The position numbers were made by a program, and so were the translations under genes. A DNA stretch of 45,668 nucleotides, from contig JAEUIV010000086.1 of assembly GCA_016795005.1 (NCBI GenBank), forward strand, positions 1-45,668, read 5' to 3'. Source of the DNA: Phycisphaerae bacterium (GTDB lineage: Bacteria; Planctomycetota; Phycisphaerae; Phycisphaerales; UBA1924). Numbering within the stretch: the stretch's first letter is position 1; each line of letters begins with the position of its first letter. Shown one piece after another: positions 1-45,668 of this stretch. Under the pieces are notes generated by a model that was given only the letters and a program-made list of their open reading frames with translations, ran no database searches and was not told the DNA's origin.

Positions 1-1
1 C

Positions 2-2650
2 GCCGTCGCGCTCCGCGACCTGATCAACGCACACCGCACCCATGGCCACCTGGCCGCGAGGATCGACCCCTTCGGCCGAGCACGCGAGGGCCACTCTTCG
101 CTCGATCCGGCGGCCCACGGCCTCGCGGGCGCCGCCTCGGAACTCTTCGACGCAGGCCCGCTCTCGCCCAACGCCGCACGCATGCCGCTCAGCGACATCC
201 TCGCCGCCCTGCGATCCACCTACTGCGCCTCCATCGGCTCGGAGTTCATGCACATCACCAACGATGAAGAACGCGCCTGGCTCATCGACCGCCTCGAGTC
301 CTCGCGCGGCCGACCCACCCTCGCACGCGAGGAACGCCAGCACATCCTCACGCAACTCCACCGCGCCGAACTCTTCGAACACTTCTGCGGCATTCGATTC
401 CGCGGAGTCAAGCGATTCAGCCTCGAAGGCGGCGATTCCACCATCCCGCTCCTCGACCGCTTCCTCGAATCGGCCGGCGACGCCGGCGTCAAGGAACTCG
501 TCATGGGGATGGCCCACCGCGGACGCCTCAACGTCCTGACCAACATCGTCGGAAAAACCTACGCCGAGATCTTCACCGAGTTCGAAGACGCCTGGACCGA
601 AGACTCCGCCAACGGCGGCGGCGACGTGAAATACCACCGCGGATATTCCTCCAACCGCATCCTCCGCAGCGGAAAAAGCCTCTGGGTCAGCATGGCCAGC
701 AACCCAAGCCACCTCGAATCGCAGAACGCCGTCGTCCTCGGGCGATGCCGAGCCAAGCAACGGACCATCAAGGACTACGAGCGCGTCCGCGTCGTCCCGA
801 TCATCCTCCACGGCGACGCCTCCGTGATCGGGCAGGGCGTCGTCGCCGAGAACTTCAACCTCAGCCAACTCGAAGGCTACTTCGTCGGCGGAGCACTCCA
901 CGTCGTCATCAACAACCTCATCGGGTTCACCACCGGCGAGGACGACGCACGCTCCTCTCGATACTGCACCGATATCGCCAAGATGCTCGAAATACCGATC
1001 TTCCACGTCAACGGCGAAGACCCCGAGGCCGTCGTACACGTCGCCAGGATCGCCTTCGACTACCGCATGCGCTTCAAGAAGGATGTCGTCATCGACCTGC
1101 TCTGCTACCGACGCCACGGCCACAACGAGACCGACGAGGCCATGTTCACCCAGCCCCTCCTGTACAAGGAGATCAAGGACAAGCCCAGCGTCCTCAAGAC
1201 CTACGCCGAACGACTCCTCGCCGAAAATGTCATCACCGAAGCGGAGATGAAAGACATCCGCCGAAGCCTCGACGACTCACTCGAAAAGGCCTACCACTCC
1301 GCCAAAGCAATCCCCGTCGACCCCACCCCCGAGCCGGGACGCGATCGCTGGAAGGGAATCACCGAACACTTCAGTTTCGATCCGGTCGAAACAGGCGTCG
1401 CGCGCGAGCAACTCGCCAAGGTCGCCGCCGCCATCGGCCGCTGGCCCGAAACCTTCACCCCTCATCACAAAATCATCCCCATCCTCCAGAATCGCGCCCG
1501 CTGCGTCGAGGATGACCTCCCCATCGACTGGGGCACCGCCGAGAACCTCGCCGTCGGAACCATCATCCTCGACGGCAACGTCGTCCGCCTCACCGGGCAG
1601 GACAGCCGCCGCGGCACCTTCAGCCACCGCCACGCCGCGCTCCGCGATGTCAACACCGGCGACCTCTTCGTCCCCCTCAGCCACATCGACGAAGAACTCA
1701 ACGACAAGGTCATCAAACGCTTCGGCGACCGCGGACCCGAAGCCCGCCGACTCGAGGGCAAGTACTGGGTCTACGACAGCCCCCTCTCCGAATACGCCAT
1801 CATGGGCTACGAGTACGGCTACTCCCTCGCCTCGCCCAACCTCCTGGTCATGTGGGAAGCGCAGTTCGGCGATTTCGCCAACACCGCCCAGACCGTCATC
1901 GATCAATACATCGCCTCCGCGGAAGTGAAGTGGAACCGCTGGTCGGGCCTCGTCCTCCTCCTCCCCCACGGCTACGAAGGGCAAGGACCGGAACACTCCA
2001 ACGCCCGACCCGAACGCTTCCTCCAACTCTGCGCCGACCACAACATGCAGGTCTGCATCCCCACCACCTCCGCTCAGTACTTCCACCTGCTCCGTCGGCA
2101 GGTGAACCCGCAACGCACCTTCCGCAAGCCCCTGATCATCATGACCCCCAAGAGCCTGCTCCGCGCCGACATCGCGAAGAGCCGCGTCGACGAACTCACC
2201 CGGGGCACGTTCCAGGAGATCCTCGACGACCCCACATTCGCCCCCGGCGGCCGCGCCGCGAAGAAGGAGGTCCGTCGCGTCATACTCTGTTCGGGCAAGG
2301 TCTACTACGACCTCGTGGCACGTCGCGAGGAACTCAACCGCAAGGACCTCGCCATCGTCCGCGTCGAGCAGCTCTACCCCCTGCATACCCAACTCCTGCA
2401 CGAGATCATCGCCACCTACCCGAAGGAGGTCGAACTCGTCTGGGTGCAGGAAGAGCCGAAAAACATGGGCGCCTACACCTTCATGCAACTCAACCTCTCC
2501 GAGACCTTCGGCTGGGAACTCTCCTGCATCAGCCGCCCTCCGAGCGCCACCCCCGCCACCGGCTCGCCCAAGAAGCACGCCGAGCAACTGAACGAGTTCC
2601 TGACCGACGCCGTCGGCGCTTCCAGCAAGCCCGTCGTCGTTGCGCACTGA
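2..2650 (+). CDS. sucA: 2-oxoglutarate dehydrogenase E1 component (5' end outside window)
   Basis: Thiamine-diphosphate E1 subunit of the 2-oxoglutarate dehydrogenase complex (TCA cycle): it decarboxylates 2-oxoglutarate and passes the succinyl group to the lipoyl arm of E2. The frame is open from the first base, and the first visible residues (LINAHRTHGHLAARIDP) match the N-terminal part of SucA, so the start lies upstream of the window; an internal ATG at 182 is not the start. 882 residues are visible against about 930 usual. Family motifs in order are AHRGRLNVL, GDASVIGQGVVAE, the ThDP/Mg region with FTTGEDDARSSRYCTD, YRRHGHNETDE, GQDSRRGTFSHRHA and HGYEGQGPEHSNARPERF. The E2 gene follows 60 bp downstream, so the two are probably co-transcribed. 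Identification is near certain. Confidence 0.97.
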   Translation, partial: AVALRDLINAHRTHGHLAARIDPFGRAREGHSSLDPAAHGLAGAASELFDAGPLSPNAARMPLSDILAALRSTYCASIGSEFMHITNDEERAWLIDRLESSRGRPTLAREERQHILTQLHRAELFEHFCGIRFRGVKRFSLEGGDSTIPLLDRFLESAGDAGVKELVMGMAHRGRLNVLTNIVGKTYAEIFTEFEDAWTEDSANGGGDVKYHRGYSSNRILRSGKSLWVSMASNPSHLESQNAVVLGRCRAKQRTIKDYERVRVVPIILHGDASVIGQGVVAENFNLSQLEGYFVGGALHVVINNLIGFTTGEDDARSSRYCTDIAKMLEIPIFHVNGEDPEAVVHVARIAFDYRMRFKKDVVIDLLCYRRHGHNETDEAMFTQPLLYKEIKDKPSVLKTYAERLLAENVITEAEMKDIRRSLDDSLEKAYHSAKAIPVDPTPEPGRDRWKGITEHFSFDPVETGVAREQLAKVAAAIGRWPETFTPHHKIIPILQNRARCVEDDLPIDWGTAENLAVGTIILDGNVVRLTGQDSRRGTFSHRHAALRDVNTGDLFVPLSHIDEELNDKVIKRFGDRGPEARRLEGKYWVYDSPLSEYAIMGYEYGYSLASPNLLVMWEAQFGDFANTAQTVIDQYIASAEVKWNRWSGLVLLLPHGYEGQGPEHSNARPERFLQLCADHNMQVCIPTTSAQYFHLLRRQVNPQRTFRKPLIIMTPKSLLRADIAKSRVDELTRGTFQEILDDPTFAPGGRAAKKEVRRVILCSGKVYYDLVARREELNRKDLAIVRVEQLYPLHTQLLHEIIATYPKEVELVWVQEEPKNMGAYTFMQLNLSETFGWELSCISRPPSATPATGSPKKHAEQLNEFLTDAVGASSKPVVVAH

Positions 2651-2710
2651 CGCCCGGCTCGGCGCAACACGATGCGATGGTGAGAAGCCGCCTTGAAGTA
2701 GACTAGAACC

Positions 2711-3949
<1,239 letters not shown>

Positions 3950-4059
3950 TCCGCTTCAGGACCGCAGCCCGCATCGACACGCACCGGTTCGCCCGATCGG
4001 CGCATGGAACAAGCCCGCGGCCATGGCGCGGCGCGCTCAACCCTTGCGCGTGATCCGCG

Positions 4060-6804
4060 CTACCGCAGCGCCGCCTGAGCCGCCGCCAGCCGAGCGATCG
4101 GCACGCGGAACGGCGAGCAGGACACGTAATCCAGCCCCGCGTTGTGGCAGAACCAGACGCTCTTCGGGTCGCCGCCGTGCTCCCCGCAGATGCCGACCTT
4201 CAGACCCTTCTTCGTCTCGCGCCCCTTGACCGTCGCCAGCGAGACCAACTGTCCCACACCCACCTGGTCCAGCGACTGGAAGGGGTCGATCTCCAGGATC
4301 TCCGAATGCACATAGTGCGGCAGGAACGACGCCGAGTCGTCGCGCGAATACCCGAAGGTCAACTGCGTCAGGTCGTTGGTGCCGAAGGAGAAGAAGTCCG
4401 CTTCCTTTGCGATCTCCGCCGCCGTCAGCGCCGCGCGGGGCACCTCGATCATCGTCCCGATCGCGATCTCCAGTTTCGCCGTGAATCCCTGCTCCTTCTT
4501 CGTGCGGGCGATCACCTCTTCCGTGTGCCGGCGCAGGATCGCCAGTTCCTTCCGCGTGCCCACGAGCGGGTGCATGATCTCCGGCATCGCCTTCACCCCC
4601 GCGCGGTGGCACTCGATCGCCGCTTCGACGATCGCGCGCACCTGCATCTCGAGAATCTCGGGATACGTCAGGCACAGCCGGCAGCCGCGATGACCCAGCA
4701 TCGGGTTCATCTCGTGCAACTGCTTCACGCGCTCGCGCACCTTCTCGACGGGAACATTGATCCGCCGCGCCACCTCCAACTGGCTCTTCTCATCCTGCGG
4801 CAGGAACTCGTGCAGCGGCGGATCGATCAGCCGGATCGTCACCGGCAGCCCGTCCATCGCCGTGAAGATCCCGACAAAGTCCGCGCGCTGGAAGGGCAGC
4901 AGCTTCTCGAGCGCCGCCTCGCGGTATTCGCGCGTCTCCGCGAGGATCATCTCCCGCATCGCCATGATGCGGTCACCCTCGAAGAACATGTGCTCCGTCC
5001 GGCACAGCCCGATCCCCACCGCCCCGAACTCGCGCGCCCGCTTCGCGTCGCCCGGAGTGTCCGCGTTCGTCCGGATCGACAGCCGACGGTACTTGTCCGA
5101 CAACTTCATGATCGTCGCGAAGTCACCGGACAACTTCGGCTCAACCCGCGGCACCGCCCCGGCGATCACCTCGCCGCTCGTCCCGTCGATCGAGATCGTG
5201 TCGTGCCGAGTGAACGTCCTCCCCTGCACCGTGAACGTCCCGCCACGCTCATCAATCGAGATCGCACCCGCGCCCGCGACGCAGCACTTGCCCCACCCGC
5301 GCGCCACCACCGCCGCGTGGCTCGTCATGCCCCCCGTGCTCGTCAGGATCCCGGCCGCCGAGTGCATCCCCTCGACATCTTCGGGGCTGGTCTCGCGCCG
5401 GACCAGGATCACCGACTCGCCCGTCCGTCCCCGCTCCACCGCCTCCGCCGCCGTGAACGCGGGCTTGCCCACCGCCGCCCCGGGCGACGCGGGCAGCCCC
5501 ACCGCCAGCACGTCCGCGTTCTTCTTCGCCGCCGGATCAAACGAAGGCAGCAGCAACTGCGTCAGGTCATTCGCCGGAATCCGGAGCAGCGCCTTCTTCT
5601 CATCGATCAGGCGCTCCTTGATCATGTTGCACGCGATGGTCACCGCCGCGAAGCCGGTCCGCTTGCCGGTCCGCGTCTGGAGCATGTACAGCTTCCCCTT
5701 CTCGATCGTGAACTCGATGTCCTGCATCTCGCGGTAATGCTTCTCCAGCTTCGTCTTGATCTTCAGCAACTGCTCGTAGACCTTCTTGTTCCACCTGGGC
5801 ATCTCGTCCACCGTCGTCGGCGTGCGGATCCCCGCCACCACGTCCTCACCCTGCGCGTTGACGAGGAACTCGCCGTAGAACTTGTTCTCACCCGTCGAGG
5901 GATTCCGCGTAAACGCCACCCCCGTGCCCGAGTCGTCCCCCATGTTGCCGTACACCATCGCCTGCACGTTCACCGCCGTGCCGTTCAATCCCGTGATGTT
6001 CGCCAGTCGGCGATAGGAGATCGCGCGGTCCGCGTTCCACGACTTGAACACCGCCTCCACCGCCAGCTCCAGCTGCTTCAGCGGGTTCTGAGGAAAATCG
6101 CTCCCCACATGGTGCCGGTACACACCCTTGTAGGCGTGGCACAACTCGACCAGCCCCTCGGCGGGCACATCCGTATCCGCCGCGGCGCCATACTTCGACT
6201 TGACCTCGTTGAACGCCTGCTCGAAGTGTTCGTGGTCAACCCCCATCACCACGTCACCGAACATGTTGATCAGCCGACGGTACGCGTCGTACGCAAACCG
6301 CTTGTTTCCCGTCGCCGCCGCGAGCCCCTCCACCGCGTCGTCCGTCAGCCCGAGATTCAGCACCGTGTCCATCATCCCCGGCATCGAGACCGCCGCGCCA
6401 GACCGAACCGAAACCAGCAGCGGGTTCTTCGTCGATCCGAACTTCTTCCCCAACTCGCGCTCCAGGGTCCGGACGTTCTTCACCACCTCGTCCATCAGCC
6501 CGCGAGGCAGGCGCTTCCCGGACTCGTAATACGCGGCGCACGTGTCCGTCGTGATCGTGAACCCCGGCGGAACCGGCAGGCCGATCGAGGTCATGTCCGC
6601 GAGGTTCGCCCCCTTGCCGCCCAACAGCGCCTTCAACTCGGCACGACCCTCGGTCTTGGTCTTGCCGAAGTAGTACACCATCTTGCCCGCGCGCTTCGCG
6701 GGCTTCTTTGACGCACGCCTCGCGGACGCGCCCTTCTTCGGCTTGGCCTTCGGGGCGGACGTGCGGGCGGATTTCCGGCTCTTCTTGACAAGCGTGGCGG
6801 GCAT
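4060..6804 (-). CDS. ppdK: Pyruvate, phosphate dikinase with lysine-rich N-terminal extension
   Basis: Interconverts pyruvate + ATP + Pi and phosphoenolpyruvate + AMP + PPi, linking glycolysis and gluconeogenesis. From the ATG at 6804 (preceded by GGAAGG) the product is 914 residues, near the usual 870-900. The N-terminal ATP-grasp domain starts around MVYYFGKTKTEG (residue 42). The swivelling phosphohistidine domain has GGMTSHAAVVARG with His496, and the C-terminal PEP/pyruvate barrel ends with GICGEHGGDP and the catalytic Cys896 in YVSCSPFRVPIARL. Residues 1-41 are an added Lys/Arg/Ala/Pro tail resembling histone-H1-like basic tails. The frame stays open upstream to 6957, but that stretch resembles no PPDK. 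The gene converges with sucB and diverges from pabB across about 220 bp. Confidence 0.96.
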   Translation of the reverse strand: MPATLVKKSRKSARTSAPKAKPKKGASARRASKKPAKRAGKMVYYFGKTKTEGRAELKALLGGKGANLADMTSIGLPVPPGFTITTDTCAAYYESGKRLPRGLMDEVVKNVRTLERELGKKFGSTKNPLLVSVRSGAAVSMPGMMDTVLNLGLTDDAVEGLAAATGNKRFAYDAYRRLINMFGDVVMGVDHEHFEQAFNEVKSKYGAAADTDVPAEGLVELCHAYKGVYRHHVGSDFPQNPLKQLELAVEAVFKSWNADRAISYRRLANITGLNGTAVNVQAMVYGNMGDDSGTGVAFTRNPSTGENKFYGEFLVNAQGEDVVAGIRTPTTVDEMPRWNKKVYEQLLKIKTKLEKHYREMQDIEFTIEKGKLYMLQTRTGKRTGFAAVTIACNMIKERLIDEKKALLRIPANDLTQLLLPSFDPAAKKNADVLAVGLPASPGAAVGKPAFTAAEAVERGRTGESVILVRRETSPEDVEGMHSAAGILTSTGGMTSHAAVVARGWGKCCVAGAGAISIDERGGTFTVQGRTFTRHDTISIDGTSGEVIAGAVPRVEPKLSGDFATIMKLSDKYRRLSIRTNADTPGDAKRAREFGAVGIGLCRTEHMFFEGDRIMAMREMILAETREYREAALEKLLPFQRADFVGIFTAMDGLPVTIRLIDPPLHEFLPQDEKSQLEVARRINVPVEKVRERVKQLHEMNPMLGHRGCRLCLTYPEILEMQVRAIVEAAIECHRAGVKAMPEIMHPLVGTRKELAILRRHTEEVIARTKKEQGFTAKLEIAIGTMIEVPRAALTAAEIAKEADFFSFGTNDLTQLTFGYSRDDSASFLPHYVHSEILEIDPFQSLDQVGVGQLVSLATVKGRETKKGLKVGICGEHGGDPKSVWFCHNAGLDYVSCSPFRVPIARLAAAQAALR

Positions 6805-7025
6805 GTGACCTTCCGTACTTTCTTGCCGCGCCCGATCCTCCGGGAACGCGGCCAAATGGTTCAATCCACCCGGATCGACTTCCAAGTGGGAAAGCCAGTG
6901 TATCGCGCGGCGGCGACCCGCCCACATCCACCACTGTTCCGCGAACACCGGCGACACGCACCGCGCGCGACAATCGACGCCGATTCACGCACACCGCATT
7001 CGCCGCGCATCTATCATCCATCCCG

Positions 7026-8489
7026 ATGCCCACCCTCGGAGCGGCAACGCCACCACCCACGCACCCCCCCGGCCGCGCCGTCCGGCCGCTGGACGTCCTC
7101 GCCGCCTGGCCCGCAAACAGACCCCTCGCGAGCCTCATCAGCGCCGGGAACTCGCCCTTCGCGCGATGGTCGATCTTCGCTTCACCGACAGAGATCATCC
7201 GCGCCGATCACACGTCACCCGATCCGCTCGGCCTGCTCGCCGACACCCTTCGCCCCCCGCCGCGCACCCGCGCCCGCGCCGAAACCGACGCCCCGCCATT
7301 CACCGGCGGCTGGATCGGATGGATCTCCTACGACCTCGGCCGAATCTTCGAACCGACCGCGCAGCGCCCGAGCCGCGCACGCGACGAACCCCGGAGACCA
7401 CCCTGGCCCCTCTTCGAACTGCTCCGCTGCCCCGCGGCCTACATCCACGACGCCACGACCAACACCTGGAGCATCGCGGGTGATCCGCGGCTCCTGCCCG
7501 TCCTGGAGAACACCGCTCCCCCGGGCGAGTGCCGCCTCGAACCGTTCACCCCGTGCGACGCCGCCTCCTACCAGGAAAGCGTGAAACGAACCGTCGAACA
7601 CGTCCGCGCGGGCGACATTTTCCAGGCGAACATCGCCCACCGACTCTCCACCACGTTCCGCGGATCAACACGCGGAATCGCGCACCGAATCCTCGACGGC
7701 GCCGGCGCGTGGTACGGAGCCTACCTCGAATCACCCCTCCACCCCGATCGACCGCACATCCGGCACGCCATCTGCTCCGCAAGCCCGGAACTCTTCCTCT
7801 CCTTCGATCCGCGCACCCGCCGCGTCGTCACGCGGCCGATCAAGGGAACACGGGGCGCATCGCCCACCGCAACAAGCGATCTCGCCGAGAGCGCCAAGGA
7901 CATCGCCGAACTCAACATGATCGTGGACCTGATGCGCAACGATCTCGGCCGCGTCTGCGAGTACGGCTCGGTGAAGGTCGACGATCCCCGCGCCATCGAA
8001 TCCCACGGCGGACCCGCCCCGGACGTGGGCATCTTCCACGGCGTCGCCACCGTCTCCGGCACGCTCCGCCACGGCCTCGGAATGCCCGACCTGCTCCGCG
8101 CCGCCTTTCCACCAGGATCCGTCACCGGCGCCCCGAAGATCCGCGCAATGAGGATCATCGACGAACAGGAACCCGTCCGCCGTGGACCCTACTGCGGCTG
8201 CGTCGGCTTCGTCTCGGACTCCGGGCACTCCGCCTGGAACGTCGCCATCCGCACCGCGGCAATCACGTGCAATCGCCCGTGCACACCCGCCAGCGCCGAC
8301 GGCTTGCTCGACTATCACGTCGGCGCCGGAATCGTGGCCGACAGCGACCCCGAACTCGAATGGCAGGAAACCCTTCACAAGGCCGGCATCCTCCGCCGCG
8401 CGTTCCCGGAATCGTTCTCACCAGGCGACACACGCCCACGCCACGCCGCATCCGGCTCCACCCATGTCATCCGAAGCGCCACAACCTGA
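7026..8489 (+). CDS. pabB: Aminodeoxychorismate synthase component I (PabB-like)
   Basis: Chorismate-binding enzyme of the anthranilate synthase/PabB family; PabB makes 4-amino-4-deoxychorismate for folate. The 487-residue protein has a divergent N-terminal half and a conserved chorismate-binding C-terminal half: RAGDIFQANIAHRL, the PIKGTRG loop, AELNMIVDLMRNDLGRVC, the GSVTGAPKIRAM segment and the end region YHVGAGIVADSDPELEWQET. The order RAGDIFQ...PIKGTRG is more typical of PabB than TrpE, but that choice is inference. No glutamine amidotransferase partner (PabA/TrpG) or aminodeoxychorismate lyase is adjacent. The start has no clear Shine-Dalgarno; the ATG at 7026 is the first in frame after the divergent ppdK. 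Its 3' end overlaps the Nudix gene by 26 bp. Confidence 0.88.
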   Translation: MPTLGAATPPPTHPPGRAVRPLDVLAAWPANRPLASLISAGNSPFARWSIFASPTEIIRADHTSPDPLGLLADTLRPPPRTRARAETDAPPFTGGWIGWISYDLGRIFEPTAQRPSRARDEPRRPPWPLFELLRCPAAYIHDATTNTWSIAGDPRLLPVLENTAPPGECRLEPFTPCDAASYQESVKRTVEHVRAGDIFQANIAHRLSTTFRGSTRGIAHRILDGAGAWYGAYLESPLHPDRPHIRHAICSASPELFLSFDPRTRRVVTRPIKGTRGASPTATSDLAESAKDIAELNMIVDLMRNDLGRVCEYGSVKVDDPRAIESHGGPAPDVGIFHGVATVSGTLRHGLGMPDLLRAAFPPGSVTGAPKIRAMRIIDEQEPVRRGPYCGCVGFVSDSGHSAWNVAIRTAAITCNRPCTPASADGLLDYHVGAGIVADSDPELEWQETLHKAGILRRAFPESFSPGDTRPRHAASGSTHVIRSATT

Positions 8490-9003
8490 GGGCTACCGCG
8501 CCACGCCCATCGGCGGCCCGCGCCTCCGCTCGGACATCGTCGATGTCTACATCTTCCGACGCGCACCGAACGCCATTGAGTTTCTTCAACTGCTCCGCGC
8601 CGGAGAGCCGCTCATCCACACCTGGCAACCCATCATGGGCCACGTCGAACCCGGCGAGACAGCTTCGCAGACCGCCGTCCGCGAACTGAAGGAGGAAGTC
8701 GCCCTCGCGCACGACAGCCCGGCGTGTCTCGCCTTCTGGAGCCTCGAACAAGTCCACCCCTATTACGTCGCCGCCATCGACTGCATCGTCCTCAGCCCGC
8801 GCTTCGCCGTTGAAGTCGCCCCCGGATGGGAGCCGCGCATCAACGCCGAGCACACCGCCGCCCGTTGGGTCAGCGATTCCGGCTCGTTCATGTGGCCGGG
8901 TCAGAAAAAATCGATCGAAGAGATCAACGCGGAAATCGTGAACCCGCGCTCCTTGTCCCGCACGGCGCTCCTCATCCGAATGGATCAGCCGCCCCGGAAA
9001 TAA
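8464..9003 (+). CDS. Nudix hydrolase family protein
   Basis: Probable pyrophosphohydrolase of 179 residues. The Nudix box is at residues 59-81 and reads GHVEPGETASQTAVRELKEEVAL, keeping the catalytic REL-x-EE core; the glycine that normally follows the EEx is alanine here. Substrate is unknown. Some Nudix enzymes remove pyrophosphate from dihydroneopterin triphosphate in folate synthesis, which would fit the upstream pabB, but that is only a contextual guess. The ATG at 8464 lies inside the last codons of pabB (26-bp overlap), implying translational coupling. It converges with the small membrane-protein gene only 7 bp beyond its stop. Confidence 0.85.
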   Translation: MSSEAPQPEGYRATPIGGPRLRSDIVDVYIFRRAPNAIEFLQLLRAGEPLIHTWQPIMGHVEPGETASQTAVRELKEEVALAHDSPACLAFWSLEQVHPYYVAAIDCIVLSPRFAVEVAPGWEPRINAEHTAARWVSDSGSFMWPGQKKSIEEINAEIVNPRSLSRTALLIRMDQPPRK

Positions 9004-9010
9004 AAGTGAG

Positions 9011-9292
9011 TCACGGGCCTTCGTTCTTGGGCGCCTCGCCGGCGGGATCGGCCGGCTTCTTCTCGGCCGCCGCGGGTTCCGCCGGGGGCGGAGTCGCCGG
9101 AACCTCGTCGTCATGCGAAGGAGCACCGCTCATCGCCGGGCCGCTCCGCTTCACATCGGGCAGCACCGCCGATCCGCTCCGCGTCCCGACATACAAGCCG
9201 AGCATCGAACCGAGCACCGTCCCGACAACCAGGCCGGGAAGGAAAAAACGCAGCATCGCCGACTCGCCTTGCTGACCTTGATCGGACGCCAT
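9011..9292 (-). CDS. Small single-pass membrane protein, unknown function
   Basis: A 93-residue protein with a short polar N-terminus, one hydrophobic glycine-rich segment at about residues 14-37 (FFLPGLVVGTVLGSMLGLYVG) and a long Pro/Ala/Glu/Lys-rich low-complexity tail ending in KNEGP. An AAAGGAG ribosome-binding site 8 bp before the ATG supports it as a real gene. The glycine-zipper-like transmembrane helix recalls short YtxH-type membrane proteins, but the match is too weak to assign. It lies 61 bp downstream of the epimerase gene on the same strand and may share its transcript. Confidence 0.7.
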   Translation of the reverse strand: MASDQGQQGESAMLRFFLPGLVVGTVLGSMLGLYVGTRSGSAVLPDVKRSGPAMSGAPSHDDEVPATPPPAEPAAAEKKPADPAGEAPKNEGP

Positions 9293-9353
9293 CGCCCACG
9301 CTCCTTTCGACCGGCAAGGGCCGGCATGTTCGCCTCGTCAACGCCGACCGAGG

Positions 9354-10394
9354 CTAGACTTCCGTCACGCCTCCCGCGACCGGCGAATCGAACTCTTCAC
9401 GCTGCTTCATCACCCACGAAACAGTCTCTGCAAGCCCCTCTTCAAGCCCCTTTATCGGCTTAAAGCCCAGCAACTTCTCAGAAACCGTGATGTCCGCGCC
9501 GGAATGCTCCACGTCGCCCCGTCGGGCCGGGGCCATCCGAGGCTCGACCCCCTCACGCCCCACCAGCCGGGCCACCGCGTCAAAGAGCCATCGGACGCTC
9601 GTGCGCCGCCCGAGCGCCACGTTCACCACCTGGCCATCCGGGTCCGACCCCAGCGCGCCCGCGAGAAGCATCGCGTGAACCACATTCGCCACCGGCGTGA
9701 AGTCGCGAGTCTGCGTCCCATCTCCGTAGATCGTCGGCCTTGTGCCCGACAGCAGCCCGGAAATGAACGCGCTCACGACCGCCGAGTACGCATCATCACC
9801 CCGTTGCCGAGGACCGAACACGTTGAACAGCCTCAGGCTGATCCCCGACACGCCATACGACCGTGACCACGCACGCACCACCGATTCACCGGCCAACTTG
9901 CTCGCCCCGTAAGGAGACACCGGCCGGGGCAGCATCGACTCAACCTTGGGCAGCACCGGGTCATCGCCGTACGCGCTGCTCGACGCCGCGTACACCAGCC
10001 GCCTCGTGCCGGACCGGCGCGACGCCTCCGCCACGCGCACCGTCCCCGTCGCATTCACCTCAAAGGTGCGGTCAGGCTCTTCGATCGAGCGTGGAACCGA
10101 GTTCATCGCCGCGAGATGGAACACGACCTCCGACCCGACCATCGCCTCGCCCAGCGCCACGGGATCGAGGATCGATCCATACACAAACCGCAACTGACCT
10201 CCATACGATTCCGCGAGCATCGTCACGTGGGAACCGTCGCTGTTCGACAGGTCGTCCAGGACCGTCACCCTCGCGCCGAGCAGCAGCAGCGCCTCAACGA
10301 GGTGACCGCCGATGAACCCCGCGCCGCCGGTCACGACCACGCGCCGCTGGCCGTAGAAACCACCCAGGGGATTGGTCGATTCAGAGCCACCCAT
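9354..10394 (-). CDS. NAD-dependent sugar epimerase/dehydratase (extended SDR)
   Basis: Extended short-chain dehydrogenase of 346 residues from the ATG at 10394. It has the N-terminal NAD-binding motif TGGAGFIGGHL (residues 22-32), LDDLS after the second strand, FHLAAMNSVPRSI, a serine-rich ASSSAYG strand and the catalytic pair Tyr162 and Lys166 in YGASKLAGE. Such enzymes (UDP-glucose 4-epimerase-like, WbpP/Gne-like) supply activated sugars for surface polysaccharide or glycans; the exact substrate cannot be told. The frame is open upstream to 10484, with another ATG at 10418, but the family normally starts just before the Rossmann motif. Confidence 0.9.
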   Translation of the reverse strand: MGGSESTNPLGGFYGQRRVVVTGGAGFIGGHLVEALLLLGARVTVLDDLSNSDGSHVTMLAESYGGQLRFVYGSILDPVALGEAMVGSEVVFHLAAMNSVPRSIEEPDRTFEVNATGTVRVAEASRRSGTRRLVYAASSSAYGDDPVLPKVESMLPRPVSPYGASKLAGESVVRAWSRSYGVSGISLRLFNVFGPRQRGDDAYSAVVSAFISGLLSGTRPTIYGDGTQTRDFTPVANVVHAMLLAGALGSDPDGQVVNVALGRRTSVRWLFDAVARLVGREGVEPRMAPARRGDVEHSGADITVSEKLLGFKPIKGLEEGLAETVSWVMKQREEFDSPVAGGVTEV

Positions 10395-10517
10395 CCGGGC
10401 GATGATTCTACATCGCATCGGTTGCACGCCGAAACCCCGGCACCTGGCCCGACGAAACTCACGCCGCCCGAAGGCGCGCGGCACACCGCCCGACCCCGAT
10501 GCCGGAGACGCCGCAGG

Positions 10518-10539
10518 AAAAACCGCGAGTTCATCGCGG
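10518..10539 (-). terminator. Rho-independent terminator of the 10545-13538 gene
   Basis: Read on the minus strand, a 6-bp G/C-rich stem (CCGCGA / TCGCGG, 5-nt loop; 10523-10539) is followed at once by five T residues (A-tract 10518-10522 on the plus strand). It lies 5 bp beyond the stop codon of the large secreted-protein gene. Stem, loop and T-tract are all in the right order for that strand. Confidence 0.75.
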
Positions 10540-10544
10540 CCGAA

Positions 10545-13538
10545 CTACGGGCAGCTCTCGCCGAAGTGCGTCAGAACCGCCGTGATGTCCTGGAAATCAA
10601 CGTCCCCATCGCCATCAACATCCGCCCAGCGATCCGCCGGGCCGCTCAGACCCCAGTGCTCCAGGACCTCCGTGATGTCGGCGAAGTCGATCTGGCTGTC
10701 AAGATCGGCGTCGCCGGGGATGACGATCACCCCGAGGGCCGCGGGCAGACTCGTCGCCTGCCCGCATGAGGCCGCGACCACATTGTCGTACGCGCCGACA
10801 TCCTGGGGCTTGACGTTCATGATCGTCAACTGCTGCGTCCCCGCGCCGACGATCACGGAGCCGTGCCCGGTCGGGCCGTCGATCAGGTTCGCCTGGTCCT
10901 TCCGCCAATGGCAGGTCACCGCGCTGCACGCCGGGTCAACATCCGCCGCAACTGAGAACGTCGCATCGTCGCCCGCGCACACGTCAACGGGAGAAGGATT
11001 GACGAGGATCGTGGGATTCGGCGGACAACCCGGGCAAGGCTCACCGGTCCCGTCGTCACACAGCGGCAACCGGATGCAGAGCACCTCCGAACAGCACTCC
11101 ATCCCGTCGTGGTGCGCGCTGAACCGGATGCACACCGTGCTCCCGGGCGTCGCGCCGGAAATCACGAACGACGATCCGAACGTGCCGCCGGGCTGGATAT
11201 CGCCGAACGTGAGAGCCGCGGGGCTGATCGTGAACGACGCCGTCCCCGGCGGCTGAGGGAACGCAAAGAGCTCATTGATCGGCCCGGCGCCGAGATTGAT
11301 GAACCCGATCGACACCGTGAACGTCCCGTTCGATTCGCACCGCGGAGTCAGCGGAACGAACTGGAGGCAATCGCAATCCGGCAGTTCGATGCAGTGCTCG
11401 ACCTGGCAGCACTCATCAATGTTCTCGTCGGCGAACGTGACACGGAAACAATACGTCCCGGGGTTCTGCGGCCCCGCGATCACCACGTTCACCGGCCCCG
11501 ACGTCGCGCCGGACGCGACCGGAGTCGCCAACGCGATGGGATTCGGGCTGAAACCGCCGAGCGGATAGAGCCACAGATACTGGATGGGACGCCCGGACTG
11601 ATTCTTGAAAAAGAACGTGTACGTATAGTTGCCCGTCGCCGGCGGAACACGGTCGCCGAGTTCACAGAGAATCCGTCCGTCGATGATCTCCACGCATTTC
11701 TGGCACGGAATCTCGACGTCGCCCTGATGCCCCTTGTCCTGCGAGGGCGTCACATTGTCAAAGTCGATGCAGATGGAGTTGTTGAACGCCGGGTTGGTCA
11801 GCGAGATCCCCTGAATCCCGTACACGTTCGCCGGCGCGGAACTGTTATTCAGGATGATCGCGTCCGCCGACACCCAGTAACGCCCGGCCACCGCGGGGCA
11901 CGCCCCGCCCGAAGACCGATCAATCGCCACACCGCCGGCCGAGTTCCTCGGACCCGCGGAGCCCACCACAAAGCCGGAGGCGCCGTTGTAGTTCGACGTC
12001 GGCGCCCAGCCACCGCTCCCCACCGGCGCATACTCCAGCAGACGCCCCTGGTGCGGCTGGAACGAGTTCGGACCCGTCATCCCGCGCTCCGCCAGCACCA
12101 TCTTGCAATCCATCGCAAAGTCGATGTCCGACACCGGGTGCGAGAAGTTGCTGGAAGGAGACGCGGGCATCGTCAACTCCGCCCGACGTGAACCGGCCAC
12201 AAAATCGCCGCCCGGCGTCAACCCGATCGACCAGATGCGATTCGGCCCCGCGGACTGACCGCCGTCCTGGGTCCACGTGCTGTAGTACAGACGACCGTTC
12301 CGAGCCTTCAACGCCCAGACCCGGTCCCCGAGCGCCGCAAACTCGCGGTAACGCGCCAGACAGCACGGGTCCGTCGGAAGACAGCCGACGCCGCAATCGG
12401 GCGTCGCCGCGTTGCTCGACGTGCTCAGCGTGTCGGTCGCGTGCTTGTACCACCCCTGGATCACCCCGGACGTGCTCACGCGGTAGATCCGCCCATCGGA
12501 AAGATGACTCGCGTACAGCATCCGACTGGCGCAATCAAAGGTGATGTCGCCCACCCCCGGCGCCGTGTCAATCGTCCCGGGGGCCAGCGCGGGATTCGGA
12601 TCGGGCAGATTCACAAGCACCGACGACGTCCCGAACGCGCCGCCCGACGCAAGCCGAATAATGGACGTGTTCCGCGAACCGGCCAGTGATCCCTGCATCC
12701 CCGTCGGCGCATTGAATCCCCACCCATTGAACCGCCCCATGTACAGGTGCCCCATGTCATCGAATGTCAGCGCAAAGATTGAACCGAGCGTGCTCACCGC
12801 CCAATGCGTCACGGGCGTCGGCGGGAAAATCGCCGCGGACGACGCCGCCCAGAAAATCGGCAGGCTCCCGCTCGGCCCGGGAGGGCACATCGAGGGCATG
12901 TCCAGGTCCATCGCTCGCAACGCGTACGCCGATTGACCGAAGTGCGTCTGCACCGCGAAGCGACCGTCCGCCAGGGAGGCGTACGAAGGGTCGGTGTAAC
13001 TCGGCGCCTTCGCGCAACACTCATCACACACCTGCGCCGCCGGCGGAGGACAGGCCATGCTCTGCCCGGGCGTGATGGTGAAGACCGAGCCGGGCTGGAA
13101 TCCCTCCACCGAAACCCGGATGATGAAACACTGCCCGCATGCGACGTCAAACAAAGGCGTCGCGCAACTGTTCGCCTGGCTGCTTGTCGCCAGCGGCGCC
13201 GTCGCCGCCGTCGGGCACGAACACCCCGCGAACACCTGGATATTGAACAACTCGTTGCAAGGCAGGTAGGCCACCGACGCCGTTCCCTGCCACGTCGCCG
13301 TCCACTTGAACCACACATCCTGCGTGAAACCACCCGGCAGCGGCGGGATCGGAGAGGCCGTCGCACCGAGCGCATCATCCAGGCTCCACGCGCCGGCCCC
13401 GGTGATCGGAGACGCACCGAACCCGCTCGGCGAAGCGGGACTGCATTCATCATTGGGCGGTGCGCCAACCCCCGCTTGCCCCATCACGACCGCGCTCGAC
13501 AGCCCGACGACCGACGCCAGAACAAGCGACCTGAACAT
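10545..13538 (-). CDS. Large secreted protein with Ig-like and dockerin-like C-terminus
   Basis: A 997-residue exported protein of unknown function. A signal peptide is visible at 1-20 (MFRSLVLASVVGLSSAVVMG). The first half has an NHL/beta-propeller-like look, with recurring strands such as DITFDCASRMLYASHLSDGRIYRV and DIDFAMDCKMVLAERG. The middle has several CC-containing segments (DECCQVEHCIELPDC, MECCSEVLCIRLPLC), suggesting duplicated cysteine-bonded modules. An Ig-like domain follows at about 840-930 (CAGDDATFSVAADV...DVGAYDNVV). The C-terminus has two EF-hand-like dockerin-type repeats (GDADLDSQIDFADITEVLEHWG and DVDGDGDVDFQDITAVLTHFG). GGAGGA precedes the ATG by about 5 bp, and a terminator follows. 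Planctomycetes use such tails on exported proteins although they lack cellulosomes. Confidence 0.85.
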   Translation of the reverse strand: MFRSLVLASVVGLSSAVVMGQAGVGAPPNDECSPASPSGFGASPITGAGAWSLDDALGATASPIPPLPGGFTQDVWFKWTATWQGTASVAYLPCNELFNIQVFAGCSCPTAATAPLATSSQANSCATPLFDVACGQCFIIRVSVEGFQPGSVFTITPGQSMACPPPAAQVCDECCAKAPSYTDPSYASLADGRFAVQTHFGQSAYALRAMDLDMPSMCPPGPSGSLPIFWAASSAAIFPPTPVTHWAVSTLGSIFALTFDDMGHLYMGRFNGWGFNAPTGMQGSLAGSRNTSIIRLASGGAFGTSSVLVNLPDPNPALAPGTIDTAPGVGDITFDCASRMLYASHLSDGRIYRVSTSGVIQGWYKHATDTLSTSSNAATPDCGVGCLPTDPCCLARYREFAALGDRVWALKARNGRLYYSTWTQDGGQSAGPNRIWSIGLTPGGDFVAGSRRAELTMPASPSSNFSHPVSDIDFAMDCKMVLAERGMTGPNSFQPHQGRLLEYAPVGSGGWAPTSNYNGASGFVVGSAGPRNSAGGVAIDRSSGGACPAVAGRYWVSADAIILNNSSAPANVYGIQGISLTNPAFNNSICIDFDNVTPSQDKGHQGDVEIPCQKCVEIIDGRILCELGDRVPPATGNYTYTFFFKNQSGRPIQYLWLYPLGGFSPNPIALATPVASGATSGPVNVVIAGPQNPGTYCFRVTFADENIDECCQVEHCIELPDCDCLQFVPLTPRCESNGTFTVSIGFINLGAGPINELFAFPQPPGTASFTISPAALTFGDIQPGGTFGSSFVISGATPGSTVCIRFSAHHDGMECCSEVLCIRLPLCDDGTGEPCPGCPPNPTILVNPSPVDVCAGDDATFSVAADVDPACSAVTCHWRKDQANLIDGPTGHGSVIVGAGTQQLTIMNVKPQDVGAYDNVVAASCGQATSLPAALGVIVIPGDADLDSQIDFADITEVLEHWGLSGPADRWADVDGDGDVDFQDITAVLTHFGESCP

Positions 13539-13794
13539 GGCTTCCTCCGATCAAGGCGGAACGCCCCGACCACGCGCCGGAGAGCCGCTTCCACCCTACG
13601 CCTGCGCCGCGGGAACCCGGCCATTCAGCAAGATTCAACGCAACCAACCCGCGCCGGTGCCGCGACGCCGCGAGGAGCATGACACGAGATTCCACGAACG
13701 CAAGCATCAACCGCGCGCTTTGCACGCAACTTGGGCCGATTGCTATCCCATCCGCAAGCGACGCCCGCCGCCGTCGCACCGCGCGCAAACTCAT

Positions 13795-16434
13795 TCACAG
13801 GCACGAGTTGCCGAAGTTCGCCAGCACCGTCGTCACGTCGCCGAAATCCACGAAGCCGTTCAGGTTCGCGTCGCCCTGGATCCCCCGCGGCCCGGTCGCG
13901 CCGAACTGCGCCAGCACCGTCGTCACATCGGCAAAGTTCACCACGCCGTCATCGTTCGCATCGCCGCGACACTCGGGCCGCGAAAGAAACTGGCGCATCA
14001 TCTCGTTGTCCTCGTGCTCCAGGATATGACAGTGGTAAGAGAACAGCCCCGTGTAATGCTCGAACTTCGCGATCACGCGCGTGATCATCCCGGGGGGGGA
14101 CTGCACCGTGTCCTTCCACCCCTTCTCCTCGGGCGGCGGAAGAATGATCGGACCCGTCGGCGTCGGGACGCCATCCACCACCGTGAACGCCTGACGGTTC
14201 AACACCTGGAACTCCACCAGGTGCATGTGCATCGGGTGCGTGATGTTCGACCGATTGATCCACGACCAGATCTCCGTGGTGCCCAGGCGAGGCCGCTCCA
14301 CGATGTCGTCCCACATCAGGTCGTTGATCGCCCACATCGTCTCGCCGTGGCCCGTGCCGTTCACAAAGTCGCGCTCCGAAGCGTGCATGCACATGAACGG
14401 CACGGTCCGCAGCACCAGGGGGCGCTCCCTCAGCGCCGTTGACGCGGGGATCGGAGTGACCGGAGAGAGCGTCGCCGGCACCGCATCCGTGTGCCCAGGC
14501 TGCGAGCCGACCACAAACTTCATCACGTTGGGGACCACCCCCACTCCGTCCTCGCCCGGGAAGGGCGCGGGCGCCGAGTTCTGGAGAATCACCGACGTGC
14601 CGGGCGCGATCCCCGCAAAGTCGATCACCACATCCGCCCGCTCACCGGGAAGGATCGTGACCGACATCCGGGGCACCGGGAAACCCAGCAAGCCGCCGTC
14701 GCTCCCGATCTGCGTGATCGGTCGCCCGTTCGACAGCGACAGTGTGTACGCCCGCGAGCCGGAACCGTTGAGCAGCCGGAAACGGTACTTCCCCTGCGCC
14801 ACGTTCAGGAACGGCCAGACCTTCCCGTTCACAAGGATGAAGTCCCCGAAGAAATGCTCCATCCAGATGTCGTTGTACTTCAGCCGACCATCCTGGAAGA
14901 ACGAACGATCCTGGATCACCAGCGGAATCTCGTACTCCCCCCGCGGCAGATTCAACGCATCATCCGTCGCATCGCGGAGCAGGTAGAACCCCGCCAACCC
15001 CATGTACACGTTCAGACGGGTGATCCCGAGCGCGTGATCGTGGTACCAGAGCGTCGCCCCACGCTGATTGTTCGGGTAATCGTAGACCGCCGACGAGGAA
15101 CCGGGTCCGAACGTGTCCTCCGGGTATCCATCGCTCGACGCCGGCACGTGACCGCCGTGCAGGTGCGTCACCGTCAGGGGCAGCGGCCCGGCCGCATCGG
15201 GCCCGTGCAGGCATTCATCAACCAGCAGGTCGTGCGTCGTCAGAAGTTGACCCGACGTCGAACGCAGGTCGTTCACCCACCGCACCGTCACGGGCTGCCC
15301 CGCGTGCGCCTCGATCGTCGGCCCAGGGTACGTCCCCGCGTATCCATACACCGTCGTCGGCGGAAGATCCCGATGCAACTTCTGCGTGAACCGCGTGATC
15401 ACCATGTCGTAATGCGCCGCGCCCCCCGCGACCCCCGTCGTCGGCGTCGCTACCGCCGGGATCGGCAGCGCATCAACGAACGGCACAAGCCCCGGCGGGC
15501 ACGGGTTCGGCGAGCAGGACACGTTGTCCCCCAGGTACACGCCCCCGGTCGCGGCACAGTTCAACGCCGTCGTCGTCGTGCAGGCGCCGGTGGTCGGGTT
15601 GCAGCACCCCCCCGTCGGCGGCGGAGGACATGGATTCGGAGAACAGCCCGCACCATTCCCCTGGTACGTCCCCCCTTGATTCTCGCACTGCCCCGCGAGC
15701 GTGATCGCGCAGTCGCCCGACGGCAGGCAGCACGCGCCGGACAAGGGCGGCGCGCCCGTGTACGTCAGGTTCAGCACCGGACGACGCGAAGGCGTCGGAT
15801 GCTCCCGGCTGTCAAACCGCTTGGCCGTCCGAGAGCCGACCTCGTTCCCCTTCAGCACCCACCCGAAGTTCGTCGCCCCGCTGTTCACCCACGATTGAAC
15901 GTCCGCCACCATCCCCGAGGAACTCCAACTCGTCGAGCCGGTGTTCACCGACGTGCTCGCGCTCGCGCCGGGCGCGAAGTCGCCCCCCGCGTTCGTCCAG
16001 AACGTGTCCGGGAACAGGCGATGGATCCACGTCGCGTCACCCGGCTTCGCCGTCGCGCCGCTCCCCTCCTCCGCCCCCGCGTCGGACGAGCCTTCGCCCC
16101 ACCCCGCCAGCACCCGGTGCAACGCGACGGACTGAACCCCGGCGTTCGACCTCGACATGTTCATCGTCAGCGTCACGCTCGTGATCGTCGATCCGGGCGG
16201 GATCGCCGACACGTCGAAGCGGATGATGCCGCGCCGCTTCACGCTCCCGCCGTTCACCCCGACAAACATGTACTGGCCCTTGCCGTTGCTGGTCAGCCCG
16301 AACCCGTCTTCGTAGAGGGTGTTGTCGTGGCTCGCGCGCAACGACACATTCTGGGTCTGACCCGAAGCGCTCACGCTCGCCGCCAGCACCAGCCCCGCCA
16401 TCGCGCCCCGCACGACACCACGTTTCATCCGCAT
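13795..16434 (-). CDS. Exported multicopper oxidase fused to DNRLRE and dockerin-like domains
   Basis: An 879-residue exported oxidase in an unusual arrangement. Residues 1-26 are a signal peptide. Residues 30-226 form a DNRLRE-type domain (DNTLYEDG...RGIIRFDVSAIP...DVQSWVNSGATNFGWVLKGNE). Residues 232-314 hold two Cys-rich repeats (GACCLPSGDC..., GGCCNPTTGAC...). About 320-822 is the multicopper oxidase, with copper ligands in HLHGGH (424-429), WYHDH (463-467), HPMHMH (733-738) and YHCHILEHE (800-808). Residues 823-879 are two dockerin-like repeats (GDANDDGVVNFADVTTVL). Bilirubin-oxidase/CotA-like laccases are the closest kind; the substrate is not evident. The start at 16434 is chosen for its signal peptide and GAGGAG site; the frame is open further upstream. 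It lies 29 bp from the next DNRLRE gene, probably in the same transcript. Confidence 0.9.
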   Translation of the reverse strand: MRMKRGVVRGAMAGLVLAASVSASGQTQNVSLRASHDNTLYEDGFGLTSNGKGQYMFVGVNGGSVKRRGIIRFDVSAIPPGSTITSVTLTMNMSRSNAGVQSVALHRVLAGWGEGSSDAGAEEGSGATAKPGDATWIHRLFPDTFWTNAGGDFAPGASASTSVNTGSTSWSSSGMVADVQSWVNSGATNFGWVLKGNEVGSRTAKRFDSREHPTPSRRPVLNLTYTGAPPLSGACCLPSGDCAITLAGQCENQGGTYQGNGAGCSPNPCPPPPTGGCCNPTTGACTTTTALNCAATGGVYLGDNVSCSPNPCPPGLVPFVDALPIPAVATPTTGVAGGAAHYDMVITRFTQKLHRDLPPTTVYGYAGTYPGPTIEAHAGQPVTVRWVNDLRSTSGQLLTTHDLLVDECLHGPDAAGPLPLTVTHLHGGHVPASSDGYPEDTFGPGSSSAVYDYPNNQRGATLWYHDHALGITRLNVYMGLAGFYLLRDATDDALNLPRGEYEIPLVIQDRSFFQDGRLKYNDIWMEHFFGDFILVNGKVWPFLNVAQGKYRFRLLNGSGSRAYTLSLSNGRPITQIGSDGGLLGFPVPRMSVTILPGERADVVIDFAGIAPGTSVILQNSAPAPFPGEDGVGVVPNVMKFVVGSQPGHTDAVPATLSPVTPIPASTALRERPLVLRTVPFMCMHASERDFVNGTGHGETMWAINDLMWDDIVERPRLGTTEIWSWINRSNITHPMHMHLVEFQVLNRQAFTVVDGVPTPTGPIILPPPEEKGWKDTVQSPPGMITRVIAKFEHYTGLFSYHCHILEHEDNEMMRQFLSRPECRGDANDDGVVNFADVTTVLAQFGATGPRGIQGDANLNGFVDFGDVTTVLANFGNSCL

Positions 16435-16463
16435 CACCACGCTCCTCAGGGACCTCGAACCCT

Positions 16464-17216
16464 TCACCAGGCGCCGCGCCGACGCCGACCCGTGCTCACG
16501 CCGAGCACGCCGAGGAGCGCCACCCCGCCCGACCCCGGCACAACATACTCCAGCGTCAGCACCGGCCGCAGCGACTCCGAAGGCTCCTCGCGCGTCGCAA
16601 ACCGCTTCGCGCTCGAACTCATCGACTCGTTCCCGCGCACAAGCCAACCAAAGTTCGTCGCCCCGTCATCGAGGAACGCCTGGACATCCGCCGCCAGCGC
16701 GGCGCTCGACCAGGAATAGAACCCGTTCCCGCCGACGGACGCCGACGCGCTCGCCGCCGGGTCAAACACGCCCCCCGCCGTTGACCACGGCGTCGTGTTG
16801 AACGAACGATGAATCCAAGTCGCATCGCCCGGCGTGGCCGCCGCTCCGCTTCCCCCACCGCCGCCGCCCGTCGCGTTCGATGTCCCCTCCCCCCACGATT
16901 CAAGCACGCGGTGCAGCGACACCACCTGATCGTCCACGTTCGCCGACGCCTGGAACAGCGTCAGCGTCGCCCCGGTGATCACGGCCCCCGCCGGAACCAT
17001 CGACCCCACATCGAACCGGATCAGCCCGCGCCGGATCGAGTTCTGCGCCAGCGCGTTCCGACCGGCGAACATCCCGGCCCCCGCCCCGTTCGAAACCGAA
17101 CCCGCCGGGTCCTGATACAGCGTGTTGTCCATCCACGAGGGAATCTGCACGACAGCGCCGCCCGCGCCCGCCGACGCGAGGAAGAGTGATCCGCACAACA
17201 CAAGGACTCGATTCAT
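16464..17216 (-). CDS. Secreted DNRLRE-domain protein with PEP-CTERM-like tail
   Basis: A 250-residue protein with a signal peptide (MNRVLVLCGSLFLASAGAGG), one DNRLRE domain closely resembling that of the downstream oxidase (DNTLYQDP, RRGLIRFDVGSMVPAGA, GDATWIHRSF, DVQAFLDDGATNFGWLVRGNE), and a C-terminal sorting signal: VPGSGGVALLGVLGVSTGRRRR. The tail has the PEP-CTERM plan (short motif, hydrophobic helix, Arg cluster), with VPGSG in place of VPEP. That fits a surface or extracellular-matrix protein processed by an exosortase, which is not in the window. The start at 17216 is fixed by GGAGGGAG and the signal peptide. It is the first gene of a two-gene unit with the oxidase. Confidence 0.85.
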   Translation of the reverse strand: MNRVLVLCGSLFLASAGAGGAVVQIPSWMDNTLYQDPAGSVSNGAGAGMFAGRNALAQNSIRRGLIRFDVGSMVPAGAVITGATLTLFQASANVDDQVVSLHRVLESWGEGTSNATGGGGGGSGAAATPGDATWIHRSFNTTPWSTAGGVFDPAASASASVGGNGFYSWSSAALAADVQAFLDDGATNFGWLVRGNESMSSSAKRFATREEPSESLRPVLTLEYVVPGSGGVALLGVLGVSTGRRRRGAW

Positions 17217-17430
17217 CGCTCTCCCTCCGACGCCCCGGAAACAACGCCGAAAACGCGCCACCCGGAGCCTATCCCCATTCCAATCGAATTCAAGGTTGTC
17301 CCCGTGTAATTGAGCATGGAACAACCCGATCCGCCCATATTCGATACGCGCACAACCGCTGTTATCGCCACCCCGCGCGCATAAGAATGATGATGCGGAC
17401 GACACATCAACCAAACGTCCGCCGCACGGG

Positions 17431-17436
17431 TACAAT
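17431..17436 (+). promoter_or_regulatory. Possible -10 element in the 17217-17466 divergent spacer
   Basis: The 250-bp spacer between the divergent DNRLRE gene and the 53-residue gene is AT-richer than its surroundings. TACAAT at 17431 fits a sigma70 -10 box 31 bp before the 53-residue gene. No convincing -35 box lies 16-18 bp upstream, so this is tentative. No gene was seen in the spacer. Confidence 0.3.
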
Positions 17437-17466
17437 CGTCTCGCAAAGCACCTCTGGAGACCCTCC

Positions 17467-17628
17467 ATGGCCAAAAACGAAAAATCACCCAAGCCCGCGC
17501 CATTTCCGGTCCCGACCAAGGGACCGAAGTTCAACGACATCAACAAAGGCCCGAAATCGTTCAAGAACGCCCCGGCCCAATCCTTCAACCAGCGCCCCAA
17601 CCGGAGCGGCGGCCAGCGCGGCCGCTGA
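17467..17628 (+). CDS. 53-residue basic Pro/Asn/Gly-rich protein, unknown function
   Basis: A small open frame of 53 codons preceded by CTGGAG about 8 bp before the ATG. The product is strongly basic and polar, with no hydrophobic segment: it starts MAKNEKSPKPAPFPVPTKG, contains a loose KGPKFND/KGPKSFK repeat, and ends NRSGGQRGR. It has the look of an intrinsically disordered nucleic-acid- or ribosome-binding peptide, but this is inference from composition. It precedes the secreted-protein gene by 40 bp on the same strand and may head that three-gene run. Confidence 0.6.
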   Translation: MAKNEKSPKPAPFPVPTKGPKFNDINKGPKSFKNAPAQSFNQRPNRSGGQRGR

Positions 17629-17668
17629 TCCAACCGGCGACTTCACCACTTCATTCACGGAGAACTGA

Positions 17669-18229
17669 ATGATCCGTCCCGTGCTTGCGCTTCTTCTGCT
17701 CGTCACGGCGCTCGGCCCCGCCGCGGCGCAGTCCTCGTTCAACCGGCCCGTGGTTCCCACCAACGCCGAGCGGATCGCGGCGCTTGATGCCTCGAAGATC
17801 ACGTTTGACGATGCGCTGACGAACGCTTTGGATCACGTCATCAACGGTCTGCCGTATCGCATCGAACTCACGACCAAGGATTCCAAGCCCGTTTACAACA
17901 TCGTCATGCTCGTCGGCGACCCGTCGCATCACATGACACTCGACGCCACCGATGCCGGCGTGATCGAGCGGCACGACGGCGCGTTCAACCGAAACGGAAC
18001 GGTGCTTCGGATCCGGCTGGCCGAACCGAACGTCGGCCTCGTCCAGGCGATGCAACTGGCCGAGGCGGAGTACGACGGGTTCCGCGCGTATTCGAGCGAG
18101 GCGATCGTGAAGGGCGACCAGGTTCAGTTCGAGGTGCGCATGGTGGACCCGGTTTCCACGAAGTACGTGACGCTCTCGCTGGCGGGGGACATCCTTTCCG
18201 CGGGCGCCCCCCCGATGCGTGTGAAATGA
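17669..18229 (+). CDS. Exported protein of unknown function
   Basis: A 186-residue protein with a clear signal peptide (MIRPVLALLLLVTALGPAAA, cleavage near AAAQS). The mature part has two similar-looking halves ending in beta-strand-like segments (SKPVYNIVMLVGD; DQVQFEVRMVD...KYVTLSLAGDIL), reminiscent of PepSY-like periplasmic domains, but the match is weak. GGAG sits 6 bp before the ATG. Its stop overlaps the start of the MOSC gene (ATGA, 18226-18229), so the two are translationally coupled. Confidence 0.75.
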   Translation: MIRPVLALLLLVTALGPAAAQSSFNRPVVPTNAERIAALDASKITFDDALTNALDHVINGLPYRIELTTKDSKPVYNIVMLVGDPSHHMTLDATDAGVIERHDGAFNRNGTVLRIRLAEPNVGLVQAMQLAEAEYDGFRAYSSEAIVKGDQVQFEVRMVDPVSTKYVTLSLAGDILSAGAPPMRVK

Positions 18230-18714
18230 GTGCGATCGTTTCACGACCTCACGTCGCGCGCATCAATATTTCAAGAGGCGGCGTGCCGAAGGCGCCGGTT
18301 CCTCGCGCCGGCATCACGGTCGAAGGCGTTGAGGGCGATGCGCAGGCCGACCGGAAGCATCATGGCGGGCCGGATCGCGCGGTCTCGCTTTTTTCCCTCG
18401 AACTGATCGAGAAACTGCGCGGCGAGGGACATCCCATCGCTCCGGGAACCACCGGTGAGAATCTCACCATCTCGGGTGTTGATTGGGCGTCGATTTCTCC
18501 GGGCGCGCGGCTGCGTTTCGCGGGCGGCGTCGAACTCGAGATCACTTCCTTCGCCAACCCCTGCGCGACGATCCGCGATTCCTTCAGGGACCTTGATTCC
18601 CGGCGAATCAAGCAGGAGTTTCACCCCGGCGAGAGCCGGCTCTACGCCCGCGTCCTGAAGCCGGGCACGATCGAATCGGGTGAGACGTTCGTGGTCGCAT
18701 CGTCTCGGTCCTGA
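18226..18714 (+). CDS. MOSC-domain protein
   Basis: A 162-residue stand-alone MOSC domain, a fold related to the C-terminal domain of molybdenum-cofactor sulfurase and to YiiM-type proteins. Visible features are an N-terminal basic strand, GVEGDAQADRKHHGGPDRAVSLF, PGTTGENLTI, and the strictly conserved cysteine region ITSFANPCATI, ending in a beta-strand-rich RLYARVLKPG. YiiM-like members reduce N-hydroxylated compounds using molybdenum cofactor. The window also encodes the cofactor pathway about 7 kb away, so a Moco-dependent role is reasonable but unproven. It is coupled to the upstream exported protein by a 4-bp overlap and followed by a terminator hairpin. Confidence 0.87.
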   Translation: MSAIVSRPHVARINISRGGVPKAPVPRAGITVEGVEGDAQADRKHHGGPDRAVSLFSLELIEKLRGEGHPIAPGTTGENLTISGVDWASISPGARLRFAGGVELEITSFANPCATIRDSFRDLDSRRIKQEFHPGESRLYARVLKPGTIESGETFVVASSRS

Positions 18715-18720
18715 ACGAAA

Positions 18721-18746
18721 GAACCCAGGGATTGATCCCTGGGTTC
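18721..18746. terminator. Bidirectional hairpin between converging MOSC and atpD genes
   Basis: A perfect 11-bp inverted repeat (GAACCCAGGGA / TCCCTGGGTTC) with a 4-nt loop lies 6 bp after the MOSC stop and 36 bp from the atpD stop. On the minus strand it is followed by TTTCGTT, giving a weak U-tract; on the plus strand there is none. It probably ends both converging transcripts. Confidence 0.75.
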
Positions 18747-18782
18747 ACGAATCTCAAGTGAACTGCCCGCGACGAGCGGCGA

Positions 18783-20351
<1,569 letters not shown>

Positions 20352-20381
20352 TCAAAACGCCGGGAATCTGCCCATTCCGGA

Positions 20382-21734
20382 TCAAAAGCGCAGGAGGAGG
20401 CGAGCCCCGATCACGACGGCGTTATCGATGCGGTCGGTGGCTGGTTCGACCACCTGTACGTCGAAGGTCAGCCCGGCGGCTGGGGTGAGTGCGAAGTTAT
20501 AGAAGGCCTCGAAGCCCTGAGTGCTGTCCTCGAGGCCGACGATCGAGGTGAGTCGGCGGGTCTGCACTTCGTTGTGGAACACGCCGACGCCGAAGAGATC
20601 GTGATCGCGACTCGGGAGGAGGCCGCGTCCGCCGATGCCGCCGCTGATGGCGAAGTCGGTGGGGTTGGTGTCTTCATCGGCGAAGCCGGCGCGAACGAAG
20701 AGGCCGAGGCCCTTGCGGTCGGGCACGCCGTCGAGGAGGTTCATCGGCGTCTCCGCGCTTTCCGAGGAATCATCGGCGACGATGTATTGCCAGGCGCTGG
20801 CGTAGATCGACCACGAATCATCGGCGTCTGGTGAAGGGGTGATGCCCTCGCCCGGTTCAAAGACGAATCGTCGGCCGATGGTGGAGAAATGCTGCGCCCA
20901 GGCGTAGGAACCGCCGATGTTGAAGCCGCCGGGGAGATGGCCGAGGCGGTACTGGAACTGTGCCTCGCTCGCCCAGGTCCACCCGTCGCCGATCTTGTCG
21001 AACCCGGTGGTGGTGGACGAATCGGCGGTGGTGAGGAGGCTCGTTGTGAGGGTGATGTGCTTCGTCGGCAACCAGACCAGCCCCGCGGCGAGCGTGCTGT
21101 AGGGCACGGTGACAAGCGGGGTGGGGCTGAAGATGAAGTTGAGGTTCTGGAACTGCGTGAGGCCCCGGCCGGAGGCGAACTCGTTGGGATCGCCGTCGAA
21201 TGTGTCCAGTTTTCCGAAGTAAACCCCGAACGATTCGGAGAGGAACTGCGTGTAGAGGAGCGTGGTGATCGCGAGGGGGACGCCTTCATCGAGTTCGGCG
21301 GTGAGCGGGAACATGAAGTCGGCGTTGACGGGCAGGATCGGGCCGGCGTCCGCGTTGACCGTCTCGCCGTAGCGTGATTCGCCCCGGAACTTGATAAGCG
21401 CGCCGGGCAGGACGCCCATGCGCATGAGGTCGAGGGAGAGGTTGTAGTCGATCGTCCCGCCGTAGGCGGTGTTGATGTCGCGGCCGCCGTCAACGACGGA
21501 TTGGACGGTCTGGTTGAAGTCGATCCCGAACTGCACGCCGGCGTTGGCGAGGTTGGTGCGCCCGCCGTTGAAGTCGCCGAGGAGTGCGCGGCGGGTCCAG
21601 AGGTCGCCGGTGTAGTCGGGGATGGGGAGGATGCCGTCCGAGGCCTTTGCGAGCGTCGGCGCCGCCTCCTGGGCTAGCGAAGCGGACGCAACCAGCAGGT
21701 GCAGCGCGAGAGCGCCGGTGAGACGGGTATGCAT
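20382..21734 (-). CDS. OprB-family carbohydrate-selective porin
   Basis: A 450-residue outer-membrane beta-barrel protein with a signal peptide (MHTRLTGALALHLLVASASLA). It shows the OprB order: LWTRRALLGDFNGGRTNLANAGVQFGIDFNQ near the N-terminus, alternating amphipathic strands through the body, GGSYAW, and a final strand ending in phenylalanine (LLLRF*) as expected for outer-membrane barrels. OprB porins pass sugars across the outer membrane. It lies 35 bp downstream of a sulfatase gene on the same strand, suggesting joint use of a sulfated carbohydrate. The start at 21734 is chosen for the signal peptide and AAAGG site; the frame extends to 21773. Confidence 0.88.
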   Translation of the reverse strand: MHTRLTGALALHLLVASASLAQEAAPTLAKASDGILPIPDYTGDLWTRRALLGDFNGGRTNLANAGVQFGIDFNQTVQSVVDGGRDINTAYGGTIDYNLSLDLMRMGVLPGALIKFRGESRYGETVNADAGPILPVNADFMFPLTAELDEGVPLAITTLLYTQFLSESFGVYFGKLDTFDGDPNEFASGRGLTQFQNLNFIFSPTPLVTVPYSTLAAGLVWLPTKHITLTTSLLTTADSSTTTGFDKIGDGWTWASEAQFQYRLGHLPGGFNIGGSYAWAQHFSTIGRRFVFEPGEGITPSPDADDSWSIYASAWQYIVADDSSESAETPMNLLDGVPDRKGLGLFVRAGFADEDTNPTDFAISGGIGGRGLLPSRDHDLFGVGVFHNEVQTRRLTSIVGLEDSTQGFEAFYNFALTPAAGLTFDVQVVEPATDRIDNAVVIGARLLLRF

Positions 21735-21769
21735 GAATGCCTTTCTTGGGTCTTGCCGGCGCGCGGGGA

Positions 21770-23224
21770 TCACGGGGCGTCGGCGGCCTGGAACTCATCG
21801 TCCGTGGGCAGGATCGGTTCGCCCTTCATGTTCAGATTGACGACCTTGAACTGGTCGATCAGGAAGAGCGGCTTGGCGCTTTCTCTGGCCAGAGTTTCGA
21901 TACGTTGCTGGAGCGCGGAGACCTTTTCGGGATGGGCCTGGGCGAGGTTCGAGGTCTCAGCGGGATCGCTCGCGAGGTTGTACAGGTCAACGCTGGATGG
22001 AAGCATCGTGCGCCAGATCAGTTTCCAATCACCCTGGCGCACCGCGGCGCGGAACGGTTCGACGTTGTAGACGATTTCCGTGCGCGGGGAGGCCTTGCCC
22101 CGAGCCAGGGTGTCCCAGACGTTCACGCCGTCGAGCGGCTTGCTCCTTGAGGTCGAGGCGTGCGCCAGTTCGGCGAGGGTGGGGTAGAGGTCCACGGCAT
22201 GGATCAGGCCATCCACTTTCCCGGGCTTGATGTGGCCGGGCCAGTTGGCGACGGCGCAGACGCGCGTCGCGCCTTCGAAGAGGGTTCCCTTGCCCTCGCG
22301 GTAGGGTCCGTTGTCGCAAGGGAGGTTGATCTTGGACACATCGGCCATGACGCCGGAGAACATCGCGTTTCGTGTTCCGCCGTTGTCGCTGTGAAAGAGG
22401 ATGAGGGTGTTGTCGCGCATCTTCTTTTTTTCGAGGGCGGTGACGACGCGGCCGATCTCCTCGTCGAGGCAGGCGACCATGCCGGCGTAGATTCGTCGCG
22501 TGGGGTCCTCGATGTTCTGGTAGCGGTCGATGTATTCCTGCGGCGCCTGGTACGGCGTGTGCGGCGCGTTGAAGGTGAGGTAGAGGTAGAGCGGCGTTGA
22601 CGGATCATGATGCTCGATCAGCCGCGCCGCGTCCTTGCCGAGCAGAGTCGTTGTGTACCCTTCTTCCTTCACGGGTTCGTTGTCGCGGAACCAGTCGAGC
22701 ACGCCGTGCTCGTCGTGGGTGAAGTAGTCGAGTTCGCCGATCATGGCGCCGTACTGGTAATCGAAGCCGCGCTGCCTGGGCCAGTACTTCTTGTCGGCGT
22801 GGCCGAGGTGCCACTTGCCGATGATGGCAGTGGTGTAGCCCGCTTCCTTGAGGCACTGGGGCATGAGCCATTCAGTCGTGTCCAGCCCATACGCCGACAC
22901 CGATGGGATGACGGCGGTCTGGAGGCCGTAGCGGAAGGGGTAGCGCCCCGTCATGATCGCGGCGCGCGTCGGCGTACACATCGGCTGCACGTAGAACTGC
23001 GAGAGGACGGCCCCCTCCGCGGCGAGCCGGTCGATGTTCGGCGTCTTGATGTCGGTGCAGCCGTTGAACCCCACGTCCTTCCACCCCAGGTCATCGGCGA
23101 TGATGTGAACGATGTGGGGCCGGGACGGAGGCGCGCTCCGCGCCACGGCGGACACGAACGCGAGTGAGAGGACGGCGGCGGCCGCATGCGTGAGCGACCG
23201 ACGGAGCGAACGAGAAAGGGGCAT
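21770..23224 (-). CDS. Exported sulfatase (formylglycine type)
   Basis: Type I sulfatase of 484 residues that hydrolyses sulfate esters. It has a signal peptide (about 1-30), the metal-binding start HIIADDLGWKDVGFNG with Asp44-Asp45, and the activation motif CTPTRAAIMTG with Cys83, which must be converted to formylglycine. GKWHLGH follows, then the second metal site HSDNGGTR. Sulfatases of this sort act in the periplasm on sulfated polysaccharides. The Cys-type motif needs a formylglycine-generating enzyme, and one is encoded 0.5 kb upstream. The start at 23224 has AAGGAA upstream; the frame extends to 23308 without likeness to the family. Followed by the OprB-like porin. Confidence 0.94.
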   Translation of the reverse strand: MPLSRSLRRSLTHAAAAVLSLAFVSAVARSAPPSRPHIVHIIADDLGWKDVGFNGCTDIKTPNIDRLAAEGAVLSQFYVQPMCTPTRAAIMTGRYPFRYGLQTAVIPSVSAYGLDTTEWLMPQCLKEAGYTTAIIGKWHLGHADKKYWPRQRGFDYQYGAMIGELDYFTHDEHGVLDWFRDNEPVKEEGYTTTLLGKDAARLIEHHDPSTPLYLYLTFNAPHTPYQAPQEYIDRYQNIEDPTRRIYAGMVACLDEEIGRVVTALEKKKMRDNTLILFHSDNGGTRNAMFSGVMADVSKINLPCDNGPYREGKGTLFEGATRVCAVANWPGHIKPGKVDGLIHAVDLYPTLAELAHASTSRSKPLDGVNVWDTLARGKASPRTEIVYNVEPFRAAVRQGDWKLIWRTMLPSSVDLYNLASDPAETSNLAQAHPEKVSALQQRIETLARESAKPLFLIDQFKVVNLNMKGEPILPTDDEFQAADAP

Positions 23225-23457
23225 GCATGTGTTCCTTGCGCTTGGGAGGTGTCTGCGACCGGCTGCCTCGCTACGGATCGTTGATGAGTTTACCAAGGCG
23301 ATCGTCAATCAGGGCCACACTCGATTGCGATCCACCCTTGTGTCCACAACGATCAGCCGCGGAAAGGGGCCTTGTTAAGCGCGGGCGGGCGGCCGTCGTC
23401 GAACCGCGTTCATTCATCGCATGGATGAACCCGGCTTCCTCGCCCCCACGGCGATCA

Positions 23458-23697
23458 TCATTGTCCCTCGAGGGTCATGCTCTTGATCTGTCGTTCGAGT
23501 GTGTCGAGGCTCCAATCGCCGGGCGCCTGGCTGGGCGGAAACTCCTTCATCGAGAGGAGGAACTTGCTGGCGACGGCCTGCAGGGGGACGAGCACGTACG
23601 CCCGGTCGATCATCCAGTCGTGATAGGTGTTCGAGTTTTCCATCGACTTCTCGAAGGGATCTCGCCGCAGGTTGCAGAGCAGCGGCAGACGCGTATG
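23458..23697 (-). pseudogene. C-terminal remnant of a second sulfatase
   Basis: About 75 codons match the C-terminal end of a different, arylsulfatase-like protein (RLPLLCNLRRDPFEK, NSNTYHDWMIDRAYVLVP, and a final FPPSQAPGDWSLDTLE region). The catalytic N-terminal three quarters, including the Cys motif, are missing. The remnant begins right at the stop codon of the formylglycine-generating enzyme gene, in another frame and without its own start or ribosome-binding site. A deletion from just after that gene into a downstream sulfatase would give this structure. The frame is otherwise undamaged, so the event may be recent. Confidence 0.7.
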
Positions 23698-23701
23698 GTC
23701 A

Positions 23702-24754
23702 TCACGGCGGCGGCGGGGCCGCGCGAACGCAGCGGAATCCGAGGTGGGACATGCCGGTGTCCGGCGAGCACGCCATGCGGGCGCTGGGGCGGTAACTGGC
23801 GCAGTACGAATCGTTGCAGAGGAACGAGCCGCCGCGGTGGACGCGCGATTCCGGGGCGTGCGGGCTGCGCGGGTCGAGGCTGGATGTCGGGCCTGTTGGA
23901 TTGACCGCGACGCCGTCGGCACCGATCTCCGTTACGCGGCGCGCGTATGTATCCGGGCGATACAGGTCCGCGCACCACTCCCACACGTTGCCCGCCATGT
24001 CGAAGAGGCCGTAGCCGTTCGGCGGGAATGATCTCACCGGCGCTGTGCGCTCGAAGCCGTCTTCCTTCGTGTTGCGGTCGGGGAAGTGCCCCTGCCAGGT
24101 GTTGCATCGCTTCGGTTCGATCGGCTCGTCGCCCCAGACATTGGTCTGTTCCTTCAATCCGCCGCGGGCCGCGTATTCCCACTGCGCCTCGGTCGGGAGT
24201 TGCTTGCCCGCCCAGGCGGCGTAGGCGAGCGCGTCCTCAAACGCGACATGCACGACCGGGTGGTCCTCGCGCCCGACGATGGTGCTGCCCGGTCCCTCGG
24301 GGTGCCGCCAATCCGCGCCGAGCGTCCACGTCCACCATTGATCGAAGAACCGCAGATCGACTTCATGGCCCGGCGGCGTGAAGACGAGCGAGCCGGGCTG
24401 GAGCATCTCGTCCGGCGGCTTGGGGGTGCCCGGTTCAACCTGCTTCTTCAGTTCTTCCCAGTCAACGGGTCGCTCCGCGACGGTTCGATAGCCGGTCGCG
24501 CGTATGAACTCCGCGAACTGGGCGTTGGTGACCTCGGTGACATCGATGTAGAAGCCGTCCAGGCGTACGCGGTGTTTCGGAGACTCATCGGGTCGGGCCA
24601 GGGGGTCCGTGCTGCCCATGATGAACTCGCCGGGCGGAACCCAGACCATGCCGGGATGGACTGGTCGTGACTGCACCTCTCCCGGCTGCGCGCCGGAGAA
24701 GGAGACGAGTCCGGCGACGATTGCTGCCGTGATTACTTTTCGTGTGCGAGGCAC
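23702..24754 (-). CDS. Formylglycine-generating enzyme, exported
   Basis: Converts the sulfatase motif cysteine to C-alpha-formylglycine. The 350-residue protein has a signal-like N-terminus (RKVITAAIVAGLVSFSGAQ), the FGE start MVWVPPGEFIMGS, FYIDVTEVTNAQFAEFIRATGY, LPTEAQWEYAARGG, MAGNVWEWCADLY and the catalytic segment GGSFLCNDSYCASYRPSAR with the copper-binding pair Cys313 and Cys318, then LGFRCVRAA. The paired cysteines mark a true aerobic FGE rather than a catalytically dead family member. It starts with GTG at 24754, inside the last 22 bp of mobA, so it is coupled to the molybdenum-cofactor genes. Its partners are probably the intact sulfatase and the one now reduced to a remnant. Confidence 0.92.
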   Translation of the reverse strand: MPRTRKVITAAIVAGLVSFSGAQPGEVQSRPVHPGMVWVPPGEFIMGSTDPLARPDESPKHRVRLDGFYIDVTEVTNAQFAEFIRATGYRTVAERPVDWEELKKQVEPGTPKPPDEMLQPGSLVFTPPGHEVDLRFFDQWWTWTLGADWRHPEGPGSTIVGREDHPVVHVAFEDALAYAAWAGKQLPTEAQWEYAARGGLKEQTNVWGDEPIEPKRCNTWQGHFPDRNTKEDGFERTAPVRSFPPNGYGLFDMAGNVWEWCADLYRPDTYARRVTEIGADGVAVNPTGPTSSLDPRSPHAPESRVHRGGSFLCNDSYCASYRPSARMACSPDTGMSHLGFRCVRAAPPPP

Positions 24755-25410
24755 GCGATGATGCTACCTGACGCATGACGACCGCGATCGAACATGGGGA
24801 CGGCGGCGTCGGGGATCATCGCGGGGAGATCGTGCGGGGCGTTGACATTGTGAGCCGACGCTGAGTCCACCGGGACGAACACGGCTGAGGCTTCCCGGAT
24901 TGCGGAGGCGAGGCTGTAGGAACCGAGGGCGGCGTGTCGGGTCAGGATCGGTCGCACGGAGGCGGAATACATCCCGGCGCACGGGTGCGGGCGGTCGGTC
25001 TGGGCGAGCACCGCCTGCCAATCGCGGCTCAGTTCGGCGGCGCGCACGATCCGCCGCGCATCGGCCGCCGAGAAGTTCGGCATATCTCCCGCGAGAACGA
25101 AGACCGGGCCGGGCCACGCATTCAACGCGGAAATGATCCCGCCCATCGGTCCGATTCCCGGGTGCTCATCGACGATGACCCCGTCGGCGAGGGGACGGAC
25201 GCTCGGATGGCAGTCGCCGACCAGTTTCACGCGCTGGCCGAAGAGTTCTCGCAGGGTCTCGATGGGTCGCTGGACCAGGATTCGCCCCGGCTCGCCGAAT
25301 GGTTCGCGGAGTTTGTCGCGGCCGAAGCGGCGGCTTCGTCCGCCGACGAGCACGACCGGCTGCACGGTGTCGAGAAACGCCGCCGTGATACCCGCGTGTT
25401 CAGCGTTCAT
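24733..25410 (-). CDS. mobA: Molybdenum cofactor guanylyltransferase
   Basis: A 225-residue MobA-type nucleotidyltransferase that links GMP to molybdopterin to form the guanine dinucleotide cofactor. It has the signature VLVGGRSRRFGRDK, the central DEHPGIGPMGGIISAL and VLAGDMPNFS with the metal-binding aspartate, and HPCAGMYSASVRP. It overlaps mogA by 11 bp and the FGE gene by 22 bp, so it sits inside one operon running moeA, moaC, mogA, mobA, FGE. Its presence suggests molybdoenzymes of the DMSO-reductase class in this organism. Confidence 0.92.
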   Translation of the reverse strand: MNAEHAGITAAFLDTVQPVVLVGGRSRRFGRDKLREPFGEPGRILVQRPIETLRELFGQRVKLVGDCHPSVRPLADGVIVDEHPGIGPMGGIISALNAWPGPVFVLAGDMPNFSAADARRIVRAAELSRDWQAVLAQTDRPHPCAGMYSASVRPILTRHAALGSYSLASAIREASAVFVPVDSASAHNVNAPHDLPAMIPDAAVPMFDRGRHASGSIIACLAHEK

Positions 25411-25954
25411 GCCGGACGACCCTTCCGGTGACGGCGGCGGCGTCCGGGCGGCCGTCGTCCTGCACTTCGCCTCGCAGTGTTTCGATGGCGTGGGGGAGGA
25501 TGTCGAGCAGCGCTTCGAGGTTTTCGCTCGAGCCGCGCACCGAGCCGGGGAGCGTGAGGATGAGTGTGCGGCCGATGGTGCCGGCGATGCCTCGCGAAAG
25601 GAACGTGCGCGGCGTCTTGCTCATGCATCGAAGCCGGGCAAGTTCCATGAGTCCGCTGTGCTCGCGCTCGAGGACGCGCCTGGCGGCTTCGGGGGTGACA
25701 TCGCGGGGCGCGAGGCCGGTGCCGCCGGTGCTGATGACGAGGTCGATGCCGGCTTCGGCGCGGCTCCACTCAACGAAACACGCGGCGAGCGCCTCCAGGT
25801 CGTCCGGCAGGCATCGCGTCGCGACGATCACCGCGTTCAACCGGGTTCTCAGGATGTGGCACAGACCCGGGCCGGAAGTGTCCGTGGCCTCGCCTCGCGC
25901 GCAGCGGTCACTTACGGTCAGCACGGCGGCTCGGATGGGTTGCGAATCACTCAT
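25400..25954 (-). CDS. mogA: Molybdopterin adenylyltransferase (MogA/MoaB family)
   Basis: Adenylates molybdopterin before metal insertion by MoeA. The 184-residue protein has the family start AAVLTVSDRCARGEATDTSGP, the substrate-binding STGGTGLAPRDVTPEA, and the later LTLPGSVRGSSENLEALL. Its ATG overlaps the moaC stop by 4 bp (25951-25954) and its 3' end overlaps mobA by 11 bp. MogA and MoaB cannot be separated reliably by sequence alone; the MogA name reflects the presence of moeA and of no other homologue in the cluster. Confidence 0.9.
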   Translation of the reverse strand: MSDSQPIRAAVLTVSDRCARGEATDTSGPGLCHILRTRLNAVIVATRCLPDDLEALAACFVEWSRAEAGIDLVISTGGTGLAPRDVTPEAARRVLEREHSGLMELARLRCMSKTPRTFLSRGIAGTIGRTLILTLPGSVRGSSENLEALLDILPHAIETLRGEVQDDGRPDAAAVTGRVVRHER

Positions 25955-26490
25955 CCGCGTGGACCTCCCGGCGCCGGGGGGGCGGAGTACGAGCCGCGAC
26001 GTCCGCCTTGCTTTTCGAGCACTCGCACGCCCTCGATCACCATGTCGCGGTCGATGGACTTGCCCATGTCGATGATGGTGAGGCAGGCGATCGAGACAGC
26101 GGTCAATGCTTCCATCTCTACGCCGGTGCGTGTCTGCGTTCGCACGGTCGCGGTGACGCGCACCCGGTGATCAACTCCGCGTTCAGATTGTTCGAGGGTC
26201 GCCAGCACGTCCACCGCGTCGAGCGGGAGGGTGTGGCAGAGCGGGATGAGTTCGTCCGTTCGCTTCGCGGCGAGGATGCCCGCGAGACGAGCCACTTCGA
26301 GCACCGATCCTTTGCCGACGGTGTTCGTGCGGATCGCATGGGCGAGTTCGGCGGAGATCCGGACGAAACCCTCCGCGACGGCCGAGCGCCGCGTGATCGG
26401 CTTCTCGCCGACATCCACCATTCGCGCCGAGCCGTCGGGCGCGGCGTGTGAAAGTTGCTTGTTCGCGGGTGCTCCGGGATGCGTCGTCAT
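25951..26490 (-). CDS. moaC: Cyclic pyranopterin monophosphate synthase
   Basis: Second step of molybdenum-cofactor synthesis: converts the MoaA product 3',8-cyclo-7,8-dihydro-GTP to cyclic pyranopterin monophosphate. From the ATG at 26490 (AGGACT upstream) it has 179 residues, slightly longer than the usual 160. Motifs are MVDVGEKPITRRSAVAEG, KGSVLEVARLAGILAAKRTDELIPLCHTLPL and GVEMEALTAVSIACLTIIDMGK. The C-terminus has an added Gly/Pro/Arg-rich tail. The frame extends to 26553. It lies 81 bp after moeA and overlaps mogA by 4 bp. Confidence 0.95.
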   Translation of the reverse strand: MTTHPGAPANKQLSHAAPDGSARMVDVGEKPITRRSAVAEGFVRISAELAHAIRTNTVGKGSVLEVARLAGILAAKRTDELIPLCHTLPLDAVDVLATLEQSERGVDHRVRVTATVRTQTRTGVEMEALTAVSIACLTIIDMGKSIDRDMVIEGVRVLEKQGGRRGSYSAPPAPGGPRG

Positions 26491-26571
26491 CTGAGAGTCC
26501 TGGTGTCGGATGGTTGCCGGCGCGTGCATCACGCCGCGGAGGACGAGGTCCATTCGGATCGAGAGGCCTTC

Positions 26572-27897
26572 TTAGAACGGCCACGCAAAGAATGGTACGA
26601 GCGGCGGCTCGCTCCGGCTCGATCGGGCTGGAGTCGGCGCGCTCAGCGGCGGAAACTCAAGGAATCCGTCGCTGCACCCGGCCGCGATGATGTCGCCTGA
26701 GCCTCGCGCGTCGATCAACTCCGCCTCCCCCGCGCGGTTGAGCCGGGCGAGGCGGTGCCACCAGAGGTCGAGCGCCAGGCCATCCGGATTGGTGAGCGGA
26801 ACGAGCCGGGGAAGACAGGGCGATGGAAGCCGGTCCGCCGACGAGCCGGCGCGCACGGCAAGGACCGGCAGCACGATGCGGGTGCATGTGACCATCGCCG
26901 AGACAGGATTGCCCGGAAGGGCGAAGATCGGCGCGGGACAACCATCCTTGCGCGCGAGCACGGCGCCGAGAATCGGCTTGCCGGGGCGCTGCGGCAGCCC
27001 ATGGAACACAATCTCCGCGCCCGCCGCCTCGACCGCTTCACGCACCGGATCGCGGTGGCCAATCGAGACCCCGCCGGTCAGCACGACGGCGTCGGCACGG
27101 CCGAGCGCGTCGCGCAGCGTCTCCTCCAGTTTGCGCGGCTCGTCCCCCGAATGCGTCACGGAGACGACTTCCATCCAGCGCTGCGATCCGAGCGTCGCGG
27201 AGATCGTCGGAGCATTGCTATTGCGAATCTGAAAGGCGGCGGGCCTGGCATGAGGGGGGACAAGTTCGTCGCCGGTGGTGATGATCGCCGCGCGCACGCG
27301 CGCATACACGCGTGGACGGACACACCCGGTCGCCGCGAGCGTGCCGAGCGCGGCGGAAGAGATCACGACGCCCCGACGAAGCACGGCGTCGCCAGCGCGG
27401 GCGTTCTCCCCGCGGCGGCGGATGCTGTCCCCCGTGCGGACCCGGGTCGCGGCGTGCCATGCGATCGAGATCGTGCTGATCCGGCCGCCGTCGGCGTGCT
27501 CGCTCACCTCTTCGCGTCGAACGACGGCGTCGGCCCCTGCCGGAACGGCCGCGCCGGTCACGATCCTGATCGCCGCCGACTCGGGCAGCGCGGGTGGTGG
27601 AGACCCGATGCGCGCTTCATCGACAACCGGGAACGATACGTGGTCGCCTTGCGTGGTGTGTCCGATGGCGCGAACGAGGTCGCTCGTGCGGATCGCGTAG
27701 CCGTCCATCGCCGAGTGATCGAAAGGGGGGCTGTCGCGGTCGCACGCGATCGCCTCGGCGAGGATTCGTCCGCGGGCGTCGTCGAGCGGGACCGGCTCCG
27801 CGTGGTCGGAGGCCCGGCCGTCGGCGAGCCGCGCGATCATGGCCTCAACCGCGGCCGCGGGGGACTCGAACGCGAACGCCTGACCGCGAAAACCCAT
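26572..27897 (-). CDS. moeA: Molybdopterin molybdenumtransferase
   Basis: Inserts molybdate into adenylated molybdopterin. From the ATG at 27897 (GGAGG 10 bp upstream) it is 441 residues, typical of MoeA. It has the domain I segment DARGRILAEAIACDRDSPPFDHSAMDGYA, IVTGAAVPAGADAVVRREEV, the MogA-like domain with TTGDELV and LTGGVSIGHRDPVREAVE, and LPGNPVSAMVTCTRIVLP before the C-terminal barrel. It heads the minus-strand operon and is divergent from moaD, with only 34 bp between the two start codons. Confidence 0.95.
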   Translation of the reverse strand: MGFRGQAFAFESPAAAVEAMIARLADGRASDHAEPVPLDDARGRILAEAIACDRDSPPFDHSAMDGYAIRTSDLVRAIGHTTQGDHVSFPVVDEARIGSPPPALPESAAIRIVTGAAVPAGADAVVRREEVSEHADGGRISTISIAWHAATRVRTGDSIRRRGENARAGDAVLRRGVVISSAALGTLAATGCVRPRVYARVRAAIITTGDELVPPHARPAAFQIRNSNAPTISATLGSQRWMEVVSVTHSGDEPRKLEETLRDALGRADAVVLTGGVSIGHRDPVREAVEAAGAEIVFHGLPQRPGKPILGAVLARKDGCPAPIFALPGNPVSAMVTCTRIVLPVLAVRAGSSADRLPSPCLPRLVPLTNPDGLALDLWWHRLARLNRAGEAELIDARGSGDIIAAGCSDGFLEFPPLSAPTPARSSRSEPPLVPFFAWPF

Positions 27898-27931
27898 GCG
27901 GGAACCTCCGCACAAACCATACACTCCGGCA

Positions 27932-28177
27932 ATGACGGTGCATGTATTGATCTTTGGCGCCGCGGCGTCGGCCGCGGGGTCCGATCGCGTGATGGTGGTT
28001 GTCGGCGATCACCCCACGGTGGATGAGATCTCTGCCGCGCTGGCTGAACAGCACCCCGCGCTGAGGTTTGCGTTGTCGGCTCCGCGTCTGGCGGTGAATG
28101 GGGCATTCGCGGGTCGTGAGACGGTCGTGGCTGAGTGCGACGAAGTGGCGCTGATCACCCTGGTGGGGGGCGGATGA
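27932..28177 (+). CDS. moaD: Molybdopterin synthase small subunit (MoaD/ThiS family)
   Basis: Sulfur-carrier subunit of molybdopterin synthase, 81 residues, beta-grasp type. It ends in the Gly-Gly tail (ITLVGGG*) that is adenylated and thiocarboxylated; the extra terminal glycine after the pair is unusual, since MoaD normally ends exactly in GG. LAVNGAF and DEVALITLVGG are typical. The ATG at 27932 fits the family; the frame is open back to 27896. Its last codons overlap moaE (ATGA), the partner catalytic subunit. The 34-bp gap to the divergent moeA leaves no room for two separate promoters. Confidence 0.85.
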   Translation: MTVHVLIFGAAASAAGSDRVMVVVGDHPTVDEISAALAEQHPALRFALSAPRLAVNGAFAGRETVVAECDEVALITLVGGG

Positions 28178-28617
28178 TGATTGCCGCGATCATCGTGGAT
28201 GGTCCGCTCGCGCCGGAGGTTGAGGAGCGAGCGCTCGCGGCCCATTCGGCTGAACGGGCCGCGCTCCTGCGCAGCGGCTCCGTCGGAGCGACCGTCCGCT
28301 TTGAAGGGATCGTTCGCCGCGACGAATCGGACCCGGATCACCCGGGAGTCGCGCGCGGATTGATTGCCCTGGACTATCAGACGTATGACCCGATGGCGCA
28401 GCGCGAACTGGAATGCCTGGCGAGGAGCGTGGGCGTTCGGCACGGACTCGAATCCGTTGTTGCGCTCCACAGCCGCGGCCGTGTCGGAGTGGGTGAGGTT
28501 TCGTTTGTGCTGGAGATTCGATCGTCGCGCCGAGCGGAGGCGATGGCGGCGATGGCGGACTTCATCGACCGGCTGAAGCGCGACGTGCCGATCTGGAAGC
28601 GGCCGGTGTGGGCGTAG
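28174..28617 (+). CDS. moaE: Molybdopterin synthase catalytic subunit
   Basis: Large subunit of molybdopterin synthase, adding two dithiolene sulfurs from MoaD. The product from 28174 is 147 residues: GATVRFEGIVRRDE (the usual GA..F.G.VR), ALDYQTYDPMAQRELE, ALHSRGRVGVGEVSFVLEI and a C-terminal region RLKRDVPIWKRPVW containing the catalytic lysines. Its ATG overlaps the moaD stop. It converges on the TauE/SafE gene 28 bp downstream. Confidence 0.92.
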   Translation: MMIAAIIVDGPLAPEVEERALAAHSAERAALLRSGSVGATVRFEGIVRRDESDPDHPGVARGLIALDYQTYDPMAQRELECLARSVGVRHGLESVVALHSRGRVGVGEVSFVLEIRSSRRAEAMAAMADFIDRLKRDVPIWKRPVWA

Positions 28618-28645
28618 GACTTCGATCGGGAGCGATGCGGCTCGA

Positions 28646-29392
28646 TCAGTGGATGAGCAGTTTCAGCCCCGCGATGAGCAGCACCGCCGCGAGGGCGAGA
28701 TTGAGGGCGGAGGGGGTCGCTCGGCGGCTGCCGATGGACGAGCCGACGAAGCCACCGATGCACGCCGCTGCGGCCAGCAGGGCGAGTGAAGGGGTGGGTG
28801 TCCAGCCCGCGGTGGCCAGCCCGACGAGGCCCGCCACCGAGTTAAGAAGGATGAAGAGCGAGGCGGTCGCCGCGGTCTGCTTCGTGCCGGCCCAGTTGAA
28901 GAGCAGCATCATGGGGCTGAGAAAGATGCCCCCGCCGGTGCCGGTCAGTCCCGCGATCATCCCGAGGCCGCCCCCGACCGTGAGCGCGGTGAGGATCGGC
29001 GGCGGAGCGGGCTTGGGCTTCGAAACGTGTGGACGCAGCGCGACCCACGCCATGCGCGCCGCGGCCAGCAGAAGCACGACGCCGATCGCGACGGTCAACG
29101 ACTCCGAGGGCAAGTGGATGCGTCCGCCGACAAACGCGGCGGGGACCGAAGCGGCCGCAAATGGCCAGAAAAGCCTCCATGAAAAGTGTCCGGCTCGGGC
29201 GAACTGAACAAAGGCAATCGCCGCGACCAGTACGTTGATCGCCAGCGCCGTTGGACGCATGACCTGAGCCTCGACGCTCATCAGGGCCATGACGGCGAGG
29301 TAACCCGAGGCGCCGGCGTGGCCGACCAAGGCGTACAGCGCCCCCACGATAAGGAAGAGCATCGCAAGGATGGAGAGTGAGTCAGGGGGCAT
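28646..29392 (-). CDS. TauE/SafE-family membrane transporter
   Basis: A 248-residue integral membrane protein with about seven or eight hydrophobic segments and the family's twin repeats: GHAGASGYLAVMAL near the N-terminus and GMIAGLTGTGGGIFLSPMMLL in the middle. TauE/SafE proteins export sulfite, sulfoacetate or other small anions. In this place, 9 bp after moaA, it could handle sulfite or a related anion linked to molybdoenzymes or to sulfate released by sulfatases; that is contextual inference only. Confidence 0.9.
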   Translation of the reverse strand: MPPDSLSILAMLFLIVGALYALVGHAGASGYLAVMALMSVEAQVMRPTALAINVLVAAIAFVQFARAGHFSWRLFWPFAAASVPAAFVGGRIHLPSESLTVAIGVVLLLAAARMAWVALRPHVSKPKPAPPPILTALTVGGGLGMIAGLTGTGGGIFLSPMMLLFNWAGTKQTAATASLFILLNSVAGLVGLATAGWTPTPSLALLAAAACIGGFVGSSIGSRRATPSALNLALAAVLLIAGLKLLIH

Positions 29393-29401
29393 GGGTGGCG
29401 C

Positions 29402-30550
29402 TCAACCCCCGATCGCCGACATCGGGCGCGGGGGTTGGCGGAACTCGGGGGTAGCGATGCCATGGCCGGGCTGCTTGGTCCACGTCGCGTCGATCAGGAA
29501 ATCCGCGATGTCCTCGTCGCACGCGCTCCCCCGCAGCAGCGGAAGCAGATCCCACTCGGTGGTGCTGAAGAGACACGGGCGGACTTTCCCGTCCGCCGTC
29601 AGCCGCAGTCGGCTGCACGCGCCGCAAAACGGGCTGCTGACGGGCGCGATGAATCCGATGCGCCCGGGCGCGCCGTCCGCGAAGGCGAACGTGCGGGCCG
29701 TGCTCGAGGATTCATCATCACCGCACGCAACGAGGGGGAAGCGAGCCTCGATCGCCCTTCGGCTCTCCGCGGCGCTGACCCACTTGGATGCGTCCCAGGC
29801 GTGGGCGGAATCGAGGGGCATGTACTCAATGAATCGCATCTCGATCGCGAATCGCCGCGCCAGTGTTGCCAGGTCCGCGGCCTCATCGTCGTTGAAGCCC
29901 CGGATCAGCACGGCGTTGAGTTTGAGCGGCGTCAACCCCTCGGCGAGGCACGCCTCGACACCCGCGAGCACCTCCTCGGGCGAGGACGCCGACCGCGTGA
30001 GCCGGGCGAAGCGATCGGCTCGAAGTGAGTCGATGCTGATCGTCACGCGGGCCAGCCCGGCGTGCTTCCACGTTCGGAGGGAGGCACGTGAAAGCCGTGA
30101 GGCGTTGGTGATCAGCGCGATCTCAACGCCTGTCGAACCACGGATCCCCGCGATGATCTCGGTAAGTTCAGGGTGCAGCGTCGGCTCGCCGCCCGTCAGC
30201 CGGATCTTGCGTACACCGAGGTTTTCGGCGATGCGCGCGACGCGGATGATCTCCCACAAGGTCAGGAGTGACTCCCGGGGCGAGAAGAGGACGTCCGGCT
30301 CCATGCAGTAGACGCATCGGAAGTTGCAGCGGTCGGTGATGCTGATCCGTAGGTCGCGGATCGTCCGGCCGTGAGAATCGACCATCCGCCGCGACGCCCG
30401 CACGTGGTCCGGCGCGCGGGGCGGTGATGCTTCCCTCGCGGGATTGCGGGGTGCGTGCAACTGCGGAAGCGATGCGTGAACGCGGGCCGCGGTCGGCGCG
30501 GGATGGAGCGCGAGATTCGGGTTGGCGTTGAGCGTCTGCACGCGGGGCAC
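29402..30550 (-). CDS. moaA: GTP 3',8-cyclase
   Basis: Radical-SAM enzyme starting molybdenum-cofactor synthesis from GTP. It has the SAM cluster CNFRCVYC (Cys75, 79, 82 from the upstream start), KIRLTGGEPTLHPEL, RFIEYMPLD, the second cluster in SPFCGACSRLRLTADGKVRPCLF, and the required C-terminal Gly-Gly (MSAIGG*). From the GTG at 30550 it is 382 residues with a Pro/Arg-rich 55-residue lead unlike known MoaA; from the ATG at 30385 (MVDSHGRTIRDLRIS) it is 327, matching the usual 330. Neither has a strong ribosome-binding site, so the shorter form may be correct. It follows the CMD gene by 30 bp. Confidence 0.94.
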   Translation of the reverse strand: MPRVQTLNANPNLALHPAPTAARVHASLPQLHAPRNPAREASPPRAPDHVRASRRMVDSHGRTIRDLRISITDRCNFRCVYCMEPDVLFSPRESLLTLWEIIRVARIAENLGVRKIRLTGGEPTLHPELTEIIAGIRGSTGVEIALITNASRLSRASLRTWKHAGLARVTISIDSLRADRFARLTRSASSPEEVLAGVEACLAEGLTPLKLNAVLIRGFNDDEAADLATLARRFAIEMRFIEYMPLDSAHAWDASKWVSAAESRRAIEARFPLVACGDDESSSTARTFAFADGAPGRIGFIAPVSSPFCGACSRLRLTADGKVRPCLFSTTEWDLLPLLRGSACDEDIADFLIDATWTKQPGHGIATPEFRQPPRPMSAIGG

Positions 30551-30580
30551 TCCGATGACGACGCGACGCCTTCCTTCCGA

Positions 30581-30931
30581 TCATTCGCCGCGCTTGAACT
30601 GCTCCTGCGCCCAGCTCCACGCGGCGACCGTGCGCGGGAAGCCGACCGTGTTCATGCCGAGGAGAATAGCCTGTTCGATCTCCGCCTGGCTCGCCCCGTG
30701 CTGTCTCGCGCGGCGGACGTGGCTCCGCATCGCCGACTCCAGCCCGGCGCCGATGCAGACCCCGATCTTGATGAGCGCCAGCGTGCGAGCATCGAGCGGG
30801 CCGGCGCCCTCCACCGCCTTCGCGACGCCTTCGTGCGCCCGGCCGAGCGCCGGGTAACGGGCGATGAATGCCTTGTACGTGCCGGGGATCTTCGCGGCGT
30901 CCGCTCTCTGGGCTGTTTTCTTCTTTGCCAT
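30581..30931 (-). CDS. Carboxymuconolactone decarboxylase-family protein lacking the AhpD cysteines
   Basis: A 116-residue protein of the CMD/AhpD all-helical fold, starting at 30931 with GGAGG six bases upstream. The core reads LIKIGVCIGAGLESAMRSHVRRARQHGASQAEIEQAILLG. In redox-active members the segment before the histidine is CxxC; here the two cysteines are Leu and Ala (GLESAMRSH), so peroxidase or disulfide-reductase activity of the AhpD kind is not expected. The N-terminus is a short Lys/Ala tail (MAKKKTAQRA). It sits just upstream of moaA on the same strand. Compare the intact CxxC relative at 40748. Confidence 0.85.
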   Translation of the reverse strand: MAKKKTAQRADAAKIPGTYKAFIARYPALGRAHEGVAKAVEGAGPLDARTLALIKIGVCIGAGLESAMRSHVRRARQHGASQAEIEQAILLGMNTVGFPRTVAAWSWAQEQFKRGE

Positions 30932-30941
30932 TCGATCCTCC

Positions 30942-31272
30942 GCCACACGATAGCGTGTACGCCGGGGGCGCTGTGGTGCGGGCGCGCCTCCTCGCCGAAG
31001 ACCTCGGTGTAGCGCCGCCGAAGTTCGGTCACCGTCACGCACTCGAGCTCGCTCATCAACCGTCCGAGGTTTAAGGCCCCCCATCGCTCCGTTCTCGGGC
31101 CGCTCGCCGGCGTCCATTCAAGGGCGAGAAGCGCGGAAAGCTCAAGGCATGTCCGTGGGCACTCGTCGAGATTCTCCGGCTCGCTGAAATCGTCCACAAC
31201 GCGGCCATGCAGGCGCAGGTTGCCGCGGGCGAGGATGCTGGCAACTATGTCGCGGCGGTTGGGGAGCGACAT
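30942..31272 (-). pseudogene. Remnant resembling a DUF2924-type mobile-unit protein
   Basis: Two stretches recall proteins that sit beside serine recombinases in planctomycete mobile units. RRDIVASILARGNLRLHGR followed by DECPRTCLELSA resembles the small leading protein; MSELECVTVTELRRRYTEVFGEEARPHHS (ATG at 31056) resembles the first third of DUF2924. The DUF2924 part then runs out into the ribosome-binding site of the CMD gene, and no recombinase is present. I infer a decayed mobile element marking the left border of the accessory region. There is no good start signal, and recognition is from memory of the family pattern. Confidence 0.45.
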
Positions 31273-31450
31273 AGCACTGGGTTCGTCGTGAACGAGGCGC
31301 AGCGGCATCGGGGACACCAATCGGGGATGCTCACCCGTCCGTGGACGATCGTGGTGATCGCGGATCGGTCGCTCTCGGCGCGGTGCCACTGGCTACTGGA
31401 TACCTGCGCGACGCGATTGCTTGGTCGCGCGTGAGCGGGGCGAGAGCAAC

Positions 31451-31948
31451 CTAGGCGTTAGCCGTGATCGAAAGCCTACTCGGGCGCGTCAGCGCCGGAG
31501 TGGGCATCCGCGCCGTCGGCACCGCGCCCTGCTCCTGGAGCGTGCGGATCATGCCAATCAGGCCGCGCAGCAAGCACGCCCGCTCGGACTCGGGCAGCGC
31601 ATCGATGGCTTCCACCAAGTAAGGAGGCCATGCCGCGGCGGTGGTCGCTTCCCGCATGCCCGGCTTGGTGAAGGTGAGCACGACGGCACGACCGTCGGAT
31701 TCGGACATTGCCTTGCGAACCAGGCCCTTGGAAACCAGTGTCGTGATCGCCATCTGCCTCGCAACTTCCTTGAGACCGATGGAGCTGGCCGATTCCGCGA
31801 GGATCGACAAAATCTGAGCTTGCGTCGGTGTGAGGCCGCGCCTTCCGGCCGATCGCCACGACTCGTGCCGCATCACCAGCGAGAGCCTCGGGAGCCCGGC
31901 GAGGACGCGATCGGCAACGGCCAAGTTGGATCTGGTTCGTGGTGGCAT
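31451..31948 (-). CDS. MarR-like winged-helix regulator, possibly with an internal deletion
   Basis: A 165-residue protein with a MarR plan: GLTPTQAQILSILAESASSIGLKEVARQMAI (helices 1-3), TLVSKGLVRKAMSESDGRAVVLTFTKPG (end of the recognition helix and the wing), and a C-terminal dimerisation helix (PESERACLLRGLIGMIRTLQ). Between AIT and TLVSKGL the usual S-x-x-T-x-S-D-x-V residues of the recognition helix are missing, about nine residues, so DNA binding may be lost. No Shine-Dalgarno is evident before the ATG at 31948. It is divergent from the universal stress protein gene and might once have controlled it. Confidence 0.6.
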   Translation of the reverse strand: MPPRTRSNLAVADRVLAGLPRLSLVMRHESWRSAGRRGLTPTQAQILSILAESASSIGLKEVARQMAITTLVSKGLVRKAMSESDGRAVVLTFTKPGMREATTAAAWPPYLVEAIDALPESERACLLRGLIGMIRTLQEQGAVPTARMPTPALTRPSRLSITANA

Positions 31949-32259
31949 CGGCTGGCAAGTACTATGGAGTCCGAAGCATTGAGTCGATGACCGGGAACAA
32001 ACCTTGCAACCACAACGGTCCGCTACTTTTCCGAACCGAGTGCGTAGGTAGTCGATTGCGGGCTGCCGTCGGACGGCGGCGTCCAACTCTCCATCGCTGG
32101 CGCCCGGGTCTGAGGTGGGCGTAGCTGTGCGCCGCCACTCTCGCGCTCAATCGGTGGTTTCCGGCACTGATCCCAGGTGCCACTACACTATCAATGACAG
32201 GCGAACTGTGGATCGGCCATTGGGCCGCCCTTTGGGCTGCGTCAGGCATGAGGAATGCC
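31949..32259. other. Divergent spacer between MarR-like and universal stress protein genes
   Basis: About 310 bp with no convincing gene. It contains a 5-bp inverted repeat spaced by 9 nt (GGCAC / GTGCC) near 32163-32181, which could be a regulator site, and a smaller GGACG/CGTCC repeat near 32070. No clear sigma70 or sigma54 promoter could be placed for the + strand stress gene. Confidence 0.4.
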
Positions 32260-33219
32260 ATGAGACTACTCGTAGCCTATGACGGATCAGACGGTGCTAA
32301 AGCCGCTATAGATGGCCTATCGCACGCAGGCCTGCCCGAGAACGCGGAGGTAGCCGTGCTTGCCGTTATCGACGGTCGCACCATGGCCAAAGCCGAAGCC
32401 AAGCAGCCCGCGGCGGGGCCGACGAAACGAGCGATCCCCGGAACAATGGAAGTGTGCTCTGCCGTCGCGGAGGAGGGAGCGAAGCGAGTACGCGGACTCT
32501 TCCCGGCGTGGAACGTGGCGGCCGAGGTGTGCGTTGGAGCCCCGGCCTGGAAGATCATCGAGCGTGCGGAGACCGACGATGGCGTGGACCTCATTGTCAT
32601 GGGCTCGCGGGGCTTCGGAGAACTCAAGCGGCTGCTCTTCGGGAGCGTCGCCCATCACGTCGTCACCCAGGCAAGGTGTTCGGTGCGAGTTGGTCGCCCG
32701 CCGAGAGGTCCTGATCGGGCCGGCGATCGGCCGCTGCGAATCGTGCTCGGTGATGACGGATCGCCGGATGCCCGGGCTGCCCTCCGATCGGTGGCGAGCC
32801 GGCGATGGCCCTTTGGAACGCGGATTCTCGTCGCGACCTTCGAGACAGGCGTGCAAGCACAACTCTCCAACTGGACGCCCAACACCGTTTGGGGTGGCGA
32901 CCCGGTCCTGGACTCCGATGCCGTCGCGGAGCGTCCGGCGCTCCTTGTGGCGGCACGGGGAGCGGAACTCCTCAAAGCGATGTGTCCTGGAGTGTCGGTG
33001 ACAACGCTCGTCCGTCCCCACGACCCGAAATATGGGTTGCTCGACGTAGCGGAGAATTGGGATGGCCCCGGTGCCGACTGCATTTTTGTCGGCGCGACTG
33101 GCGTTCGCGGAATCAAGCGGTTCCTGGTGGGGAGTGTCTCCATGACCGTGGCGCTGAATGCTCCCTGCTCGGTGGAGATCGTCCGTCGAGGGCGCGCAGA
33201 GTCACAACCTCGGAACTGA
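32260..33219 (+). CDS. Tandem universal stress protein (two UspA domains)
   Basis: A 319-residue cytoplasmic protein with two Usp domains. Domain 1 (about 1-145) opens with RLLVAYDGSDGAKAAID and keeps the ATP-binding motif G-x2-G-x9-G-S in GSRGFGELKRLLFGS. Domain 2 (about 160-319) opens with RIVLGDDGSPDARAALRS and has GATGVRGIKRFLVGS, also intact. Both domains should therefore bind nucleotide. The ATG at 32260 is preferred because AGGA lies 6 bp before it; ATG codons at 32194 and 32248 are alternatives. It precedes the histidine kinase by 10 bp, so the stress protein, kinase and response regulator form one transcription unit. Confidence 0.9.
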   Translation: MRLLVAYDGSDGAKAAIDGLSHAGLPENAEVAVLAVIDGRTMAKAEAKQPAAGPTKRAIPGTMEVCSAVAEEGAKRVRGLFPAWNVAAEVCVGAPAWKIIERAETDDGVDLIVMGSRGFGELKRLLFGSVAHHVVTQARCSVRVGRPPRGPDRAGDRPLRIVLGDDGSPDARAALRSVASRRWPFGTRILVATFETGVQAQLSNWTPNTVWGGDPVLDSDAVAERPALLVAARGAELLKAMCPGVSVTTLVRPHDPKYGLLDVAENWDGPGADCIFVGATGVRGIKRFLVGSVSMTVALNAPCSVEIVRRGRAESQPRN

Positions 33220-33229
33220 GGGAGCGTTC

Positions 33230-34393
33230 ATGAAGCCGCCTGCCCCGCAACCCGACCGATCGCCGCAGGAGCGCACGGCTGTCGCTGAGCTTGCTGAGAG
33301 GGTCAAGGAACTCACGTGCCTGTACGAGGTCGCCGCGGTCTTTGCAGAACGGCGTGGTTCACTCCGGGAGCGTCTGGCTCAAGTGGTGGCGGTGCTCCCG
33401 AGTGCATGCCGTTTCCCAGAGCAAGCGGTGGCGCGGCTTCGGCTGGACGAGATCGAGGTCTCCTCGCTGGGGAAGCCGCTCGATTCTTCGACTCAGCACC
33501 TGCAGGTTGCCCTTCGTGTCGCAGGGAATGAACGAGGCGAAGTGGTCCTCGGCTATCTTCAGACCCCGGGCACGGCGATGCGCGAGTCGGGCGAACTTTT
33601 CCTCGCCGAGGAGCGTGCGCTACTGGAAACCGTCGCAAGCCAAGTAGGCGTGTTTGTCGCAAGTGTGGAGTCCGAACAGCACCGCGCCGAGATGGAGGCG
33701 ACTCTGCGACACGCCGACCGGCTCGCGACGATCGGCCAACTCGCCGCCGGCGTCGCGCACGAGCTCAACGAGCCGCTGGGGAACGTGCTGGGGTTCGCGC
33801 AGCTCGCGCTCAAGGCTCAAGAGGTGCCCGCCCAGGTCCGAGCGGACTTGAACCGCATTGCAGACGCGGCTCTGCGCGGCCGTGAGATCATCCGCAAGCT
33901 GCTCGTCTTTGCCCGCCAGGCGCCGGCATCCAAGCAGCCGACAAATCTCAACGGCGTTGTTGAGGAGGCCATGTTCTTGCTAGAGGCCGGGTGCGAAAAC
34001 CCCGGCGTGCGCTTCAATCGCGAACTGGGGGCTGGGCTCCCGGACATCGAGGCGGACCCCGTTCAGATCCGCCAGGTGGTTACCAACCTGGTGATCAACG
34101 CCATGCAGGCGATCCGGGCCGATGGCGCCGTGACGGTCCGCACCGCCGCGGACGATGATGGGGTGGTCCTGACTGTGGAGGATACCGGCTCCGGAATGAC
34201 GCCCGGCGTGCTCCGCCGCGTCTTCGACCCGTTCTTCACGACAAAGGAAGTGGGGCAGGGCACCGGGCTGGGCCTCGCGGTGGTGCAGGGCATCGTCGCC
34301 GGACACGGCGGCACGATCGACGTGCAGTCCGAGCCTTCGCGCGGGAGTGTGTTCCGCGTCCGGCTCCCGGGGCGTGCCGCAGCACCATCTTGA
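33230..34393 (+). CDS. Sensor histidine kinase with GAF-like input domain
   Basis: A 387-residue kinase without transmembrane segments, so a cytoplasmic sensor. Residues about 20-150 form a coiled lead and a GAF-like domain (LYEVAAVFAERRGSL...AEERALLETVASQVGVFVASVE). The HisKA domain holds the phospho-acceptor His177 in GVAHELNEPLGNVLGFA. The ATPase domain has N box QVVTNLVINAMQAI, G1 VEDTGSGM, F box FDPFFTTK and G2 GTGLGLAVV. The layout is NtrB-like, and the partner is the NtrC-type regulator whose start overlaps its stop codon. GGGAG at 33220-33224 sets the start. The ligand of the GAF-like domain is unknown. Confidence 0.93.
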   Translation: MKPPAPQPDRSPQERTAVAELAERVKELTCLYEVAAVFAERRGSLRERLAQVVAVLPSACRFPEQAVARLRLDEIEVSSLGKPLDSSTQHLQVALRVAGNERGEVVLGYLQTPGTAMRESGELFLAEERALLETVASQVGVFVASVESEQHRAEMEATLRHADRLATIGQLAAGVAHELNEPLGNVLGFAQLALKAQEVPAQVRADLNRIADAALRGREIIRKLLVFARQAPASKQPTNLNGVVEEAMFLLEAGCENPGVRFNRELGAGLPDIEADPVQIRQVVTNLVINAMQAIRADGAVTVRTAADDDGVVLTVEDTGSGMTPGVLRRVFDPFFTTKEVGQGTGLGLAVVQGIVAGHGGTIDVQSEPSRGSVFRVRLPGRAAAPS

Positions 34394-35817
34394 GTAGGCT
34401 CACACAGGTGAAACCCGATACGGCCAGCATCCTCATTGTTGACGATTCACCCGCGACCCGCGAGGTGCTGGAGCGCAACCTGCGCGCCGAGGGTCACGAG
34501 GTGCATTCGGCGGCGAATGTGGCCGCGGCCATCGGCGTGCTGGACCGGGCTTCGATCGATCTTGTCGTGACCGATCTGAGGATGCCGGGCGGCGACGGCA
34601 TGGAGATTGTCCGTCACGTTCGCGATCATTGCCGCGGCGTGGGCGTCATTATGGTCACCGGGTTCGCGACCGTCGGGGGCGCTGTCTCCGCGATGCGCGA
34701 GGGGGTGGACGACTACCTCCCCAAGCCGTTCTCCGACGAGGAACTCCGTCACGCCGTTCGTTCGGCCCTCGACAAGGTGCGAACGAGACGTGAGGTGGAG
34801 AACGCCGCTCCGGTCGCGGCGCCCGACGGGCTGATCGGGACATCGCCCGCGATGCAGCGCGTCTATCGCCTCATCGACCGCGCGGCGGGTGCCAGTGTGC
34901 CCGTGCTCATCACGGGCGAGAGCGGGACCGGCAAGGAGCTCGTGGCGCGGGCGATCCACTACCGCGGACCGCGTGCGCCCGCCGCGTTCCTCGCGGTCAA
35001 CTGCGCCGCGATTCCCGAGTCGCTCATCGAGAGCGAACTGTTCGGACACGCCAAGGGGTCGTTCACCGGCGCGACAGCGGCCCGGCAGGGTTTCTTCGTG
35101 GCCGCCGATGGCGGGACCCTTTTCCTGGACGAGGTGGCGGAGCTCTCGCCAATCGCCCAGGCCAAGCTGCTGCGTGTGCTTCAGGAGAAGATGGTGCAGG
35201 CGGTGGGCGCCGACCAGTCGCGGGCGGTTGATGTCCGCGTGATCGCCGCGACCAACAAGGACCTTGAAGGTCTGGCCCGCGAGGGGAAGTTCCGCGAAGA
35301 CCTCTACTTCCGCTTGCACGTGCTGCCCATCGAACTCCCCGCGCTGCGCGACCGCGAGGGCGACGTGGTGCCGCTCTTCCGGCATTTCCTGACAACCGCT
35401 TCGGAACAGGATTCGGTGCCGGCCCCGCGGCTCACTGACGCGGCAGTAGACGCCCTGAAGCGCTACTCGTGGCCCGGGAATGTGCGCGAACTCCAGAACC
35501 TGGCGCAGCGACTGGTGATCTTTGCGGAGGCAGGCGTCATCGACACTGTGGACCTGCCGACGGTCATGCGCTACGTCACCCCGACCCCATCCGGGGCACC
35601 CACGGCTGCGCACCGGACGCTCCGGGAGGTGGAGGTGGAGCACATCCGTGCGGTGCTCGAAAGCGTGGGCGGGAACAAGACGAAGGCGTCCGCGATCCTC
35701 GGCATCGACCGCAAGTCGCTGCGCGACAAGCTGGCCAGAGGCACTCCATCGGAGACGGTCCGGGACCACGCGGGTGGAGAGAATCTCCCCGGCGGGGAGA
35801 ATCTCCCCGCGCACTGA
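34390..35817 (+). CDS. NtrC-family sigma54-dependent response regulator
   Basis: A 475-residue activator with all three NtrC domains. The receiver (about 12-125) has Asp18-Asp19, phospho-acceptor Asp62 in VVTDLRMPG and Lys112 in LPKPF. The AAA+ domain has Walker A GESGTGKE (176-183), the sigma54-contact loop GSFTGA (223-228; the common form is GAFTGA), GGTLFLDEV and ATNKDL. The Fis-type helix-turn-helix (about 425-462) has LREVEVEHIRAVLESVGGNKTKASAILGIDRKSLRDKL. A TTG at 34390 overlaps the kinase stop; a GTG at 34408 is an alternative start. The C-terminus carries a duplicated GGENLP encoded by the dyads described separately. The sigma54 promoter 60 bp downstream is its obvious target. Confidence 0.95.
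   Translation: MSRLTQVKPDTASILIVDDSPATREVLERNLRAEGHEVHSAANVAAAIGVLDRASIDLVVTDLRMPGGDGMEIVRHVRDHCRGVGVIMVTGFATVGGAVSAMREGVDDYLPKPFSDEELRHAVRSALDKVRTRREVENAAPVAAPDGLIGTSPAMQRVYRLIDRAAGASVPVLITGESGTGKELVARAIHYRGPRAPAAFLAVNCAAIPESLIESELFGHAKGSFTGATAARQGFFVAADGGTLFLDEVAELSPIAQAKLLRVLQEKMVQAVGADQSRAVDVRVIAATNKDLEGLAREGKFREDLYFRLHVLPIELPALRDREGDVVPLFRHFLTTASEQDSVPAPRLTDAAVDALKRYSWPGNVRELQNLAQRLVIFAEAGVIDTVDLPTVMRYVTPTPSGAPTAAHRTLREVEVEHIRAVLESVGGNKTKASAILGIDRKSLRDKLARGTPSETVRDHAGGENLPGGENLPAH
35776..35808. promoter_or_regulatory. Two tandem 15-bp dyads: candidate enhancer site for the NtrC-type regulator
   Basis: Positions 35794-35808 read GGGGAGA-A-TCTCCCC, a perfect dyad (extended to 9-bp arms, 35792-35810); positions 35776-35790 read GGAGAGA-A-TCTCCCC with one mismatch. 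The centres are 18 bp apart and lie about 107 and 125 bp upstream of the predicted start of the sigma54 transcript, the usual distance for enhancer-binding proteins. The site lies inside the last codons of the regulator gene and is translated as GGENLPGGENLP. No U-tract follows, so it is a poor terminator. Confidence 0.55.
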
Positions 35818-35880
35818 GTCGGCTGGACCTCAATCCTGGATTAGGAACCGCGATTGCGGTGTGCGAGTTCCCTTCGCGCA

Positions 35881-35897
35881 TTGGCACAACGCTTGCA
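35881..35897 (+). promoter_or_regulatory. Sigma54 (-24/-12) promoter of the glutamate dehydrogenase operon
   Basis: TTGGCAC-AACGC-TTGCA has the consensus TGGCAC, the 5-bp spacer and TTGCW, with invariant GG and GC at the correct 10-bp spacing. It lies 38 bp before the glutamate dehydrogenase start codon and 63 bp after the stop of a sigma54 activator gene. Confidence 0.88.
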
Positions 35898-35934
35898 CTC
35901 TGCACCCGTACACCTCAAACGGAGCAGTATCACT

Positions 35935-37281
35935 ATGACCAGCGCCACCGTACCGGCCAAGTCCTCTTCAACCACTCCCCGCGCAACTCTCGTTGCGAAC
36001 GGCATCGGTGCGGCCGGCGCGCACCCACGCCTGTTCCAGCGCGTGCGCGATCAGATGGACCGCGCCGCCGAGGCCATCGGCCTCGCGCCCGAGGTCCGCA
36101 AGATCCTCTCCTCGCCCGCGTGCGAGATCGGCGTCAACTTCCCGGTGAAGATGGACGACGGGCGCGTCGAGATGTTCTCCGGCTACCGCGTGCAGCACAA
36201 CAACGTGCTCGGGCCGTTCAAGGGCGGTATCCGCTATCACCCGGACGTGAGCCTCGACGAGGTGCGCGCCCTGGCGGCGTGGATGACGATCAAGTGCGCC
36301 CTGGTGGACATCCCCTTCGGCGGCGGCAAGGGCGGCGTGCAGGTCGATCCCTCGACGCTGAGCCGCCGGGAACTCGAACGCATGACGCGCCGATTCGTGT
36401 ACGCGCTGGGCGCAAACATCGGACCGGGCTACGACGTTCCAGCCCCGGACGTGAACACCGATGCACGCACGATGGCGTGGATCGTGGACACGTACGCCGC
36501 CACCCTGCCGCCGCAGGAACGCTTCCGGGCATTGGGCGTCGTCACCGGCAAGCCGGTGAGCGCGGGCGGCTCGGTGGGGCGCGAGAAGGCGACCGGGCAG
36601 GGTGTGGTCGATCTCATCGAGATGTGGGCGGCGGACCAGCGCCGCAAGGTCGCGGATCTGTCCTACACCGTGCAGGGGTTCGGCAAGGTCGGCTCGTGGG
36701 CGGCACGCATCCTCAAGGCCAAGGACGCGAAACTGCTCGCGGTGCAGGACGCGACCGGGGCGATCAAGGCGTCCACCAGCGCGGGACTCGACGCCGATGT
36801 GCTCGCCGAGCATGTGAAGAAGACAGGCGGCGTCGCCGGCTTCGCGGGCGCTGAGGCCATTTCTCGCGAAGCGTTCTTCGCCACACAGGCCGACGTGTTC
36901 GTCCCCGCGGCGCTGGAGAATCAGGTGACGGGCGAGACCGCGCGGCTGCTCCAGGTGCGGCTCGTTGCCGAGGGCGCCAACGGCCCAACGACCACCGAGG
37001 GCGACGCGGTGCTCCGCGAGCGTCGCATCGCTGTGCTGCCGGACGTTCTGTGCAACGCCGGCGGCGTGATCGTGAGTTATTTCGAATGGCTGCAGAATCG
37101 GAGCGGCGCCGCGTGGAACGCCGCGGAGGTGGACCAGCGGCTGCGCGAGATCCTCGAACGGGCCTATGCCCGTGTGAAGCAGATGGCCACGGACAAGTCG
37201 TTGGACTGGCGAGATGCAGCGTATGCCGTGGCGCTGCGACGGATCGAGCAGGTGTACGGCGAGCGCGGCATCTTCCCATGA
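35935..37281 (+). CDS. gdhA: Glutamate dehydrogenase (Glu/Leu/Phe/Val dehydrogenase family)
   Basis: A 448-residue NAD(P)-dependent glutamate dehydrogenase interconverting glutamate and 2-oxoglutarate + ammonia. It has PFKGGIRYHPDVS, catalytic region MTIKCALVDIPFGGGKGG (Lys120, Lys132), PAPDVNTDARTMAWI, the Rossmann motif VQGFGKVGSWAA and AEGANGPTTTEGD. The start at 35935 has GGAG 10 bp upstream; residues 1-28 are a Ser/Thr/Ala-rich lead not typical of the family. It is first in a + strand run of eight genes and lies directly behind the sigma54 promoter, so nitrogen or energy state probably sets its expression through the adjacent two-component pair. Coenzyme preference cannot be told. Confidence 0.95.
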   Translation: MTSATVPAKSSSTTPRATLVANGIGAAGAHPRLFQRVRDQMDRAAEAIGLAPEVRKILSSPACEIGVNFPVKMDDGRVEMFSGYRVQHNNVLGPFKGGIRYHPDVSLDEVRALAAWMTIKCALVDIPFGGGKGGVQVDPSTLSRRELERMTRRFVYALGANIGPGYDVPAPDVNTDARTMAWIVDTYAATLPPQERFRALGVVTGKPVSAGGSVGREKATGQGVVDLIEMWAADQRRKVADLSYTVQGFGKVGSWAARILKAKDAKLLAVQDATGAIKASTSAGLDADVLAEHVKKTGGVAGFAGAEAISREAFFATQADVFVPAALENQVTGETARLLQVRLVAEGANGPTTTEGDAVLRERRIAVLPDVLCNAGGVIVSYFEWLQNRSGAAWNAAEVDQRLREILERAYARVKQMATDKSLDWRDAAYAVALRRIEQVYGERGIFP

Positions 37282-37332
37282 TCGGCCTCGGACGAAGCGG
37301 ACGCCTTTGAAGCCAAGCGGCAGGAGACCACC

Positions 37333-37761
37333 ATGAACAACCGAACCATCCACGTCACACAGCACGATATGGAGCGTCTGCGTGCCCTGATCGCGTCGGC
37401 CAGCAGCGGCCGGGGCGGAGGGGGCGATGACCGGGACCGTCCGTACCTGGCCACGCTGGCGAGCGAACTCGACCGGGCTGTCGTCGTAGGGTCCGACGAG
37501 ATCCCTCCCGATGTGGTCACGATGAACTCGCGTGCCCGGCTGAGAGACGGCCGACGCACCTGGACCATGACGTTGGTGTTCCCGGAGGACGCGAACCCCG
37601 AGGATGGCGCGATCTCCGTGCTTGCGCCCTTGGGCGCTGCCCTGCTGGGGTGCCGCGTTGGCCAGACGGTCACGTTTCGGGTTCCGGGAGGGGAGGAGCG
37701 CGCGTGCGACATCCTCAGCGTGCTTTACCAGCCCGAAGCGGCCGGCGACCTCCACCTTTGA
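37333..37761 (+). CDS. Rnk/GreA C-terminal-domain protein 1
   Basis: A 142-residue protein with the plan of the nucleoside diphosphate kinase regulator (Rnk): an N-terminal helical part (HVTQHDMERLRALIASAS) without the long GreA coiled coil, then the FKBP-like GreA/GreB C-terminal domain (IPPDVVTMNSRARLRDG...LAPLGAALLGCRVGQTVTFRVPGG). Rnk-type proteins bind RNA polymerase near the secondary channel and alter transcription. An Arg/Gly-rich linker (SGRGGGGDDRDR) separates the parts. AGGAG lies 6 bp before the ATG. It is followed 72 bp later by a paralogue. Confidence 0.88.
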   Translation: MNNRTIHVTQHDMERLRALIASASSGRGGGGDDRDRPYLATLASELDRAVVVGSDEIPPDVVTMNSRARLRDGRRTWTMTLVFPEDANPEDGAISVLAPLGAALLGCRVGQTVTFRVPGGEERACDILSVLYQPEAAGDLHL

Positions 37762-37833
37762 TGCGGATTCGCCGTTCCACACGTCACAGTCCACTGTTGT
37801 CTTGTCGCGTGTCTCACACGCAAGGAGTCCGCC

Positions 37834-38217
37834 ATGACCACCCGACCCATCGTCAGCACGTTGGATAGCACCCGACTTGAGCCGTTGCTCTCGAGCAGTT
37901 GGACCGACGCACCCGTGCTCCGGCTTCGGTCGCTCTTGGAGAGTGCGAGAAAAGTCGCGCCGCCCCGGGTGCCGCCGGACGTGGTCACGATGAACTCGCG
38001 TGTGCGCGTGCGCTACCCCGGAGAGGACGAGTCAGAGGCGCTCGACCTGACGTTCCCTGACGCCGGGGGGCTCTCGGTGCTGTCTCCGCTGGGGGCGGCG
38101 CTGCTCGGCGCCCGCGAAGGCGACAGCGTGGAGTGCGCAGGGGGACGCGTGTCCAGTCGCGTGATTGTCGAGCGGATCGAGTACCAACCGGAGCGTGAGC
38201 GTCACTTCGATCGATAG
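37834..38217 (+). CDS. Rnk/GreA C-terminal-domain protein 2
   Basis: A 127-residue paralogue of the upstream gene. It shares PPDVVTMNSRVRVRYPG and LSVLSPLGAALLGAREGDSVE, but its N-terminal part (MTTRPIVSTLDSTRLEPLL) is different and shorter. It is a likely tandem duplicate that has diverged at the end thought to enter the polymerase secondary channel in this family, so the two may compete or act under different conditions. A strong AAGGAG precedes the ATG. It lies 27 bp before the HPF-TrkA-N gene. Confidence 0.88.
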   Translation: MTTRPIVSTLDSTRLEPLLSSSWTDAPVLRLRSLLESARKVAPPRVPPDVVTMNSRVRVRYPGEDESEALDLTFPDAGGLSVLSPLGAALLGAREGDSVECAGGRVSSRVIVERIEYQPERERHFDR

Positions 38218-38244
38218 GACCACGATCATCTCAGGAAGCATGAC

Positions 38245-39171
38245 ATGCCCCCGAGTTCAACGATTCTGCCCATCTACATCAGGCCCGGCAACCTGCAGAC
38301 GAGTTCCGCCATCGAGGCGTGGGTGCATCGCAAACTCGCCGGTGCGTTTCGACGGTACGGTTCCAAAATCACGGCCGTCGAGGTTCACTTCGAGGACGTC
38401 AACGGCCCCAAGCACGGCGCTGCGGATGCTCGGTGCGTGATGGAGGCGCGGGTCAACGGGCGATCGCCGATTGCCGTTCACGCTCGTGCTGGCGATCTGT
38501 ACGCCGCGATCGGCGCGGCGTCCCGCAAGCTCGACGCGGCCATCTCCCGAGTTGTTGAGCGGACCGATGCCCGTGCGCGGCGACGGTTCCGTCAGGAACG
38601 TCAGGAGAATGGAACGGCCGCGCCGTTTGATGGGGTCGGAGCAGTCGGACCGGAAGCCGGCGCATTCGGACGTGAAGCAGGGGCCGCGTCCGGCCGTGCA
38701 CAGCGCCGGGGCGTAATCATCGCTGGCTTCGGCCCGGTCGGACGCGCACTTGCCGATGAACTGACGAAACACCGGGTGCCGATCACCGTCGTGGACACCA
38801 ACGCTGCGACCATCCGCAGGCAAGACGGCCTCGGCGTCACCGTGCTCTGCGGCGACATGACCGACCCCGAGGTCCTGCGCCGCGCAGGCATCGAGACGGC
38901 CGCGGCTCTCGCGGTCACGATTCCGGACGGCGCCGAAGCCGTGAGGGCATGTGCGGCGGCACGTGCGCTGTCCCCGGACGTGCACATCTCAGCACGCACT
39001 ACGTTCCTCAGCCAGGGGCTGGAGGTCATGCGAGCAGGCGCCAACTCCATCACGGTGGAAGAGATCGCCACCGCGAGCGCGCTGGCACGTGTCGTTACCC
39101 AGCAACTCACCGGCAAACTCCATCGTCCCGATTCCGAGGCCCTGATGACGCTTCAAGGGGCAAACGAGTAG
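38245..39171 (+). CDS. Fusion of ribosome-hibernation (HPF/RaiA) and TrkA-N NAD-binding domains
   Basis: A 308-residue protein in one uninterrupted frame. Residues about 8-110 match HPF/RaiA (sigma54-modulation) proteins: ITAVEVHFEDVNGPKHGAADARCVMEARV and DLYAAIGAASRKLDAAISRVVER. In hibernating ribosomes these block the mRNA and tRNA sites. Residues 111-155 are an Arg- then Gly/Ala-rich linker. Residues about 156-290 form a TrkA-N/RCK Rossmann domain: GVIIAGFGPVGRALADEL with GFGPVG at 161-166, Asp184 at the end of strand 2 (suggesting NAD(H)), GDMTDPEVLRRAGIETA, and no membrane segment. TrkA-N domains normally gate potassium channels or Kef systems. The combination suggests nicotinamide-controlled hibernation, an inference. 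GGAAG precedes the ATG. Confidence 0.9.
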   Translation: MPPSSTILPIYIRPGNLQTSSAIEAWVHRKLAGAFRRYGSKITAVEVHFEDVNGPKHGAADARCVMEARVNGRSPIAVHARAGDLYAAIGAASRKLDAAISRVVERTDARARRRFRQERQENGTAAPFDGVGAVGPEAGAFGREAGAASGRAQRRGVIIAGFGPVGRALADELTKHRVPITVVDTNAATIRRQDGLGVTVLCGDMTDPEVLRRAGIETAAALAVTIPDGAEAVRACAAARALSPDVHISARTTFLSQGLEVMRAGANSITVEEIATASALARVVTQQLTGKLHRPDSEALMTLQGANE

Positions 39172-39240
39172 CATGCGTCGATCGCGGCATCGCAACGCAG
39201 CAACATTTCCTGTGCAGCCGTGAACCGTAGAGAGCATCAC

Positions 39241-40155
39241 ATGGGTAGCCTCAACTCCGCCCTCGTCGCCGTGGACTTCTCCCCTTGCTCCGCCGTGGCA
39301 TTCAAGGCGGCCAGGCGCATCGCGGACTGCAACCGCGCATCGTTGCGAGCCGTGCACGTGGTGGCGCTCCCGTCGTTCGAGCTGGCACCTCATCCGCTCT
39401 TCCCCTTCACTCTGCCGACCCAGGCCGATCTGGTTTCGGATGCGAGGGAGTCTTGGGCCCGGTTTCTGGCTGACACGGGCGTGCCGACCGATGTGACGTG
39501 CGACATCGAGGTCGGCCGTCCCCGCGATGCCATCCTGGAATCGGTGGCTCAGGCTCGTGCGGACCTGCTCGTCCTGGGAGCGCACGGCGTCCACGATGCG
39601 TACAAAGGCATCGGTCCCACGGCTGCCGCCTGCATGCAGCGTGCCAAGACACGGGTCTTGCTGGTCCGAGAGGACCACGCGGGGCCGTTCCGCAGCGTCG
39701 TGGCCTGCGTGGACTTCACGGAGACTTCCATGCTCGCCCTGCAGGAAGCAATCCGAGCCGCGGCGCAGGACAGCGCGGCGCTCAGCATCCTCCACGTGTA
39801 CGACGACCCGTGGCACGGACTCCGTCCCCCTGTGGGAATCCAGGTGAACATGCCCGATTTCTCGGCTCAGTTTCGGCGCCGTGTCGAGGACCGCCTACGC
39901 GAGTTCTGCGCGCCATCTGCGCACGAGCTGAGCGCACTGAAAGCCACCTACCAGTGCGTTGAGTCGCAGTGGCGCGGTGGTGGTTACGGCCATGCCATCG
40001 TGCGATTCGTGAAGGAGCAACGATGCGACCTGGTTCTGCTGGGCACGCGCGACCGTTGGAACATCCGGGACATGGTGTTCGGATCAACGGCTGAGCGGGT
40101 CGTGCGCGAGGCACCTTGCTCAGTTCTCGCCGTCAAGCCCGATCTCGCTTCTTGA
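39241..40155 (+). CDS. Universal stress protein with two divergent Usp domains
   Basis: A 304-residue protein with two Usp-like halves: SALVAVDFSPCSAVAFKAARRI and later SVVACVDFTETSMLALQEAI. The nucleotide-binding loops are degenerate: half 1 has GAHGVHDAYKGIGPTAA and half 2 has GTRDRWNIRDMVFGSTAERV, in which the second glycine of G-x2-G is lost. ATP binding may thus be weak or absent, unlike the intact protein at 32260. The ATG at 39241 is preferred over a GTG at 39220 because AGAGAG precedes it. It is fifth in the sigma54-headed run. Confidence 0.88.
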   Translation: MGSLNSALVAVDFSPCSAVAFKAARRIADCNRASLRAVHVVALPSFELAPHPLFPFTLPTQADLVSDARESWARFLADTGVPTDVTCDIEVGRPRDAILESVAQARADLLVLGAHGVHDAYKGIGPTAAACMQRAKTRVLLVREDHAGPFRSVVACVDFTETSMLALQEAIRAAAQDSAALSILHVYDDPWHGLRPPVGIQVNMPDFSAQFRRRVEDRLREFCAPSAHELSALKATYQCVESQWRGGGYGHAIVRFVKEQRCDLVLLGTRDRWNIRDMVFGSTAERVVREAPCSVLAVKPDLAS

Positions 40156-40188
40156 CCCGGCCGGCAGCGTCGCTAAACGGAGTAAGGC

Positions 40189-40725
40189 ATGACCTGGGAC
40201 ATCATCTTCGGGTGCGTGACCATCATCATCGCCCGCGTCGGCGACGTATCCCTGGGGACGATGCGCACTGTGGCAGTTGTCAGCGGACACCGGGGCGTGG
40301 CGTGGCTGCTTGGGCTCCTCGAGATGACCATCTGGGTATTCGTCGTGTCGGCGGTCATCGAGCACATCCGGACGGAGCCTGCTTATGGCATCGCGTTCGC
40401 ATTCGGCGCTGCGACGGGGAACTACATCGGAGTGACCCTCCAGGGATGGCTTCCATTCGGCAGTCAGGTGGTGCGCGTGTTCACCCGAGATGGGGCGATG
40501 CTGTTCGAGCGGCTTCACCGGGAAGGCTTCGCTGTCACGAGGTTCCAAGGGGAGGGAAGAGACGGGGCTGTGGCCATGCTCTTTGTGCAAGTAAGCCGTG
40601 CCCGGACCCGGCACGTTCTTCGTGCAGCGCGCGAAGTGGATCCACGGTGTTACTACACCATCGACGACATCCGCACTGCGAGCGCAGCGAGTCACACCCC
40701 GTCGTCCACCGGCCCCAGTTCGTGA
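40189..40725 (+). CDS. UPF0316 membrane protein (DUF5698/DUF2179)
   Basis: A 178-residue protein with three hydrophobic segments in its first 90 residues (IIFGCVTIIIARVGDVSLGTMRT, GVAWLLGLLEMTIWVFVVSAVIEHI, AYGIAFAFGAATGNYIGVTLQGWL) followed by a soluble ferredoxin-like DUF2179 domain (VVRVFTRDGAMLFERLHREGFAVTRFQGEGRDG...LFVQVSRARTRHVLRA). The family is widespread and uncharacterised; the DUF2179 part resembles small-molecule-binding domains. AAGG lies just before the ATG. Confidence 0.9.
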   Translation: MTWDIIFGCVTIIIARVGDVSLGTMRTVAVVSGHRGVAWLLGLLEMTIWVFVVSAVIEHIRTEPAYGIAFAFGAATGNYIGVTLQGWLPFGSQVVRVFTRDGAMLFERLHREGFAVTRFQGEGRDGAVAMLFVQVSRARTRHVLRAAREVDPRCYYTIDDIRTASAASHTPSSTGPSS

Positions 40726-40747
40726 ACCCGGAAGAAGGAGACATGCC

Positions 40748-41110
40748 ATGCAGAACCCATCTGATCGGGAGTTGCTCAAGACCATCGCTTCGCAGCGTCG
40801 CGAGCTGACGCCGGATGTGTCCGCGGCGTTTCAGGCGTTCCAAAGCAAGGTCTTCGCTGAAGGCGCATTGAGCGCAAAGTCAAAGCAGATCATCGCGGTC
40901 GCGGTGGCGCATGTCACGCAGTGCCAGCAGTGCATCCAGTCTCACACGAAAGCCGCGCTGCGCGCCGGCGCGACTCCGCCGGAGTTGATGGAGGCTGTTT
41001 GGGTCGCGGCCGAGATGCGGGCCGGTGGCGCGTACGCGCACTCGACCGTCATGCTCGCCGCGATCAACGAGGAGCAGAGTGCACAAGGCGCTCAGGAGTG
41101 CCGATCATGA
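40748..41110 (+). CDS. AhpD-like carboxymuconolactone decarboxylase-family protein
   Basis: A 120-residue CMD-family protein with the complete redox motif: AVAHVTQCQQCIQSHTKAALRAGATPPELMEAVWVAAEM, that is CxxC plus histidine as in AhpD alkylhydroperoxidases. Such proteins reduce peroxides or act as disulfide reductases with lipoylated partners. It starts at 40748 behind AAGGAG, 22 bp after UPF0316, and its stop overlaps the DUF488 start by 4 bp. A redox role in the stress operon is plausible. Confidence 0.9.
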   Translation: MQNPSDRELLKTIASQRRELTPDVSAAFQAFQSKVFAEGALSAKSKQIIAVAVAHVTQCQQCIQSHTKAALRAGATPPELMEAVWVAAEMRAGGAYAHSTVMLAAINEEQSAQGAQECRS

Positions 41111-41541
41111 GCACGGCACGTGACCAAGTCAGACTCAAGCGCGTATACGACGACCCGGAACCGGGCGACGGCTTCCGCGTGCTGGTGGACCGCCTCTGGC
41201 CCCGCGGGTTGACCAAGGCCGCCGCGCGAGTGGACCTGTGGATGAAGGAGGTCGCGCCCTCGAAGGACCTGCGTCGCTGGTACCACGCGGACCTCTCGCG
41301 CTGGGCGGACTTTCGCAAACGATACAAGGCCGAGTTGACCGACCGACAAGGCCCGGCCTACGCCGCGCTCGGTGAACTCCGTGCACTGGTGCTCGAACAC
41401 TCTTCCCCACCCACGCGCGGCAAGAAGGGCAGAGCCGGGAAGCAGGGCGTCACGCTCGTCTACGGCGCCAAGGACGCCGAGCAGAACCACGCCATCGTGC
41501 TGCGCGAGGTGCTGCTGCGTCGTGCCGGCCGCGGCCGGTGA
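41107..41541 (+). CDS. DUF488 family protein
   Basis: A 144-residue soluble protein of the DUF488 (YeaO-like) family: VRLKRVYDDPEPGDGFRVLVDRLWPRGLTKAAARVDLWMKEVAPSKDLRRWYHAD, FRKRYKAEL and VTLVYGAKDAEQNHAIVLREVL are diagnostic. The biochemical function is unknown; homologues are found near oxidative-stress and heme-related genes. The ATG at 41107 overlaps the previous stop (ATGA). It ends the tightly spaced part of the operon; the next gene is 100 bp away. A 14-bp perfect palindrome (CCGGCCGCGGCCGG, 41525-41538) covers its last codons but has no loop. Confidence 0.9.
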   Translation: MSTARDQVRLKRVYDDPEPGDGFRVLVDRLWPRGLTKAAARVDLWMKEVAPSKDLRRWYHADLSRWADFRKRYKAELTDRQGPAYAALGELRALVLEHSSPPTRGKKGRAGKQGVTLVYGAKDAEQNHAIVLREVLLRRAGRGR

Positions 41542-41641
41542 TGATCCCTTGACGTCGGGTCGCCGGTGCCCTCATCGCTTCCGCCTGCGGGCAGTCACAT
41601 GTCCACTCGGTCTCCGCGCCGCACCTTAGACTTCGCCGACC

Positions 41642-42484
41642 ATGCCAAGCATTGCGCCGACCCGGATTGATCCTCCGGTCGATCCTGTCCGCGATCACAT
41701 CCTAGGCTCTCCCGATGCGGAGATGACGCTCGTCCAGTACGGAAGCTATGCGGACTTCCGCTGCCGCGCGGTTCACGCGGTGGTCGAGGGGCTGCGGAAC
41801 CGCTTCGGCGATCGGATGCGGTACGTGTTCCGGCATCTTCCCGTCGAGGGGAAGCCAGACGCCATGCGGGCGGCCGAGATCACGGAGCGCGTGTCCGCAT
41901 CGACCGGCAAGTTCTGGGAACTCCACGAAGCGTTCATGGAGCGTGGGCCGACCCTGACCGCCTCCGAGATCGACCGGATCGCGCGGAGCCACGGATTCGG
42001 GGGTGAACGTGGCGCAGACGACCCAGCCGCCGTGGCCGCGGCGCGGGCGCGGGTGCGAGCGGACATCGAAAGTGCGCAGCGCAGCGGTGCTCCTGCGGCT
42101 CCCGCCTTCTTCATCAATGGCCGCTGCTACACCGGCACGTGGGACGAGAGCTCGCTGGCCGATGCGATGCTCGCCCCGCTTGGCCATCGCATCCAGGCCG
42201 CGGCGTTCAGGTTCGTCCGCTGGGGACCTTCCTCCGGGTTGCTTTTGGGCCTGGCGACCGTCCTGGCATTGGTGCTGAGCAACTCGCCGCTGGGCGCACA
42301 GTTCGTCGCGTTCTGGGAAAAGCCCCTGGGCGTCCTGTGGGGCTCGGCCACGTTTTCGCACTCGTTGCTCCACTGGGTCAACCATGGGCTTCTGTCGGTG
42401 TTGTTTTTCGTCGTCGGGCTTGAGATCAAGCGTGAGTTTACCGTGGGCCATCTTGCGACGTTCCGATCGGGCGCTCTTCCTCCC
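41642..42484 (+). pseudogene. DsbA-like/NhaA fusion, truncated early in NhaA
   Basis: Residues about 20-180 form a DsbA-like thioredoxin domain (MTLVQYGSYADFRC, ITERVSASTGKFWELHEAFM, SGAPAAPAFFINGRCYTGTWDE). The usual CxxC is DxxC, so only one active-site cysteine remains. From about residue 192 an NhaA sodium/proton antiporter begins: GLLLGLATVLALVLSNSP and HWVNHGLLSVLFFVVGLEIKREFTVGHLATFRSGALP. It then stops resembling NhaA after about 90 residues, near 42480, before most transmembrane helices and the ion-binding aspartates. The frame continues to 42718 through foreign sequence. No antiport function is expected. There is no Shine-Dalgarno before the ATG. Confidence 0.8.
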
Positions 42485-42702
42485 TTTGAAGGACCGGCCG
42501 AAGCGTGGCGCATTCACCGGATACCCGCACCTCACTCTCGCCGTGCATGCCGACCACCTGGAGGTGGCGATCACCATTCCGAACGGCGTGATTCGTCCGG
42601 TCCGTCAGCGGCTCATCGATCTCGGCTCCGACCGCCTGACCGCTATCAATGCGAAGATCCTGCGCCGCGCGCGGCGGCTGATCTCACGGGGCGCATGGAT
42701 CC
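42468..42702 (+). pseudogene. Internal fragment of an unidentified gene
   Basis: In the frame one base off the NhaA remnant, about 75 codons read like genuine protein: LFLPLKDRPKRGAFTGYPHL, then LTLAVHADHLEVAITIPNGV, then a helix-rich RQRLIDLGSDRLTAINAKIL. I do not recognise the family. There is no start signal and the frame leaves protein-like sequence near 42700, where the LOG-family piece begins. It lies between two other truncated genes and is best taken as debris of recombination. Confidence 0.4.
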
Positions 42703-42717
42703 ATCGGCCGATCTCTA

Positions 42718-43191
42718 ATCGGCGCTGGCTATCGCGTGCTTACCGGCGGGCTTGGTGGTGTGATGGAAGCGGCCTGCCGCGGGGCTCGCTCGTCCGCCAA
42801 GTATCAGGCTGGGGACACGGTGGGCATTGTGCCCGGGCACGACCCCAGGGACGCGAACGCATTTGTGGATGTCGTCCTTGCCTCCGGTCTCGACCATGTC
42901 CGCAACTCCGTCGTGGCGCATGCCGACGCGGTCATCGCCATCGGCGGAGGCGCGGGCACGATGTCCGAGATCTGTTTCGCCTGGATTTACAAGCGCCTGA
43001 TCATCGGCATGCGCGTCGAGGGCTGGAGCGGGCGAATGGCCGACCAGCGAGTGGATGAGCGAATCCGATACCCGAGCGAACCAGACGATCGGGTCTTTGG
43101 GGCGGATTCGGCGGACGAAGTCCTTCGCACCCTTGTGGATCGGCTCGCGCACTTCTCCGACCACCATCGCTGCGTGCGTCGCCGTGATTGA
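42718..43191 (+). pseudogene. LOG/SLOG-family protein (TIGR00725-like), N-terminus missing
   Basis: About 157 residues of a TIGR00725-like Rossmann protein: GAGYRVLTGGLGGVMEAACRGA, VGIVPGHDPRDANAFVD, VVLASGLDHVRNSVVAHADAVIAIGGGAGTMSEI and KRLIIGMRVEGW. The family normally starts about 35-40 residues earlier with the first beta-strand and nucleotide loop (I-x-V-x-G), which are absent; similarity begins abruptly at 42718. A GTG at 42736 could start translation, but the fold would lack its first strand. The remaining PGGG-x-GT-type motif (IGGGAGTMSE) is intact. Confidence 0.7.
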
Positions 43192-43192
43192 G

Positions 43193-43510
43193 TCATGGCG
43201 CGTTCGCGATGGTGTCCACCGAAGGTCCCGTTGCACCAGCGAGGTACTCATGGACGAGGGGATTGGCGCGAAAGAACAGACAGAGCGCGGTAGACCACTG
43301 CGCCACGTCGATCGAGCCGTCGATCCGGAACAGTTTCGGTCTGACTTTGGCTCGCGGGGTGTTCGGTAGCACGCAGTCGAGTCCAATACGCTTCTTGGCA
43401 TCCGACTCTGAATACACCATCGCGGCACCATCCAGGTGCCTGAAGCACTTCGCGCTCAGGTCGTATTCAGCGTGCAGGTATCTGCTGCGCTCGGTCCGTT
43501 CCGGCATCAT
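43193..43510 (-). CDS. 105-residue hypothetical protein with strong ribosome-binding site
   Basis: A minus-strand gene supported by a strong GAGGAGG site directly before two ATG codons (43510 and 43507) and protein-like composition: RYLHAEYDLSAKCFRHLDGA, RPKLFRIDGSIDVAQWSTAL, CLFFRANPLVHEYLAG. I do not recognise the family; the pattern 'FRHLDGA ... FRIDG' reads like a globular domain, and no membrane or signal segment is seen. Its stop is 1 bp beyond the stop of the converging LOG-family piece. It diverges from the GIY-YIG-like gene, with only 36 bp between starts. Confidence 0.6.
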   Translation of the reverse strand: MMPERTERSRYLHAEYDLSAKCFRHLDGAAMVYSESDAKKRIGLDCVLPNTPRAKVRPKLFRIDGSIDVAQWSTALCLFFRANPLVHEYLAGATGPSVDTIANAP

Positions 43511-43546
43511 CACCTCCTCGGCTTCCAAGGTCTTGATGCCCTCTCT

Positions 43547-44131
43547 ATGCTTCCAAAAGAACTCGGTGCGTTGATGCCATACGCGTTCGTCGCCGAGTGG
43601 GCGGCACGCCATCTCCAGCGGCAGGAACTCTTGCGGCACGACGAACCCCCAAGCCTTGACGACATCTTGTGCGATCCAAGCCTCGCCGCGCAGTTCGACG
43701 AGCTCGCGTCCAGAATAAAGCCCGGCATCAAGCCGCTGGATATCCGTTGGGCCGCCCTGGGGTTCCGCAAGACTGCCCGCAAGGCGGCCGCCCCCGGCAG
43801 CGTAGCGGTCGAGCCGACCGAACGAGTGGACGCGGATGCGGGCATTTCGCAGCTGCCCGAGAAGCCGGGCCTTTATCTGATCGTGGCCGACCAGCAGGTG
43901 CTCTACGCCAATTACACGCGAGACCTGCGTGACCAACTCACTCGACACGCAGAAGTGGCGAGCGGTGCCCTTGCCCCCGAATGGCTGCTGCCCAAGCAAT
44001 CACGCCCGGACACCGTGCGGTGGGCATGGTTCCAGTCGCTGACCCCGGCGGCGGTGGCAGAGGCTCGGATTCACCTCGTGGCGGAGCATAGGCCGTGGCT
44101 GAACCTGCTGGACCTGGGGGATGTGGCGTGA
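43547..44131 (+). CDS. GIY-YIG-like domain protein, possibly 5' truncated
   Basis: About 194 residues from the ATG at 43547. The N-terminal half (MPYAFVAEWAARHL, EPPSLDDILCDPSLAAQFDELA) is unassigned. The C-terminal half resembles a GIY-YIG nuclease domain: GLYLIVADQQVLYANYTRDLRDQLTRH, where GLY stands for GIY and LYAN for YIG, and the catalytic Arg of the following helix is kept. Loss of the second motif makes nuclease activity doubtful. No ribosome-binding site is visible before 43547 or 43574, so the true start may have been lost. The stop overlaps the next gene's GTG (GTGA). A degraded copy of the last 147 bp lies 0.6 kb downstream. Confidence 0.65.
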   Translation: MLPKELGALMPYAFVAEWAARHLQRQELLRHDEPPSLDDILCDPSLAAQFDELASRIKPGIKPLDIRWAALGFRKTARKAAAPGSVAVEPTERVDADAGISQLPEKPGLYLIVADQQVLYANYTRDLRDQLTRHAEVASGALAPEWLLPKQSRPDTVRWAWFQSLTPAAVAEARIHLVAEHRPWLNLLDLGDVA

Positions 44132-44545
44132 CGGCGACAGATGAACATGCCTGGGCCGTCGAGATCATCCGGCGTCACTTCGCCGACGGGCTGGAGAGAA
44201 TCTGCGATCCGGACGTTCTGGCCGAGCGGTATCGTGAGTTCCAACGACGGCAGGACCCGATCTACACCGGTCTACGCACACCTCGTGCAGGAGAAGATCC
44301 TGCGCGATCCGGGTTCGCTACGAGTCGGCGTGGCTGCTCTCGTGCCACGAAAGGTGGACTCGGCGCACCAGGATCATTACCCGGACTACTTCTCGACCGA
44401 GACCTATTGGTCGACAGAGCGCCTCTGGCAGTTCATTGGCGTGCCGTTCGAGGCCGTGACCTCGGCCATCGACGAGGTGGCTGGCGAGTTTCGTGAGCGG
44501 CTGAAAGAAGGCCTGAGGGGTCTGCTTCCGGGTGCGAGTCAATGA
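44128..44545 (+). pseudogene. Hypothetical gene broken by a frameshift near 44270
   Basis: The first frame from the GTG at 44128 reads TATDEHAWAVEIIRRHFADGLERI up to RRQDPIYTG; the neighbouring frame then carries on with VYAHLVQEKILRDPGSLRVGVAALVPRKV and FSTETYWSTERLWQFIGVPF to a stop at 44545. Joined, they make about 138 residues of consistent, protein-like sequence. The switch falls at a near-repeat (TCTACACC / TCTACGCAC) around 44260-44275, which could be a small duplication or a sequencing error. The family is unknown. It is coupled to the GIY-YIG-like gene, and a further 15-codon frame begins in its stop (ATGA, 44541). Confidence 0.6.
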
Positions 44546-44594
44546 CCGAGGACGCGGCCCAACGGCTGCCGGGCCCATTCGGCCCGTAGAATAA

Positions 44595-44738
44595 GTGCTT
44601 CCGAAGCAGCCACGCCCTGACACCGTGCGGTAGACGTGATTCCAGCCGGTAACCCCGGCGGCGGTGGCAGAGGCTCGAAATCACCGCTTTGCGGAGCATC
44701 GGCCGTTGCTAAACCTGCTGGAGACTGGTGCCGCATGA
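44595..44738 (+). pseudogene. Decayed second copy of the GIY-YIG-like gene's 3' end
   Basis: This 144-bp stretch aligns with 43985-44131 almost end to end, including an exact GACACCGTGCGGT block and a CCCCGGCGGCGGTGGCAGAG block. In the frame of the intact copy, two tryptophan codons have become TAG and TGA, so it is not translated. It keeps the original gene end with an ATGA overlap into a following frame at 44735. This indicates a former tandem pair of GIY-YIG gene units. Confidence 0.8.
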
Positions 44739-44852
44739 ACAACCCAGTGAGCGCGACGTCGATCCGGCTCTCGGATCTCGTCGGCCAACCAGACCGGTCC
44801 GGACCCGTCGCACTGCAGGCCCACATGTCAACAAGCGGTCCCATTCAACGCG

Positions 44853-44873
44853 AGAGTTCGAGAGTTCGAGAGT
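44853..44873. repeat. Short tandem repeat of AGAGTTCG
   Basis: Two exact copies of the 8-mer AGAGTTCG (44853-44868) are followed by a partial third (AGAGT). It lies in a non-coding decayed stretch, at the junction between two gene fragments, and may mark slippage or an end-joining event. Confidence 0.6.
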
Positions 44874-45042
44874 CTCGGGGTCGTGTTCGACCCGAACGGC
44901 ACGGTGTTCTGATCCCACCCCTGTTCCGGTGCCTGAAACCGAGAGCCACTGCTCGGCCGCACGTTGGCCAGAATCCCGGCCATTCCCGCGAGTTCTGACC
45001 TTTCGGCCGAAGCCAGGAGCGCTCTCGGCTTTCCAATCGACA

Positions 45043-45066
45043 ACCGGCCCGCTTTCGCGGGCCGGT
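45043..45066. terminator. Strong G/C hairpin, possible terminator
   Basis: ACCGGCCCGC-TTTC-GCGGGCCGGT is a perfect 10-bp stem with a 4-nt loop. No U-tract follows on either strand, so it could be a factor-dependent terminator or a structural remnant of an element end. No intact gene lies within 400 bp on the left to which it could belong. Confidence 0.45.
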
Positions 45067-45390
45067 CTAGAACTCCGGGAGAAAAACCGACTTCGAACTC
45101 TTGGGTGGAGAGGGTGAGAGGTGATGACGAAGGCCGCGAAATGTTGTCATATGTGTCACCTTTTGGCGGGCGCCAGACGACGTAATGTCCTGTCGATAAA
45201 GCACTTAGAGGTGTCATGCTGCTTGGGGGGTGACAAAGCAATTCTCTTGTTCTTAAACCGACTGGGACCGGCACGATCTGGGGCTTGGCAAACCTTACAC
45301 CGGCATCGGCTGGGAGTTGTACACGTTGGATGCAGAGCGCACGGTCGTCAGAGAGGCGTTCAGCCGTCGGAATGTGGGTTTTCATCTCCT

Positions 45391-45582
45391 CTCGAAGACC
45401 TCATTGGCTTCGCTGAACTGAAGACTACGGGCAAAGGCAACCTGTTCGTGATCTTCGGCGAACCGGACATCGAAATCCTGCCGCCGCTGGACGCGCCCAA
45501 GGGGGCCGACCCGAAGGGATACGACAGCATCCGCGTGAAGATCAACGGCGTGGATGTGTTCCATCCGCAGACGGGCGAGTGA
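45391..45582 (+). pseudogene. Fragment resembling the C-terminal region of a Mod-type DNA methyltransferase
   Basis: About 63 codons ending at a TGA: FAELKTTGKGNLFVIFGEPDIEIL followed by IRVKINGVDVFHPQTGE. The GKGNLFVxFGEPDI and GVDVFxPxTGE pattern is what I recall from adenine-specific methyltransferases of type III-like systems, where the protein continues well past TGE; here it stops at that point. The catalytic DPPY region is absent upstream. It is taken as a two-sided truncation; family recall is by memory only. Confidence 0.45.
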
Positions 45583-45657
45583 GGTTGCCCACTGGCGGTG
45601 GACGGGATGGATCGATGGGATGATATCCGTCGATCCTTCCCGAAGGAGGTCCACCGG

Positions 45658-45668
45658 ATGGTCAAGGG
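45658..45668 (+). CDS. Start of a gene running off the window
   Basis: AAGGAGG at 45643-45649 followed after 8 bp by ATG (MVK...) is a strong translation start at the right edge. Only three full codons are visible, so the product cannot be identified. Confidence 0.45.

Follow-up and report, generated by a model that had tools for sequence, protein, structure and literature searches.

The question raised by this locus is whether a single reading frame joins an HPF/RaiA ribosome-hibernation domain to a TrkA-N/RCK Rossmann domain and, if so, which ligand the second domain would bind and how this would act on hibernation. The window, i.e. the whole stretch of 45,668 nucleotides that was analysed, is part of a 3.1 Mb MAG that is most closely related to Phycisphaerales. 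An earlier note, made from the letters alone, had proposed such a frame, and the profile searches showed a 308-aa open reading frame with both PF02482 and PF02254 above their Pfam cut-offs (Table 1). The AlphaFold model (12 sequences), which is monomeric and of moderate confidence with a mean pLDDT of 67.5, exhibits the HPF order of elements, disorder at residues 123-153, a Rossmann fold and, at residues 277-288, a final helix.

Full-length in-frame homologues were found in 9 further genomes, with 64-85% identity and one at 50%, and the indels in the linker were multiples of three. In comparisons with the window, dN/dS for the closer pairs was about 0.1 in the HPF part as well as in the RCK part, the RCK value being about 0.1-0.17 in pairs with unsaturated dS, while in the linker of the closest pairs dN was close to dS. 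The in-frame homologues, the frame-keeping indels and the dN/dS of about 0.1 in the flanking domains rule out a frame artefact at the linker, which the earlier note had named as one way in which its claim could fail. The HPF-RCK fusion is real and not an assembly or sequencing error. These ratios indicate strong purifying selection on both domains and a linker that evolves nearly freely, its frame never broken; selection on both domains of one protein with a free tether is the simplest reading. No description of an HPF-RCK pairing was found in open-access PubMed Central papers, in agreement with the note, which knew of no characterised protein of this kind.

Table 1. Features of the fusion gene, its operon and adjoining genes, in positions of the window
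Feature	Positions	Strand	Evidence or remarks
Sensor histidine kinase	33158..34393	+	HisKA + HATPase_c; synteny
NtrC-type sigma-54 response regulator	34390..35817	+	receiver, AAA+, helix-turn-helix by sequence inspection; synteny
Perfect sigma-54 promoter TGGCAC-N5-TTGC, TGGCACAACGCTTGC	35882..35896	+	shortly ahead of the GDH start codon (35935)
Glutamate dehydrogenase (GDH; ELFV), first operon gene	35935..37281	+	profile match; synteny
Rnk-like RNA-polymerase-binding protein 1	37333..37761	+	PF14760 + PF01272 (GreA_C), NF004396 over cut-off
Rnk-like protein 2	37834..38217	+	PF01272 38.5 bits
HPF-TrkA_N fusion gene	38245..39171	+	308 aa, ATG start, RBS-like AGGAAG upstream
HPF/RaiA domain (residues 15-106)	38287..38562	+	PF02482 Ribosomal_S30AE 37.6 bits, cut-off 23.7
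Flexible linker (residues ~120-153)	38602..38703	+	pLDDT mostly <50, frame kept
TrkA_N/RCK Rossmann domain (residues 157-269)	38713..39051	+	PF02254 85.1 bits, cut-off 23.8; GFGPVGR, D184, D204, R251
Predicted crossover helix (residues 277-288)	39073..39108	+	AlphaFold; RCK dimerisation element by analogy with KefC
Tandem-domain universal stress protein (Usp)	39220..40155	+	PF00582, two stretches
DUF5698/DUF2179 protein	40189..40725	+	profile match
AhpD-core peroxidase-like protein	40742..41110	+	TIGR00778 61.1 bits
DUF488 protein	41107..41541	+	profile match

In the HPF family, the HPF domain occupies the decoding site of the 30S subunit and shuts out mRNA and tRNA. The HPF part of the fusion did not reach the stricter equivalog TIGR00741 (33.6 vs 40.9 bits). 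Its best PDB sequence match is 7m4z_v, the ribosome-bound HPF of A. baumannii (2.5e-15), on which it superposes with a TMt of 0.83 and an rmsd of 2.3 (Foldseek). In the alignment with Thermus HPF, K95, R102 and R112 take the places of the 16S rRNA contacts R86, R93 and R103, Y86 that of the core Tyr77, and R37, beside the aromatic Y38, that of Tyr31. As the HPF fold and the rRNA-contact residues are kept, ribosome binding by the fusion is expected. The domain, the fold and the contact positions are those of the short HPF/RaiA proteins (best solved match 7m4z_v), which however have neither the linker nor the RCK domain. Two to four HPF genes were counted in each of 17 genomes checked, so the fusion is best regarded as an extra hibernation factor. 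The window genome carries further HPF genes at G000:C136:3549-3830 (L001) and G000:C125:8066-8311 (L003), one canonical and one divergent; the canonical one is of 100 aa and lies beside PtsN- and HPr-like genes, named by sequence inspection.

Long HPF proteins pair ribosomes via a C-terminal dimerisation domain placed behind a linker (PMC6177447, PMC9522360). They and the fusion have in common an N-terminal HPF domain, an unstructured linker of about 30 aa and a small C-terminal domain, which in the fusion is expected to dimerise, but this last domain is a TrkA_N with a nucleotide site in the fusion and PF16321 (S30AE_C) in long HPF. PF16321 was absent from the fusion protein and from 61 of 61 related genomes, and matched in 8 of 14 control genomes. 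The order Phycisphaerales thus appears to be without the long-HPF dimerisation domain.

We then considered the RCK part, for which the best PDB sequence match is 3fwz, the TrkA-N domain of E. coli YbaL (6.9e-15; Z 19.3 with VIA-align); with the same program it superposes on the YbaL, KefC and GsuK RCK domains with Z about 19. By sequence comparison, the domain is of the Kef/RosB antiporter type. GFGPVG (161-166) and Asp184 are present as the earlier note had claimed. Using an ungapped offset of 245 to KefC, the ribose, adenine and phosphate ligands D429, D449 and R496 correspond to D184, D204 and R251, and the AMP ligands R409 and D472 to Pro164 and Pro227. Position 164 is Pro, Val, Leu or Ile in the local antiporters. 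Since Arg409 and D472 are replaced by Pro, nucleotide binding may differ from that of KefC. The glutathione-site residues R409, Q412, R416, R498 and R516 are lost, P164, R167, D171, T253 and V271 being found in their places. In the 8 fused members, G161, G163, G166, D204, D228 and R251 are invariant and residue 184 is acidic. The fusion therefore has in common with the KefC and YbaL RCK/KTN domains the Rossmann fold, the GxGxxG motif, the acidic ribose residue, the equivalents of D204 and R251 and the crossover helix, and differs from them by the absence of a transporter and of the Kef C-terminal helices, by the two Pro replacements and by the lost glutathione site.

YbaL (3FWZ) binds AMP, and Kef is stabilised by NADH as well (PMC10224563); KefC also binds AMP, which drives the dimerisation of its RCK domains (PMC11150392). 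As D184, D204 and R251 are kept and both YbaL and KefC are AMP-bound, the ligand is likely to be an adenine nucleotide, with AMP as the first guess, and the effect of NADH on Kef makes NAD(H) a possible ligand. The order also contains a related family of stand-alone soluble TrkA_N proteins of about 150-180 aa, mostly with GYGPVGR (L047 about 5445-5876, L048 6040-6504, L049 6620-7144 and L050 6936-7418). Those of L048 and L049 lie near a threonyl-tRNA synthetase-like gene, possibly another link between RCK domains and translation.

Profile matches identified the Rnk-like, Usp and AhpD neighbours in which the earlier note had seen a dormancy role, and support a stress/dormancy operon setting. 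In 12 of the 15 loci, with or without the fusion, a sigma-54 site that is perfect or differs at one position is located 2,348-2,421 bases ahead of HPF; both strands of 467 kb gave 11 perfect matches, every one of them at this pre-operon position. Most of the loci that extend far enough have a histidine kinase and an NtrC-type regulator ahead of the operon, and no sigma-70 promoter was found on the operon strand within the operon. The sigma-54 promoter is probably under the control of the adjacent kinase/NtrC pair. Beyond the operon, the gene at 41642-42718 joins a thioredoxin/DSBA-like domain to the beginning of an NhaA-type antiporter; its similarity to L026 ends near 42572 and the L043 version has 611 aa, so that the window copy is either truncated or affected by an assembly fault. 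Elsewhere in the window, an ATP synthase beta-like gene (18783-20222, minus strand) has no obvious other ATP synthase genes adjoining, and a cluster resembling molybdenum-cofactor biosynthesis genes lies upstream of the stress region (24733-28617).

The distribution of the architecture, for which the earlier note had suggested a search, was determined in sequences that include MAGs. A close-relative scan of 84,980 species genomes gave 11 loci, all from Planctomycetota, with the whole fusion in 7 of them at 68-85% identity, one on a 3.6 Mb chromosome record. Within the order Phycisphaerales, 10 of 400 genomes carry the fusion, window included, the most distant one, at 50% identity, being that of G306 (= L042). 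Phylum-wide (392 genomes), HPF and TrkA_N matches were only separate, the window excepted, and among plasmids no match covered 80% of the fusion query. Nine loci of the order were read for other HPF fusions and no second recognisable domain was recognised after HPF; the long open frames with HPF matches at most of them look like GC-rich stop-free leaders.

The window, L024-L028 and L043 have the fusion in the gene order GDH-Rnk-Rnk-HPF-RCK-Usp or in one much like it. L031, L032, L033 and L034/L008 have in that slot an HPF-only gene of about 120-135 aa, with Usp or DUF5698 directly behind it (sister order GDH-Rnk-Rnk-HPF-Usp-DUF5698), and tblastn gave no match to a TrkA_N remnant behind the HPF-only genes of those loci. 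The presence of HPF-only and HPF-RCK genes in one operon slot implies that the RCK domain was gained or lost as a unit and at one fixed position, and the sisters constitute a natural with/without comparison. In the operon tree (GDH+Rnk+Rnk), 8 fused rows form one clade (83/97), G306 lies outside it on a long branch, and a single clade of all 9 fused rows is not rejected (p-AU 0.159). In the HPF tree a single fused clade is rejected (p-AU 0.022), with G306 outside both groups. In the RCK tree the fused domains form one weak clade (57/85) among Phycisphaerales Kef/RosB antiporter RCKs. The RCK domain may have been gained once, early, and then lost in some lineages, or it may have been gained twice.

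The closest concept to the HPF-RCK fusion is HibA, described in 2026, an archaeal protein in which an HPF/RaiA domain carries an AMP-preferring CBS module that, tethered in this way, occupies tRNA sites (PMC13324472). Both proteins tether an HPF domain to an adenylate-binding regulatory module, predicted as such in the fusion. However, HibA is archaeal, with a CBS module and a C-terminal HPF domain, whereas the fusion is bacterial, with an RCK domain and an N-terminal HPF domain, and a profile search gave no match for a CBS module in the fusion protein. As HibA is archaeal, the two are separate fusions.

Our best model, with a probability of roughly 45%, is that the fusion is an additional hibernation factor induced by stress, whose RCK dimer, with an adenine nucleotide bound, acts as a gate on the pairing of ribosomes or on their occupancy. 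The factor would be transcribed from the sigma-54 promoter, probably under the adjacent kinase/NtrC pair, and its HPF domain, judging from fold and contact residues, would enter the 30S decoding site and block mRNA and tRNA. The flexible linker would tether an RCK domain of the Kef/RosB type, able to form dimers and to bind an adenine nucleotide, with AMP as the likeliest one; dimerisation that depends on this nucleotide could then join two 70S ribosomes, each with bound HPF, or adjust occupancy in some other way, the RCK domain serving as a ligand-gated replacement for the missing long-HPF dimerisation domain. This model is supported by the kept HPF fold and contacts, by the AMP-binding YbaL and KefC as nearest RCK relatives with conserved ligand-site residues, by the AMP-induced KefC dimer, by the absence of PF16321 and by the constraint on both domains. 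The presence or absence of RCK in one slot, the conserved sigma-54 promoter and the canonical HPF elsewhere in the genome support it as well. Against it stand the change of R409 and D472 to Pro, the syntenic HPF-only sisters that do without RCK, and the finding that AMP or ATP had no clear effect on ribosome binding by HibA (PMC13324472). That an RCK domain derived from a potassium/proton antiporter has replaced the long-HPF dimerisation domain, making ribosome pairing conditional on AMP or NADH, is a tentative proposal.

The earlier note had read the RCK domain as an NAD(H) redox sensor through which the NADH/NAD ratio directly sets hibernation. The GxGxxG motif with an acidic residue ending strand 2, the NAD+ or NADH bound by related KTN/RCK domains (1lss, 2hmt, 4gx2) and the stabilisation of Kef by NADH are consistent with this; but the closest relatives of known structure, YbaL and KefC, use these residues to bind AMP, D184, D204 and R251 fit any adenine nucleotide, and the sequence presents no dinucleotide-selecting feature. 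We consider such a sensor unlikely: of that reading, the hibernation domain and the nucleotide-binding RCK in a stress operon are supported, and the NAD(H) specificity lacks support in the form proposed. The RCK domain could also act as a plug covering vacant 50S tRNA/factor sites, the nucleotide being structural or affecting release only, as suggested by the HPF-tethered AMP-binding CBS module of HibA, which is found at three 50S sites and is not shifted by AMP (PMC13324472). The RCK and CBS folds are, however, unrelated, the domain order is reversed and Kef-type RCK domains act as dimers, so this role is doubtful too.

Binding to a partner, either a Kef-type antiporter or the co-transcribed GDH, which would prevent HPF from reaching the ribosome until there is a change of ligand, would agree with an RCK domain closest to those of local antiporters, with GDH as first operon gene and with the two-way inhibition by mutual sequestration between S. 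aureus HPF and the GDH-like YwlG, for which the HPF C-terminal domain is critical (PMC9522360). As YwlG is only distantly GDH-like and operons whose HPF has no RCK contain the GDH too, we judge it improbable. The HPF-only sisters in the same slot would even allow the RCK domain to be a passenger, left over from a neutral fusion and without any part in regulation, but its dN/dS of about 0.1-0.17 beside an unconstrained linker, together with the invariant ligand-site residues, makes this very improbable and disfavoured.

For bacterial hibernation factors, the control known so far acts mainly through their synthesis, e.g. by ppGpp. If the HPF-RCK protein is a fused metabolite sensor, the control of hibernation would be direct, fast and reversible, and the architecture, carried by uncultured Planctomycetota in a stress operon with a promoter of its own, suggests that hibernation could respond directly to the energy or redox state of the cell. 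Together with archaeal HibA, the fusion suggests that bacteria and archaea came independently to couple HPF with adenylate-binding modules.
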